A stretch of DNA of 64,000 nucleotides from NCBI RefSeq assembly GCF_910592395.1, contig NC_088315.1:15795808-15859807 (forward strand), given 5' to 3'. This stretch comes from Lineus longissimus. Taxonomy: Eukaryota; Nemertea; Pilidiophora; Heteronemertea; Lineidae. Shown one piece after another: positions 1 through 64,000 of this stretch. Every line of letters begins with the position of its first letter. Positions within the stretch are counted from its first letter, which is position 1. Under the pieces are notes generated by a model. That model was not told the DNA's origin. It worked only from the letters and a program-made list of their open reading frames with translations, and ran no database searches. The position numbers and the translations under genes were made by a program.

Positions 1-2
1 AC

Positions 3-1457
3 GACTGGCTGCTGCGTTGCCAATCCCGTCCCCGTCTTCTCAAGCAGACTCGGTTCTTGCTCAAGACGGCGACCCAGGCCGGGTGGATAACAAACTTAGA
101 AAAATCCGAGCTAGACCCGTCTCAGGATTTTGTCTTCGTGGGAGTACGTTTCCGTACCAGAGAGGGCCTCATGTCCCCACCTCAGGACCGGGTCACCAAG
201 ATCCGGTCTCTGATTCGGGCTTTCCGTCGTCGAGACAGCGCCACAGCCAGACAGTTCCTGTCCCTGCTGGGCCTGCTCAATTCGGCGGCGGACCAGGTTC
301 CTCTCGGTCGCCTGTATATGCGCCCCCTCCAGCTCCTCCTACTCTCGAGTTGGCGCCCCTTCTCGGACCCACTCGATCGAGCAGTAGCACTCCCTTCCAT
401 GCTACTGGAGGACGTTTGGAGGTTCTGGGGGACGGGGACGGAGCTCCTCCGCGGGGTGCAGCTCCGTCCGTTACCCCCCCAGATGTCCCTCTTCACGGAC
501 GCCTCCCTCTTCGGATGGGGGGCTCACCTGAACGAGGGCGACCTGACCACCAAGGGCACGTGGTCAGGGGAGGAGTCTCGCCTTTCGATCAATATTCTCG
601 AAATGCAGGCTGTCATCCTAGCCGTGAAGGCCTTTTCGTCCCGGTTACGGGGTCACAGGGTATCTCTGTTCTCCGACAACTCGACTGTCGTCGCCTATAT
701 TCGGAGACAAGGGGGAACGAGGTCCGACACTCTGTGTCGTCTGACATGGGACCTCCTACAATTTTGTCGTCGGCTGGACATCCAGCTCTTCCCCCGTCAC
801 ATCCCCGGCAAGAGGAACATCCTGGCGGATGCTCTCTCCAGAGCCGATCGCTTAGTCCAGACCGAGTGGACCCTCCATCAGGAGATTGTGTCCCGGCTGG
901 CCGGGATGTGGGATGCGCCGATTGTGGACCTTTTCGCCACTCGCCTCAACAAGAGATTCACCCTGTATTACTCCCCTCTCCCGGACGACGAGGCCTTGGG
1001 AGTAGACAGCCTGTCGGCCTCCTGGGACGGCCTCAATGCTTATGCATTCCCGCCAACCCCTCTGTTGCTGCCGGTTCTGAACAAAGTGGCCTCATCGCGC
1101 GTCAGGCTTTGCCTGATCGCCCCTTGTTGGCCGAACCAAGCTTGGTTCCCGGTGTTGCTGGAGCTCCTGACGGACCACCCCCGCAGATTGCCGGAGTGGG
1201 ACCGCCTGCTATATCACCCGATAGGCCGGGTCTACCATCAGGACCCTTCTTTCTACAGGCTTCACGCCTGGAGACTATCGGGCATTTCCTCCGAGAGAGA
1301 GGCTTTTCGGAGGACGTTATCCGAAAAGTCGCTCAGCCTCAGAGACAGTCTACCCTTACATCATACGACAGTAAGTGGCTCGTCTTTCGAGACTGGTGCG
1401 GAGAGCACGGAGTTTCTCCGATCGCTCCCACTCTTCCCAACTTCCTCGATTTCCTAA
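3..1457 (+). CDS. DIRS RT (C-terminus) - RNase H - methyltransferase-like polyprotein, partial
   Basis: The frame is already open at base 3 and begins inside RT just after the YLDD box (the DWLLRC segment). RT thumb/connection follows to about base 400. RNase H spans about 480-850 with all four acidic positions in recognisable context: SLFTDAS, ILEMQAV, LFSDNST and NILADALSR. From about 900 to 1250 comes the domain that in DIRS elements resembles phage-type N6-adenine methyltransferases (VDLFATR, LIAPCWPNQAWFP). That name rests on family knowledge; activity is not shown. The last 200 bases overlap the recombinase domain in the +2 frame. Confidence 0.88.
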   Translation, partial: DWLLRCQSRPRLLKQTRFLLKTATQAGWITNLEKSELDPSQDFVFVGVRFRTREGLMSPPQDRVTKIRSLIRAFRRRDSATARQFLSLLGLLNSAADQVPLGRLYMRPLQLLLLSSWRPFSDPLDRAVALPSMLLEDVWRFWGTGTELLRGVQLRPLPPQMSLFTDASLFGWGAHLNEGDLTTKGTWSGEESRLSINILEMQAVILAVKAFSSRLRGHRVSLFSDNSTVVAYIRRQGGTRSDTLCRLTWDLLQFCRRLDIQLFPRHIPGKRNILADALSRADRLVQTEWTLHQEIVSRLAGMWDAPIVDLFATRLNKRFTLYYSPLPDDEALGVDSLSASWDGLNAYAFPPTPLLLPVLNKVASSRVRLCLIAPCWPNQAWFPVLLELLTDHPRRLPEWDRLLYHPIGRVYHQDPSFYRLHAWRLSGISSEREAFRRTLSEKSLSLRDSLPLHHTTVSGSSFETGAESTEFLRSLPLFPTSSIS

Positions 1458-2332
1458 ACTTTTTGTTTACGGTTCGGAAGTTTTCGGTCCAGGGGGTTAA
1501 GGGCTATCGCTCTGCCATTGCCGTCACCCTTAGACTGACAGGCTCCTGGCAACCGGCTTGGGATGACGCCTTGTCATCGTTGCTTCGCAACATGTCTCTG
1601 GAGCGTCCCCGCTCCTTACATTGCGTCCCCAAGTGGGATCTCTCGGTGGTGTTACGGGCTCTTATGAGATTTCCATTCGAGCCCTTGCACCTAGCAGATA
1701 GGAAGCATCTTACCTTTAAGACCGTCTTCTTGGTGGCCTTAGCTACGGCCCAGAGACGGTCCGAGCTCCATGCCCTAGCTTTTGACAAGCTAGCCTTCAA
1801 TGAGAGGGGCGCGGTCCTAGAATTTGTCCCAGGCTTTATTGCGAAGAACCAGGCGCCTTCCACCTCCAGGCGCCCGGTTCTTATTCCATCCCTTTCCAGG
1901 GTGGTCTCTCGAGACCTCCCGGATAGAACTCTCTGCCCCGTCCGGGCCTTGAGGTTCTATGTCGATAAGACCAAAGACCCTGCCGTCCGTCTCGGCAGAA
2001 AGCGTCTTTTTCTGTCTTATCGCGAGGGATTCACACGGGAGATTGCGCCCGCCACGGTCGCCAGATGGTTGGTGGCCACCATCCGGCAGGCCTACTCCAT
2101 GACTCTTCAGTCTCCGGAGCTTCGCCGCCTGGGTTCCGTGACGGCCCACGAGATTCGTGCCATCTCGACTTCATGGGCCGAATATAGGGGAGTCGCCTTG
2201 AACGAGGTCTTGGAGGCGGCGACGTGGAGTTCTCACTCCACTTTCTCCCAACATTATATGCGCGATTGTTCCGTGATGACTGACGGTATGCTGTCTCTCG
2301 GTCCAATCGTCGCTGCTCAGCACGTAGTCTAG
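17..2332 (+). CDS. DIRS tyrosine recombinase, long overlapping open frame
   Basis: The recognisable recombinase starts near base 1240 and ends at a TAG at 2330-2332. It has an N-terminal helical core-binding part (about 1270-1560) and a catalytic part with the family residues: Arg in QRRSELH, His-x-x-Arg in AHEIRA, and the Tyr nucleophile in HYMRD. The enzyme inserts the circular cDNA by site-specific-type recombination. The same frame stays open upstream through the whole RNase H and methyltransferase-like region (17-1240), where the codons read a different protein. Where translation starts is unknown. No stop or frameshift is seen in the recombinase, so this frame may be functional. Confidence 0.8.
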   Translation: MPIPSPSSQADSVLAQDGDPGRVDNKLRKIRARPVSGFCLRGSTFPYQRGPHVPTSGPGHQDPVSDSGFPSSRQRHSQTVPVPAGPAQFGGGPGSSRSPVYAPPPAPPTLELAPLLGPTRSSSSTPFHATGGRLEVLGDGDGAPPRGAAPSVTPPDVPLHGRLPLRMGGSPERGRPDHQGHVVRGGVSPFDQYSRNAGCHPSREGLFVPVTGSQGISVLRQLDCRRLYSETRGNEVRHSVSSDMGPPTILSSAGHPALPPSHPRQEEHPGGCSLQSRSLSPDRVDPPSGDCVPAGRDVGCADCGPFRHSPQQEIHPVLLPSPGRRGLGSRQPVGLLGRPQCLCIPANPSVAAGSEQSGLIARQALPDRPLLAEPSLVPGVAGAPDGPPPQIAGVGPPAISPDRPGLPSGPFFLQASRLETIGHFLRERGFSEDVIRKVAQPQRQSTLTSYDSKWLVFRDWCGEHGVSPIAPTLPNFLDFLNFLFTVRKFSVQGVKGYRSAIAVTLRLTGSWQPAWDDALSSLLRNMSLERPRSLHCVPKWDLSVVLRALMRFPFEPLHLADRKHLTFKTVFLVALATAQRRSELHALAFDKLAFNERGAVLEFVPGFIAKNQAPSTSRRPVLIPSLSRVVSRDLPDRTLCPVRALRFYVDKTKDPAVRLGRKRLFLSYREGFTREIAPATVARWLVATIRQAYSMTLQSPELRRLGSVTAHEIRAISTSWAEYRGVALNEVLEAATWSSHSTFSQHYMRDCSVMTDGMLSLGPIVAAQHVV

Positions 2333-2791
2333 GTTCTCCCTGCCTAGCCTACCCGCCGGACTCCTCACTCCGGATTCTCCGTCCTTCCCTCTAAAGATGG
2401 GGGGGAGGTGCGGACATTCATGCCGGGACGTGGTTCCCCTGTGCATGTGCCCCGTCCGGATGTCTTAGGTTGAGCCGCCTAGACTTTGTGGGTTGTCCCC
2501 GCACGCAGAGGGTGGTTACCCTCTTAAGTCCACACATTCTTTTGGCGAGGTGTGTGCTGAGCAAGTACCATGCGATGTGCTACCTTACTCTAGGGGGTAG
2601 TTGATAACCTTAAGGCCTTTCCATTATTCTTTTATATGGTGGCCTGACCGTTGAGCCATGAGCATCCCCATTTCTCTTTGGTCTGGTTATCCCGGTCTCA
2701 CCCGTTGGGTTCTGCTATGCGGCTTGGAGACAGTTCACGTCGCTACATGGTAAGTCACGTTTACCCACCTTCCTTAGGTTGTTGGTATTCG
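2333..2791 (+). other. DIRS element 1 3' non-coding region
   Basis: This stretch lies between the recombinase stop and the internal complementary region. No gene is seen. The segment ATTCGATGCAAAAGT at its right edge is shared with the equivalent place of the second DIRS element. Confidence 0.6.
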
Positions 2792-2887
2792 ATGCAAAAG
2801 TCTGACCTGGGTAGAGTATGAACGACATAAAATTCCCATTTCCTGTGGAAATGTGATTTTATTAGTTCATACCTACCCAGGTCAGAC
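2792..2887 (+). repeat. DIRS element 1 internal complementary region
   Basis: The second half is the reverse complement of the element's right end (3080-3143). The first half should be the reverse complement of the left end, which is off the window. Read on the minus strand it joins right end to left end (GGGAAT then TTTATGTCG), so it is a stored copy of the circle junction, a hallmark of DIRS-1 replication. Confidence 0.8.
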
Positions 2888-3079
2888 TGCCCACCCGTCC
2901 GTCCCCACAGCAACGGGACTTACTTGAGTTGCTTGAGTAAAAAGTACTGGCAATATGGCGGCTTGCACGGTTGATGGGCTGTACAGGGGCGCCGCCTGGA
3001 CGTAGCCTTGTGAACTGGCTGGTTATTTTCTAATGTAATTAGTTAAATAATTCCTCGGGTAGATCCGATATGAGTACAT

Positions 3080-3143
3080 ATGCAAAAGTCTGACCTGGGT
3101 AGGTATGAACTAATAAAATCACATTTCCACAGGAAATGGGAAT
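3080..3143 (+). repeat. DIRS element 1 right terminal repeat
   Basis: It begins TGCAAAAGTCTGACC and ends GGAAATGGGAAT. The end contains a small hairpin (CATTTCC, CA, GGAAATG). It matches the internal complementary region in reverse orientation. Confidence 0.8.
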
Positions 3144-3163
3144 ACTAGTCACTCCCTGTTACG

Positions 3164-3969
3164 CTCCAACTCTATGATAGTGCCAACTCTGATGGACATG
3201 ATTCCAACTTTAATATGCCAACTCCAATGGAGATAGATAAGTACTCAGCCGCAAGATGTCTCTACCCGGTGAACGGTTTGTTCCAACTCGAAGATGCCAA
3301 CTTTGAAAGCGGAACTTTGTATACAGTTTCGATACACGTGCGAGTCAAGATATTGCGATCATTCCTTATACTTTCTTCGGTTATCTTTTGTCATTGTGAA
3401 TTGGGGTTGGCCGGTTCCGATACGGTATGTACATGCATTGGTTCACTGATTAATCTTGTGCGTCTGTTCTAAGAAGTTCGTTGACTTAGTTATACAAAAT
3501 GAGTTGCTGATGATACCCTCAATGGCCACATTGATATGCTTGGGTCAGTGAACATGAAAATCAACGTGAAAATCATACAGCCGACGCAGAGGCATGTCAA
3601 ATGCCTGTGCGGTCATTTTACAACCCGCATTCATTAAACACCAAAATACCAATGGCTACAATCCAATTGTTGCTCTTTTTGTGCCCAATATCTTCAGGAT
3701 GTTCAGGAAGTCAGCTGAATGGACCATGGTAGATCTTTGCGTCCTTGCGGATAAGAAGACGAACGATCATCCTGCCTTACTTAGGCGTTTTTAAATCATT
3801 CAGACTGATTGCAAACTCTCGTATAGTTGGCATATTAGAGTTGGAACAAACCGTTCACCGGGTAGAGACATCTTGCGGCTGAGTACTTATCTATCTCCAT
3901 TGGAGTTGGCATATTAAAGTTGGAATCATGTCCATCAGAGTTGGCACTATTATAGAGTTGGAGCGTAAC
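3164..3969 (+). mobile_element. Non-autonomous inverted-repeat transposon with long arms
   Basis: Bases 3164-3295 and about 3838-3969 are near-perfect reverse complements (about 130 bp arms), starting GTTACGCTCCAACTC. The arms contain many CCAACT motifs at irregular short spacing. Possible target duplications are ACTCCCT on the left and ACTCCCC on the right. The interior (3296-3837) has no convincing gene; open frames there are short and unlike known proteins. Superfamily not assigned. Confidence 0.75.
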
Positions 3970-3987
3970 ACTCCCCACCACCAACAG

Positions 3988-4138
3988 TGATACTGGAGGC
4001 CGACCTGCCCCCTTTCCCCAATCCCAGCCCCTATGACACAACAGAACCATCCAATCTCAAGGATGCATTCCAGACAAAGCACAAAGTTGTTCGGCCCTAC
4101 ATCTGTGATGTGGCCTTCAACCTGCACAGGACATGGCA
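3988..4138 (+). CDS. Candidate upstream exon of the RNF213-like gene
   Basis: The stretch after ACCACCAACAG reads through without a stop (LEADLPPFPNPSPY, then FQTKHKVVRPYICDVAF, FNLHRTWQ) and is not repeated elsewhere in the window. Ending at 4138 with two bases of a codon would fit the phase of the exon at 12084. However, the donor would be GTCACT, which is poor, and the acceptor lies only 18 bases from the transposon at 3164-3969. I do not recognise the peptide as a known RNF213 segment. It could also be part of another gene or a chance frame. Confidence 0.35.
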
Positions 4139-4192
4139 GTCACTTACTTTTATGTTGTTGTTGTTGTTGGGACTCTGAATGACTCATAAAAT

Positions 4193-4370
4193 GAAATGGT
4201 CCAGGGACCATGTGCTCACCTCGGGTAATGTAATGCATGTCATTTGCAGTGGATATGGTGAGAACAGTTTCTGGCTAGTTTCACCAGTTTTGATTCCATT
4301 GAATAATATACTTCTTCTTGGCTCAATGGCAGAAAAGAAAATAACCGGTACCATCTAACTATAGCATTTT
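4193..4370 (+). repeat. Interspersed repeat copy A, left piece
   Basis: It is closely similar to 42424-42604 (GGTCCAGGGACCAT, GCTCACC, GGATATGG, CCATTGAATAATAT). The repeat continues at 10931 on the far side of the DIRS element, so it was split by that insertion. Non-coding, class unknown. Confidence 0.85.
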
Positions 4371-4383
4371 GTGTCATTCAAAC

Positions 4384-4552
4384 TTACCTATGGAACACTT
4401 TTGCATGTTACTCCATTTGGGCTCAAACACAAGAGTATCCCTTTAATTTTCTAAAGGGAGAACTGAGTTAACAGCTCGGCAGCCAGGCGGCGCCCTGACC
4501 GATCCCGCGAGATCGCGCCGATGTCATGCCGCCATATTCAGTCTTTACTCTT
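4384..4552 (+). repeat. DIRS element 2 left inverted terminal repeat
   Basis: It pairs with 10716-10886 in reverse complement, including TATGGAACACTTTTG, the run AGTATCCCTTTAATT and the GC-rich CGATCCCGCGAGATCGCGCC. The outermost bases 4371-4383 (GTGTCATTCAAAC) are not mirrored at the right end but are mirrored in the internal complementary region. Confidence 0.85.
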
Positions 4553-4829
4553 GTGCTTCTACGAAGCACATCGTTTTTTCAAAGCTGCCGTGAATTCGAT
4601 TTAAAACCAAGTTCAACCAGCCAAGTCTAGACGATTTTTGGGTTCATTCACCTACGGAGTAGACCGCCAAACTAATCTTGGCATTAGTATTGTCCAGTCT
4701 ATTTAATTATAGACATTTTCTTAGCTAGCTTAGTCGACCCGGCTCCATTATTTTGATCTTGGTAGGGTAGAGTTAAGTAGGCTATTCTCCGCTCTATTGT
4801 AATGAACAAGACTCAGATCCATTGCAATA
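4553..4829 (+). promoter_or_regulatory. DIRS element 2 leader region
   Basis: This 277-bp stretch lies between the left terminal repeat and the first open frame. By position it should hold the start of transcription. No clear promoter motif is seen. Confidence 0.3.
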
Positions 4830-7136
4830 GTGTTTAATTCAAGTAGGCATGTTTTCCTTTCCATTAATTATTGCGTCCTTTCTGGCCTACTTGGGGTTTC
4901 CAGTGTTTTTATTGTCATTGGTACCATTTTTTATATGGCGTACCCCTCCGACGGCATCCTTTGTCTCACCACAAAGGAATGCGTCTGGTGGCGGGAAACG
5001 GCCGCGAAGAGGCCTAAACCCTCTTCCGGTTCCGTTTCCGGGCATATAACCCGGAGGTCTAGCAAACCTCCCGCCACCACCCCTTCCTTCAGCCGAATTC
5101 CGGTTCCGGCCGCGGCTGCGAAGGATGCGGGATCTGACATTATAAATGTCTGTGGTCCCAAGGGAGACTTACATCCAATAAGTCTCCAAGGGTTTAATAT
5201 ACCCCGGACCTCAGGGAACCTTCCGGTTCCTCTGTCGTCCGCTCCCCCGAGTACAAACCCTTTGTACCCGCGGGAGCACCCTGCTTCCGGTCCGCCGATT
5301 GCAGTTCCGGTTACTGACGCGGGTTCCCGTTTTTCAGTAACCGAAGACTCTACTGGGGGTTTTTCTCAGTCTTTACTGCAAAATAACCCCAGTCCTCACG
5401 GACACAGTAGAGTAGGGCCGGACTTTATAACGCCACCTCCGAAACGCCATGCGTCTTCGGTAACAGCGTTTCCGCCCTCCGTACCTCCTTCTAAAAGGGC
5501 ATCCGGTAGCTCCATACCGGCGAAGGAGTTACGGGCATTTCCGGTTTCGGACTTCGTCCTACCGGAAATGCAGGCACCATCCTACGTTGGCCAACCTCTT
5601 GGGTGGAACCAACCGGAAGTGCCACCCCCTCCTCGTAGCAGAGGCGTTGTTCCCATGGAACGAGCTACGCAGAGAGGACATCTGAACTCTGGTTCAGAAT
5701 ATGGGCATCTTCCGCTTCCGGAAGACCCATTCGCCCATACATACGGCTTCCAGGGTTCGCTTATGCGCTCACCCTCGCCTCAACCGCCCGTCGTTGAGAG
5801 AAGCCGCACGTCGGGTCCGGAACCCGAGTCGGGACAGCAACTGTCCCAGCTCATCCAGATGGTAGCAGGTCTTACTGATAGACTCAGCCATCTGGAGCAG
5901 GGTTCCGGTTCCTCTGGTGCGCCTGGTCCCATCGGATACCCACCATCCGACTCCTCTATTTTAGAGGAATTTTCTGAGAACGAGAGTTCTCAGCCAGGCT
6001 ACCGCTCCCCCAATCAGGAGGAGCTGTCACCAGAGGAGGCCAGTATCTTGTCGGATATGAGGACACTCAGATCCTTGATCAGAGCGTACCTCCCGCAGGA
6101 TCTGTGCCCTACCCCGCCGGAACTGCCAGCCTTGTCAACACCGACCTTTTCACTCTGGGGACAGGAAGTGGATCCCAATCCACAGGTTTCTCAAGGCTCC
6201 ACTCGGGCACTTGAATTCCTTCCTCCCTCCCCGTCGGTGGTAGCAGTCTCTGAACTTTTGGAGCGTACAATCAGAGACTCACAAGGCGCCCACCAACGTA
6301 CTTCCATCCCTGTCCTTCCGGCAGTCGGACCGGAAGCTTGGTGTAAACCGGGGAAGTTGTTCACGGCACAACTTCCTCCCGTTAGGCAGTACCGCGCTGA
6401 CTATTATCGAGTCAGCTCGGCCGGCTGTCCAGCTGCAGCATCGACTTCCATATTAAAGGACGATGTACAGCTGGACCAACTCGTGCCTAGGGTGACCTCC
6501 TCCTCGGCTTACCGAGACCTTAGAGCACAAGAGGGTCTGGCCAAAAACACGTTAGCGGTGCTCTCCTACGCAGAGCACACTAACCTGGCCCTAGCCAGAT
6601 CCCTAAAAGATAATGAGTCACTATCTGATGACACAAAATCGCTTGTGACATCCTTGTCACATTCGATTAGGCACGCTATTGCTCTGTCCGCCAAGACCGC
6701 AGCAAATAGCGTCCTACTCCGTAGAGACGCCGCACTGGGCTCTCTCAATGTCATCAGATCCCTCCAGCTGGAAGGGGCCTTAAGAACCGCTCCTATGGAC
6801 GGTTCTTTCCTGTTCGCAGATTCTGTACAAGAGGCGGCTCAAGCACAGAAAGATTGGGACAAATTATATGCCCCCACTGCGACACAGAGGGCCACGACCT
6901 CTCTACCTAACGCTAGAAAGATAGAGAGGCCCCAGCAGGCATCGGGTTCAATCCCGTACGCCAGGCAGGTCCTGCCTAGGCCTACCCCGCCTAGTCAGCC
7001 TGCTCCTGCTGGATCCTTCCGACGGGAAGCGGAGGGTCGCCGGACTGGAAAGAGGAAAAATACTTCCTCTAACCAGGGTGGATCCGGTCCGACTAAGCAC
7101 TCCTTTCGCCCAAGGGGTGCTGGCCGGAAGAGGTGA
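4830..7136 (+). CDS. DIRS ORF1, gag-like protein
   Basis: This is a 768-codon frame upstream of RT, in the place of the DIRS-1 gag-like ORF1. The first in-frame start is at 4830. A start at 4934 (MAYPSDGI) removes an odd hydrophobic lead and may be the real one. The protein is rich in Pro, Ser and basic residues. It has a helical middle with repeated Leu (about 330-400) and a better folded-looking part at about 520-700. It ends in a basic tail (GRRTGKRKN, PRGAGRKR) fit for binding nucleic acid. No zinc knuckle is seen. The function is inferred from position. Confidence 0.75.
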   Translation: MFNSSRHVFLSINYCVLSGLLGVSSVFIVIGTIFYMAYPSDGILCLTTKECVWWRETAAKRPKPSSGSVSGHITRRSSKPPATTPSFSRIPVPAAAAKDAGSDIINVCGPKGDLHPISLQGFNIPRTSGNLPVPLSSAPPSTNPLYPREHPASGPPIAVPVTDAGSRFSVTEDSTGGFSQSLLQNNPSPHGHSRVGPDFITPPPKRHASSVTAFPPSVPPSKRASGSSIPAKELRAFPVSDFVLPEMQAPSYVGQPLGWNQPEVPPPPRSRGVVPMERATQRGHLNSGSEYGHLPLPEDPFAHTYGFQGSLMRSPSPQPPVVERSRTSGPEPESGQQLSQLIQMVAGLTDRLSHLEQGSGSSGAPGPIGYPPSDSSILEEFSENESSQPGYRSPNQEELSPEEASILSDMRTLRSLIRAYLPQDLCPTPPELPALSTPTFSLWGQEVDPNPQVSQGSTRALEFLPPSPSVVAVSELLERTIRDSQGAHQRTSIPVLPAVGPEAWCKPGKLFTAQLPPVRQYRADYYRVSSAGCPAAASTSILKDDVQLDQLVPRVTSSSAYRDLRAQEGLAKNTLAVLSYAEHTNLALARSLKDNESLSDDTKSLVTSLSHSIRHAIALSAKTAANSVLLRRDAALGSLNVIRSLQLEGALRTAPMDGSFLFADSVQEAAQAQKDWDKLYAPTATQRATTSLPNARKIERPQQASGSIPYARQVLPRPTPPSQPAPAGSFRREAEGRRTGKRKNTSSNQGGSGPTKHSFRPRGAGRKR

Positions 7137-7217
7137 CTCCCCCCTCCTTTCTCCTCCCGGACGCAAAAAGGAGCCGACTCCGGTAGTCGGGGGCCGTCTG
7201 CAAAAATTTGCAGACAT

Positions 7218-8136
7218 TTGGGACGATTGGTGCCCAAAGGGGTCCCCAGTCCCAAACATGTTGAGGTACGGAGTGAAACTAGATTTCAACCGTACCCCCC
7301 CCCGACTACCATATATCCAACCCCAGTTCAGCCATCGAAGGACCCAGTCAAGGCCTCTGCCCTCCAAGCAGAGGTCGCGACATTACTGGAGAAGCAAGCT
7401 ATCCAGGTCCTTCAAGATCCATGCTCCCCCGGCTTTTACAGCCACGTTTTCTTGGTTCCCAAGAAAGCAGGGACATGGAGGCTGATCATAGACCTTTCCA
7501 GGTTAAGCACCTTCTTGAATGTTCCTCATTTTAAGATGGAAACCACCAGGTCTATAGCAACGGCGATACAGCCCAACGATTGTATCGATGGATTTAACGG
7601 ATGCGTACTTACATGTACCGATCCATCCAGACTATCAACACTTCCTTCGATTCCATTACGAAGGAAAGACGTATCAATTCAGGGCCCTGCCGTTCGGTCT
7701 GGCATCGGCACCCCTAATTTTTACAATTTTCACAGCCTTCGTCGCTCCCTTTCACGTGATGGGGTTCAAGCTCCATCACTACCTAGACGATTGGCTACTC
7801 CGTTGCAAATCGCGGGAACTACTACTGCAACAACTTCAGGTTCTAAAGCAAAAAGTAGTTTCCGCAGGTTGGATTATCAACGAAACAAAGTCAGAATTCA
7901 TACCATCCCAAGACTTCGTTTACGTTGGAGTTCGGTTCCTTACGGCCATAGGGAAAATGCTGCCCCCCCCCCCCCCCCTAGACAGGATAAAGAAAATTCT
8001 TCATCTCGTCGCAGAATTCAGAGGAAGGACTCAAGCTCCCGCAAGGCGATGCTTGAGCCTTTTGGGACTTCTGAATTCGGCAGCAGACCAAATCCCCCTT
8101 GACGTCTATATATGCGTCCCATCCAGATGTTTCTAA
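7218..8136 (+). pseudogene. DIRS element 2 reverse transcriptase, broken by frameshifts
   Basis: The RT begins in one frame (PKKAGTWRLIIDLSRLS) and continues near base 7585 in another frame with the catalytic Asp of LTDAYLHVP and the YLDDWLL box. A long C run near 7967-7979 encodes a Pro stretch. Near 8100 the frame breaks again before RNase H. At least two small indels separate parts that are one protein in relatives, so this RT cannot be made as is. Confidence 0.85.
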
Positions 8137-10132
8137 TGTCTCTATGGAAACCCCACAGGGACCCATTAGACAAGTTGGTATTGATACCTCAATACCTACT
8201 CAAGAACGTCTGGAACTTCTGGGAGTCGGAGACTCGTCTCCAAAGCGGTGTAGATCTTGCTCCACCGCCCCCAGAAGTGTCCCTGTTCACAGATGCTTCT
8301 CTACTAGGGTGGGGAGCACATCTGAACAACGAGGACATGTCCATAAGGGGTCTATGGACAAGGGAGGAGACCATTCTTTCAATAAATATATTGGAAATGA
8401 AGGCTGTCCTTCTTGCCGTGAGGGCTCTTTCCCTTCACCTGAAGAATCGGAGAGTAACCCTGTTCTCCGACAATTCTACAGTAGTAGCATATGTCAGGAG
8501 ACAGGGAGGCACAAAGTCCGGCATTCTTTGCCAGCTAACTTGGGAGCTTTACCATCTTTGTGCCGACCTTGGAGTATCGATATGTGCCAGACACATACCG
8601 GGCAAACGCAACATCCTTGCCGACGCCCTGTCCCGTCAGAACAAACTAGTTCAGACAGAGTGGACACTCCATCAGGAGGTTGTAGACGACCTTTGTCGCC
8701 TTTGGCAATCTCCGAAGGTAGATCTGTTCGCCACCAGGCTGAACAATCGCCTTCCCATCTATTACTCTCCACTTCCGGACGAAGAGGCCCTGGAAGTCGA
8801 CAGCCTCACAGCCTCTTGGGTCGGGCTGAACGCATATGCGTTTCCACCCCTCCCTCTCATCCAACCAGTCCTGAACAAGATCTTGACCAGCCACCCGGTG
8901 AGAATAACTCTCATCGCACCTTGCTGGCCAAATCAGGCCTGGTTCCCAGCCTTGCTGGAGCTCCTGATAGACCACCCCAGGAGTCTTCCTACTTGGAAGC
9001 ACCTCCTGTGGCACCCCCTGGGGAGATGCTACCACCAGAACCCTGGATTTTTCAAGTTTCACGCCTGGAACTTATCCAGTTGCATCTCCACCAGAGAGGC
9101 CTTTCAGACATCGCTGTCAAGCGCATGTCCGCACCTCAAAGGGGGTCTACGATTGATGTGTATCAAGGAAAGTGGTCTACCTTCACTTCCTGGTGCAGGG
9201 AGAACGGAGTTAATCCGATCTCTCCCTCTATATACAGATTAGTTGATTTCCTTATTGAATTATTCACGGAAAGACAACTATCTGTCACGGCTATAAAAGG
9301 GTACAAGTCCGCCATCGCTTCTACCCTCCGTGTTTTAAGCACCTGGGATCTTCGTTGGGAGGACCAAATAACCCCTCTTTTCAGAGGAATGTTATTAGAG
9401 CGTCCTAGACCGGTACACAACACCCCTAAATGGGACCTTTCTGTTGTCCTTAAGGTGCTCATGAGGCATCCTTTTGAACCCATGTCTATTTCATCCATGA
9501 AATATCTGACACTCAAAACGGTCTTTCTAGTAGCCTTGGCTACCACCCAACGGAGATCAGAGCTCCATGCACTTTCTTTTAAGAAGCTGGCTTTTAGACA
9601 GGGAGGGGAGGTTATCCTGGCTTTCATACCAGGATTTCTGGCGAAGAACCAGGGACCGGCCGCCTCTCGGCCCCCGGTTACTATTCCCTTTCTGTCAGGA
9701 ACGATCTCTTATGATTTTCCTGACAGAACTTAATGTCCCGTCAGGGCCCTAAAGTTCTACATAAATAGGACAAAACCTCCCGGTATCCGCCAGGGGAGAG
9801 AGCGTTTGTTTTTGTCCTATAAGGAGGGAAATAAACGAGAGATAGCGGCCGCCACTATTTCAAGGTGGATTGTGGAGACTATTCGTCTTTCCTACAACAC
9901 CTTGAAGACTTCCTCTGATCTTCGTGCGCTAGCTAACATCTCAGCGCACGAAGTTAGAGCACTAGCCACCTCTTGGGCTAACTACCGAGGAGTTGCTCTT
10001 CACGAAGTCGTTTCCGCTGCATGTTGGAGTAATCACTCCACATTCTCTCGTTTCTACCTACGAGACGTTTCTTCCCTCGTAGATGGCATGCACACAATCG
10101 GCCCGATTGTGTCTGCGGGGCATGTTGTTTGA
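8099..10132 (+). pseudogene. DIRS element 2 tyrosine recombinase with premature stop
   Basis: The recombinase domain starts near 9050 and is in one frame to 10132 except for a TAA at 9731-9733, inside the catalytic domain between the first Arg and the His-x-x-Arg. Catalytic contexts are present on both sides: QRRSELH before the stop, AHEVRA and FYLRD after it. At the stop, element 1 has a Leu codon. As in element 1, the frame stays open leftwards through RNase H and the methyltransferase-like domain to 8099. Confidence 0.85.
8112..9242 (+). CDS. DIRS element 2 RNase H - methyltransferase-like region
   Basis: RNase H keeps its acidic contexts: SLFTDASLLGWG, ILEMKAV, LFSDNST and NILADALSR. The methyltransferase-like part follows with VDLFATR, NAYAFPPLPL and LIAPCWPNQAWFP. 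The frame is continuous over 376 codons, but it is cut off from its RT by the frameshift near 8100. It lies within the open frame of the recombinase, as in element 1. Confidence 0.85.
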   Translation: MRPIQMFLMSLWKPHRDPLDKLVLIPQYLLKNVWNFWESETRLQSGVDLAPPPPEVSLFTDASLLGWGAHLNNEDMSIRGLWTREETILSINILEMKAVLLAVRALSLHLKNRRVTLFSDNSTVVAYVRRQGGTKSGILCQLTWELYHLCADLGVSICARHIPGKRNILADALSRQNKLVQTEWTLHQEVVDDLCRLWQSPKVDLFATRLNNRLPIYYSPLPDEEALEVDSLTASWVGLNAYAFPPLPLIQPVLNKILTSHPVRITLIAPCWPNQAWFPALLELLIDHPRSLPTWKHLLWHPLGRCYHQNPGFFKFHAWNLSSCISTREAFQTSLSSACPHLKGGLRLMCIKESGLPSLPGAGRTELIRSLPLYTD

Positions 10133-10567
10133 TTCTGGCTAGATCAAAAAAAAAAGGGGGGGGGAAGCCCGATTGAAGAGTCAAACGCGAATCTTGCGCC
10201 ATTTTTGATATGCCCTATCTTCAACAATCCAGGCAACCCCTAGTAGACTAGAAAGGACGCAATTTCTTATTGTTGTTTAGCAATAACTCATTCTACACCC
10301 TTGAACATGCCTCACTTGCTCTGAGCTCTGTTGCCGGAAAGAAGATGGTTTTATTACGCAATTCTAGCGCTTTCCGGAGAATGGGTCTATTACTCTCTAT
10401 AATATGATTGTAATACTGAGATCAAAATACCGGTCCTCTGGTTCTCCCCATTTCTTTCCCCTGGCGGTCCTCCTTAGCTAATATGCCGGTGGTGCCTCCT
10501 GGATGGAACAACAGCTCAGCCTTAGGTAAGTCCTCGTTTCCCACCTCCAATAGGTTGCTGGGATTCG
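10133..10567 (+). other. DIRS element 2 3' non-coding region
   Basis: A/G homopolymer runs at 10146-10164 follow the recombinase stop. No gene is seen. The stretch ends with ATTCGATGCAAAAGT, shared with element 1. Confidence 0.6.
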
Positions 10568-10665
10568 ATGCAAAAGTGTTCCATAGGTAAGTTTGAATGA
10601 CACAAAATGCCCATTTCCTTACAAGAAATGGCCATTTTGTTAGTTCATACTTACCTACGGAACAC
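10568..10665 (+). repeat. DIRS element 2 internal complementary region (stored circle junction)
   Basis: The first half is the reverse complement of the left end (4371-4403). The second half is the reverse complement of the right end (about 10866-10927). On the minus strand the junction reads GGAAATGG-GCATTTTG-TGTCATTC, with the same GCATTTTG core that occurs at both integration junctions and in the empty target. Confidence 0.9.
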
Positions 10666-10715
10666 GGCCCTCCCGCCGTCCCCACAAACGGGACATACTC
10701 TTTATTAACGCTCAA

Positions 10716-10886
10716 GAGTAAAGACTAAATATGGCGGCATGAGATCGGCGCGATCTCGCGGGATCGGTCAGGGCGCCGCCTGGCGGCCGAGCTGTTAACT
10801 CAGTTCTCCCTTTAGAAAATTAAAGGGATACTCTTGTGTTTGAGCCCAAATGGAGTAACATACAAAAGTGTTCCATAGGTAAGTAT
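10716..10886 (+). repeat. DIRS element 2 right inverted terminal repeat
   Basis: It is the reverse complement of 4384-4552 with few changes. Beyond it, 10887-10930 is a right-end extension that forms a hairpin (AAAATGGCCATTTC, loop, GAAATGGGCATTTT), the usual asymmetric right end of DIRS elements. Confidence 0.85.
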
Positions 10887-10930
10887 GAACTAACAAAATG
10901 GCCATTTCTTGTAAGGAAATGGGCATTTTG

Positions 10931-11868
10931 GTTATAAAGTTGACTAAATTTTAGGGTTATTGAAGAGTGTACATGTCACATGGAAATTGGTTGACATCTG
11001 TTCAATAGTTTAGGAGTAATAGGACTTCGTTGGATTTTCAAGTTGGCGGCCTGGCAGCCATATTTGTCATTGGATTTGATTAATAATAACGTGAAGTTTG
11101 GTTGCAATCCGATCATTAGTTAGTCAATGGATTTGACTGAAAATCAGGGACGTTGTAGAGAGTACAGTAGAACCTCTCTATTAAGGACACCCTCGGGAAT
11201 GACAAGTACTGTCCTCAATAGAGAGGTGTCCTGATTAGAGAGATTAAATTGAATGGAAACAACCAATTTGGGACCAAACCTAGTGTCCTTATTTGAGAGG
11301 TTGTCCTTAATAGAGAGGTGTCCGCTAAGGGAGGTTCCACTGTACATAGATATACAATCACATGAAATTTGGTTTCAATCGGACTTTGTTTAATTTTCAA
11401 GATGGCCGCCTGGCGGCCATATTTGAAGTCCAAGACAAATTTTTGGGGGTAGAATAGAGGGTCCCTAGATACATGTCCTCACAAGTTTAGAACCTTCTTG
11501 CTCCAATAGAAACGAAATGTGCCACCAATCGGTGATTTAGTGAACTTTGAAAAGTAGGTCAAATCAAAAATCCGGGTGATATGTCATTTAACCTTATTAG
11601 ATACACACACCATTAAAATTTTGTCACTCTACGTACAACCATTAGCTTCAAAAAGACAAAAACCAATTTCCAAGATGGCCACCTGGAGGCCAGAAAGAAA
11701 GTCATATCGCGAAAAAGAAAAACATATCTGGGCATATTGCCGAAAGCTACCATCACACTAAGTTTTAGCCGTCTAGCCCTAGCGGTTAAGAAACGTGCCA
11801 CAGGATACAACGACGACGGACGACGGACACCGCAGTATTATATAGACTCCCCTACGGTGACCCAAAAA
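10931..11868 (+). repeat. Interspersed repeat copy A, right piece
   Basis: It matches 42605-44088 over most of its length once the insertions are removed: GTTATAAAGTTGACT, ACATGTCACATGGAAATTGG, CAAGATGGCC boxes, and the end CGGACGACGGACACC. It is non-coding and contains a TA-flanked MITE at 11165-11342. The family is unknown to me. Its start (GCTCACC) and end (GGTGA) form a short inverted pair. Confidence 0.85.
11165..11342 (+). mobile_element. Tc1/mariner-type MITE, TA target
   Basis: This 178-bp palindromic element starts CAGTAGAACCTCTCTATT and ends with the complement form GGTTCCACTG, flanked by TA on both sides. The equivalent place in repeat copy B (near 42770) has a single TA and no element, which confirms both ends. 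A split relative lies at 39160-40960. Confidence 0.88.
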
Positions 11869-12083
11869 CACGCCCAAGTGGTATTGAAATACTGTGCATA
11901 ACAAAGAATACGATCAATGGCCTCTACTTACACAGTGGATTAGTGGATTAGTATCGATATTGTCAATTTATTGCTTTGTTTAATTAATGATGTCATCAGT
12001 TCTAATCTAAGTCACCTGACGACCAAAATGTCTAAATGTGAGCTATCAAGTTTGCACATGGATTTATATTTTGCCTATTTCAG

Positions 12084-12417
12084 GGATAGTCATGACGAAA
12101 GAATAATGAAGTCTGACATTCTTTTAAACATCTCTATGAATTTGCTGGAACTGTTGATCAAGGAAACAAGTGTAGGCTGTAGATGGTATCAGGAGAGGAT
12201 TATGGTAGCTGATGCAGCCGGAGTTCTTGCTGCAAGTATGAAATATTGCAGTCACCTCAGGAAGTTGTTGTCAGTGCAAGATCAAGAGTTTTCTTTGAGG
12301 TTTCGAAGCACCCTGATAGTTGCCCGAGATAGGATCGTGAATTGGCTGTCTTTGGTGTTACCAAGGAGGATCAAAATGCACAACATGTCTTTTTTTGATG
12401 ATCATTTGGAACCACAG
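12084..12417 (+). CDS. RNF213: RNF213-like exon 1 in window
   Basis: The acceptor is TTGCCTATTTCAG and the donor CCACAG-GTAAAA. It encodes a helical N-terminal segment ([29 protein letters not shown]). It starts with the third base of a codon, so at least one more exon lies upstream. It is the exon with the weakest family signature. Confidence 0.75.
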
Positions 12418-15400
12418 GTAAAATTGTCCTAAGATGCAGAGTCTAATCGTTTGCTTCCCAAAACAATTCAGTAGAGAAATTTAAACAGGAAATTTATTTT
12501 TTATTCCATCTTGTTTTGTACGGCAAACCTGGATTGACATGTAACTCCAATATAGGTTTTGAACAAACAACACTAATCACTCCTTCTAGCTGCCTAACAG
12601 AATAACACAACAGTTTCCTCTAAATTTATGTACTGATTTAGCTTAAAGGCCATATATCAAGGTTTTTTGCCATTTTCTGCTGTAAGACGATTTCAAAAGT
12701 GTACCTAACACTTTATACAATACAGAAAACCAAATGCAATTAGCTCCATCCATTTTGAAGATATAGCCAATTATGTGTTTGACAACTTGATTACCTAATC
12801 AGGCTAGCAACTGGCTTGTTAGAGCCAGGCGGCGGGTTCAGCAAAAGTTGTGATGTAGATTAGGTTATGTGTACATGTCATGCAATCATAAAAGCAGGAG
12901 GGCCTTAATTAATTATGCACACCTGGAAGTAATGTGTTTCATTCACTATGGTGTATTGTGTGGCTCCGAATTGTGTCAAGGATAGCACAAAGAACAATCG
13001 AATGACGATGGGACCCATTTTCATTAATTTCCAAAGCCAGTTGAACGAGAGAGGAGGAAGCTGTGGATTCGGAAGTGCAAACGTTTGGAGTGTTGGAAGC
13101 CTGGGCCTTCGGCCAAACTTTGCAGTGATCACTTTATCGATACGGATTATCACATGAAGCCGGATATCTGCATCCAACTGAATATTAAATGCCACTTGTT
13201 AAAAACAGCTGTTCCAACCATGTCAATTGCATTCAATGCCCGAGGCTGCTGAGGTCGGTTGTTATACATAATGTGTAGGCCCTATTGGGGCCTGTGATAC
13301 CGCATAGTGTCTTCTTGTGTTCCAGCCATAGCAAGGTGACAGCGACACAGGTCAGTGTCAGTGACAGCCACTGTCAATGACAGATCATTGTCATCTGACA
13401 ACTAGGCCTATCTAACGTTGCACGGCATTATATCGTCACGTCAAGATGATTGTGCATAATACCGTCACTTTTCAATAGTAGTTCAGCGTCATGACATAAC
13501 TGGCGATACAACACTGACGAGGCGAAACAATATTGTGCAACATTAGTCTGTTCAAAAATCATACATGTTATGCATCTGCAACCGTCTATCAATGTCTTCT
13601 TTGCTATATCGGCAGGTCTGCCATGCAAATTGATTAACCACAAATTCTAATCACTTTCAACCGAATGATCACTCTCATTATGATCTAGTGATATTAATGG
13701 CTCGAACATGTACGGCTCAACGTTTAAATATCCTTCTGTATCGACCAAAACATCCTCAAATTCACTGCTCTCACTCTCTGAACTGTATGCGGAAGCCATC
13801 TTGCTTTGTTCTGACTGACCTGATCTACGTCATCAAAAAATCCCTAGCGGCCACATGTGGAACTAATCTAAAGTTGTGTGTGGTGGGAAATTCAAATAGT
13901 TTAAAATTGAAAATTGAAATAACTAAATAATGACTTTATTATTAGAATTTTTTGGATGTCTGGGATCTTGTTTTTTTAACCCTCAACATATTTCATGAGT
14001 ATCAAGCATGTTTTCAAACCTTGATATATGGCCTTTAACAAAGATATGACGATGTTTAGAAATGACATATCTTGTTGACAGGCTTAATTGCATCATATAT
14101 ATGACAATATCGGATTGTAGAAACAGTTCCAACCAAATTGCCAGGCTTCCAGTTTTAAGCTTTCTGGTGTAAATTACTTATGCACAGGCATATTATTTTT
14201 GCAATTTCTATCTTCTGAGGTTTTCTTAATGCACTATTGAATTTACTACATTTTAGCTTTAGTTGTACCTTAAGTGTATATATTTCCTTTTTAATCGATT
14301 TCTATTCCAGATATTCAGTAGACTTCTTTATATTCGATTCGGGTTTGATGACGCTGATCAGTTCTGGTCCCAAGGCCTAATGGAAGCTCTTTTGCGCCGG
14401 ATAAATGAGGTGAGCACACTTCAAGGGAACCCTGCAAATCTAAACATTTGGATTTTATGGATGCAATATCTTCTGATCAGTGTTTATTATATTTGAGGAC
14501 CATATGATAGTATTAGTAAGGCCTAAAGGATACACTATTGTGCAAAGCAACATCGCTATACAAGCTGATCACCTGATCGGTTTTGCAATCCTCTACGACT
14601 ACAGTGTGGGATGAATGAGAGTAAATTTTTTCTACTATTTTGGCCACAAATTATGCTTATTGATTGACTTAAAGGGACAATATAGGCAGCAGCTAGGTAG
14701 GCAAGATAAAGTTACACAAAGTCGCCAATAGGGGTCTCACATCTCACAGTACGTTGAAGTGGTTCATGCTTGTACGAGAAATATGTTTAGTGCCGAATCT
14801 GACATGACCCAGGGCCCTTACTCTATATATTAGTTACATGAAGATGGCCAAATTAGACCCTCTGCTCCTGCTTGTGTTCACCTTTCATCATTCCAGTGAG
14901 TAAATTGATAAATGCATGAACGGACTCTGTTTTTGCCATGACAGAGGAACCTGTCTGAAATAATTGTACACTTTTTCTCTTCCAGGTTAGCCAAGAAGAG
15001 CGAATTGAAATCTTCTGTGGTGCTGAGGACTTCAGCAAGTATCACAAGGATATAGAGTCATGTTTCAGTGAAGAGGCATTTAAAGTCTTGGTATGTTACC
15101 CCTGCTTATGCAAATTGAGTGGTACTGAATGTGTCTCTGAGTCCTACAGGTTACTGCAAAGCACTTTTTGTTAGTGACTCAGATAGTCTGGTCCAGACTA
15201 CGATTTTAGAATGAAGGAACCGCATACGACAAGCTGTTTGTCCATTAATTGAAGAAACATGGTTTTTATCATCAAAATTGATCTGATTTTCTTTTTTTAA
15301 ACTCGTTTTTTCTCTCCAAAATACTTGGTTCTTCACAATAACTTTGCTTTGAGTAATAGAAATTCGATGGTAGTTGGTGAAAGCTGGACTCAGATTTTGG

Positions 15401-18400
15401 ACGCTGGGTTTTGCATCATTGCGTTGCACTGCCTGGATTCCACCAACCTGGCATCCAGTTCAAGATGAATAGTTTATATGGTTTGGTAACCTCATCACGT
15501 GACCAAACTTCCACTGAAACAGAATCGACCAAGGTTTATAGCATTGACCACAATAACTTGCACAGTAACATGAGGCGACTGTTCCTCAGAGTGAGTGATT
15601 GAAAAAAATGCTGTTCAAATAAAATTGAACTTCCTCAAATACCGTGTGATGTACTGACATCAAAGGGTCACGTGTGGCCTGACGGGACCTCATCGAATTG
15701 ACAGAACGGACTTGACTGGAATGGCTGGGACGTCATACTTTCGGGGCCGTTTATGATTGCACTTCTCTGAATGTCACTTACTGATGATAAATCTGTACAT
15801 GTCTATTTGTTGATAATGAACTTGGCAATATACACATTCTTGCTGGTGTAGTGCTTTATTGGGGTTGGTGGTTCGATTTTTTTGAATTTTTTCATCCTGT
15901 AAATATTGGGTGCCCAACCCGTTCATCAAGGTGACCCATTCAGGGTAACTGCACTGAGAATTTGTGACCCGCTCTACCAAAACTAGGCGCTTGTCGCATC
16001 TGAACTTGACAGGTTGATACGGACTTGTTGTTCATTTCCCTATTGTAGACCTTTGGTGATAGGTCTACAATAGGGAAATGAACAACAAGTCCGTATCAAC
16101 CTGTCAAGTTCAGATGCGACAAGTGCCTAGTTTTGGTAGAGCGAGTCACATTTGAGATTTACTCAAGGCTGTTTTCTTTACCTACAGCCTTACCACCTAC
16201 CAATGTCATAACACTAGGTTGAACATTTGCATGGCCCAGCTGGTAATCGATTTCAACCTGTATTCTGTTGTTTTTTATGGCACCTAAAGCCCCAAACCAC
16301 TCCATTCCAGTCCGGTCCGTCAATTTGATAAGGCCCACTGTGGTTCATATCAGTGGAGGCGAGATTGATTAAATGCAGGTGATGCAAACTAATGATGCAA
16401 ACCCAGAGTCCAGCATCCAGAGGCCAAAATCTGAGGCCAGCTTTTACCAACTACCAATAGAAATGGTAGCTGTGGCAACGTAGTTATGCTTCTTCACTGG
16501 AGTCATTATCAGACAGTAAATTTATTATTATTATTTTCAGAATGATGTGAATATTTTCAACATCAGACATGACCCATCGTCAGCATCGCACAACAAATAC
16601 CAATATGTTGTGTCCAAGAAATTCAAGGCTGCCTGGAAGAAATCTGTTGGAGAATCCAAAGACCGAATAAAAATTCTTCTACATCTGTTGACATGGTACT
16701 CTTCTGCTGGATACTTGGAGATCCATTACAATGGTATGCATATCTATTATCATTTTCTTTGGAAGTTCTCAATGTAAGTATCGAATGCCTGATTTACCAT
16801 GAACATGTTTCAAATTTCGAAGTGTATCTATCAATTCCAAAGTCGATGAACATTTCCTCCTGTTATAAGGTCATTGGTCCATGTTATCAAGGCAAGAATA
16901 AAACATCTGGAAGTATTTCCTATGCAATGCGATTTTAAATTGATTTGGGAAACTTGTTTTGGGCCCATATTAGCATATTCCAGGTTAAACAAGTAATCCT
17001 CCAAAAATTACACAGTTGTGGTACCCTATGCTGAATGTGGCACTGGCAGGTTTTGCGTAGGATTATTATGATATTCCTTCGTGTAATGATGGTGAAATAG
17101 CAAATTAGTTACAAATAATAATGTGTGATCTCTCCCTGGTTATGAAGAATATTTGTAGCAGATACGTATTAAAACGACCGGGATTATCTACCTGACTTTT
17201 TTTAGTTCGGGTCATGTAAAGAAACACAGAAAATAGAGTTGTCTCTCACCATTGGAGTTGCGTTCACGGAATATTGTTAGGTTAATTTTGTAAACCTGCC
17301 GAGTGTTACTTTTGGAAGAATTGTGAAAAGTGACAATGTTTTTGTCAAGAAATATACATTTAATTTATGGCGGTTAAAAGATATTGCGGACAGAAACTGA
17401 TCACTGGCCCTCGGTCAATGACTATATTTTCAAAATGAGTGTGCTAACGTTAATTAATCTAAATAACAGAGTTTTCTAATATATTTCTATTATACAAGAT
17501 ACACGAAATATACCGTGAATGCAACCAAAATCCTGATATTCAGGTCATGGGCGCAATTCTGCTTTCTAAGAGCTACTGAAACCCGAAGTTGGGAAATAAC
17601 AACTTCAATTTTCAACAGGAAATGTTTATTTCTCTGCAAGATTTTACAAAGCTCCTTCACGGAGAGAAAAAGTATCAGTTTGCCAGAAGAAAATGTGTGC
17701 TAAACTGAAGAGAAGTGAAAGGCTATATGCATTTCTTATTTGTATTCGGTATGCTACCCCTCAAACACTGTGATGGGAGGACCACATTTCTATTGTGTCG
17801 CAAAGGTAAACATGTGTTTTGATACTTTCTTTGAAGGCAAGGCAGTCTCTGTCCTGGACGAAGAATGTAAACCAAAGATTGCCCTTGCAGCATCTTTACT
17901 TGCTGATTTGTATGACCGACTGAAGTCACATGACATCAATGTGGATGACTTTGGTATGATACTGGAGCACAAGGAGTCCTTCATATCCCTGTGTAGTGTC
18001 TTGGTGATGGGGAGAAGTCGTCCAGAGGAACGGACCACCTTGGACGAGGCCAAAAAAAAGGCTGAGAGGAATGACCTGATTGCCTTTGTGAACATGCGAA
18101 AGTATGAGTTGGATTACTATCAGGAAATATGTCAGAAGTTGCAGGGTTTCATTGATGCATGCAACTCTATCACCTGTGGTAAGTTAGATATGTTTCTTTA
18201 CATCTTATCAAAAGTATATAAGCAAGCATAATAATTTGTATACGTCCGTCTTGATAATAATAATAATAAAGCGCAATTCCGTGACACTATAGTTCTCGCT
18301 CAAAGCGCTTTGGGATATCATATTATTACCCCGGTCTCCACAGAAATCAATCAGGGGTTTCAAGGAGCAACCAGAAGGTGCTCACTTGAACTTGACCAGT

Positions 18401-21400
18401 AGGGGAACTAAGCAGTGACTCGGCCGGGAGTCGAACCCACGACCTCCTGATCATGAGGCCGACTCTCTTCCACTGCGCTACTGCTACCGCTGCCCCATAT
18501 CGGCCTGTTGTGCATCGTGCCACATGTGTTAGAGAGTTCACTTTCATTTTGTTTTGGTAGTGAGAACAGGGGACTGGTGAGGTTGAGTTCGATATGTGGC
18601 GTGTTCTCGCTCACGGTTTGGCCACTACGGGGCAATTTGTGAAAACACAAAAAATGCGGTAACACCACCAATTTTTGTTGCAGCTTGCTGAAATTATTTC
18701 GCCAGATACCTTTTGGGAGGTGACATAATATATGATACGGGTTTTGACCTTGGCCTATATTAAAGGTCACAGAGGTCAAAGTTTGTGTCAAATTACGAAA
18801 TGTTCACATTTCGTGACCACTAAAGCCATGGATTCCAATCTCTTTTCATGTTTACCCCTGGGCGACAGTAGCTCATAGATCACCTTTCGACCTTATGTTG
18901 TTCCTCGTTTGGCCACTAGGGGGCGTTAAGCAAAAGCATAAAAGTGTAATTACTCGTCGATGGGTGGTCGGTTTGGTTTCATACTACTGGAGTACTGGGA
19001 TGTGGGAGATGGGTAGATGCTTAGTGATCTCCGGTGTATTCTTAGTCACGGTTCGGTCACTCGGGGACAATGTGAAAACACAAAAAGTGCAATGACTCTG
19101 CCAATTTTGGTCACAGCTTGCTGACATTTTTATGGCAGATACCTCTTGAGAGGGGACATAATATGTTGTATAGGTTTTGACCTTAGCCTACATGTGCTTA
19201 TCAAGGTCACAGAGGTCAACGTTTGTATCAAAATAACCACTGAAGCTATTGACCCCAATCTCTGTACATATGTACCTCTTGGTGACTGTAACTCATAGAC
19301 CAAGTTTGGACCATATATCATTCCTGCTTGGGCCACCAGGGGCGATATGCTTGATATTGGACGCAGCTTGCTGAAATTTTATGACAGGTACTTCTTATGA
19401 GGGGACATAATGTATCATACACATTTTAACCTTGAACTATTTTCAACGTCACAGAGGTCAAAGTTCATATCAAATTATGAAGCTATTGATCCCAATCTCT
19501 GTTCATATATACCCCTAGGCCACAGTTACTCATAGACCAACATTTGACCTTATATCGTTCCTCGTTTGGCCACTAGGGGGTGTTATGCAAACACATAATA
19601 AGTGTGATTGTGTTTGGGATTGTGATTGTGTTTCGCACAAGTGTGCGACTTGGATGTGGGGCCTGGATAGATGCCTAGGGATTTTCGGCTTAATTCGATA
19701 TCTGGTATGGCCGCCATTCCGGATTGTAACTGCTGAACGAGTCACCAGATGGGCTTGAATTTTCTGTGAAATGATGGGGTGGGTCGCCTATTGATTTTAG
19801 GCCTGATCCAATATCAAATATGGCAGCCAGGCGGTAATATTGGACTTCACATTCTTGACTGTAACTGCAGAACAAGTTGTGCCGATGGGCTTCGTCTTTC
19901 TGTATTGTGGTGGAGTAGGGCGGGAGAGGTGCCTTATCTGGTATCCAATGTTGCTTCCAGGTAACCATTAACCTATGTCATGATGAAGTGGGATGGGAGA
20001 GGTGTCCTATAGATGATATCCAGTATGGCTGCCAGGCGGCCATCTTGGATTTCGCATTCTGGACTGTAACTGCAGAACGAGTCACCCAATGAACTTGAAC
20101 TTTCTTTAGCATGGTTGGCTGGGTTTGGACAGGTGCCCTATTGATTTTTGGCCCAAACTGGTATCCAATATGGCTTTCAGGTGACCATCCTAGCCCATGC
20201 ATTCCAGGCTGTAATTGCTGAATGAGTCAACCAAATAGCTTTCAATTCTCTATGGTATGATGGGGTGGGTTGGGAGAGGTGCCTTATTTTTGGTCCGATC
20301 TCAAATCCAAGATGGCCACCTTGCTGCCATTGCGGTGGTCCTCTGCTGTAGAAATAAACCACAAATTCATATCAATGCAGTGCACCATGTATAATGAACC
20401 AGCCGAATCTGAAGTGATAGAAATGCTATACAACTAGACCCAGCAACCGTAAAGTACCGATCGATTTGCCCTGCTTGTGGTCGGTTTGGAGTGCGGTGAC
20501 GGGTATTCGTGCCTCTTTGTGTTACACTAGTTTGGTGCTATAAGCTAGTTGACATATTACTTCTTATGAATCAAGGAACAAAATATTTATAAGTATGCTT
20601 GTAGCTACTTTTTCCAGACAGGAAATACGATTTTTATTTGCTAAACAACTTTAATTGAAACTGAGTCATCCATTTTACGTCATTGTCCATCTGAAAAAAG
20701 GATAATTGGGTGGAAAGTGCTGCAATGTAATAGATATGTTTGCTTGTGCCTTGTACTGTATATATTCTTTCCTGTTTGTAGTGGAAGTGGGGCCTCTCGG
20801 GATGACTATTCAACGTGACTTAGGAAATGTGACAATCCGGGAGTTGGTGGCACCGATACCTCATCAGCATGATTACGAAGGTGGACCTCCTTTGCCTGAA
20901 ATAGTTGTCTTTCCTGTCCTGCCAGCAGTGATAAAAGCTTTGGATGAAATCAAAGTGTTGAAGTCAAGCAACATCTTGAAAGGGATCTGGAACAGAATTG
21001 GAGAATTGAAAACAAAGGAAGTGGCTTCTGGTGATACTGAAAGCCTTGATCTTGAAGAAGCAATTGAGGAAATCTGGACCCCAGCAAGGAAGGAATGGCA
21101 TCGAGTCACTCAGAGCCTAAAGGCTGGCAATGCCACCTTGCAAGACATTGATAAATACTTTGGCTTCTTTGAAGGAAATGTTTCCAGGATTGAGAAGGAA
21201 TTGTTGGCTATGAAAACATTTGATGACAGTGGGTTGGATGTTCCTGCGGTGCTTGAAAAAATTGAACTTTACTACAAACTAGAATGCTTTGCTTCCGGAG
21301 CCAGAGCAATTCTGGAAGTGAAAGATGAATTTGGATTGACAGGGGACTTTGAGACTATTGAGATGCTTGCAAATGTGGTGAGTAAATGAATGACTTCTTA

Positions 21401-23217
21401 TTCTTGGTTCCATCGTACTGTTTAGTCAAATAGTCAGTGATCGAGCATTTGCATCATATTCCTACCTGGGCAGAAGTACATGTACATGTATGTTGTAGGA
21501 TCGTCTTGACCGCGGGGTTGCAAAAATAGGGGGTACTGTGAAAAAAGTGAATAACTGAGGAAATAGATATGTCTTGAGACTTTTACCATTTCTTTTGTAA
21601 TTGTTACATGTGTAGAGATATTTGAGGCAAGTTGGACGACTTTCAATCCATCTGTGTGAATGAATTGGCCTGTTTTTTGCTAAAAGGGGGTCTCCGACAA
21701 TTAGCGGGTTATTTTCAGGGCGGGGGAAATTATCGATTTTCAGAATTTCACAACTTAAAGATGAACAGAGCGATTTTGAAATACTAAATTGCAAATTAAA
21801 GAGTAAATCAGTATCTATCTATCTGCAAAGTAAAAGTACATTGGATAACAAATCCAGAAAAAAGGCCATTTTTCAGATTTATGCTGTGGCGTCAAATTAA
21901 ATATGGGTACAAACTGCCTTTTCGCCAGACATCTGGCATTTAGAGGAAGAGCTTAGAAGAAGAGTGTTTCATAAGCTGAATCCAGCTGGCCCTTATTAAA
22001 GGTGACACTATAATAAAAACTACCTTTTTGCTCCTGCATCTTTGAATCAGCTTGCCTACCTGTTCGCTGGGTGAATTCTTACTTCTTCTTGATTCAAGGA
22101 AAGAAACAAGAACCAATCCCTGAACCGCATGGACAAGTCGATCCTCCAAACAGGACAGTTGCTTGAAAAAATTACCCTTGAGCAGATCGGATGTCTCCAT
22201 GTCATTGGTGAATGCAACGAGCTGATCAAATGGCTCAAAGAAGAGATAGGAGGTGATCATTATTTTCTAAGTGACTGTCTGTTTTTGTCTCCATAAAACT
22301 TTATTGCTTCTCTCCTCCACCTGGGAGTTTAGATGGTTACCGCAAGTATTGTCCATCAATCAATCAATCAATTAATCAATCATCTGATAAGGTCGAAAGC
22401 CTTTGGCCTGCGGCCTGTGGTCCATTATCGGCTACTCTACACCTATGTAGGATATTTTACTTGCCCTGGCATAGACACTCAGGTACAAGGGACCACGGCT
22501 CTGAATCTCATCCGACAGACCCTCATAATATTCATTTGTGGCGTTGTTGTATTGTGAAGAGCCAGGAATTTTAGTACCTCGAAAGCTATGCTGGTTCATC
22601 CAGACATACAATCCTGAGTTCTTCCCGAGATCAAACCCGGGCCCTATTGCATGGTAGCCAGCAGTGTTAACCACTAGGCTCAGAAGCTCCTTAAGCCTAG
22701 GAAATCTTTTTCAACATGTTTCGATGGATATGATATCAACAATGGTGTGGTAGCCTGTTGGTTAGACAAGACGTTTTGGTCGAAACAATATCGCATTGGT
22801 GTAACTGGATTGATGTGTGTTGACTTTTTTTCAGAAACCAAGCACCTGAAGGTTTTTGTTGACCTGGCTAGCATCAGTGCAGGGGAGGGAGATTACAACA
22901 TGGATCGTGTCCACATGCTCCATTCAGTCATCACTGGCTATGCGCCTCTGATCTCTGACTTGCCTCAAAATGCGAATGCCGAGACATTCCTAAATCACTG
23001 TGAGATGGTTTGGGGAGCTTTAAAATCTGATCCGACGTTGCCAATGAAGTTGGTAAGAACATTGAGCAAATGCTCTTATTTTCCATGACCAACTTTGAAA
23101 TAGTTTACATTAATTTATACCAAAACCTATTGTCTTTGGTCTGTTTGCTTACAAAGAATTTTTAGCTCAGCTGACAAGCTGAGCTATTCATATGAGTAAA
23201 TGGTAGAATGAATGTCC

Positions 23218-23248
<31 letters not shown>

Positions 23249-26200
23249 CGTTAAACAGGCACGTTTCAAAACTATGGCGGATAGGCGATATATTTTCCCT
23301 CTGAGGCGTTGAGACCCTTCAGGACTCCTGAATAGACCAAACGTGGGTCCGGCAGGATGAGCGGTTTGGCCACAAGGTGGCACCAAGCGAAATTTTCCAA
23401 AAAACTTTCCAGCAGCTGATTTCTCCTAATTCTTTAAGTTGGGGATCATGAATCAAATCTAATCTTATAGAGCAAAGCTTTCTCTTTCATTACCAATAGG
23501 CGTGGTTCATGAATTTCTCACCAGGTGGTGTTACTGGCGCAATTTAGTGAGCACCCCCTAAGAAGAGCATTTTAAATTTCGCGCGAGTTATCCCACGTGC
23601 AGCGAACGTCTCGGAGTCTGCGCAGTTCAGACGTAAGGAGACCATGCTATGGAATAGATCGCGTTCTGTCAATTCGGAGGTAAGTTCTCATTAAATGCAC
23701 AATTTCATAGGCGATAATATTTGGCTGCTTGTGTTATTGCATGTTGATGACATTAGGGAAGGCTTGGATTGTTTAATTGGATGTGATTAATTTGAAATAG
23801 TTCGTCGACGATCGTTGAAAAACATCTGCGAAATGCAGCTTGAGCTTGGTCTGAGAAACGATGTCAAAGTCCGGCTTTAAATCATGGATTACTCAACAAA
23901 TAACTCTTGTCACATAGCAGAACTAATGTGAATAAACAAGACAATAATAAACATCGTTCTGATATCATCGGGTAAGGTTGCCAATGTACATAAACAGTGT
24001 AATTGAGGATCGACTCCGGCGATTTGAAATGTCAACAAACAATAAATGCGATAGCTGATACACACTGACACATGCACACTGTACATAGCACAATGCTTCA
24101 AACGGGGCCGATTCATCACTCTTATCACAATTCATTCTCAATGAACTTCCTTGATCATTCGGCCCTAGCGCCTTATCAGTTGTTGTTGGCCTTGTATTTG
24201 ATATAAAACTTGGCTAGCTTAGCTATGTATCAAAATTAAAATGTTATCTCCTCATCATGTTTTGCAGGAATGATCTGCACTTCTGCAGCTGCATTTGAAC
24301 ATATTTGGTGACCACATCACAGATGACCAATAGAGAGGATCGAGCTATGACTTTGCACATCCCATCGACTTCGGTGTTCACCAGTGCAATCAATCATCAG
24401 AAGAGCCAGTCAATTTTAGTATTCAAGTATTTCATTCTGTAATACTTACCTCAAAATTGACTAAATAAAGAAAACCGCATGTGGCAGTTGGTTAAAAAAA
24501 TCAAGTCTATCTGTTTAAAGTTTTTACTTGCTATCAACATTTCAATGGTGGCATTCTGCTAAGGTTTGTAAGAGTTTCACTTGACTAAAGCAGGGTGTAC
24601 ACTAGTAAAATATTAGCAACATTTTACCAACATTTTACCAACATTTTTACAACAATTTTGCAACAAGCCCTTCAAGGCCCTGTGTACACTAGCAACAAAA
24701 TGCAACAAATTAGCAACATTTTTACAACATGTTGGTAAATTGTTGCAAACTTTTTAGTGGGAACAAAGGGAAATAGGTATTTTGGAGGGAAAATGGATGA
24801 TTCCATGGAGAGAAGATGTGTTTTGAGTGCTTCTGCAGCAATTTTAGCTGTCATTGTTGAGAGACGGAAGAGGTGGCGAAATAACCAAAGAGAATATGGA
24901 CCAGGCCCTGGATCAAAATGAGGGTGGATCATGGGGCATACCACTGCCTGTTAAAGGAGTTGCGGCTGACTGACAAGCCGTCATAAAAAAACTTCCTGCG
25001 AATGGATGAAACTTCTAGAAAAGGTTTCATCACCCTACGAAGCAAGACACTCGCTTGAGAGTTGCTATACCTGCTTCTTGTTCAAGTCACATGACCTCAG
25101 GTAGATCACATGACGCAAATCCTATTTCTGATTGGCTGAAGAGTTTGCAACATTTTTACAACATGCAACAAAGAATTGCATTGCATTTAATTTGCAACAA
25201 TTTTACAACAATTTTACAACATGTTGTAAATGTAAGACGCGTTTTGCTCTGTACACACTATGCAACATTTTTGCAACATTTGTTGCAACTGGAAATGTTG
25301 TAAAAATGTTGCTGATATTTTACTAGTGTACACAGGCCTTTAGGCAATAATAGGGTTGGGTAGAGCATTTTGTTAATGTTACCCTTTTAGTTAGGGAAAC
25401 TGGTGCCTTCTGCATTAGGTGGACCCTACTTGCTCATCTGTCAGACCGGCCTCACACGTCGGCATTAGAGTTTAAGGTCCAGTCTGCGAGATTTACCCAT
25501 TTCTACCCAGCCAAAAGCAGGTGATTGGGCTAGTCTCTCCATGTGATTCAATTCGCATGGATTCTTGTGTCCTGTGCTGAAAGGCTCCCTCCACAAGGGC
25601 AGACTACATCCGGTGGCACTAAAGTATGGAAGAAAGACAGAAGACGACCAATTTGCGAAAAGGATCATCATCATCATCATCATGGCAACAGCTGAGGATG
25701 AATCATGTTGCTGTGTGTAGAATTGATGGTCCAATATAGGTTAGGTTATCTGTTTGCGCACACATTGCAAGGGTGGAGCTTGCTTGAAGTAGATTGCGCC
25801 AGTCTACCGTAATTCACTGTTACACATCCAGAAGCTAATATCCTTAGGCTTTGAGTCCTTAGTTTAGTAGAGTTTGACGAGTAATGTAATATATACGAAC
25901 AACGCAGCAACAACTCAGCTGAGCGCCAGGCCCTTGGGCCTCTTGTTCTTTTTAGCGTAGCATCCAGGGTCTTATGGACTGGTTGAAGTTGGTCAAAGAC
26001 TCTCGTGGTTCTGTAGAAGTTAGTTCCTTGGGGGAGGCGGATGATATCAATGCCAGAGGAATTTACAGAGTGGGAAATCTCAACAGAGGACACAAGGTTA
26101 GTGTTTGGTTTAATTTTGCTGAGCTGTACTGCGCAACATCTGATGGAAGGGGTGTAATCACACTCGAAGTCCAACGAAAATATCCTGTCAGGGGGCTGTT

Positions 26201-29200
26201 TTTCACTCCCCATGATTAAAAGAAACCGGTTCTTCAAATTTGTACAGTACATTTTGTTTTGTGGAGAATGGTGTAGTCCTCCAAATGAAACTCATGGGAG
26301 TGAAACAGTTCTCCAGCTGAATTCTTTGAAAGGCATTTGTAGTTTTCCAGCTATTTTGAAATGTGAAAGCCTGCATTGGATTAGACCTATATTTGGAAAC
26401 AAGACCACCAACTGCGCGCCTGTTGCATCTGATATTGGTTTGACCCTGATTCGTCCACTTCATGTGTGTTGAAGCCAATGTAATGTGCAGTGACCCTCAG
26501 GAAGGATCCAGCAGCTAGCATACACTGATAAAAATACTTTAATAATGTGATGCCAGGGAGAAGTTAGTTGTGCTGTCAATTTTAGTAGGTGACGGTTTCA
26601 TCGAAGTTTTCAATGTCCAAAATAGTGTTTGTCGTTATTCTTTTCCAGAAAGTAGAGGATGTGATTCAGCTGACTGTACCAAGTGAAAAGAAAGGAGAAG
26701 ATGCCAAGAAGTACAGCTTTGAACAACTCAATGAACTACAGAGCAAATTAATGTTGGTGTCAACGTCGAAGCGAGATGGTGATGATGACATTTCGAAACA
26801 TGCCGTTGACAGATTCACAGAGGTAGGTACATGGACATCCTCTGGGTTGTGTGTGTGGTGCCAACAGCTGCCCTTCAGGGATTATCACTCAAGGTTGTTA
26901 AATCATCCAAAATTAAATTGAATTGCCCTGCCCTATTGAGTATTGCATTGATTTATTTTCCAGGATTTTTCAGTGTTTTGATTTATGAATTTTTGTGTTG
27001 ACTAAACTGAAAACAGATTCTCCAACATGTCTTAGACTGTTGCCAAGTTGCGAAAAGTTACTTTGCTCTGGAACTATTTCACATATTGTGATGCAGTGGA
27101 AGAAAAATTCATCACTCTGTTAGAAAGCTATCCAGCTGGCTATACCATGAAATTTCTGATCCTTAGTTATATGTGTTGCTGTAAAATTGTTCTTTGCTAT
27201 GCATTTTGTGACTAAGTTTCTCAACATGTTTCTTGTTGCAGATATTTGAGGGCATTGCCACTCTTGCAAGAGCCTATGTGAAAACTTGCTTGGCAGGCAA
27301 TGTACTGTTCCAAGATTGGGTGTCGACATTTTTCTGTGATCCCAGCAGAAAAGTGAATGTGCAAGTGAATATTCAACTAGAGGAAAGTATTTTGACGGAC
27401 AGGAACAAGGGTGAGATTACTGAGCAGATTCATAACTTGGCAACTTTCATGGTGGATTGTCTGAATGAATGGCGGGGTCACCTATGCGAGCAACGCTCGA
27501 TATTTCCACAGCTGAATCACTTCACAACAGCACAGATTGTCACATTGCGTGGTGAATTTGCCAAAGTCAGAAATAAGGAACAACTTGATGTGATGACCTA
27601 TGACATGCTTCACAACATCAAACATGACTGCAGACATGAAGACCTCATCGCAGCTGTTGGTTTTGCTGAGAATATGATCCGGGAGCATGCAGCTCCAGTT
27701 AAAAAGTCTCCTGAGCCAGACGAGGATGCTGAAGACGTACCTGCAGACATCAGGGAAGTCCTGGAGAAGATAACTGATGGAGATGTCTCGAAAAAGCTAG
27801 CCCGTCTCGCTATCAAGGAATGTGGCTTGGATGTTGACAAGTGTGAGTACATTACACTTGATCTTCAATTTTGAACTAGACCATCCTACAGGCAGTTCTG
27901 TAGGAAACATGTTGTTTTTTTGGAAAACCTTTGTGTTTGGTTGAGTTTCTGGTACAAGAGGAATGCTATGTGTGAAATCCCTACCCCTACTCTAGAAATT
28001 TAAACTGATCTCCACTCCCCTTCTCAGATGCGTACGTATCTAAAGTATGGCCCTTAATGATAATCGTATGTGTTTTGGTTTTAATTTCAGGTCAGCTGTG
28101 GTGCTGGGAAAACCAAGATAAAGATGATGGTGTTGATAATGAGACTGACAAAGGTTCTCAGTCTTCAGATGATGAAGCCGATGACCTTCTCGGTGACCTT
28201 AACCTCCTCCAACCATCAGTGAGAGATGTTACCTTCAACTTACTTGGTGCGTTGGACAAATCTAAAAAGTAAGCACTTGATTGCACAAGAATTCAGCGCT
28301 CAGCATACCTAATCTAGACCCTTTTCTTGGACACTGGTCTTTCTTTTCATCTGACTTTAACTCAACATATCTTAGGTTGCAACTGAATCTGCTTAGAGTT
28401 CTTATGTCACGTGTGCATGGTTTGGAGAGTTTATCTGAAAAGGAAATGTCTCTGTTTTTGCCATTTTGAGAAAACTGCCTTTTCCAAGTTGCAAATATTG
28501 ACATTTTGTGTCATTATAGTGTTTATATACTGCTGCTGGGAATACTCTGAAATTTGGAGGCCACATCAGTCGCCTTTGGGATGGTTAGCTCCAAAATGTT
28601 GGATGTTGCGGATATCATGATTTGCTCTGAAGCTCCATTTAGTACTCCGACACATGACTCGTGAAATGAAATTGTAGTGCTTAGAAGTCTTATGTAGCCC
28701 AGGACACAAACTCCTCATTAAAATGCAGTTTTTTATCTTTATCCTAGGTGGGGGCATTTCAATATTTGAAGAATGTATCATTACACAATGGCAGGAATCA
28801 TTTTAACACGATTTTGTAATAATTTCAGGGGACTGTGTGATCAGTTGAGGGAACTTTGGGATGGATTCCTTACATCTGTCTCGACTAGTGTGAAGGACTA
28901 TCTTAGTGTGGAACACCTTGGGATGATATTGGATGCACTATCAGACAGAGGTAAGCTGATATTCACATTTTAAAAGCTGGTTAGTGTAGATGATACTCGT
29001 TGTTTAACATTACAATTCTTCCATTTATTTCTTGATTTCTTTTGTACAAAATTCGATCTTCACCTTGCTCTTTCTGCGCGCCATTGAACCCCCGCGGACC
29101 AATTTCGCGTCAGCGGTATGTGACACTGAAGACAGTCACACCCTACTGGGATAACAATTTGCTCCTATCCATCCTCCCTTCCCTGTTAAACCCTTGACGG

Positions 29201-32200
29201 TAACCAAATCTATTAAACTTATATACATGTGTATGATTGGTAATGAAACATCCCAACTATAAAAACCCAAAATTCAAATTTTGCATATAATAAGAGTGAA
29301 AAATCCAAAATTAGTTAAAGCTCAAGTTAAACAAGTTTTGGATTTTGGCGTGCACTTATTTGAAAAACTATGCCAAATTATTATGCTGAATTTACTTAAA
29401 TGATTTTTTTAAAATCCTGCTGAACCATGAATCTTTTAATGAAATAAGAGTCCATAACAAACTCCAGACTTGTACTGACTTGATAGTTGGTTCAGCTCGA
29501 CTAATGCAGATCAACAGTCTACTTAGAATGTATCCTATGATGAATCACAATGCGATTTTGACACTTTGAACAATGCCAATTTTTGTCCGTCCGTCCATCT
29601 GAATGGAATATTTCTCAACTTGCACAATTATGCACAGATAACGAAACGGTTGAAACTCTGAATGCTGTCACATGCAAAAAAACTGCAAAGGTTGGTTAAA
29701 CGATTTTAAGAAGGCAAGTAACCCAAATCACTTTTGCTACAAAAATAATTATTGACCCATTTGTTTAGTCTACCTCTAAGCAAATTGACTGCTGGCATTC
29801 AGAATTTTTGTTGTTTCATTTAGTCACTAATGTCTGAATAGCGATTGATAAGCACTATTGAAATATCTCAACAAGTATCCTAGTGTCCATTTCACGAAAG
29901 GATATCCACAAGTCTCTTAATTGTCACCGTCCTTGGGTAAGGCACTTCTCGATGATGGCTAGCATGGCTTGGGCACAATGCACAAACGTCTGCGACAACC
30001 ATATGACTGGACTCCATACACCAATAAACAACTAGCATGGACTGGCCACAATGCACCAATTAACCGCTACCAGCATTTCAGCACTGCAGTGGGCACAACC
30101 TCACGATTGGCCTTATCATTGTCTTCTCGCCAACTTGGACTTTGACCACACGACGATGACCATCTCTGCCAGCGAAAACTTCTGTTACTCGTCCCACTGG
30201 CCAATCTCCTCTCACTGATCCAGGGTCTGCCACCAGTACAATGTCTCCTTCTTCTAGATCCTTCTTGACATCTCTCCACTTGGGACGCTGACGCAATAGA
30301 GGGAGCCACTCCTTTAACCACCGGGACCAAATTGCTTAAGCAGCTACTGAACTCTTCTCCATCGTCCCCATCTGCCCACCACACTGACCAATTAGAAAGT
30401 GGTTAGGCGTTATAGGGGAGTATCCTTGGAATCAGCTGACTGGTAGGATAATGGTCTGGAATTCAGTAGGGCTTCAGCTCCGGTGAACGCTGTGCTCAGC
30501 TCCTCATCCGTTATGTCTGCTTTCTGAAGTACAGCATAGATCGCTTTCTTTGCACTCTTCACCAAACGTTCATGGATTCGACCAAAGTGAAGTCCATGGG
30601 GTGGATTAAACCTCCACTTTATCCGGGTGTCTATAAACCGAAGACCAAAGACCGAAGACCGAAGATCGAAGATGGAAGACCCCCCAAAACTATAAAACGA
30701 AGATCCCCCCAACTATAAAAGGAAGACCCTGATGTCAACTATAAAACGAAGATCCCCCCAACTATAAAAGGAAGACCCTGATGTCAACTATAAAACGAAG
30801 ATCCCCCCAACTATAAAAGGAAGACCCTAATGTCAACTATAAAACGAAGATCCCCCAACTATAAAAGGAAGACCCTAATGTCAACTATAAAACGAAGATC
30901 CCCCCAACTAGAAAAGGAAGACCCTAATGTCAACTATAAAACGAAGATCCCCCCAACTATAAAAGGAAGACCCTGATGTCAACTATAAAACGAAGATCCC
31001 CCCATCTATAAAAGGAAGACCCTAATGTCAACTATAAAACGAAGATCCCCCAACTATAAAAGGAAGACCCTGATGTCAACTATAAAACGAAGATCCCCCC
31101 AACTATAAAAGGAAGACCCTAATGTCAACTATAAAACGAAGATCCCCCAACTATAAAAGGAAGACCCTGATGTCAACTATAAAACGAAGATCCCCCCAAC
31201 TATAAAAGGAAGACCCTAATGTCAACTATAAAACGAAGATCCCCAATCTATAAAAGGAAGACCCTAATGTCAACTATAAAACGAAGATCCCCCCAACTAG
31301 AAAAGGAAGACCCTAATGTCAACTATAAAACGAAGATCCCCCCATCTATAAAAGGAAGACCCTGGTGGTTTTAGACCCTCAAGTTCAGTTACTGCAGACT
31401 TGCACGTCATAACACGTGACTGAGCATCTGTATTTCAACAAGCAAGCTAGCCTGAGTGCGGCGTAGTGACATAGGAGATCAGATCATTCAGGTAAATTCC
31501 GGATTTTCCTAACACTGCATTTAGGAGTTGGCGACCGACCTGCCAGTCTCGACCCATGATGGTGGAGCCTAACCCCTGGGGACGAGATTCTAAATTACCA
31601 AGTCACCCAGAGCAGGGAAACATTGAAACTGTTGGGGGGGGGGGGGTAGCTATGGGTCGATGCGCTGCTCGGAGAAAACAAGTGTTCTGGCAATCTGGCA
31701 GGGGTTCCGAAGGTCTCCCAAGTCTTGAAAACTTTTTTTTTCTCTTATCTGTAAATTCCATTATGGAGGTAAATCACTTTTTGTATACATGTACCTCCAG
31801 GATTCCATGGAGCCGACACATGTAATTATCACTTGGCTCACTCCAAGGAATTGTCAGTTTTTTCAAAACAGAAAACAACTTGTTTGTGTAAAACATGATG
31901 ATCAAACTTTATTCACTCAACAACAAGAAATCAGCAGTAAAATCATATCTGAATGATTGAGTACAGAAGTGGAGGCTTCTCATTAATTTTATGCACACAT
32001 GTATTAAATTTACATTAATGGACTAGTTCTTATAAGTGTATTCGATTGATATGATTACCTGTGACTGGAAGAGACCGTACGGAGATCAATTTTTTTCATG
32101 AACCAAGATAGTGCTCACCTTGGTACTGGTATTTTTTCATTAGGAAATGGTCAAACTTGTCAGATGACCATTTGCCATGAGATATCCATCAATTATGCTG

Positions 32201-35200
32201 GACTTGACAAAAAAAATAGCGAAGGCCCAATGGTATCACAAATAGGCCATTTAAGTTTCATTCTTTTCAATATGTGTAAAATATGTCTCCCCTATGCCCT
32301 AAGTATAAAATCTTGACTTACCCGTCTATGCGCGATAGGGATTGGCCATGGTTCTTGCCTGCTTCTCCAACACGATCTACAATCCAACCACACACGTTCC
32401 TGACGATTTCTTTGCGTTCCAACATCCCACTCTCTCCGAATACAGCAAGTACACCATTACCATCTGCCTGTGGGTGAGTGTCCACCACAAAGAAGCAGTC
32501 CCTCCTAAACCCTATTAGAAATGAATACGGGACACACGTGTACACCCAATAACACTCCGAATCCGATTGGGTGGAACCAAATAGAAGACCTTTCTCTAAC
32601 TCCTCAACACCCCTGTCCGAATTGGCAGGACTACCGGATGGTGTTTCTTCGAATATTTCCAAGGACGGGGGGAGAAGACCAGCCTTTTTCATCACTACCA
32701 TTGCTTCCAAAGTGTCATACGTACGGTCGTGTTCTCGGATGTCATTGATCACTTCCAAAGTAATATTGATGTACTTCACAGCTAATAAAGGTACGTATGG
32801 CATACAGATTCGGGCCCTTTCTTCTGTACGTCGGAAGCAATCCCCAAAGCTAAGAAGGTACAGGCATTTGTACCGTCGTTTGCCGGAGTTGTGCCAAGTG
32901 CCACATTTTCTCCACGGGTCAGTGCTGATGCTATGATGCGATCATGGTTCTCTTGTGGGGTAGCTTGGCTTACTCCGAGAGACATAAACTCCACGTCGTC
33001 AACAATGAAAAAAGCTTGCTTCAATGTTTCAGCGGAGGGCCTTGCATATGGGTCTTGCAAGGTGAACTGTTTGTATATCCGATACAAATTTGCCAACTTG
33101 GTCCTCTGCAAGAATTCGAATTTTGGTGAAGGACGAGGCCGGTGCCCGACCCTCAGCTTTGAAGCCACAAGGTTCTTGTAGAGGTCTTGACCTCTCATAT
33201 TTTCCTCTTTAGATTCCAAGCTAAATGGATAGGGCTGGTCGGGATTAATGAGAGTGTACAAAGTCATCCCCATTGCCCATATATCCATTTTCTTGAGATC
33301 TTCCAGTGAGGCATTGGTCCCACGAAGCTCTTCCACTAGAATTTCGGGAGCCATTAATGGCAGTGACCCCCTCTGTACATTAGTTGTCGCTCCGGCGTTC
33401 ATCACCGTGTTGGTTTGGACAATGTCTGAACGACTTTCCCCGAAATCAGTTAGCTTACATAATAATGGAGAGAACTCGTATGCTTCCATGAATCTTTTAC
33501 TGGATGGTTCCAGTGAACTGTAGTTCTTGTTGGATATCAATATATTCGCTGGCTTAATGTCGCGGTGGGCAACGCCTTTACCGTGAAGATACGCGAGGCC
33601 ACTAATGGCATCACTGCCAACGAGAGTAAACAAATTTAATAATGGATTGATGTCATCCAAAGAGTCAATCACGCACAACCACTGGGAAAGATTATTTACC
33701 GATTTATCAATGCCAAACGGCGCAAAGTCAAAGCATTCATATTCGCTCATAATCGCGAAAGGCATCTCACACATTGCGATAAACGAAGTTACATTTCGGT
33801 GGCTCATATCATTAAGCAGGCGACACTCTTTTAAAAAGTTGCGTTCAACATTGACTGTGTCGCCGTGAACCTTTTTAACGACGACGGGGTTGTCATATGA
33901 AACAGTATTACCCGTACATTTTGCCCGAAACACAGTCCCGTAAGCTCCTTGCCCGATCTCTTCTACGACACTCAAATCGGCCCATTTGAATTTCTTGAAA
34001 AATGTCTCGCACTTCTGTTTACCTGACACATTCAATTTTGGTAATTTAAAAGCCATGTTTGAAAACTGATAAAGGGAATCCTGAAAATCAATGTCAATGA
34101 AAACTAGCAGGCAAGTGCCATGTAGACATCGCCTGCACGTGCACGTTTGGATTGTTTTTCTGTATGTAGGACCAATTCCATATTGGCCGTGTGATCAACT
34201 AACCTGCTGGGAGCCTATGACGATACACACACATGCACATAGAAACAGCTTCTGGACGAAGCTGAGGGCTGGCTATGATGAGTACAGTGAGAAACTAGGT
34301 CATATTGGAGCACGGCTGCATGGTAACAGGTACGGGGCTCCCCGCCTTATGTAAACTGTGCCACTAAGCTGCTAAGGCTAGACACGACTGGTGTAGTACC
34401 CGGTACACTTACTTTCTCAAATCATTAATGTAGCATGGACCGAAAATGAAAACAAACTGTGCAGTAACTGAACATGAGAATGAAAACCATCAGGGTCTTC
34501 CTTTTATAGATGGGGGGATCTTCGTTTTATAGTTGACATTAGGGTCTTCCTTTTATAGTTGGGGGATCTTCGTTTTATAGTTGACATCAGGGTCTTCCTT
34601 TTATAGTTGGGGGGATCTTCGTTTTATAGTTGACATTAGGGTCTTCCTTTTATAGATGGGGGGATCTTCGTTTTATAGTTGACATTAGGGTCTTCCTTTT
34701 ATAGTTGGGGGATCTTCGTTTTATAGTTGACATCAGGGTCTTCCTTTTATAGTTGGGGGATCTTCGTTTTATAGTTGACATTAGGGTCTTCCTTTTATAG
34801 ATGGGGGGATCTTCGTTTTATAGTTGACATTAGTGTCTTCCTTTTATAGTTGGGGGGATCTTCGTTTTATAGTTTTGGGTGGGTCTTCTATCTTCGATCT
34901 TCGGTCTTCGATCTTCGGTTTATAGACACCCACTTTATCCCTCGAATCACTCCATCTTTTGTCATCTTCACTTGGTCCAGCTGGGTGATCAATTCCATCA
35001 ATTCTCGGTTAGCCCCAACGAAATTTGTACCATTGTCCAGAGTTACTTTTACTGGGACGCCTCTACGGTGAGTGAATCTGTTGAAGGCATTGAGAAATGA
35101 GTTGGTGTCTAAAGCATATGCCATCTCCAAGTGTACTGCTCTCGAGGCATGGCAAATAGACACAGGTATCTTTTAGTTTGTACTCTCTCTCTTCCTTGCT

Positions 35201-38200
35201 TGGTGAGAAACGGTCCAGCATAGTCGAAGGAAGTAACTTAGAAGGCTCTCATAGGTGGGCACACTCTTGTCCTCGGCAGGGGGGTCATCAATTGTGATGC
35301 TACTCTTGTCTTCTTACGTTCACAGGCTGCGCACTTTGCCTCCCTATCCCGGATCTCCTCTCGGCCTCTTATAATCCAATACTTGGCTGACATCTCTGAC
35401 AGGATCTTGTTTGTTCCAGCCACGTGATTTTCTCTTTCATGGTAGAATCTCACCAATAACTGGGTCACTTGGTGTTTTCTCGGAAGTATGATCGGGAACT
35501 TGGCTTCATAAGACAGATTTTCAGCATAGGTTAGATGACCGTTGCTACGAAGGATGAAATCAGCATCTAACTTTGGCGTCAGGCCTGCTATCAGACTGGA
35601 CTTGTGCAGCTCCCTTCCATGGCATAACGCGCTGTACTCTTCTGCAAAGGCTACTTTCTGGCACTGTCTAATCAAGAGTAACTCAGCTGCCTTCCTCAAC
35701 TTCTAGTTCTCCTTTCTACCTCTCAGTGGGGGTCGCCTGACAATTTCCGATAAACCACTGCCCCCATGCATGAAGACGTGTCAATCTCTGCCAGCTCGAG
35801 AATCGGGAAGGATCTAGTCTTATATCTGCAAGCTTCATAACTTGCTTCAGGCTGCTCTTTTCTTCCAGACTCAGGTAGCTGCTCTCATTCTTCATTTCAT
35901 CCTGGACTTCATTGCCCTGTTCCACAACTCTCTCTGGCCACTCTGATGGATCCCTCTGAAGAAACTCCGGGCCGTCCCAACATAGGCTCGACTCCACTTA
36001 GTCCTTTGCTCGTACTCCTCTTGAAGGCAGGTCTGCAGGGTTTTCTTTGGTTGGCACATATCTCCACTGTTGCGGGTTTGTATGTTGTTGTATCAGGCCT
36101 ACTCGGTTTGCAACAAAAGGTTTCAGTTTTCTGCTTGGTCTCTTTATCCACCAGAGGAGGTTCTGGCTATCACTCCAAAAATTCACCTCCTTGACATTGT
36201 TATCCAATGCTGCTACAATGCTCAGATTGAGTTGAAGTCCTAACACAGCCGCCATCATTTCTAGTCTTGGGATGCTCACAGAGGTTAACGACGCTACTTT
36301 GGTCTTGAATGCTACAATCCGTGTGGCCACCATTCCACTCGCATAGATGCTTCTTGCATACACCACATATGGATCTTTCGAGGCATCGCCAAAGGTGTGA
36401 AGTTGGAAACCAGTCGTCTCCTCAGCTAGCTGTAAGCATCTAGGAATCCTGGCCCTGGCGAACTCTGTTATTTCAACTATCCAATCCCAAGCTTTCTTTT
36501 CAATTTCTTCCGGCAGTTCCTCATCCCATTCAACGCCACACATCCTCACATCTTGCATGATGATTTTTCCTTGGATAACATATGGCGACATCAGCCCAAG
36601 GGAATCAAAAATGGTTGCTATTAATCGCAGAAGGCTCCTCTTTGTAAGCTTGAGATCAGCAGCAGGGGGTGTCAGCTGATAAGCGAAAGCATCTTCTTGA
36701 GCCTTCCACAGCACTCCAAGGACCTTTTCTGATGGCAAGTATCCCTCCTCCGAATTGATCTCTGAATTGATCTTCATCTGGTATGATGGCTAAAACTTCG
36801 GGTGAGTTGGAAAACCACTTTCTGGCATGCATCCCAGCTCCTTTCCACAATGCTGATAAGTCTCTGTACAGCTTTTTACCCTCTTCATCATCGTTTACAG
36901 AATCTAGACTGTCATCCATATAGGTTGACTTCAAGATAATCTCTGCTGCTCTTGGGTACTGCTTCCAATGGGCTCTTGCATGCTCTTGGGAAACCAACTG
37001 TGCCAGGAATGGTGAGCTGTTGATTCCAAAAACCAGTCTCTGGAACTCGAATGTCTCTGGATCTCTGGTCCTGTCGAGGTCCCGCCATATAAATCTTTTG
37101 TCTTGCCTTGTCTGCGTAATACTGGGAAGTGTGGTAAATACCACTGATGACTCTTCTTTTCATCATCCCGATCTTCCTCTGACTGCTTGATCTTCTTTAT
37201 GTAGGCCTTTCCTTGATACTGTTGAATGATCTGACAGTAACTTTTGGCGATCTCTGGGTGTTATAGCAGCTTGTTTTCAGTTGACATCAGCCTCTGTTCT
37301 GCCATTTCACTGCTATCTGCCATTTCTGGTTACAGCTGTCCTTTCCATGGTATGGCCACCTGATACTTGTCCTCCACCAACTTGATTGATGATCTGGCAT
37401 TCTGCAGCACTTTTCGGTCACTCTCATTCAAAGGGGTTCGTCCCTCATCCAATTTGCTGATGTTCCCTATCTCCCAAAACGCTCTTAGCTGATCATTGAT
37501 TTCCTGCAGCAATGGTGGATCTTTAGTGAAGAAGCTGTAGACCATGTTGGTTGCCTCCCTCTTTTGGCCCAAGGGAGTCCCTACCGGACCAATGCATGTC
37601 CATCCCAATCTTGTCTGTCTTGATGTGGGTTCACCAGGTCGACCAATGACGTCTATAATGCTTTGGTGTAGCTCACTGTAGTCTGCGCCAATCAGGAGGT
37701 CCACTGAATTCCTCTTACCAATCTTTGGGAACTGGATATCTTTCAAATGGCTATATTGACTATGTTGCAAAGACCAGTCTGTAGTTCTCAAATCTCCCGT
37801 TACTTTATCAACTGTCTTGGCCCAAATCTTCAAATCCACCTGTCGGTTCAAACTTTCTATTCCCACCTCAACTGACATGGTGGTGAATGTCTTCAGCTTT
37901 CCGTTGAGGACGTTAACTGTGGTTTGTTCAATTTCTCCCTGAACTCCGAGTTCTGCAGCTAAGTTTGCATCTATATATGTTGAGGTACTTGCATCATCTA
38001 ACAAGGTGTTAGTCTTTATTCTTTTCCCTCCATGCTTCACTATGACCGGAACAATTCTCAGCGCAATTTCACTTGAGTTCTTTGATGCCAATGTCACTGT
38101 AGCCATCGTGCTCTCTTCCGTGTCTGGGTTGTTACCACTCGCTTCCAAGGGTTGACGACTCTCAGCTCCCTTTGCTTTTCCATGCAGCAACCGGTGGTGT

Positions 38201-41200
38201 GTCTGTTTGCAGCCATCTATCTTGCATTGCCGTGTCCTGGGGCACTTCTCTGCCCTGTGACCATTACCACTAAGACATTGGTAGCAAAGTTTCTTTTCCT
38301 TAGCTGTTTTCCACCGCAGGTCCACTGACATTGCCTTGAAGCTGTCACATTCCCATGCTCCATGCTCCGAACCGCACAAGTTGCATGATCTGGTGTATTT
38401 TCCCATGGCTCCCGACTGAGACTGTGATTGACGGTTTGTGCTACTGTGTGACGTGACAAAGCTCCTATCTTTTCTTTGGTCTTTCTTGGCAAAATCCCTG
38501 ACACCGTTGATGGTTTCCATGGCGTTGACTTGAAACTCGGTTTCTTCATTTCTTCGACGAATTCTCGAAGCGACATCACAGTTTTCTCTTTTGCTTTGTC
38601 ATAGGCCCATCTGTGGTAGCGTGCAAGGAGAACCTCACTCAGTTTCCGCTGTATGGACAAAAACAAACTGCCACTGCCCAATTCAGATTCCTGGTGCGCA
38701 TCCTTCAAATTGACTGTGATGATGTCCAATAACTCTGCCAACTTTTCTTGATCCTTTGCATTCCCATCACGGACTTGCTTGAACTTCTCCAGTTCGTCCA
38801 GTCTCAAGATGAGCTGCCTTCTCTGGCCTCCATATTTTCTCTCCAAGCGATCCTTGGCAACTTCATAGGCAGAAGCTGAATACCCCAATCCATCAACAAC
38901 TTTCAGTGCTTCACCAGTAAGGCGCATTCTCGAAGTCTCAACAGTTTCTTTCTGCGGTGATAGAAGTTTCATCGACGCAACTTGTAAAGGCAGCCTTCCG
39001 GGCTGAGTAGTTTCTCTTATTCCCACTAAACTTTTGGATGGTTACACGGGTTAGATGTCTTGAGGTTTTTGATTTGACCTACTTTTCAAGGTCAAAGAGG
39101 TCAAATAGCGTAAATAAGCCGATGGTGGCACGTAGCTATTGACCTGAATTCGGTACATACAGTAGAACCTCTCTATTAAGCACACCCTCGGGACTGACAA
39201 GTGCTGACCTTAGTAGAGAGGTGTCCTGATTAGAGAGGTCAAATTGAATGGAAACAACCAATTTGGACCAAACCTAGTGTCCTTAATTATGCCGCCGCCA
39301 TAGTGGGGGCATTATGTACTTGGGTGGTTTACGGCCGCCGCCGCCGCCACGCTGAATTCTGGACTATAACTCAAGATCCCCTTTTTCGGCTGACTTGAAA
39401 TTTTTAGGGGGTGGAGGCCTAGTGTGTCAAAGGGTCCCTATTGATTTTGGGCACGTTCCACAATCCAATATGGCCGCCAGCCACCATCTTAGGTTTTTGC
39501 ATTCCACTCGTTAACTGAAGAACTAGAGGTCTGACAGACTTCAAACTTTTGTGGTGTAGTGGTCTATGGTAGGGGAGGTTCCCTATTGATTTTGGGCGCG
39601 TTCAAAAATCCAATATGGCCGCAAGCCACAATCCTAGGTTTTTGCATTCCGCTTGTTAACTGAAGAACTAGAGGGCCGACAGACTTCAAACTTTTGCGGT
39701 GTAATGGTCTATGGTGGGGAAGGTTCCCTACTAATTTTAAGCGCGATCCAAAATCCAATATGGCCACCAACCGCCAACTTAGATTTTTGTATTTCGATCG
39801 TTAAATGAAGAACTAGAGGTCCGACATACTTCAAACTTTTGTGGTGTATTGGTCTTTGGTAGGGGAGGTTCCCTATCGATTTTTGGCACGTTCCAAAATC
39901 GAGATATGGCCGCCAGCCGCCATCTTAGATTTTTGCGTTCCGCTTGTTAATTGAAGAACCACATGTCCGACAGACTTCAAGCTTTTGTGGTGTAATGGCC
40001 TATGGTAGGGGAGTTTCCGTACTGATTTTGGGCGCAATACGAAATCCAGGATGGCCGTCAGTTGGCATCTTGGATTTTTAGCATTCCCACCTACAGCTCC
40101 AGAAGCACTTGTGTGAGGGAGCTGATATTTCTGTGGTATGATCGCCTAGGGTAAGGGAGGTGCTGTATAATTTTCTGGCCCCACCTGATATCCGATATGG
40201 CCCCCAGGCCGCCATCTTGTTACGTATCAATCATGAATTAATTGAAAATTGGCTTGCCAGCTGCTGTTGGTTGAAGACCAAAGACCTTTCTCCACATTTG
40301 GATTTCATGCTGCGTAATCGCCAATATGCAAAAGGGATTTCATCGTCATCATCATCATTATGCCCTAGCTAAAGGAAATTGAGGTGGGGCATTATGTTTT
40401 CAGCTGGTTTCCGTGTCCGCCGCCGCCGCGTCCGCCGCAACCTATTCCGGACTATAACTCAAGAACCGGTGGCCAGATTCATCTGTAATTTCTATAGTGA
40501 ATTGGGGTGGATAGGGCAAGGGTCCCTATCGATTTTGGGCGCGCTATGAAATTCAATATGGCCAGCAATAGGCCATCTTGGCTTTCCCATTGGCTTTCCC
40601 TATCGATTTTGAGCGCGCTCCGAAATTCAATATGGCCAACAATAGGCCATCTTGGCTTTCCCATTCCGGATTATAACTCAAGAACAGGTATCCCGATTGA
40701 TCTCTAAATTCTATGGTTTAATAGGGTTGATTGGGGGAGGTTCCCTATCGATTTTGGTTGCCCTCTGAAATTCAATATGGCCAGCAAGAGGTCATATTTT
40801 CCTTTACACCCCATAACTTCAAAACCAGTTTAGTGACGGGCCTGTGGACACTGGTGCCCTCAGAGCGGGGGCATACATTGTGATTCGCCTCGATTGCATT
40901 ATATGTCTAGTTGAGAGGTTGTCCTTAATAGAGAGGTTTCCGCTAAGGGAGGTTCCACTGTATGTAGCACTAAGTTTTGAAACATTGTAGACTAAATTTT
41001 GGTCCGGTTTGAATCCAGGTTTGGCCAACAGGTGGCTAAAAGTGAAAATAATAACATATCTGCGAGAGAGGTGAGCCCAATGGCCCTTGCCATTTCATTA
41101 TGCATCACTTAATTTGCAATTGATCAGCTGTACTCTGAATGCATAACTGGACACAAAATACAAAATCTGATTTTTTTTCCCCAACTTCTGTTAATCGTGG

Positions 41201-44200
41201 CACTGATTCAAAGTCCCCTTCAAGTGGTATGCATTTATTGTATGTTATGTTTTGTTTTCAGAAAACACTGTGATCAAGAGGTCATTCCCTCGCGTGTTGA
41301 AGCAGGGACGGCCCAATCTCATTGTTTGCCCTGAGGGTAGGTACTTCTTTGCATATGTTTAGATCGAAGGTTTCTGACTTAGAATTAAAAGTATTATTAA
41401 TTCCAAATGGCTTCTCAAATTTTATTTGATAAAATCAAGGGAAGTAAATAATGATTACAAAAACATTTATGTTGATAGTTTCTGTTGGCTGTGGCTTATA
41501 GATATAATTTTAATAAGGTTTTGTACCATTTCAGTTGACGTGTACAACACTACTCTGAGCCTGTATATGGGTGATAAACCTGAAGATGTACAATTACCAA
41601 GTGATGATGAAGTCCTCTTGTGCACAGCTCAAACTACAGCTGAAGAGGTTAGCCTCTTTTGTCTATAAATTCAGATGAGGGACTATATTTCAAAATGTTT
41701 GGACTGCGTGAGCCATTCTTTTCTTCTGCATTTCTTCAGCAGAAAGACTCCTCAGATTTGCATTACATGCATTACGAAGCAATGGAAGTGTCTTGCTCAA
41801 AGGACACAGCGGTTGTCCTTCAGTGATTCGAACCCAAAAACCTTCTGATGAACCTGGTAATCAGACTTCTTTGTCACTGATTAATCGCACTAGATTTGAT
41901 TTGACTAAGTTGGTACATGTATCTTTTAATCAGTTTGTGTTATTTTATGTAGGTTGAACTCCTCTGGCAGCGGGCTGTGAAAGATCAACAAATGAAGATA
42001 TTCTGCCTCGTAAATGCAGACCTCTTGGATTATGATGTCAGCGACCAGGTAGAGAAGTCACTGGATAATTACATCAAGGGCAGAACAGGTAGATATCATT
42101 TTGAAAATTTTGATGCTGGACAAAAAATGGGCTGGTATTGCCTACTGGGGGTGAAGTTGGCAGTGTTAGAATTAAACTTTGTTCTAGCTATAGCTATTGA
42201 CTCCATTCGATAACTTTCATGAGGTATTGTCAGACAGAGTTCAAGAAGCACTAAAACAAAGCCACATTTGTTTGTGACGTCTGTTCGAATCCACCTTTCC
42301 ATCAGACGTCACAAACAATGAAATCACAAATGTTGAATGTCCTGACGTCAGTCCGCCATTTTGTCAGGAACGTTAACAACGTGTAACTGTTCAATTTAGG
42401 TTCATCAATGTTATGGTTTGATCTAAAAAAATGGTCCAGGGACCATATGCTCACCTTGGGTAAGGTAATGCATGTCATTTGCAGTGGATATGGGGAGAAC
42501 AGTTTCTGGCTAGTTTCACCAGTTTTGATTCCATTGAATAATATTATTCTTCTCGGCTCAATGGCACAAAAAAAAAATTACCGATACCATCTGAGTATAG
42601 CATTTTGGTTATAAAGTTGACTGAATTTCAGGGTTATTGAAAAACGTACATGTCACATGGAAATTGGTTGACATCTGTTCAACAGTTTAGGAGTAATAGG
42701 ACTCGTTGGTTTTCAAGATGGCGGCCTGACTGCCATATTTGTCATGGGATTTGACTGAAAATTAGGGATATTCATAAGAGTACATAGATACATAATTACA
42801 TGAAGTCTGGTTGCAATCCGATCATCACTAGTTTCGGAATAATAGTACTTTGTTTAATTTTCAACATTACCAGCTATTGCGGGCCTAGCCAAGCAAGCCA
42901 ATTAGTGCACCTGCTTAATTGGTCCTGGTAAGCCTAATGGAAAATGCATAGCAAATATCAATAAAGTTGGCTTTTTGGGCGGGGTGTTAAAATAATCCCA
43001 GCTCCCGACTTCTGACACAATTCTATATATGTCTAGGTATTTACTGGCAAAATTTGGAGTGATTTGGATGGAAATTCGATGGGTCCATCTATAGGTTGAA
43101 AATTTTGGTAAATCTGTAATGCTTCACTCGTAGCCCGTAGTGTAAATTCCTGAGAAATTGGGTTTTGGGGGCTTTTCTAGCTGCGCTAGCTCCGAAACTA
43201 TACATTTGATACAAACTCCCGACTTCAGACGTGGTTGATATAACTCTTAGGATTATATTCCCAAGATTTCAGCTTTATTGGAGAAAAATTCATAGTGTCC
43301 ATAGGGGGGCTGAAAATTGGAGGATTTTCAATTTTTTTCCCAACAAATTTGCGAAAAATATTACTTTCCACCTAGAATTAATCAAAATTTCGCAAACTAT
43401 CATAAAGTACTTCCTTGCGACAATCATTTGTGAAGCTTTCAACACTTTTGGCCGATTTATTTGCCCCTAAATTAGCAAAAACCAAACATTTTAGTGTTTG
43501 CATGCACAGGAGGCTAATTGCCAGATTAATTCACACCTGTCCAACCTCAAACAATAGGAAAGATGGAGTCTCCCTCTATTCAAAACAGAGTGTGCTAGGC
43601 CTGCCATAGCTGGTAATGAGATGTCCGCCTGGTGGCCATATTGGTCAATGGATTTGACTGAAAATCTGGTGGCCATATTTGAAGTCCGAGTGGGACAAAT
43701 TTTTGGGGTAGAATAGAGGCTCCCTAGATATATGTCCACACAAGTTTAGAATCTTCTAGCTCAAATAGAAACGAAACGTGCCACTTATCGGTGATTTAGT
43801 GAACTTCGACCACTGTGACCTTGAAAAGTAGGTCAACACCATAAAAATTTCGTCACTTCACGTAAAACCATTAGCTTCAGAAAGGCAAAAAACTTCCAAG
43901 ATGGCCACCTGGAGGCCAGAAAGTAGATCATATCGCGATAAGAAGAAAAACTCTACTGGGCATATTGCCCAAAGCTACCATCACATCAAGTTTTAGCCAT
44001 CTGGCCCTAGCGGTAATGAAACGTGCTCTGCTAACGGACGACGGACACCACGATATCGTATAAGCTCCTTAGAGGTGAGCAAAAAACTATGATTTCATTT
44101 CCAGACTTCAGACTGGTGATCATTTGCTCCACGGAGAGAGAAGACACATCGCGTATTGTTACAGCTCTTGACAGAGACAGGAGACCGTTAATTCCATATT

Positions 44201-47200
44201 CAAGTGTGAAAGTAATGGCCTACCTACATCAGCAGTTTCAGAAGGACCTAAAATCATGTAGAGGGAATTCTGCTGCAGGCGTCGAATTTGAGAAGTAATT
44301 ATGCTACTTACCATTTTGGGGGGAGTCGGACAAAATGTCTGACCATGTTCAAGATGTAGACTGTTAAATTACCTGCTTTTGTTAATTTTATTTGGAAAAA
44401 ACATACTTATTGGAAAATAAAGTACGCTCAAGGCAGTGATGAAGGCGACATGAATCAAGTGAGGTGCTGAGAGGTTTTCAGATATGATCTCGAGATGGCT
44501 ATCAATGAACTCACTTCGCGTCTGTTTGTTATTCTAGTTCTTGAACAAAACAAATTTAGCAACTCTACATGACTATAGTTTGATATTTTAAAGCAGAAAA
44601 TGATGTGATGATATATTTTTTCTTGTAGATTGTCTGTACGCCTTGTCAAGTCCTCAAGGGCTGGTGTCGGGAAAAGTCTGCTCATCAAAAAGCGGAGTGA
44701 AGCTCTTGGTGGCCAGGCCATTACGGTCCGACTTCATGAAAGACACATGACCGATTCTGATCTGGTAGAGAAATTGTTAGGAAAACGGGGCAATACCAAG
44801 AAACGGATGAAACCAACATTGTTTCACATCGACATTGGACATGATGTGAGTGTCGAAACCTCTCTTTTGGACCATTTTGATCATTTCAGTGGAGGCGCAT
44901 CAAAATATATTTTATTTCACATTGAGAATTCATGGGGTTGGGTGTATATACTCTAGACTCACCGATATAAGACCGTTTTGGAATATGCAAGCCAAGCCCC
45001 CATAGATATAATGCCTTTGTCGTTCGATGCCATTCAACACTGTTCCATCGAGATAGCCAATAGGGGGGGTGGGGGCGACACCAAGTTGTCAAACATTTCT
45101 GAAGGTCATGACATCATTTCGTGCCGTTTTTTGTGTCGATTTCACAGCAAAGGTTCAGAATGACAGGCAGATAGGCCCCGGAGCCAATCAGATATTTAGG
45201 GGGCCTTGGCCTGTTCAATGTGCGTTGTGCTTGGGGCAGTTACGCCCAGAGATAATGATCCAGTGTTAGAAGAGTGAGTCTATACATGCTTCCCGAAATT
45301 GGTGGCTTGCATTGGAACTAACTTTTTTCCCCTTGTCCGTCATTAAAGGCATTCAAGTGTGTTGGTCAACCATGACTATCTCCTTTGTCCCTCCACCATA
45401 AGGCCTAGTTTCCCCTTATGACATCACTATTTCGGACACTCGGCGCCCCATTTCTGGAAAGGTGTATAGTATACGTTTGTTTTTTTCAGTATCACATATA
45501 CAATAGCCAGCCTATAAAGGCTTATGAGACATAATTTACATCGCATTAGATCAGCGTGCTTTTTTTGTCAAGGAATAATGGATTCACGTAGTTTCATTAA
45601 CCCTTTCGCTGTGGCTGCCATTTTCGGCCAGTGCGCCGCCCGTTGGTAACAGTCGATACCAATAACAAATAGTGGAGCTAATTTCTAACTGAATGGTCCA
45701 TGGTCCATGAACCATTCGAAAGTGTCGCCATCTATACTATTAGGATGAAACTTTCATTCTTTTGAGTGGCTGCACTGATAAGATATCAGTTAAATTGTGA
45801 CCATAGATGTGTATGCAGTTGACCTCTATTTTGTGGTAGACTGTGATGAGCCTTCAAGTATTGTACAAGCTGCCCCATAACCATGATAACTAAAATATCT
45901 CAACCCGGTCCTGTTGTTTTAACCGTCCAGCAATTGTATTATTGTTGTGTTTAAAAGGTGAGATTCATTCCAGGTTGTGGAAGGAGTCGACCATGTCCTG
46001 TTCAATATGCTCATCCTGCGCTGCGTGAAAGATGCTTCTGGGAGATGCTGGCGACGCCATCCCTCTGACCTGTACATGATTGAGAATTTGCCATTGCTGC
46101 GGCAGGAAATGCAAAGAACAACTGTAAGTAGCGTATTTTGTGGTGACAAGTCTATACTGGGCTGTCCCAGGCAACTGGGTACAGTTCAATCATGGTTCCA
46201 TGATTTAGAAAATGTTTTTCAAGAACAAAATTTCCTCGCTGTTCACAACTTAACTTAAAGCTGTATGCAATGCCTATGCCTAGGCAAGTAAAAGCCCAGC
46301 GTAGGTAAAACTATTGTAAAATGCTGTAAACACACTTGTGCCACCGACATACCTTTCTAAATACTTTTTCAAAGTGGATAATAACTGACAACTAAATATT
46401 TTATTTTCAATTGCCTTTCTTAAGGGAAATGAAAAGGTCCAATATGTCCATCAGATGCTGAACATTCTACCTAGTGTTACCTGTCATCCTCCTAAAAAAA
46501 CGTTGTCTATACTCAGGAATGAAGTTAAACTTGAAGGTAGGCCGAGCTACATCTTGAAATGCGAGTGCCATTTTTCTTGTCTCATCTGTCAAGTGTTAAA
46601 TACTTAAACTGTTCAAGACGATTTTGACACTGCCGTTCTCATCTTGTGTGTGGTTTATTACAAGTCAAACTTGGAAAAAAGTACTTTTTTAAATTTTCTT
46701 ACGAAAAGTTTATCTTTTGCATATTTAGATGTACATCTCTGTTTCTTTTAGGTTCCTTAGGTCATGTGTCACTCATTTATGACGATATATGCAGAAGCAA
46801 AGAGTTCACTAGGCCATACCATCAACTCAAGACACTGACCCCAGGAGAAAGGAAGCCATGTCCACCATTCTTGTGGTTGGAATTGCTCTTAGAGTATGCC
46901 TATTATACTATACTCTTCAAATTTTTTAGATGATAGTACGTCACCCTCAAGAATCCATATCCTATGTGAGGGAACTTCAATGGCCAACGTGGTATAATTT
47001 TGGGAGGTTTAGATACTTTGCCACCCAGCCTGCCTCATCCAGGCAGTTGATATTTGGAATAGACAGCATTCAAATGTAGATATCCTGTGTAATGTCTCAT
47101 TTTCTGTTTTGTGAGCTATCAGAGATAGCGTGCTATCAGGGATATGTGTTTTTTACCATGATTTTGGTAGAAAAATATCAAAAAGTGTCCTTTTGAAAAT

Positions 47201-50200
47201 GTCATGACACAGGTAGTGTTAAATTTGATAGGTGCAATACTTCTACATGTACTTTCTTCCTTCAGTTACTGTGGTGTCGAGAATGGTGACCCATCTTGGT
47301 CCGAGTTGCACAACTTTGCCTCTTTTCTCAACACTCAGCTAGCTGATGCAGAGAGGTCTGCTTTCTGCTCTGATTCTGTCCAGGCTGATCTACCTGGGTT
47401 TGCAGTCTTTGTGGTCAAGTTCATGGTTCAGATGTCGAAGGTAGGTGGTTGACCATGAGTAGTGTTGCAAATTTTTTCCTTTGATACCGGTAGACATACT
47501 CTGAGGTGTAAAACAGGTGTGCAAAGTCGTGATTTTAAAATATTGAAGTATATTGTGTGTCTTCTTTGGAATTGAGCATAAAATGTAGTGGCCAACAGCC
47601 ACACACACCAGGGTTGTGCCAGTGTTGTAGACTTAAACAAAACCTCATCTATGCTAAAAGTTTATTATTTAAAATTTCTTGGTCTTTATAAAGGACCATT
47701 GGTATTATTAAGGGCAATATTACCCAGCGGTCGGAAGCCCAGTCATCTCATATTCTACATAAGCAGTCAACAACTTGCACAAAAAAGAAAGAAAAAATCT
47801 AAATCTGATTGAATTATTGCGCTTTTCCGTTGTTGACTCTGACTCGACCTGAGTTAGCTCTCCATTCGTCGATCCTTTCCATGTGGAACGATGCACTAGT
47901 AAGGCGTTTCCTGGAGCCATGGATCTACCCTGTGACGTCTTGGTGCAGTTATCGATTTTTCTGCCGTCACGCTGATGACACTTGATTACCACGCTTCTGC
48001 GACGATAATGGAAATACCACAGAAACAAGTTTCTGTCTCTTATTTACGTGCCTGTTATTTACCTCAGTACTTTATAAGATATTTGCAAAGCTAGAATGTA
48101 CACATTTCTGTATCATTCCGACAGGACTTTGCCACACGTTCTCTGATGGTCTCAGAGGAAACACCACAGTTACTTCAACCACAGGTAAGAATATTTTATT
48201 CGGTGTGCAGTGTCTGCTTCAAATTTTTTTGCTGCTGGATCAACGCGTCAATTGTCCGCAGTCGTCCGTTAGCAGGGCACGTTTCGTAACTGTTAGAACT
48301 ATTGAGTTGAATCTTGGTACACATGTACCCTTATGTAATGACACCTTGGAGACCAAGCTTCGGTCCGGTCCAATTCTCGGTTTGCCCATCAGAATCAGGT
48401 GGCTAAAACCAAAAACACTAAAAGTACTATATCTCCTGAACTAAGGGCTTGATCATCGCCCAATTTTTATCATAGATGCATTTATCAATGATACATGACA
48501 TAAAACCCTGGGTTTTGATTTGACACAGTTTTCAAGGTCACAGAGGTCAAATGGCGTGAATTGGCTGTTTGAGTGTAAATATGGCACGTTTCTTAACCGC
48601 TAACGCTATGATTTTGAAATTTGGTACGACTCCCTACGTCATATAACTTCTGACATCAAGTTTCGGTCTGATCTGGTTCTTGACTTGGCCACCAGGGGGC
48701 CAAAACTGTAAAAGGTAAAAAATGCAATATCTAGCTTATTAGTGACCTGTTTTCGATGATATTTTTCTGGTATGTACTTCGAGCAAGGATACATCACATA
48801 TCCTACGGGTTTTTGATTTGACCTAATTTTCAAGGTCACAGAGGTCAAATGGTGTAAATTGGCCGTTTGAGTGCAACTATGGCACGTTTCTATGAACTTG
48901 AAATTTGGTACACATGACTCCCTATGTCATGTAACCTGTGACGCCAAATTTTGGTTCGACCGATTCTTGGCTTGGCCACCAAGGGGCCAGAAGTGGAAAC
49001 CTAAAAAGTGTGATATCTCTTTGAGTGACTCGGTTTCAATAAAAATTTTATGGTAGGTTTTCCTAGCAAGGATACATCACATATCATACGGGTTTTGGTA
49101 TGATCTAATGTTCAAGGTCACAGAGGTAAAATTGCATAAATTAGCCGTTTGAGAATAACTTTGGCACATTTCTTAACTGTAATGACTAGGCCTATTCATC
49201 ACAAATGGAGTATACATGAACGTTCTTGCTTGACCTACATCAGACTTAACACTACATGACACAATAACGTGCTCTTCATCCATCTTTCCTTCACATGAGG
49301 GGAGCACAATGGACTTTGCCATTTCATTTGTACAGCATTGTATACCTCTGTTTGTAAACAAACCCTTGCCTTGGATTGGAGTGTTGGGGAGTTTCATGGG
49401 TGTTGTTGCCCTGATTGGTGCCATCTCTCCAAATAGGGGGGCCATCCGCAATTCGACAGACCTTGCCTGGCTGGTAACACATTGCATTGAGGACACATGT
49501 TAAAAGTCTACAGTGCATGTCATCGTTGCAACTTTCAGGTGGGGGAGGATGATGATGAGCATGATGATGGAGAAGATGAAGATGATGGTCTGCTTGCTCT
49601 GAGGCGGAGGTGGGAGACAAGGTTAGTGCTGTGACAAATTGTTGTTCTTCTGGTGAGGCACCACTTGTGCTCTCTATGTTTCCTCTATCTCTTGTTTTTA
49701 CCGTTTTATGAGAAAATGACTACCAACATCAGTTTCATTTTCTGTCGATGTGGGTTTTATAGCAGTATATTGCAATTAAACTCATTCATTCCTATTTAAA
49801 ATGCAAAACTTTTTATGATATCATTTTGTATTATATTTATGTCTTATAAGTAATACAGCGCCACATTCAGAAGTTTGGGAAAGCGGCTTGGACCTTGGAA
49901 ATGGAAACAAAAGAGGTTATGGGGACCTTTCCAAGAAAAAAAATGGAAAGTGCCAAATACGCATTTTCTTTGTTGCTGTGGGGAGTTATTTGCCTGGTGG
50001 AGGCACCCTTAAAAATTGTTGCTCTCTGAACAAAAGAGGGAATGGGGATGGCTCGTGCATTTTTAATGAGTTTTCGTTCACCTTTTAGTCCACATCCATA
50101 CATCTTCTTCAACCCTGACGGCCACTCGTTTACATTCCTGGGGTTCAACATTGACAGAAAGACTGGCAATCTGATTGATAATCAGACAAGGCAGATATTG

Positions 50201-53200
50201 AACACGAATATCATGTCAACACAACTTTTTGATGCCCTGAGCCGAAATGAGGTCAGGCTTGCTGAGGACTTCGATTCACTTGGAAGGTAGGTACAGCTAA
50301 TATTCCAGTTCTCTGACATTCATCAGAAAAATATATATTAGTATTTTGTAATTGAACGTAAACAGCAGAGTTTTCAAATTATTCTGAACCCCTTGCTTCA
50401 TGTGACAATTTGCGTTAGCCAATTTGTGTATTCATCAACCTTCAGCAAATAAACCACCAAAATGGTCAACTGGGTGACATTCTACCACGGTTCTTTTTAA
50501 ATCTTTATGGACGAGATTAAACCATGTGAGCCATGGTCATTAATAGAACTTTTTGATTTGGCTGAGGCCTTGTAGGTGGGCTGTTAAAATTGATTTTCTG
50601 TTGAACAGTATAATTTCATAGCTGAATCTCATCATCACTTTCAGAGGAGAAAAGATTATCCGGTTGTGCACTGTGATGGGGTTGGAGGATATCTATGACC
50701 CAGATGAGACCTACGAGCTCACAACCGACAACGTGAAGAAGATGCTGGCAATTTATATGCGGTTTAGGTATGTCAAATGCGTTTGTTAGACAACCTGTGT
50801 TGGACAAGTGTCATATCCAGGGCAAGTGGCACACTCTTAGTTAACTGCTGCTACAAAAACCTGGAAAATAATCTGAACACTATTAGCCGTTAGCTGGCTT
50901 GGCAATAACCCAGCAGACATTATCTTGATTCAATGCTACAATTTCTTTGACAAAAAATAGGAACTCATCATAGCTTGTTGGAAGTTTCACTGTTTCTCTT
51001 GTCTACATGTATTCACTGCTAATCATAAAGATTTGTCTTGTGAATGATACTTGTTCATTTCTTTTGGTATATAGGTGTGGTATCCCTGTTGTTGTGATGG
51101 GTGAGACAGGGTGTGGAAAGACACGGTTGATCAAGTTCATGTGTGATCTCCAGGTACCTCCATCAGGGGATGTCAAGAACATGGTCCTAATGAAGGTAAC
51201 TGTTTTTGTGATTTGCTAAGACTGAGAACAGACATCTGGCTTCTTTCTCCTTTTACTGCATCCAACCTTTCGTGTGCTTATGATATTTGCTTGATTCTTC
51301 AGGTACATGGTGGAACAACACATGCAGACATCATCACAAAGGTCGAGGAGGCCCAAAGACTAGCAGTAAAGAACAGGAAGAACTACCCCAAGATGCACAC
51401 AATTCTGTTCTTTGATGAAGCCAACACTACTGAAGCAATTGGTCTCATCAAGGAGATCATGTGTGACAACAGCATGAACGGAGAGCAGATCCATACCAAC
51501 ACAGGATTAAAATTTGTGGCTGCTTGTAATCCTTACAGAAAGTATGTTTTAGAGGTCATGGGCCAAGTATGAAAAATGTGAAGTTCCGTTTGACAAATTA
51601 GCGGGCAATGGGAAAAGGGTTGTTTTGCTGTATGTAATATGGGGTGCTGATTTTTAAAACGAATTTTTCCTGCATGATAAGTTGCACATTACCTTATAAA
51701 TGGGACCCCAAAAAGTGCCTCATGGTCCCAAAGTAGGGGTCAAAAAGTTGATGTCATCCATCGAATCATGTCAACATGGTTTTCCAAATGAAGGTCTATG
51801 TGAGAGTACTTTGAAATTGCATAGTGTTGACGGCCCCGGTTTTTATCCACCTGTGGTGGCCCTTCAGCTCATCAAAGGGTGTCAAATTTACTACGTTGGC
51901 CTTTTGTGAACCTTCCTTGGGGAATGATTTCTTTTGAAATTGACACCCTCATATTACCGAAAAAACAACTGTTTTCTCATTGCCGTCAACGAAACATATT
52001 TTCTAGCAACATTTTCATGACTTGGCCCATGAATGTTTTTAAGCGTGGTTTTGGCCTACAAACAAATACTGAAATTGAAATTGAAATATTATTTCAGTCA
52101 GAAAATCTGATGTTTTCGTTCTGGGTTTAAAAGGTTGGGAACAAACAGTTAAAAATCTGTCTCCCATGCCCAAAAAATAATCAGCTACTAAATGGCAAAG
52201 ATCGCGTGAATTTCTAAATTTTTTCAGGCATGCAGTTGTGGAGAGTTACTTAAAGTGATAAGCCCCCCTCTTAGGAGGGGCTCTTAAGATACACTTGTGT
52301 GCGGGAGTATATAATGAATGAAGAGAAATAAAGAGAGTAACTATTGTATATCCAACAAGCAATTTTTTTTGGTTTTTCAAAATGGTGCTGAATAAATAAA
52401 TCAGACCAGTTGTAGCGCTGAATTATAAATCAGACCAGTTGTAATGTAACAGGTTACGAGAACATCTAATTTAAATCTTCATGGGAATTCGCTACATATG
52501 CCTAAGAAATTGGCCAATTATATTAATATTTTTATTAGAGAAATATCCGACCTAAATAATGACAGAAAAGGGTGGTTTATTTCAATTTTGTGTCGACATG
52601 GTCGAGGTCACGTGACATAAACAAAACAATCACACACACCCGTCCAAAAAAGGCACTTTAAGAAAAACAAATACGTTTTTCCTGCTTAAAACCACACTGA
52701 CGACTAAGTTATATTGGTCTACTGCCCAAATCTGAAGTATCAAAATGAATAACAAACTAGAACTAGCTCTATTTAGCAAAAGTTGTGTGAAAAATTCGGG
52801 TGAGCGACATTCTGCACCCTAGCGGCCAATAATTAAACTACTTTCAGCCGTCTGCTCCGGTCTCGTTAGGGAGTTTTTCCCAAATGTACGCGATGATGAC
52901 GTGCCCCATTAACAGGACGTAACATCTATTTTAAAATGCGTTTCCAAAGTGAATGCATGAGGACAACCCATTTGTGTCGTATATCACTGAAAACGCCCGA
53001 TTCCCGTGAATAAGGACAATCACAATGTATTACATTACCAAAACAAAAATGTGTCGGAAGGAACTATATGGATGGTCCCATCGCACCCCCCCTCCAGCAG
53101 TATGACACAGAAGGGCTAGTTGACTGTCCACCGGGGGGGTTTGGGGGGAGCTTCCCCCCAACGCACTGGTAAAAACCTATGTCGACGGAGGGGGGTTTGG

Positions 53201-56200
53201 GGGGTGTCCCCCCATTGTAACAGCTGTAGTTGTTAGAGCTTGCACTTAACATATGCTCGTAGGGGGGTTCGGGGGAGCTCCCCCGACCTAAAGGGGTGCT
53301 CACTAAGTCCTTGACTTTACATATTACTATGATGTGATTTACAACTTTGCGGAAATACGTCCGTTTTTAATTGTTGATCACAAATGTAAAGCTCAAATTT
53401 TCCATTTTTGATTAGATTTATTATAAAATCGCTGAACGTAAACCACCGCGACCGCGAAAATGTTCATGTTGTGACGTCATCAACAAAAACATTCTCGGCG
53501 TAGCCCAATTTCAAGGGCATCGAAGCGAGCCGTCCGGGCAGTATCAAACCATCAATTTCTAGAAAATGTGCATTTCGATTCGAAAACCTCACCGATTTAT
53601 GAGAAAGTGACGTAGACATTTGTCAAAAACAGCTAAAACATTATATGGTGAAATTTTACACGAGTTACCCTTTAACCCTTTCTGTGAGTGACCGTCGCCG
53701 GGCAACGGTCAAAAACTACTTCGTAATCTGCGTGACCGTCGCAAGTTCACTTTTTCTGAAAAATTTGATTTTTTTCTAAATTTTTTCTTCAGAAACGTGA
53801 AGAGGACATGGGGGGCCAACTGTTATAAAAGAAACAGCAAGAAAAACGGACTACAAATAGTCTTTCAACCAAATTTTATTACAAAATTACATCAACACAT
53901 CTAATCCAAGATGGCCGCCAGCAGGTCACATGACCATGTGACTAAATTTAGATCCCGAAAACTGCCAAAAAGTGAAAGTCCATCAAGTTGCCAACACAAC
54001 CATATGTGTTTTTCCATGGTATCTTTGCTAGTTTTCACACAGGAGGAGTTTTCCAAAAGGCCTATAAAAAGCCAAAAAATGGCTCAGCACTCTGGGGGTA
54101 TATAGGGCCAGCACTGAAAGGTTAACACAATTTTGGATATCCAAGCAATTCCTAGGCCAACACTACTTAAAAAGAATAATCGTTTGACCTAATTTTACAC
54201 ATCTTTGGTTTATCTTCACATGTAACTATAAAATCATACTTATCTACGCTTTTTTCAGGCACACCAAGGAAATGATCCAGAACCTGGAACAGGCCGGACT
54301 TGGATACAATGTCAAGTCAGATAAAACTGCTGACAAGCTAGGTAAGTACCCAGCATTCGTTTTCTTTCACCTGGAATAAAGTTTTGCTGGTGGTGCTCCC
54401 TCAACAATCACTAGGAATTGAAATAAGGAAACCGCACAGCTGCAGTCATCACAATGGCAGCCAATTAGAGACTGCTGGCTGAGGTTTCTGGAGACCAGAA
54501 ATATTATCTAGTTCTTGGCCATAACAGTCACTAACTTGGAGTTAACTTTAATTTGGCATTGTCTATTTCAGTTGGGCCCATTAAGGCTTAATGCCAACTT
54601 AGGCCAAATAAAAAGCCAAAGAAGAGGAATGGGGTAATAGAAATACTGCCAATTCTACAACTTTCACAAACACAGACCAATAACATTATCAACTACACTG
54701 TTATTTTCCAGGGCGTGTGCCAATGAGGCACCTGGTGTACCGCGTTCAACCCCTCCCACAGAGCATGTTGCCGCTTGTCTGGGACTTTGGGCAGCTCAAC
54801 GATGAGGTGGAGAAGATGTACATCAGACAAATTGTGCAAAGATATATGGACGTGAGTATTGAAGTTTACTTGTAATATTCCAGGTGTGAGGAGGTTGGTA
54901 CCATCAAGGGCCTGGTTGTTCAGGACAAGGTACTGTTAACCACAACACTTTCGCGCCTCTTAATTTGCCATGCATGCAAATTCAAAAAAAATAAAAATGC
55001 GTAATTTTTATTTTTGCGAAATGCCTTTTGGTTCCCCCATCAAACAAAGTTGTTCGTGATTTTCACTGATCAAATTTATTTTCGAAATCATCAAAAACAC
55101 GGTAACAAAAATTTGATGGTTCACAGTAGTCACTAACTTGTCATGTATAAATTTAACATGGAAGCATTGGAGGTCTATCATGTTTCAGGCCGTATTCAGA
55201 AGGGTCTTTTGGTCATTTGAATTCTTACTATTGCCGCATGGGGTGCTCTGGTTTTGTGCATGCAGTTCAGCTTTAACTGAAGGGGATATTGAAAGTTAAA
55301 GTTAAGTGACTGAACTTGTTTTGTACAACTGAACCAAGCCTTTATAAGCTAAATTTCTACATAGTTGTGCCTTGAATGACATTTGGAGCCGATCAGTTAT
55401 GTCAGTGGTGGGATCATTGCTTTGTATTTTCCTTGTCAGTGGTGTATGTCTGTATCTTTACTTTCTTGTGGTAAATAGTTGTCAGCTGAGCCTTTTCTTT
55501 TTGTTTCAGGACGAGCAAATACCAGATGAAACTGATATGAACCGCGTCATCACAAACATCCTTGCTGCCTCCCAGCGCTTCATGAGAGCACAAAAGGTTT
55601 GTAGATTGTTACTCCACGCGTTAACCTGAATCTTTCCTTGTGGTGCTTGGTGAGATATTCTAAAACACAGGGATTTATAATGAACTGCAGTTTACAGTGT
55701 AAATGCACTATGTGCCAATGAAGCCGCGTTTTGAATTCAGCGGTTATGGTTACCGTATATAACCACAACCTTTTGGGTTGGTGCAAAATATGGAAGCAGT
55801 CAAAAAGCATTTAAAACCACATTATTCGTTTTATAATATTAGACATAATTCAGGTAGAGCTGTCATTTTGCCAAAACCTTGGTGAGCTAGGTGCCTCAGT
55901 TTTGGCCTACATTTTGCCTCCCCCTTGCAGTGTTTGGTGAGACACCTAATACCTCCAGTTAGGTATAATTTATCCACGGTGTTACATGCTTATGTGGAGA
56001 AAAGCCTCTATGAGATGAGATCACTTATCAGTAATGTTTGATTCAAAAGCTAGTCCAAATCATTCTGACTTTTTTTGTGTGACTGTAAAAATGGCGTAAG
56101 ATTAATGTTGTACTATCTTTTATATCGGAAGTTGTTTGTGGCAAATCTAACATTGTCTAATTAAGTGGGCTATGAGAACTAATTCTTTAACAATCTTTTC

Positions 56201-59200
56201 TCTATTGTGTTTCAGGATGAGTGTAGCTTCGTCAGTCTTCGCGATGTTGAGAGGACAATGAATGTGATGGCGTGGTTCTATGAACATATTGAACTCCTTA
56301 ATGAACGGATGGATGATTCAGATGAAGAGGTAAATTTTATTTTGACATTTTTTCTGCGCTGGGGAAGCATCTTTGAACTCCCATGGAAAGAGAAATTTTT
56401 ATCTTATCTTCATTGTAATCCTGACCCCCTGCAATATGATGCTGGCATCAGTATGTAACATGTTCAAAAGTAAAATATGTCAGTGGGACTCCCTGTCATT
56501 CACAATGGTTACTCGACAAGGCAGTACATTTTTCTGGTTGTGCATGGGATGCTTTATTTTGACTGGGATTTAGTGCAAGGCTTTTTCTATGATAATTGAT
56601 ATTTTGGGTCAGATTTGAAACCATAGGTGACATAAAATGCATGAATGTAATATTGTATTGAAGGGTTATCAACTCAAATCATGCATGCAATTTTGGAGAA
56701 GCCTCATAGCCTAGTGGTTCACACTTACACTGCTGGCTGCCATTCGAATAGGCTTGGGTTTGATTCTGGGAGTCGTAACTCTAGATGAACTAGCCTGGCT
56801 TTCATGGAGCTTAAATTCCAAGCACTGCATAGCAAGTTTGACGCTCAAAATCTGATGAAACTTAAAGCTGTTGTGCTCTTACCCGAGCTTTTACCCGAGT
56901 GTCTATGCCAGGGCAAGTAAATATCGCACAGAGGTGGACCGAATAGCCTTCAAGTGGACTTCTTCCCTCTTCAGGATGAAGACACAGTTGATGATGAAAC
57001 ACGTTCTCTGATCCTAGCACTGGGCGTGTGCTACCATGCATGTCTGCAGGAGGGAACCAGACGTGCTTACCGCGAATACATAGTAGAATATTTCGAGGAT
57101 CCATGCGCCCTTCCACGTCCCAGTTGTGTTCTTGAGGAAATCAATAGGTATGGGAGTATTGCAACTTTTTTTACTAAGTACATGCTTTTGTGCAGCTCTG
57201 TCTGTGTTTGAAATAGATATAGGTCAAAATAGTAGTCTGCATCCTGTTATAACCAGAGTTTTTCAATATACTCCATCTCTCAATACTTCAAACCCCTGTT
57301 TAAAAACAATTTCGCCAATTTTAGCAATGTGAAAATTTCACAGTTTACCCTGGGCAGTTTACACTATTCTTTATGCCATTGGTCTCTTGGCGTTGCTTGA
57401 CTTTGTACAGGGGTCAAATTTCGTCTAATTTAACTATTTGATCAACTTCACTAGCTGCACCTCTGGTTTGCCACTTAGCTAAACTGTGAAACTGACATGA
57501 GCATCTGAACTTGAAATGAATTTGAGAACATAATACAAGATTAAAAGCTGACAGGTCAAAAAAACTTTCCCGGGAGGTCTGAAGCCTAGCACCCAGGAAT
57601 ATTCATGAAGTCCATTTGCATGGATCTTTGATCTGCTAGATGAAAGAATTGTTGAGATTTCAGTGTATTACACGAAAATATTTTATTTACAGATGTCAAG
57701 ATCTATTCCTGAAGGAAGCACAAATCACAGAGCCTAACATTGCTCATAATCAGGCTTTGAAGGAGAACCTGTTTATGATGGTTGTATGCATTGAGCTGAG
57801 GATACCTCTATTCCTTGTTGGAAAGCCTGGAAGTTCAAAGTCTTTGGCGAAACTCATTGTGACAGATGCTATGCAGGGTGAGACAGCAGATTCTCCTCTC
57901 TTCAAGTCATTGAAACAGGTGAGAGTTCAGGGCAGATCCAGAATTCATATAAAAAGTGGGGATGCCATCTCACTTCACACTGGAAGTGGAATTCCTGCTC
58001 AATTTCATAGTTTTTCAAAATAAAAAAAGCGAGGTCAGTTTCAAAGAAAGTGAAAACGGGATTATCAACCATTTCACTATGGTAGCCCATGGTCCGCCAT
58101 GCAATGGCGCATGCTACAGTTGACCAAAATACAATAACGCATTACGTGATACAAGGTCCTTGCCGCAAATGACGCTGTATCTAGTGGAATATTATCGATG
58201 GTTGAGCGTCTTTTGAAAAGTGATTGGATGAAGATATGAGAGCCTGATTATTATTCCAGTCTTGGGCCTCACTAATTGAATTTGTCAAGGCCGGGGTACT
58301 GATGCTCTAAGCTTTTAAAAGGACGCTCTAAAATGTATAAATAAACGTTGATGGGCAAATTAATAACATTAAGCCTTTCGCTGCAGATGTACACCAATTG
58401 GCGACTCAAAAAAGATGTTGTACGCCGGTTGGCGACTTCGCCTATCTTGATTCCTATGCGTTATAGACTAATATGCAGTTCGGTAAATGTTCGATATATG
58501 GCAATAGTGTTTCGTTCATGAGTTTTCCTCCATGAATGCTAATGAATGGAATGAGAATAAAAGAAAACAATAGAAATTTTGGGTTGCGCAGCGAAAGGGT
58601 TAATGTGTCTTTGCACAATTTTGTTGCTGACAATGAAGAACTGGGTAAGAGCTGGATGCTAATCACTACTAAAAAAATTTACCCGAGAAAAATAACCTTC
58701 AAATATCTTAGAAAATACCCTTCACTGAAAGGTAAATGAGGGAGTAATTTGGTCCAAGCAAAAAGGTGCTAAATTACCCCTTTCATTTACCCATTGGTGA
58801 AGGATATTATCTAACGTATTTGAGGGGTATTTTTTCCTCAACTGGTACATTACCTATCCAAATGATGGTCAATTTCTATGTCTCCTCCAGGTTCACATGG
58901 TGTCCTTCCAATGCTCACCACTGGCCACCCCTGACGGCATCAAAGGCACATTTAGTCAGTGCGCAATGTTCCAAGAGAAGAAGAACTTGGAACAGTTTGT
59001 GTCTGTCGTGGTGTTAGATGAGGTCGGACTGGCCGAAGATTCACCTAGAATGCCATTAAAGGTGAGTTAGAGGGTTTTACCTATGTTACATCCATTCTCT
59101 TCTACAGCGTCAGTTCCTGCAGGGTCTCTATGTTTCCTCTTGCTTTCATTAAAATCCCCCAATATCGTTAATAGAGCCAATTATGTCCTAGTTGACGCTT

Positions 59201-62200
59201 AGCTGTCGACTTGATATTTCAAATGTTCTAACTGACAGAGGACATAGGTGAAAGCGATTGCGAGATTTTTAATTCGACCAAAATGGTGACCTTCACCTCG
59301 GCTAATAAGCTAGCCTATCCCTTAGTAGTGCCGATAAAATTTACCTAGCCATGGATTTGAGACATGATACACTTTTTTATTATCTTGTTTCGATTTCAAT
59401 GTTACTAGCGGGACAATTTTGGATAGTAATGGATGCATGTCCTATTTTAGACACTTCATCCCTTGTTAGAAGATGGTACCTGCAGCAGCAATGAAAAACC
59501 TGATGCTCACAAGAAGGTGGCATTCATCGGTATCTCAAATTGGGCACTCGATCCTGCCAAGATGAACCGTGGCATTCTGGTCCAGCGTGGTGTGCCTGAT
59601 GAGGAGGAACTCATTCGAAGTGCAGAGTAAGTTATTACACATGCAACTTTTTAGGAGAAACACATAGAAACTAAGAGAAACTTGACTGACAGGCTATGTA
59701 ATTTGAACCATGAAACCTAAAAGTTTCTTAATGTTGCACTGTGAACTGGTCAAGAAACATGAAGAAACATGATGAAACCCCTTTCTTGAAACCTTGTGAA
59801 ACTAGGAGAAACGTGAAACAATTTACGAACATGCTCGTAAATTCTGGACAGGTTTCATCAAGTTTCTACAAGTGTCGATTACATTTCAACTCTGTGGCCA
59901 ATCAGACTGTGATAAAAAGCCATGTGATTTTTACTCCATGTCCAAAATGGCTAAAAGTGACAAGTCAAATGCATATGAGTGGACTTTTGTTTCATAGTGT
60001 TTCACTGTGTAAACGTCCAAGGTAAGGTTTCTCGATGTTTCATTTTTCTCAATGTTTCTCCATGTTTCATTGGAAAAAGTTGCATGTGTAAAGCGGCCTT
60101 AAGAAACCTGTTTTTTGCGGTGTCCTTGTGCAAATCTAGTAACCCTGCAAAGCTTCATTCTTCAAATGAAGATGTAAAACAAAGGTTCCTTGTACTTATT
60201 GTCTATAACAGGGCGAACTTGTATGATCCGTCAAACCACTCTTTTGACAATTACAGGGGAATATGCCGAACAAAGAGAGAGGTCTTCGAAAATATCAGAC
60301 CCCTGATTCCCAGGATGGCAAAAGCTTATTTAGAACTGTACGACTCTGCACAAGAAATTCGTGAGTTCTTTGGACTTAGAGATTTTTACAGGTAAATAAA
60401 GGAGTTTATTTATTGATATTCAAAATGATATCTGTGACCGCAGCCAGTATATTTTTTGTTGCCCCTTATCAGGCTGTTGCAGTTTCCCACCTTTTGTCTT
60501 TCCATATTGAAAGGGGTAATATCCACGACTGCCGTGTACCGAATAGCGAAAATGACCTTGCATGCACAACTATTTATAAGTTACTGTCCATGTAATGCAC
60601 CTGTTTATGTCATCTTAATAAGGAAAATGCATGATATTAACAGTTATTTTTTTGTGAACGTCTGCTTATTTTATGATAGATAAACAAATATCATTTGTTC
60701 ACTCAAAAATGACCAGGAGTAAGAACAATTTCAGGTGTATTAGGTCAATGTAAGTATCATTAGGCCACAGGGATTTCTTGATACATCGTCAGCGATCTTA
60801 CAATGTGAAGACTTTGTATGCTGATGATCTAAGTCTTGAACATTTAGAATCGTCCAGTCTAATGCAGAATGTTGCCGAACACCATTTCGAAAAAAAATTG
60901 GTGAAATGCAGCTAGGCCCGGCTTTGAGCCCCAAGTGATAGAAAACTCACTGAGGCTATGTCCGTGAAAGGACTGGATCGATTTGATTGGCTGAAAAAAG
61001 TTGTGAATGGAAAGTCACTTACGGGCTTGTGTCCACGATTTTGTTGTGGAAATAACCGCCTTGTTCCATTTGGTCAATTGTGTGGTAATGGCTGAATACC
61101 TTTACCGTGGTCATGTGATGTGACTTCTGCAACCAATCAGAATCAGGCTTGGGTCTTGATATTCTTGTGAATGCATTTGATCTGCTTTGTTCAAAAGGAC
61201 AGTTAGTGAGTAATTATAAGTAATTAATAATCAAGCGTGTATGTCCCCAGGCTTGAAGCTGTTATTATGAGCATGTGTCTTCGGTTGTTCTTTTATGTGG
61301 TAGTGTTGTCAAGCAAACTGAGCACAAAGAACCCCTAGCAAGTCTTGCCCCTGTCCCCATTTACGGTTATAGTTGTGTCTTAGATTGGAAATTATTGGAA
61401 ATTGTCATATCCAATGATCAGAGGTTTTTTTTGTCTCAGTCTCGTCAAAATGGTGTATGCCTTTGCGGAGAAATCGAGAGCTGAGCCAACTTGGCATCAG
61501 TTGGAGCATGCTGTCAGGAGAAACTTTGGTGGGATAGAAAATGTGGATCCAGTGGAGGTGTTCCGGAAAAAATTCCCAAATATGAGTCGACATCGTAGGG
61601 TAAGTAGATGTCATTTGACATGTTTGAGATTTGCAGATTACAACAGTGGCCACTGGTCTGGATTGTTTGGCTGTTGTGTTGCTCCACTGACACGTGTGTC
61701 TGCCCCTCCAGTAGGCTTCATCAGGCTGGCTGGGCTTGACTTGCATCTGTCTTGTTTGAAGTTCACAGTTTGAATGACATCAGTGTGGTTTCTCAATGAC
61801 ATTGTAGATTTTTTAGTGTACTTTGAAGTCAAAATATTTCGAACTTTTGCTTTATTTTCTGCGAATGTAGTTGGACGATCCAGAGTGCGACGCAAAAGGC
61901 TTGATCAAAGCGTGCCTGTCCGGAGATGGAGAGACCAGTGACAGCCGTTACCTACTCATACTGACGGAGAATTACGCTGCTCTAGGCATCCTGAAGCAGC
62001 ACCTCCTCAACATGGAAGACTTCATCGTCATATTTGGTAGCAGCTTCCGCAGTGATCAGGAATACACTCAGGTTTGTAAACGGACATCTTAGTAATTGGG
62101 TATCTCGAGTTTTTTTCAGATAGATCTGGCCAAATTTGGCTGACCTCTCATCACTAAACTGTGAAAGAGTGGTCACAGATAGTAATGTTATACAGCACTT

Positions 62201-63433
62201 GGCTGGGGTCGTAGTTGACCAGCTTTAGTTGACATTGTGATAGAATTATATTCTGTCTGGGATAGAATATTGGCTAATTGTGGGAACCACAGAATTGCAA
62301 AAGGTCGAAACAGGACAATCAAACGAAGCAAAGAGCCTTGAAATTTGAAACGGACTGAGACCCTAAGAATAAACCAGTGTTGTACAACACAGCTATCCAT
62401 TGGTAGGAGTGATCTGGTCACATTCCTGAGTTCATATATGTACCTTTCGCCTTGTTCGCCAGAACAAGATGAAAACACTTTTCCGGCAGTTCTAACATGA
62501 AAAGAAGACAAAACCTGTCAAGACTGTTTCCAGAACTGCCAAATTTAGATGAAGGATCAAATATCTGCATTACCAAAGAGAAAATTGAATTGTAAGCCCT
62601 AAACGACCATTTCACTGGCACCGCGCTTAGTGTTCACTCTGCTTTCTGACGGTTATTCCAAATTGGACCCTCCTTCTTTTTGATTGTCGTAATAATTAAC
62701 AGAATTGCTATCAGGAATATTCCTTGCGCTATGTGATTGGATTTTAAAGTGTATTTTCACTCTGAATTATCTTTCTAGGTCTGTCGTAACATCAACCGCA
62801 TCAAGAAGTGCATGGAGACTGGGAAGACAGTGGTCCTGCTGAATCTCGAGTCGCTGTATGAGTCATTGTACGATGCTCTCAATCAGTATTACGTCCACAT
62901 GGGAGGCGAGAGATATGTTGATCTCGGACTTGGGACCCATCGCGTCAAGTGTAGGGTACACAAAAGCTTCAGGTTAGTTAAAGGCGTACGCTGCTCGTTG
63001 AAAATTTTGCGAAAATACATACTAAATACACATTTCAACATTGCCGTTGTGTAGACTGATATACAAATACTATGAATACCAAGTTTAAACAAATTTGCAT
63101 TCATAATAACCGCACTTATTGTGTGGATTTCTATTTAATTGGACCACAAGTAGTTACAAAGTCGACCTAATAAAGGAGACCGATTCAAAGCATGGTCCAT
63201 TCTCTAGCAGACAACAATATCAATGTGATAACTTTCAGACTGATAGTGGTTGCCGAGAAGGAGGTTGTGTATAAAGAATTCCCGATTCCTCTGATTAACC
63301 GCCTTGAGAAACATGTGCTCTCCATGACGACCATGCTGACTGAGAAACAGATTATGGTGATGCGGAGAGTTGGGAAATGGGCAAAGGACTATGTGACGCC
63401 TAAACTCCCTCTTCAAATGCATCAGCCTAGAAG
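12084..63433 (+). CDS. RNF213: RNF213-like giant AAA+ E3 ubiquitin ligase, internal part (41 exons)
   Basis: Forty-one exons bounded by AG...GT sites read one continuous protein of about 2,515 residues. Every junction keeps phase: the first exon starts at codon position 3 and the last ends at position 2. Many segments are recognisable as RNF213: ERSFP-type linker (exon 14), SSRAGVGKS (exon 18), [17 protein letters not shown] and FFDEANT (exons 27-28), [11 protein letters not shown] (34), [11 protein letters not shown] (35), [14 protein letters not shown] (36), [19 protein letters not shown] (40) and [12 protein letters not shown] (41). In vertebrates RNF213 is a cytosolic ring-less six-AAA motor and ubiquitin ligase that targets lipopolysaccharide, lipid droplets and intracellular microbes. 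The start codon and first exons lie to the left. The RZ finger, RING and C-terminus lie to the right. No stop or frameshift breaks the exons, so the gene is probably active. Paralogues are common in marine invertebrates, so this may not be the one-to-one orthologue. Confidence 0.93.
12418..12646 (+). other. Intron 1, left part
   Basis: AT-rich intron with no recognisable feature up to the TTAA (12643-12646) that borders the Kolobok-like element. Confidence 0.6.
12948..13252 (+). pseudogene. THAP zinc-finger domain relic
   Basis: It starts [12 protein letters not shown] (the C-x4-C pair) and continues in another frame after an indel near 13010-13030 with [26 protein letters not shown] (the C-x2-H pair) and LKTAVPTMS, the last resembling the AVPT motif that closes THAP domains. 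THAP binds DNA and is used by animal transposases and their host descendants. The frameshift and the stop at 13250-13252 leave only the domain. Confidence 0.8.
13428..13799 (-). pseudogene. P2RX7 C-terminal-like (cysteine-rich) protein relic
   Basis: It starts at 13799 ([17 protein letters not shown]), an acidic serine-rich lead common in invertebrate proteins of this type, then has an in-frame TAG, then a part with [20 protein letters not shown] and [11 protein letters not shown]. The Cys pattern and wording recall the zinc-binding domain shared with the P2X7 receptor tail, which in invertebrates often occurs alone and in transposons. At least one expected Cys is changed. Convergent with the THAP relic. 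Confidence 0.55.
14311..14409 (+). CDS. RNF213: RNF213-like exon 2
   Basis: The acceptor is TTTCTATTCCAG and the donor GAG-GTGAGC. It has 99 bases, phase 0 to 0. The peptide ([23 protein letters not shown]) is amphipathic and helical. Confidence 0.82.
14410..14985 (+). other. Intron 2, nothing recognised
   Basis: AT-rich intron sequence with no repeat or gene that I can name. A TTAAAGGGACAATATAGG segment near 14670 resembles the start of TTAA-type MITEs, but no matching end was found. Confidence 0.5.
14986..15090 (+). CDS. RNF213: RNF213-like exon 3
   Basis: The acceptor is TTTTTCTCTTCCAG and the donor TTG-GTATGT. It has 105 bases, phase 0 to 0. It reads [16 protein letters not shown] then [11 protein letters not shown]. 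Confidence 0.83.
15655..16370. repeat. Large imperfect inverted repeat around a 90-bp hairpin
   Basis: The outer arms (about 15655-15728 and 16290-16370) are imperfect complements (GACTGGAATGG against CCATTCCAGTCC). The core at 15963-16052 and 16061-16150 forms arms of 90 bp with an 8-base loop TTGGTGAT and only two mismatches. It is probably a non-autonomous foldback or MITE inside intron 3. No gene is seen in it. Confidence 0.8.
16541..16733 (+). CDS. RNF213: RNF213-like exon 4
   Basis: The acceptor is TTATTATTTTCAG and the donor AATG-GTATGC. It ends after one base of a codon. It includes [15 protein letters not shown] and [18 protein letters not shown]. Confidence 0.85.
16734..17779 (+). 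other. Intron 4, nothing recognised
   Basis: About 1 kb of AT-rich intron. No repeats shared with other parts of the window were noticed. Confidence 0.5.
17780..18178 (+). CDS. RNF213: RNF213-like exon 5
   Basis: The peptide [19 protein letters not shown], then [16 protein letters not shown], belongs to the helical N-terminal arm. The start at 17780 (after TGATGGGAG) is chosen because it alone among nearby AGs keeps phase with exon 4. The AG at 17804-17805 has the wrong phase. The donor is CTGTG-GTAAGT. Confidence 0.8.
18254..18496 (-). mobile_element. tRNA-derived SINE (type 1)
   Basis: On the minus strand the head shows box A (TAGCGCAGTGG) and box B (GGTTCGACTCC) at tRNA spacing. An unrelated body follows, ending in GCGCTTTATTATTATTATT. 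It is not a tRNA gene: the acceptor stem does not pair and the body continues beyond. Confidence 0.82.
18560..19610 (+). repeat. Satellite-like repeat with GGCCACTAGGGGGC and AGGTCA pairs
   Basis: Diverged units of roughly 240-300 bp repeat the segments TTGGCCACTAGGGGGCG, CAGCTTGCTGA, GGGGACATAAT and AAGGTCACAGAGGTCAA. The last is a direct repeat of AGGTCA spaced by three bases (18764-18778, near 19204; degraded near 19446). A relative lies at 48260-49190. No coding. Confidence 0.75.
19690..20345 (+). repeat. Tandem repeat with CCATCTTGGA / GGCGGCC boxes
   Basis: About five diverged units of roughly 130 bp carry ATCCAATATGGC, GGCGGCCATCTTGGA and CTGTAACTGCAGAACGAGTC. It is related to the array at 39360-40110. 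No coding. Confidence 0.7.
20782..21377 (+). CDS. RNF213: RNF213-like exon 6
   Basis: The acceptor is TTTCCTGTTTGTAG and the donor ATGTG-GTGAGT. Long exon (596 bases) of helical repeats: [47 protein letters not shown]. It joins exon 5 with one plus two bases of a Val codon. Confidence 0.9.
21378..22098 (+). other. Intron 6, nothing recognised
   Basis: Ordinary intron sequence. It has ACATGTACATGTATG near 21478 and no element boundaries that I can see. Confidence 0.5.
22099..22252 (+). CDS. RNF213: RNF213-like exon 7
   Basis: A short 154-base exon lying opposite a longer spurious frame. The acceptor is TTCTTCTTGATTCAAG and the donor GGAG-GTGATC. It reads [19 protein letters not shown] then [11 protein letters not shown], an RNF213-like segment, and fits phase with both neighbours. 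Confidence 0.85.
22385..22690 (-). mobile_element. tRNA-derived SINE (type 2), copy 1
   Basis: The minus strand starts near 22690 with GAGCCTAGTGGTTAACA (box A region) and GGGTTTGATCTC (box B region). The body carries GTGTCTATGCCAGGGCAAGT. The same family, on the plus strand, is at 56695-56925. Confidence 0.78.
22835..23052 (+). CDS. RNF213: RNF213-like exon 8
   Basis: The acceptor is GACTTTTTTTCAG and the donor AAGTTG-GTAAGA. It reads [19 protein letters not shown] and [15 protein letters not shown], well in line with the RNF213 family. Confidence 0.92.
23217..23248. repeat. TCTG microsatellite
   Basis: About eight tandem TCTG/GTCT units. Confidence 0.9.
24591..25340 (+). mobile_element. 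Non-autonomous inverted-repeat element with CAACATTTT repeats
   Basis: The left end GTGTACACTAGTAAAAT is mirrored at about 25308-25332 (ATTTTACTAGTGTACAC). The inside repeats CAACATTTT/ACAACAT many times and has another GTGTACACTAGCAAC at 24682. The CAGGG start recalls hAT ends, but no 8-bp target duplication is evident. Confidence 0.65.
25956..26096 (+). CDS. RNF213: RNF213-like exon 9
   Basis: It reads [20 protein letters not shown] then [12 protein letters not shown], strongly RNF213-like. The acceptor TTGTTCTTTTTAG gives a start at 25956. An AG at 25966-25967 would remove four codons and also keeps phase. The pyrimidine tract lies at the very end of the intron-8 repeat element. The donor is CAAG-GTTAGT. 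Confidence 0.88.
26649..26822 (+). CDS. RNF213: RNF213-like exon 10
   Basis: The acceptor is TATTCTTTTCCAG and the donor AGAG-GTAGGT. It has 174 bases, phase 0. It reads [14 protein letters not shown] and [17 protein letters not shown], a recognisable family segment. Confidence 0.93.
27242..27842 (+). CDS. RNF213: RNF213-like exon 11
   Basis: The acceptor is TTTCTTGTTGCAG and the donor CAAGT-GTGAGT. This 601-base exon has an all-helical part ([34 protein letters not shown]) and an acidic stretch ([17 protein letters not shown]). Confidence 0.92.
28091..28268 (+). CDS. RNF213: RNF213-like exon 12
   Basis: The acceptor is GTTTTAATTTCAG and the donor TAAAAA-GTAAGC. Acidic low-complexity linker ([18 protein letters not shown]) then [12 protein letters not shown]. 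Phase fits both sides. Confidence 0.88.
28829..28950 (+). CDS. RNF213: RNF213-like exon 13
   Basis: The acceptor is TAATAATTTCAG and the donor AGAG-GTAAGC. It reads [13 protein letters not shown] and [14 protein letters not shown]. It must splice over the 12.3-kb intron 13 to 41262, and the phase agrees. Confidence 0.9.
28951..30059 (+). other. Intron 13, left part
   Basis: About 1.1 kb with no element I can name. A BEL/Pao LTR would be expected here if the element to the right were whole, but I cannot define one. Confidence 0.5.
30078..30296 (-). pseudogene. BEL/Pao polyprotein C-terminal domain
   Basis: The segment reads [32 protein letters not shown] and RPIVRLCPL, the domain that follows integrase in BEL/Pao elements. 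It is out of frame with the integrase piece at 30410-30620. Confidence 0.82.
30410..30624 (-). pseudogene. BEL/Pao integrase, C-terminal half (after the insertion)
   Basis: It reads [20 protein letters not shown] (the area holding the last catalytic Glu of integrases) and [14 protein letters not shown]. It continues the integrase half that ends at 34932-35163. The two share the duplicated target ACTTTATCC. Confidence 0.85.
30616..30624. repeat. 9-bp target duplication, left copy
   Basis: ACTTTATCC directly before GGGTGTC, and again at 34932-34940 directly after GACACCC. It lies inside the BEL/Pao integrase codons. Confidence 0.9.
30677..31372 (+). repeat. 49-bp tandem array, left arm of foldback element
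   Basis: About 14 units, each with CTATAAAACGAAGATCC and CTATAAAAGGAAGACCC. Units differ by single bases (GATGTCAA or AATGTCAA; five or six C). On the plus strand every unit has two TATAAAA boxes pointing into the element. Confidence 0.93.
31440..32317 (+). other. Foldback interior left of the cargo gene
   Basis: No protein is recognised. A G run lies at 31634-31647. If the cargo gene has a further exon after 32318 it would be here on the minus strand, but I could not identify one. Confidence 0.5.
32318..32803 (-). CDS. Cysteine-protease-like C-terminal part of cargo gene
   Basis: This 161-codon frame overlaps the end of the kinase frame by 22 bases and is shifted against it. It continues the same protein in sense: [20 protein letters not shown] carries a D-T-H (residues 108-110) that would pair with the N-A-C cysteine at the end of the kinase frame to form a papain-like or tegument-type deubiquitinase active site. 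That match is by motif only. The stop is part of GGGTAAGTC, which also reads as a good splice donor, so one more exon is possible. The frameshift near 32805-32820 is in a run of A, G and C and may be real or a sequence error. Confidence 0.6.
   Translation of the reverse strand: MPYVPLLAVKYINITLEVINDIREHDRTYDTLEAMVVMKKAGLLPPSLEIFEETPSGSPANSDRGVEELEKGLLFGSTQSDSECYWVYTCVPYSFLIGFRRDCFFVVDTHPQADGNGVLAVFGESGMLERKEIVRNVCGWIVDRVGEAGKNHGQSLSRIDG
32782..34056 (-). CDS. Intronless protein kinase with protease-like tail, foldback cargo
   Basis: The 424-codon frame starts at ATG 34056. The kinase domain (about 30-345) has a complete set of motifs: glycine loop [10 protein letters not shown] (34-43), VVVKK (Lys 61 or 62), HRDIKPAN (164-171), TDFGES (203-208) and MAPEIL (235-240). 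An active Ser/Thr-type kinase is therefore likely. After it comes [12 protein letters not shown], with Cys 399 in the context of a cysteine-protease nucleophile. The frame then ends at TYLY and the protease continues in the next frame (32318-32803). There are no introns, unlike the host gene. It lies entirely within a foldback element, downstream of its right-arm TATAAAA array in the same orientation. Substrate unknown. Confidence 0.85.
   Translation of the reverse strand: MAFKLPKLNVSGKQKCETFFKKFKWADLSVVEEIGQGAYGTVFRAKCTGNTVSYDNPVVVKKVHGDTVNVERNFLKECRLLNDMSHRNVTSFIAMCEMPFAIMSEYECFDFAPFGIDKSVNNLSQWLCVIDSLDDINPLLNLFTLVGSDAISGLAYLHGKGVAHRDIKPANILISNKNYSSLEPSSKRFMEAYEFSPLLCKLTDFGESRSDIVQTNTVMNAGATTNVQRGSLPLMAPEILVEELRGTNASLEDLKKMDIWAMGMTLYTLINPDQPYPFSLESKEENMRGQDLYKNLVASKLRVGHRPRPSPKFEFLQRTKLANLYRIYKQFTLQDPYARPSAETLKQAFFIVDDVEFMSLGVSQATPQENHDRIIASALTRGENVALGTTPANDGTNACTFLALGIASDVQKKGPESVCHTYLY
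34057..34450 (-). promoter_or_regulatory. Region between right array and kinase start
   Basis: This 394-bp stretch should be the leader or promoter-proximal part of the cargo gene. No TATA box is visible here, whereas many lie just upstream in the array. Confidence 0.35.
34489..34880 (-). repeat. 49-bp tandem array, right arm of foldback element
   Basis: About eight units are the reverse complement of the left-arm units. On the minus strand each has two TATAAAA boxes, pointing at the kinase start. Confidence 0.93.
34932..35163 (-). pseudogene. BEL/Pao integrase core, N-terminal half (before the insertion)
   Basis: It reads [17 protein letters not shown] and [16 protein letters not shown], the second carrying the catalytic Asp of the DDE core. 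It stops at the foldback insertion (GIKW codons) and continues at 30410-30624. Confidence 0.88.
35238..35699 (-). pseudogene. BEL/Pao integrase zinc-binding region
   Basis: It reads [19 protein letters not shown] (His-x3-His type) and CAACERKK (Cys-x2-Cys), the integrase N-terminal zinc domain. It is separated by a frameshift from the core to its left. Confidence 0.85.
35716..35997 (-). pseudogene. BEL/Pao linker between RNase H and integrase
   Basis: It has the [14 protein letters not shown] motif usual between the RNase H and integrase of BEL/Pao. It is in another frame than its neighbours. Confidence 0.75.
35998..36777 (-). pseudogene. BEL/Pao RT C-terminus and RNase H
   Basis: A 259-codon stretch with [40 protein letters not shown] (RNase H Asp), [10 protein letters not shown] (Glu) and [12 protein letters not shown] (Asp). 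It is the typical Pao peptidase/RNase H region. Confidence 0.88.
36656..37144 (-). pseudogene. BEL/Pao reverse transcriptase, palm region
   Basis: It reads [23 protein letters not shown] and the catalytic YMDDSLDS. The preceding RT part (fingers, first Asp) appears deleted or scrambled between about 37145 and 37330, so the enzyme is incomplete. Confidence 0.85.
37330..38520 (-). pseudogene. BEL/Pao zinc knuckles and aspartic protease
   Basis: It has [13 protein letters not shown] and [15 protein letters not shown] type knuckles, then a protease with [12 protein letters not shown] (the DxA/S active-site motif, Asp-Asp-Ala-Ser), then the linker with [11 protein letters not shown]. It ends at a stop at the N-terminus of RT (VAIPWKGQL). 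Confidence 0.85.
38521..39026 (-). pseudogene. BEL/Pao gag region (DUF1759), 5'-truncated
   Basis: It reads [32 protein letters not shown] and [11 protein letters not shown], the DUF1759 core. The first part of the domain is missing at 39030. A frameshift near 38520 parts it from the knuckles. Confidence 0.82.
39050..39157 (+). repeat. Fragment of the AGGTCA-pair satellite
   Basis: It contains AAGGTCAAAGAGGTCAAAT (two AGGTCA spaced by three) and GGCACGTAGCTATTGACC, related to 48260-49190. Confidence 0.7.
39160..40960 (+). mobile_element. Tc1/mariner-type MITE split by a 1.6-kb insertion
   Basis: 39160-39285 equals the left two thirds, and 40911-40960 the right third, of the MITE at 11165-11342. 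TA flanks both ends (39158-39159, 40961-40962). The insertion lies within the CCTTA/TTTGAGAGG segment. Confidence 0.85.
39286..40910 (+). repeat. Insertion with GGGGGCATTATG starts and tandem CCGCCATCTTAG units
   Basis: It begins ATGCCGCCGCCATAGTGG with GGGGGCATTATG. A second start-like segment GGGGCATTATGTTTTC is near 40385. Between them are about five units of roughly 140 bp (39360-40110) with AATCCAATATGGCCGCC, GAAGAACTAGAGGTC, AGACTTCAAACTTTTG and GGTTCCCTATTGATTTT. A shorter related array follows at 40490-40800. No coding. Confidence 0.75.
41262..41336 (+). CDS. RNF213: RNF213-like exon 14
   Basis: The acceptor is ATGTTTTGTTTTCAG and the donor GAGG-GTAGGT. It reads [20 protein letters not shown], a very recognisable RNF213 stretch, just after the 12.3-kb intron. 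Confidence 0.94.
41535..41647 (+). CDS. RNF213: RNF213-like exon 15
   Basis: The acceptor is TTGTACCATTTCAG and the donor AGAG-GTTAGC. It reads [15 protein letters not shown] and [14 protein letters not shown], which matches the family. Confidence 0.95.
41690..41890 (-). mobile_element. Degraded tRNA-like SINE
   Basis: The minus strand has GGGTTCGAATCAC (box B) followed by AACCGCTGTGTCCTTTGAG and CAAGACACTTCC, a body motif common in invertebrate SINEs. Box A is unclear. Confidence 0.45.
41953..42088 (+). CDS. RNF213: RNF213-like exon 16
   Basis: The acceptor is TTATTTTATGTAG and the donor ACAG-GTAGAT. It reads [20 protein letters not shown] then [19 protein letters not shown], in line with RNF213. 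Confidence 0.95.
42424..44088 (+). repeat. Interspersed repeat copy B
   Basis: It equals copy A (4193-4370 plus 10931-11868) without the DIRS element and without the TA MITE, but with its own 754-bp insertion (42865-43618). It starts near TGGTCCAGGGACCATATG and ends GACGGACACCACGA, then GGTGAGCAAAA. It lies directly before the acceptor of exon 17. Confidence 0.87.
42865..43618 (+). mobile_element. 754-bp inverted-repeat transposon in repeat copy B
   Basis: The ends CATTACCAGCTATTGCGGGC and GCCTGCCATAGCTGGTAATG are inverted repeats. Copy A has no insertion at this place (TTTTCAAGATGGCC at 11395-11408). Target duplication is at most one or two bases. No coding. Confidence 0.8.
44105..44294 (+). 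CDS. RNF213: RNF213-like exon 17
   Basis: The acceptor is GATTTCATTTCCAG and the donor GAGAA-GTAATT. It reads [20 protein letters not shown], then [17 protein letters not shown]. Confidence 0.94.
44629..44845 (+). CDS. RNF213: RNF213-like exon 18, first Walker A in window
   Basis: The acceptor is TTTTTTCTTGTAG and the donor GAT-GTGAGT. It holds [16 protein letters not shown], a P-loop that by position should belong to AAA module 2, and [20 protein letters not shown]. It ends HIDIGHD. Confidence 0.95.
44846..45973 (+). other. Intron 18
   Basis: Mostly unremarkable. TTAACCCTTTCGCTGTGGC at 45597-45615 is a piggyBac-MITE-like left end (compare 58369 and 53672). No matching right end was found. 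Confidence 0.5.
45974..46123 (+). CDS. RNF213: RNF213-like exon 19
   Basis: The acceptor is GATTCATTCCAG and the donor CAACT-GTAAGT. It reads [20 protein letters not shown] and [13 protein letters not shown]. Confidence 0.95.
46425..46536 (+). CDS. RNF213: RNF213-like exon 20
   Basis: The acceptor is TTGCCTTTCTTAAG and the donor TGAAG-GTAGGC. It reads [19 protein letters not shown]. Confidence 0.93.
46752..46893 (+). CDS. RNF213: RNF213-like exon 21
   Basis: The acceptor is CTGTTTCTTTTAG and the donor TTAGA-GTATGC. It reads [19 protein letters not shown], then FLWLELLL. It joins exon 22 within a codon. Confidence 0.92.
46894..47265 (+). other. Intron 21, nothing recognised
   Basis: Ordinary intron. 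Confidence 0.5.
47266..47440 (+). CDS. RNF213: RNF213-like exon 22
   Basis: The acceptor is CTTTCTTCCTTCAG and the donor CGAAG-GTAGGT. It reads [20 protein letters not shown] and [17 protein letters not shown], close to the family. Confidence 0.96.
47441..48124 (+). other. Intron 22, nothing recognised
   Basis: A minus-strand frame at 47720-48028 has no recognisable content. Confidence 0.5.
48125..48184 (+). CDS. RNF213: RNF213-like exon 23 (60 bases)
   Basis: A very short exon, [20 protein letters not shown], with acceptor CATTCCGACAG and donor CACAG-GTAAGA. DFAT follows the mobile helix of exon 22 as in relatives. Confidence 0.92.
48260..49190 (+). repeat. Satellite-like repeat, three units of about 300 bp, with AGGTCA pairs
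   Basis: Units repeat GGCACGTTTCTTAAC, TTTGGTAC, CTTGGCCACCAGGGGGCC, AAGGATACATCACATATC, and AAGGTCACAGAGGTCAAAT. The AGGTCA-N3-AGGTCA pair is intact at 48535-48549 and 48835-48849 and decayed near 49114. Related to 18560-19610. Confidence 0.8.
49539..49621 (+). CDS. RNF213: RNF213-like exon 24
   Basis: The acceptor is TGCAACTTTCAG and the donor CAAG-GTTAGT. An acidic run ([14 protein letters not shown]) precedes LLALRRRWE, the lead-in to the AAA3 module. Confidence 0.93.
50089..50286 (+). CDS. RNF213: RNF213-like exon 25
   Basis: The acceptor is TTCACCTTTTAG and the donor GGAAG-GTAGGT. It reads [20 protein letters not shown] and [20 protein letters not shown]. Confidence 0.96.
50645..50767 (+). 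CDS. RNF213: RNF213-like exon 26
   Basis: The acceptor is CATCACTTTCAG and the donor TTTAG-GTATGT. It reads [20 protein letters not shown], then [18 protein letters not shown]. Confidence 0.96.
51075..51195 (+). CDS. RNF213: RNF213-like exon 27, Walker A of AAA3
   Basis: The acceptor is TTGGTATATAG and the donor GAAG-GTAACT. It reads [20 protein letters not shown], a full P-loop (GETGCGKT) with the Lys and Thr that bind ATP. Confidence 0.97.
51303..51541 (+). CDS. RNF213: RNF213-like exon 28, Walker B of AAA3
   Basis: The acceptor is GCTTGATTCTTCAG and the donor GAAA-GTATGT. It reads [37 protein letters not shown] (Walker B with Asp-Glu) and [11 protein letters not shown] (sensor 1 Asn). 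Confidence 0.97.
51542..53060 (+). other. Intron 28, left part
   Basis: No gene. There is a short palindrome AGCCCCCCTCTTAGGAGGGGCT (split at its centre) at 52261-52282 and a direct repeat TCAGACCAGTTGTA near 52403 and 52429. Confidence 0.5.
53076..53290. repeat. Three G-run/C-run hairpins with quadruplex potential
   Basis: Three related motifs, about 65-80 bp apart: GGGGGGGTTTGGGGGGAGC with CCCCCC, GGGGGGTTTGGGGGGTG with CCCCCC, and GGGGGGTTCGGGGGAGC with CCCCCG. Each can fold as a hairpin or with its neighbours as a G-quadruplex. Confidence 0.75.
53676..54121. mobile_element. piggyBac-like MITE, TTAA target
   Basis: TTAA at 53672-53675 and 54122-54125. Ends CCCTTTCTGTGAGTG and CAGCACTGAAAGG are imperfect inverted repeats. 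The inside holds CAAGATGGCCGCC and no gene. Confidence 0.72.
54259..54341 (+). CDS. RNF213: RNF213-like exon 29
   Basis: The acceptor is ACGCTTTTTTCAG and the donor CTAG-GTAAGT. It reads [18 protein letters not shown] and TADKLG. Confidence 0.96.
54712..54851 (+). CDS. RNF213: RNF213-like exon 30
   Basis: The acceptor is TGTTATTTTCCAG and the donor GGAC-GTGAGT. It reads [36 protein letters not shown] and IRQIVQRY, highly conserved. Confidence 0.97.
54852..55509 (+). other. Intron 30, nothing recognised
   Basis: Ordinary AT-rich intron. Confidence 0.5.
55510..55596 (+). CDS. RNF213: RNF213-like exon 31
   Basis: The acceptor is CTTTTTGTTTCAG and the donor AAAAG-GTTTGT. It reads [20 protein letters not shown]. 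Confidence 0.95.
55597..56215 (+). other. Intron 31, nothing recognised
   Basis: Ordinary intron. Confidence 0.5.
56216..56329 (+). CDS. RNF213: RNF213-like exon 32
   Basis: The acceptor is CTATTGTGTTTCAG and the donor AGAG-GTAAAT. It reads [18 protein letters not shown] then WFYEHIELL. Confidence 0.96.
56695..56925 (+). mobile_element. tRNA-derived SINE (type 2), copy 2
   Basis: Box A TAGCCTAGTGG and box B GGGTTTGATTCT, then GATGAACTAGCCTGGCTTTC and, near the end, GTGTCTATGCCAGGGCAAG. Same family as the minus-strand copy at 22385-22690. Confidence 0.78.
56975..57147 (+). CDS. RNF213: RNF213-like exon 33
   Basis: The acceptor is CTTCCCTCTTCAG and the donor AATAG-GTATGG. It reads [20 protein letters not shown] and VLEEINR. 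Confidence 0.96.
57148..57692 (+). other. Intron 33, nothing recognised
   Basis: Ordinary intron. Confidence 0.5.
57693..57918 (+). CDS. RNF213: RNF213-like exon 34, Walker A of AAA4
   Basis: The acceptor is ATTTTATTTACAG and the donor AACAG-GTGAGA. It reads [20 protein letters not shown] and [20 protein letters not shown]. The P-loop is the Ser-rich type normal for this module. Confidence 0.97.
58373..58599. mobile_element. piggyBac-like MITE, TTAA target
   Basis: A 227-bp element with TTAA at 58369-58372 and 58600-58603 and ends GCCTTTCGCTGC and GCGCAGCGAAAGGG (inverted). No coding. Confidence 0.78.
58891..59061 (+). CDS. RNF213: RNF213-like exon 35, Walker B of AAA4
   Basis: The acceptor is ATGTCTCCTCCAG and the donor AAAG-GTGAGT. 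It reads [20 protein letters not shown] and [20 protein letters not shown] with the Walker B Asp-Glu. Confidence 0.97.
59451..59626 (+). CDS. RNF213: RNF213-like exon 36
   Basis: The acceptor is GTCCTATTTTAG and the donor GCAGA-GTAAGT. It reads [20 protein letters not shown] then EEELIRSAE, with the sensor 1 Asn and a conserved Arg. Confidence 0.97.
59635..60091. mobile_element. Inverted-repeat MITE placed right behind a splice donor
   Basis: The ends TTACACATGCAACTTTTT and AAAAAGTTGCATGTGTAA are perfect inverted repeats. The arms repeat GAAAC/GTTTC motifs. It starts eight bases after the end of exon 36, leaving just the donor GTAAGTTA. No coding. Confidence 0.8.
60212..60391 (+). CDS. RNF213: RNF213-like exon 37
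   Basis: The acceptor is TTGTCTATAACAG and the donor TACAG-GTAAAT. It reads [16 protein letters not shown] then EFFGLRDFY. Confidence 0.95.
60392..61439 (+). other. Intron 37, nothing recognised
   Basis: About 1 kb of intron. No element ends were noticed. Confidence 0.5.
61440..61599 (+). CDS. RNF213: RNF213-like exon 38
   Basis: The acceptor is TTTTTTTTGTCTCAG and the donor TAGG-GTAAGT. It reads [12 protein letters not shown] and [12 protein letters not shown] longer frame over the same place is spurious beyond 61599. Confidence 0.94.
61871..62071 (+). CDS. RNF213: RNF213-like exon 39
   Basis: The acceptor is TTCTGCGAATGTAG and the donor TCAG-GTTTGT. It reads [20 protein letters not shown] then [16 protein letters not shown]. 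Confidence 0.96.
62072..62778 (+). other. Intron 39, nothing recognised
   Basis: Ordinary intron. Confidence 0.5.
62779..62972 (+). CDS. RNF213: RNF213-like exon 40
   Basis: The acceptor is ATTATCTTTCTAG and the donor TTCAG-GTTAGT. It reads [40 protein letters not shown] and [14 protein letters not shown], near-identical to vertebrate RNF213. Confidence 0.97.
63239..63433 (+). CDS. RNF213: RNF213-like exon 41, last in window
   Basis: The acceptor is GTGATAACTTTCAG and the donor AGAAG-GTGAGT. It reads [20 protein letters not shown] then LEKHVLSM. It ends after two bases of a codon, so the gene continues to the right. Confidence 0.95.
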
Positions 63434-64000
63434 GTGAGTTCCAGTAGGACCCTTCTTCTGACATCTTTGTAGCAGAATTGAGACACATGAATTGAAACAA
63501 CTTTTAAAGCTCATCAAATGCTGTGACGAGAATCCTAATCAAAGTCATATTGAATTTCTTTTTCTGGCAGAGGACTTCTGAAGTTGTTCACCATCACATT
63601 TAGAGCCCCTTGAAGATAAAACCATTCGTACAGCTCTAAAACGCCTTTTAGAGTGATACGAATTATCAAGATTTGTCTTTTAATCTGCAGATAAGCAAAT
63701 CAGTTGTGTGATCGTCAAGTCACGAAAGAAAAAGAGGATACAACCTTTTTTCTCCGATGCTTTTGGAAACTAGACAGTTTGCCTACAAATGTATTTTTCT
63801 AACAAATAGCTTTTTAGGCTTGCCTGCACGTATGCGCAGCAAATCTATTGGGAATAGTATGATAGCGGGGGAAAATTGCATTCTCTGACAGCATCCAGAT
63901 ACTGACAAAAAGGATAATGAGAAGAGCCGAGGTAAAAGCCTGCCTTCGACGAGTCAAGGAGAGTGACGCTCTCGTCTATAGGTGATCAGTGACGAGCAAA
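63434..64000 (+). other. Start of intron 41, nothing recognised
   Basis: No exon or element seen up to the edge. Confidence 0.5.

What the first reader, a model, noticed from the sequence alone, without database searches (positions are those of the whole stretch)
30625..34931. Foldback transposon that carries a protein kinase joined to a cysteine-protease-like domain
Seen: inverted GGGTGTC ends, a 9-bp direct duplication (ACTTTATCC), inverted arrays of 49-bp units and, inside, an intronless kinase frame with complete catalytic motifs, then a protease-like tail (N-A-C ... D-T-H) in the next frame. Known: foldback (FB/MULE-related) elements have tandem-repeat arms and 9-bp duplications and rarely carry host-type enzymes. 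Inference: this is a mobile carrier of a signalling enzyme that could act on both phosphorylation and ubiquitin systems. It sits in an RNF213 gene by chance or by tolerance.
Basis: partly seen in the sequence, partly recalled or inferred. Interest (0 to 1): 0.88.

Follow-up and report, generated by a model that had tools for sequence, protein, structure and literature searches.

The report
Jumping gene carrying kinase and deubiquitinase
This ribbon-worm DNA is a shortened copy of a "cut-and-paste" transposon whose longest form carries, beside its transposase, a protein kinase joined to a domain that folds like herpesvirus ubiquitin-removing enzymes, a combination that recurs in distant animals and suggests the transposon brings its own protein-control enzymes.

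Summary
Window 30625-34931 is a foldback transposon: perfect GGGTGTC ends, inverted arrays of 49-bp units, a 9-bp duplication. It interrupts a BEL/Pao retrotransposon that lies between RNF213-like exons. On the minus strand it codes for a protein kinase followed, one frame over, by a protease-like domain; the frame is broken in this copy. In the host assembly 40 scored ends (of 104 candidates) are 98-100% alike and fall into 29 copies; 7 of 7 copies with both ends in hand have perfect 9-bp duplications. Four near-identical copies carry the kinase. One, 14,858 bp on contig C3, has the same ends, the kinase-protease frame unbroken and a MULE (Mutator-type) transposase. So the window copy is an internal-deletion derivative, and the kinase is not a chance host passenger. 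Elsewhere the same pair is fused to MULE-type transposases in single proteins, one from a sea cucumber. A window fragment of the tail folds most like herpesvirus tegument and VTD deubiquitinases. I found no description of a kinase-VTD-MULE element in the library searched. Activity, expression and role in transposition are untested inference.

The parts
30616..30624 (.). left copy of the 9-bp target-site duplication ACTTTATCC
34932..34940 (.). right copy of the 9-bp target-site duplication ACTTTATCC
30625..30690 (+). left terminal inverted repeat: GGGTGTCTATAAACCG, then a 7-bp ACCGAAG array; this 66-base stretch gave 40 scored matches of 98-100% in the host assembly (104 candidates)
34866..34931 (-). 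right terminal inverted repeat
30688..31363 (+). left foldback arm, 13.9 copies of a 49-bp unit
34488..34874 (-). right foldback arm, 8.0 inverted copies of the 49-bp unit
32782..34056 (-). protein kinase frame (424 aa; also holds the first part of the tail with its Cys)
32321..32898 (-). VTD-like (tegument-type) cysteine-protease domain in two frames; Cys codon 32862-32860, D-T-H codons 32482-32474
32794..32803 (-). place where the reading frame is broken in this copy; the C3 copy is open here
32316..32321 (-). GTAAGT splice-donor-like site at the end of the kinase-tail exon; gene model P0002 appears to splice here
32216..32220 (.). deletion scar: ATAGC, found at both edges of a 9,882-bp stretch (with the transposase frames) that the C3 copy has and the window copy lacks
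34941..38598 (-). BEL/Pao retrotransposon frames right of the insertion (Peptidase_A17 E 8.7e-40; RVT_1, Asp_protease_2 and Integrase_H2C2 below their cut-offs; integrase core by eye)
30410..30615 (-). rest of the same integrase-like frame left of the insertion (...[10 protein letters not shown]...; by eye, no Pfam match)

Best explanation
The window holds a non-autonomous, internally deleted copy of a foldback-type MULE (Mutator-like) DNA transposon whose long form codes for a protein kinase fused to a VTD-like (herpes-tegument-type) deubiquitinase domain, followed by a MULE transposase. The window copy lacks about 9.9 kb between two ATAGC repeats and moved into the integrase frame of a BEL/Pao element, presumably by transposase supplied in trans. 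Shown: the mobility marks, the long relative, the domain order and its recurrence in other animals. Inferred: that kinase and deubiquitinase are accessory transposition factors, in several animals on the same polypeptide as the transposase. Most likely the deubiquitinase domain keeps the transposase complex from being degraded, and the kinase licenses transposition by phosphorylating the transposase or a host repair, cell-cycle or silencing factor.
Against: No tool shows activity, expression or transposition. Pfam MULE scores are all below the curated cut-off (17.9-26.8 against 27.6 bits), and Pfam sees no SWIM in the C3 copy. The C3 transposase lies in two frames that do not join, so a working autonomous copy is not shown. 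Changes private to one of the four kinase copies are 5 nonsynonymous and 2 synonymous: no sign of purifying selection, though too few to test. No Foldseek PDB hit for the tail passes E 0.001 (best 1.2e-3), and the folded fragment lacks the Cys helix. P0118 has E-T-H and P0008 D-P-N in place of D-T-H. The fourth MULE relative (C17) has no kinase relative nearby. L017, a kinase relative, shows no long inverted arms in the 4 kb held.
Confidence: 0.82

Rival explanations
1. Gene capture: the kinase-protease gene is a host gene taken up once by a foldback element (Pack-MULE style) and carried as cargo.
For: 4 of 29 copies have the kinase in near-identical form; no sign of purifying selection among recent copies. 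Capture of a kinase gene fragment is on record: Muta1NA3 of the mosquito, a foldback-type Mutator element, holds a 276-bp piece of a serine/threonine kinase gene (PMC5225508, passages).
Against: The trio occurs in a sea-cucumber protein and other long fused proteins and in two further families of the same genome; in the C3 copy kinase, VTD and transposase lie on one strand of one element.
Confidence: 0.06
2. The domains regulate the element rather than help it: kinase and VTD damp or time transposition, or manipulate or addict the host, and deletion copies that keep them act as repressors.
For: Three shorter copies (window, C11, C13) keep the kinase but show no transposase.
Against: All three have a broken, truncated or interrupted VTD, and 25 of 29 copies have no near-identical kinase, so nothing shows selection to keep it.
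Confidence: 0.25
3. The tail is not an active deubiquitinase: it is a papain-like scaffold, a pseudo-enzyme, or acts on another modifier.
For: PDB fold matches fall just short of E 0.001; sequence-profile search of the PDB found nothing credible; P0118 and P0008 lack an intact D-x-H.
Against: D-x-H is kept in 25 of 26 tails that were cut out by their Cys motif; Cys, Asp, Thr, His are invariant in the 13 of them aligned in A3; herpes C76 proteins lead both Foldseek lists.
Confidence: 0.3

Closest known systems
Tm1 Mutator/Foldback family of root-knot nematodes (PMC3169594; passages seen)
   Same: foldback-like composite repeat ends, 9-bp duplications, a single transposase-bearing copy and many short copies
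   Different: Tm1-A codes for a 496-aa Phantom-type transposase; 'kinase' does not occur in the main text
Muta1 of Aedes aegypti (PMC5225508; passages seen)
   Same: foldback-type Mutator element of an animal; one non-autonomous copy holds a 276-bp piece of a serine/threonine kinase gene
   Different: 504-aa transposase without kinase or deubiquitinase; the kinase piece is a captured host fragment
VTD deubiquitinases of Helitrons and herpes tegument proteins (PMC9741609; passages seen)
   Same: papain-like fold with Asp-x-His; transposon-borne
   Different: described in Helitrons (Helentrons); 'kinase' and 'mule' do not occur in the main text
Kaonashi (KIU) MULEs with Ulp1 domain (PMC13317346; passages seen)
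   Same: MULEs that regularly carry a ubiquitin-family cysteine protease of unknown function
   Different: plant non-TIR MULEs, Ulp1 not VTD; 'kinase' does not occur in that review
DNA transposons with a TET/JBP dioxygenase (PMC12730594) or a homing endonuclease (KolobokP, PMC9587614); start of abstracts in search listings
   Same: cut-and-paste elements with an extra enzyme as a regular part
   Different: other enzymes and other elements

Membership tests
MULE (Mutator-like) DNA transposons | target-site duplication of about 9 bp | tested here: met
   9 bp, perfect, in 7 of 7 copies with both ends held; size typical of MULE transposases per PMC3169594
MULE (Mutator-like) DNA transposons | MULE DDE transposase in the long copy | tested here: met
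   PF10551 is the best family of the C3 frame, 23.3 bits, E 8.9e-5, but below the 27.6-bit cut-off; no SWIM by Pfam. 42% identical over 734 columns to P0121, which has MULE (23.5 bits) and SWIM (20.0 against cut-off 19.6); TDGE and NQSE motifs
MULE (Mutator-like) DNA transposons | transposase in the window copy itself | tested here: not met
   P0121 and the C-terminal part of P0002 give only chance matches in the window: the window copy is a non-autonomous derivative
Foldback-type elements (structural class) | long inverted arms built of tandem repeats | tested here: met
   arrays also at both ends of the C3 copy
Eukaryotic-type protein kinases | complete set of catalytic motifs | tested here: met
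   Pfam E 1.4e-29 and motifs in the frame
Eukaryotic-type protein kinases | phosphotransfer activity | not testable with these tools
   no assay
VTD / C76 deubiquitinases | papain-like fold closest to VTDs and M48 USP | tested here: met
VTD / C76 deubiquitinases | catalytic Cys plus Asp-x-His | tested here: met
   25 of 26 tails have D-x-H (P0118 lacks the Asp); their Cys was the criterion by which the tails were cut out. P0008, outside the 26, has D-P-N. In the window copy both motifs are present, in different frames
VTD / C76 deubiquitinases | significant sequence relationship | tested here: inconclusive
   Herpes_teg_N matches 3 of 13 tails, best E 0.0088, below the cut-off; PDB profile search finds no VTD. 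The sister families' exon does match 8add, E 1.3e-5
VTD / C76 deubiquitinases | ubiquitin cleavage | not testable with these tools
   no assay
Helitrons that carry VTD | rolling-circle insertion without inverted ends or target duplication; RepHel protein (recalled) | tested here: not met
   inverted ends and 9-bp duplications present; long frames of the C3 copy are kinase-VTD and MULE

The most novel reading that the evidence does not exclude
An unrecognised lineage of MULE transposons, spread over several animal phyla, builds its transposase as part of a signalling polypeptide (kinase - VTD deubiquitinase - MULE core - SWIM), so that transposition is controlled by the element's own phosphorylation and deubiquitination. 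Genes now annotated as host kinases ('ULK1-like', 'TAO1') in these genomes are pieces of it, and some may have been domesticated.
Probability: 0.5. Interest if true: 0.88.

Novelty: new variant of a known kind. Interest (0 to 1): 0.78.

Why it matters
Animal cut-and-paste transposons are usually thought to need little more than a transposase. A lineage that regularly carries both a kinase and a deubiquitinase-like domain gives a defined system for asking how a transposon manipulates host protein turnover and signalling. It links tegument-type deubiquitinases to a second transposon class besides Helitrons, and warns that annotated 'kinase genes' in invertebrate genomes can be transposon genes.

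Tried and rejected
Led nowhere: three scans of viral contigs with P0007, alignment A1 and P0121 found no relative. PDB sequence searches with the window's tail frame and with profile A3 found nothing credible. NCBIfam gave only kinase matches far below their cut-offs. Profile comparison of the sister families' VTD exon with A3 was not significant. No long inverted arms were found in the 4 kb of L017. Whole-genome pattern counts of the end did not complete, so the 40 scored ends are a lower bound.

Considered and rejected: programmed frameshift between kinase and tail, because the C3 copy is open there; insertion directly into RNF213, because the duplication lies in a BEL/Pao frame; a Helitron, because of inverted ends and target duplications; a Ty3-type kinase element: the C20 frame of 1245 codons is a gag-pol-like frame (by eye) that runs into a kinase fragment and was set aside as a chimera.

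Errors of mine: tblastn gave nothing because aligned rows overwrote the sequences; redone. In one search the C3 copy was read on the wrong strand; redone.

Papers: ten searches; six papers seen by passages, none read whole. The statement that no kinase-VTD-MULE element was found in print rests on (1 paper; 0 papers; 12 of 90 listed; 8 of 22; 8 of 13), in the PMC open library only. Repbase was not available. Kinase-fragment capture by Muta1 is in print.
Full report
What is there. Between 30625 and 34931 lies a foldback transposon. Its ends are perfect inverted GGGTGTCTATAAACCG (2 matches in the window, 0.01 expected), its arms are inverted arrays of a 49-bp unit (13.9 and 8.0 copies), and a 9-bp duplication ACTTTATCC flanks it. 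Two minus-strand frames that run across the element's edges read ...GVIRGIKW and [21 protein letters not shown]...: by eye, two halves of one BEL/Pao integrase with the duplication in between. Pfam does not recognise these two halves; it sees Integrase_H2C2 next to them, below its cut-off, and Peptidase_A17 of Pao elements further on (E 8.7e-40). RNF213-like exons lie on both sides on the plus strand, in order: 20706-21386 (E 1.6e-10), 27212-27871 (2.5e-11) and 57640-58020 (1.1e-27). So the element sits in a retrotransposon that sits in an RNF213-like gene.

Coding content. The minus-strand kinase (Met at 34056) has Pfam E 1.4e-29. Its frame runs on into NDGTNAC and then breaks; the next frame continues to D-T-H and ends at a splice-donor-like GTAAGT. 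Two gene models of Lineus longissimus, P0001 ('ULK1-like') and P0002, are 98.9-100% identical to the window over the shared parts.

Copies in the genome. The 66-base end gave 40 scored matches at 98-100% among 104 candidates; they fall into 29 copies, 11 with both ends scored. One search looked at 13 stretches: 7 held both ends, and all 7 have perfect, mutually different 9-bp duplications; the other 6 held one end. The kinase occurs in four copies at 99-100%: the window, C11, C3 and C13, all with these ends. A 96% piece (53 residues, C4) and a broken 75% relative (C1) also exist. C11 is 3,261 bp with a truncated tail; C13 is 6,329 bp with 1,151 bp inserted in the tail. Changes private to one of the four are 5 nonsynonymous and 2 synonymous over 418 codons, near the 0.78 nonsynonymous share expected without selection, but too few for a test.

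The long relative. C3:10315112-10329969 (14,858 bp, duplication GTTTCAACA) has an unbroken 625-codon kinase-tail frame, a 188-codon frame that is the N-terminal part of a MULE transposase, and a 738-codon frame with the MULE core. The latter matches P0121, an 818-aa protein with MULE and SWIM, at 42% over 734 columns. Pfam MULE E is 8.9e-5, below the curated cut-off, and SWIM is not called. The two transposase frames do not join in this copy, so it may be inactive. Against it the window copy lacks 9,882 bp between two ATAGC repeats. A stretch of 832 bp beside the kinase start in C3 is absent from the other three copies: a later insertion in C3 or an older deletion shared by the others.

Recurrence. 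A search for long proteins with a joined bait returned 11 hits; 6 are kinase+tail proteins of 1219-1670 aa, the other 5 are kinases with E above 1e-5. P0122-P0126 align with the MULE part over its acidic motifs. Pfam sees MULE, below cut-off, in P0123, P0124 and P0125, and SWIM in P0124 and weakly in P0126; it sees neither in P0122. P0127 has another C-terminal part that I did not classify. P0124 is from the sea cucumber Holothuria leucospilota. In the ribbon-worm genome, of the four next-best MULE loci (42-45%), three have a kinase relative 7-8 kb away on the same strand; two of these are near-identical copies, so two families; the fourth (C17) has none. Between kinase and transposase in those families lies an exon that matches Herpes_teg_N (20.6 and 24.7 bits against a cut-off of 25; E 3.8e-4 and 2.1e-5); L054's matches the VTD structure 8add (E 1.3e-5; molecule named ATP-dependent DNA helicase, presumably the Helitron VTD). 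L055 holds the same 233-codon frame. Further kinase relatives also lie in dispersed repeats 94-99.5% alike over 2-4 kb.

How it probably works. Transposase made by a complete copy acts on the inverted ends of any copy, cuts it out and inserts it with a 9-bp staggered cut (established for MULEs; recalled). Internal deletions give the shorter copies. Because kinase and VTD are on the same protein as the transposase in other animals, and apparently in one spliced gene in the worm (automatic model), they most likely act on the transposase complex itself: the deubiquitinase against its degradation, the kinase as a switch. Erven et al. proposed the former for Helitron VTDs (PMC9741609, passages). 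The kinase role is my inference.

Novelty. Foldback MULEs are known (Tm1; Muta1), a kinase gene fragment captured by one of them is known, transposon VTDs are known from Helitrons, and Ulp1-bearing MULEs are known in plants. I found no report of a full kinase, or of kinase plus VTD, as part of a MULE's own coding set ('kinase' and 'deubiquitin' do not occur in the main text of PMC6431247 and PMC8277862). I rate it a new variant of a known kind.

Noticed in passing
window 2-2332 and 4806-10132: Two related long plus-strand coding blocks that look like tyrosine-recombinase (DIRS-type) retrotransposons by eye; Pfam found nothing in 2-2329 at E 0.01.
   Followed up: partly
window 20706-21386, 27212-27871, 57640-58020: RNF213-like exons on the plus strand; the gene is spread around nested transposons.
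   Followed up: yes
L044:349-4086 (C20): A 1245-codon frame that starts as a gag-pol-like polyprotein and ends in a kinase of this family: chimera of two mobile elements.
   Followed up: partly
L054:3851-4552, L055:2580-3281, L056:3528-4352: Sister MULE families carry a separate VTD-type exon (GSQC ... D-S-H), by sequence closer to known VTDs than the window's tail.
   Followed up: partly
L017, L018, L019; L023, L025; L035-L038: Further kinase relatives in dispersed repeats 94-99.5% alike. No MULE match in the 1.5-kb flanks of L017-L019, L023, L025; L035-L038 were not tested for it.
   Followed up: partly
L001:97-105 and L003:611-619: Target duplications GATCTTCCC and CTATAAACC of two short copies resemble the element's own repeat and end sequence, as if copies insert into each other.
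   Followed up: no
P0097, P0105 (corals): Coral kinases of the same family with a repeated C-terminal domain (WY..EGE..LK.VFDEL) instead of the tail.
   Followed up: no
window 39431-40087: A 145-bp tandem array, 4.5 copies, beside the BEL/Pao frames.
   Followed up: no
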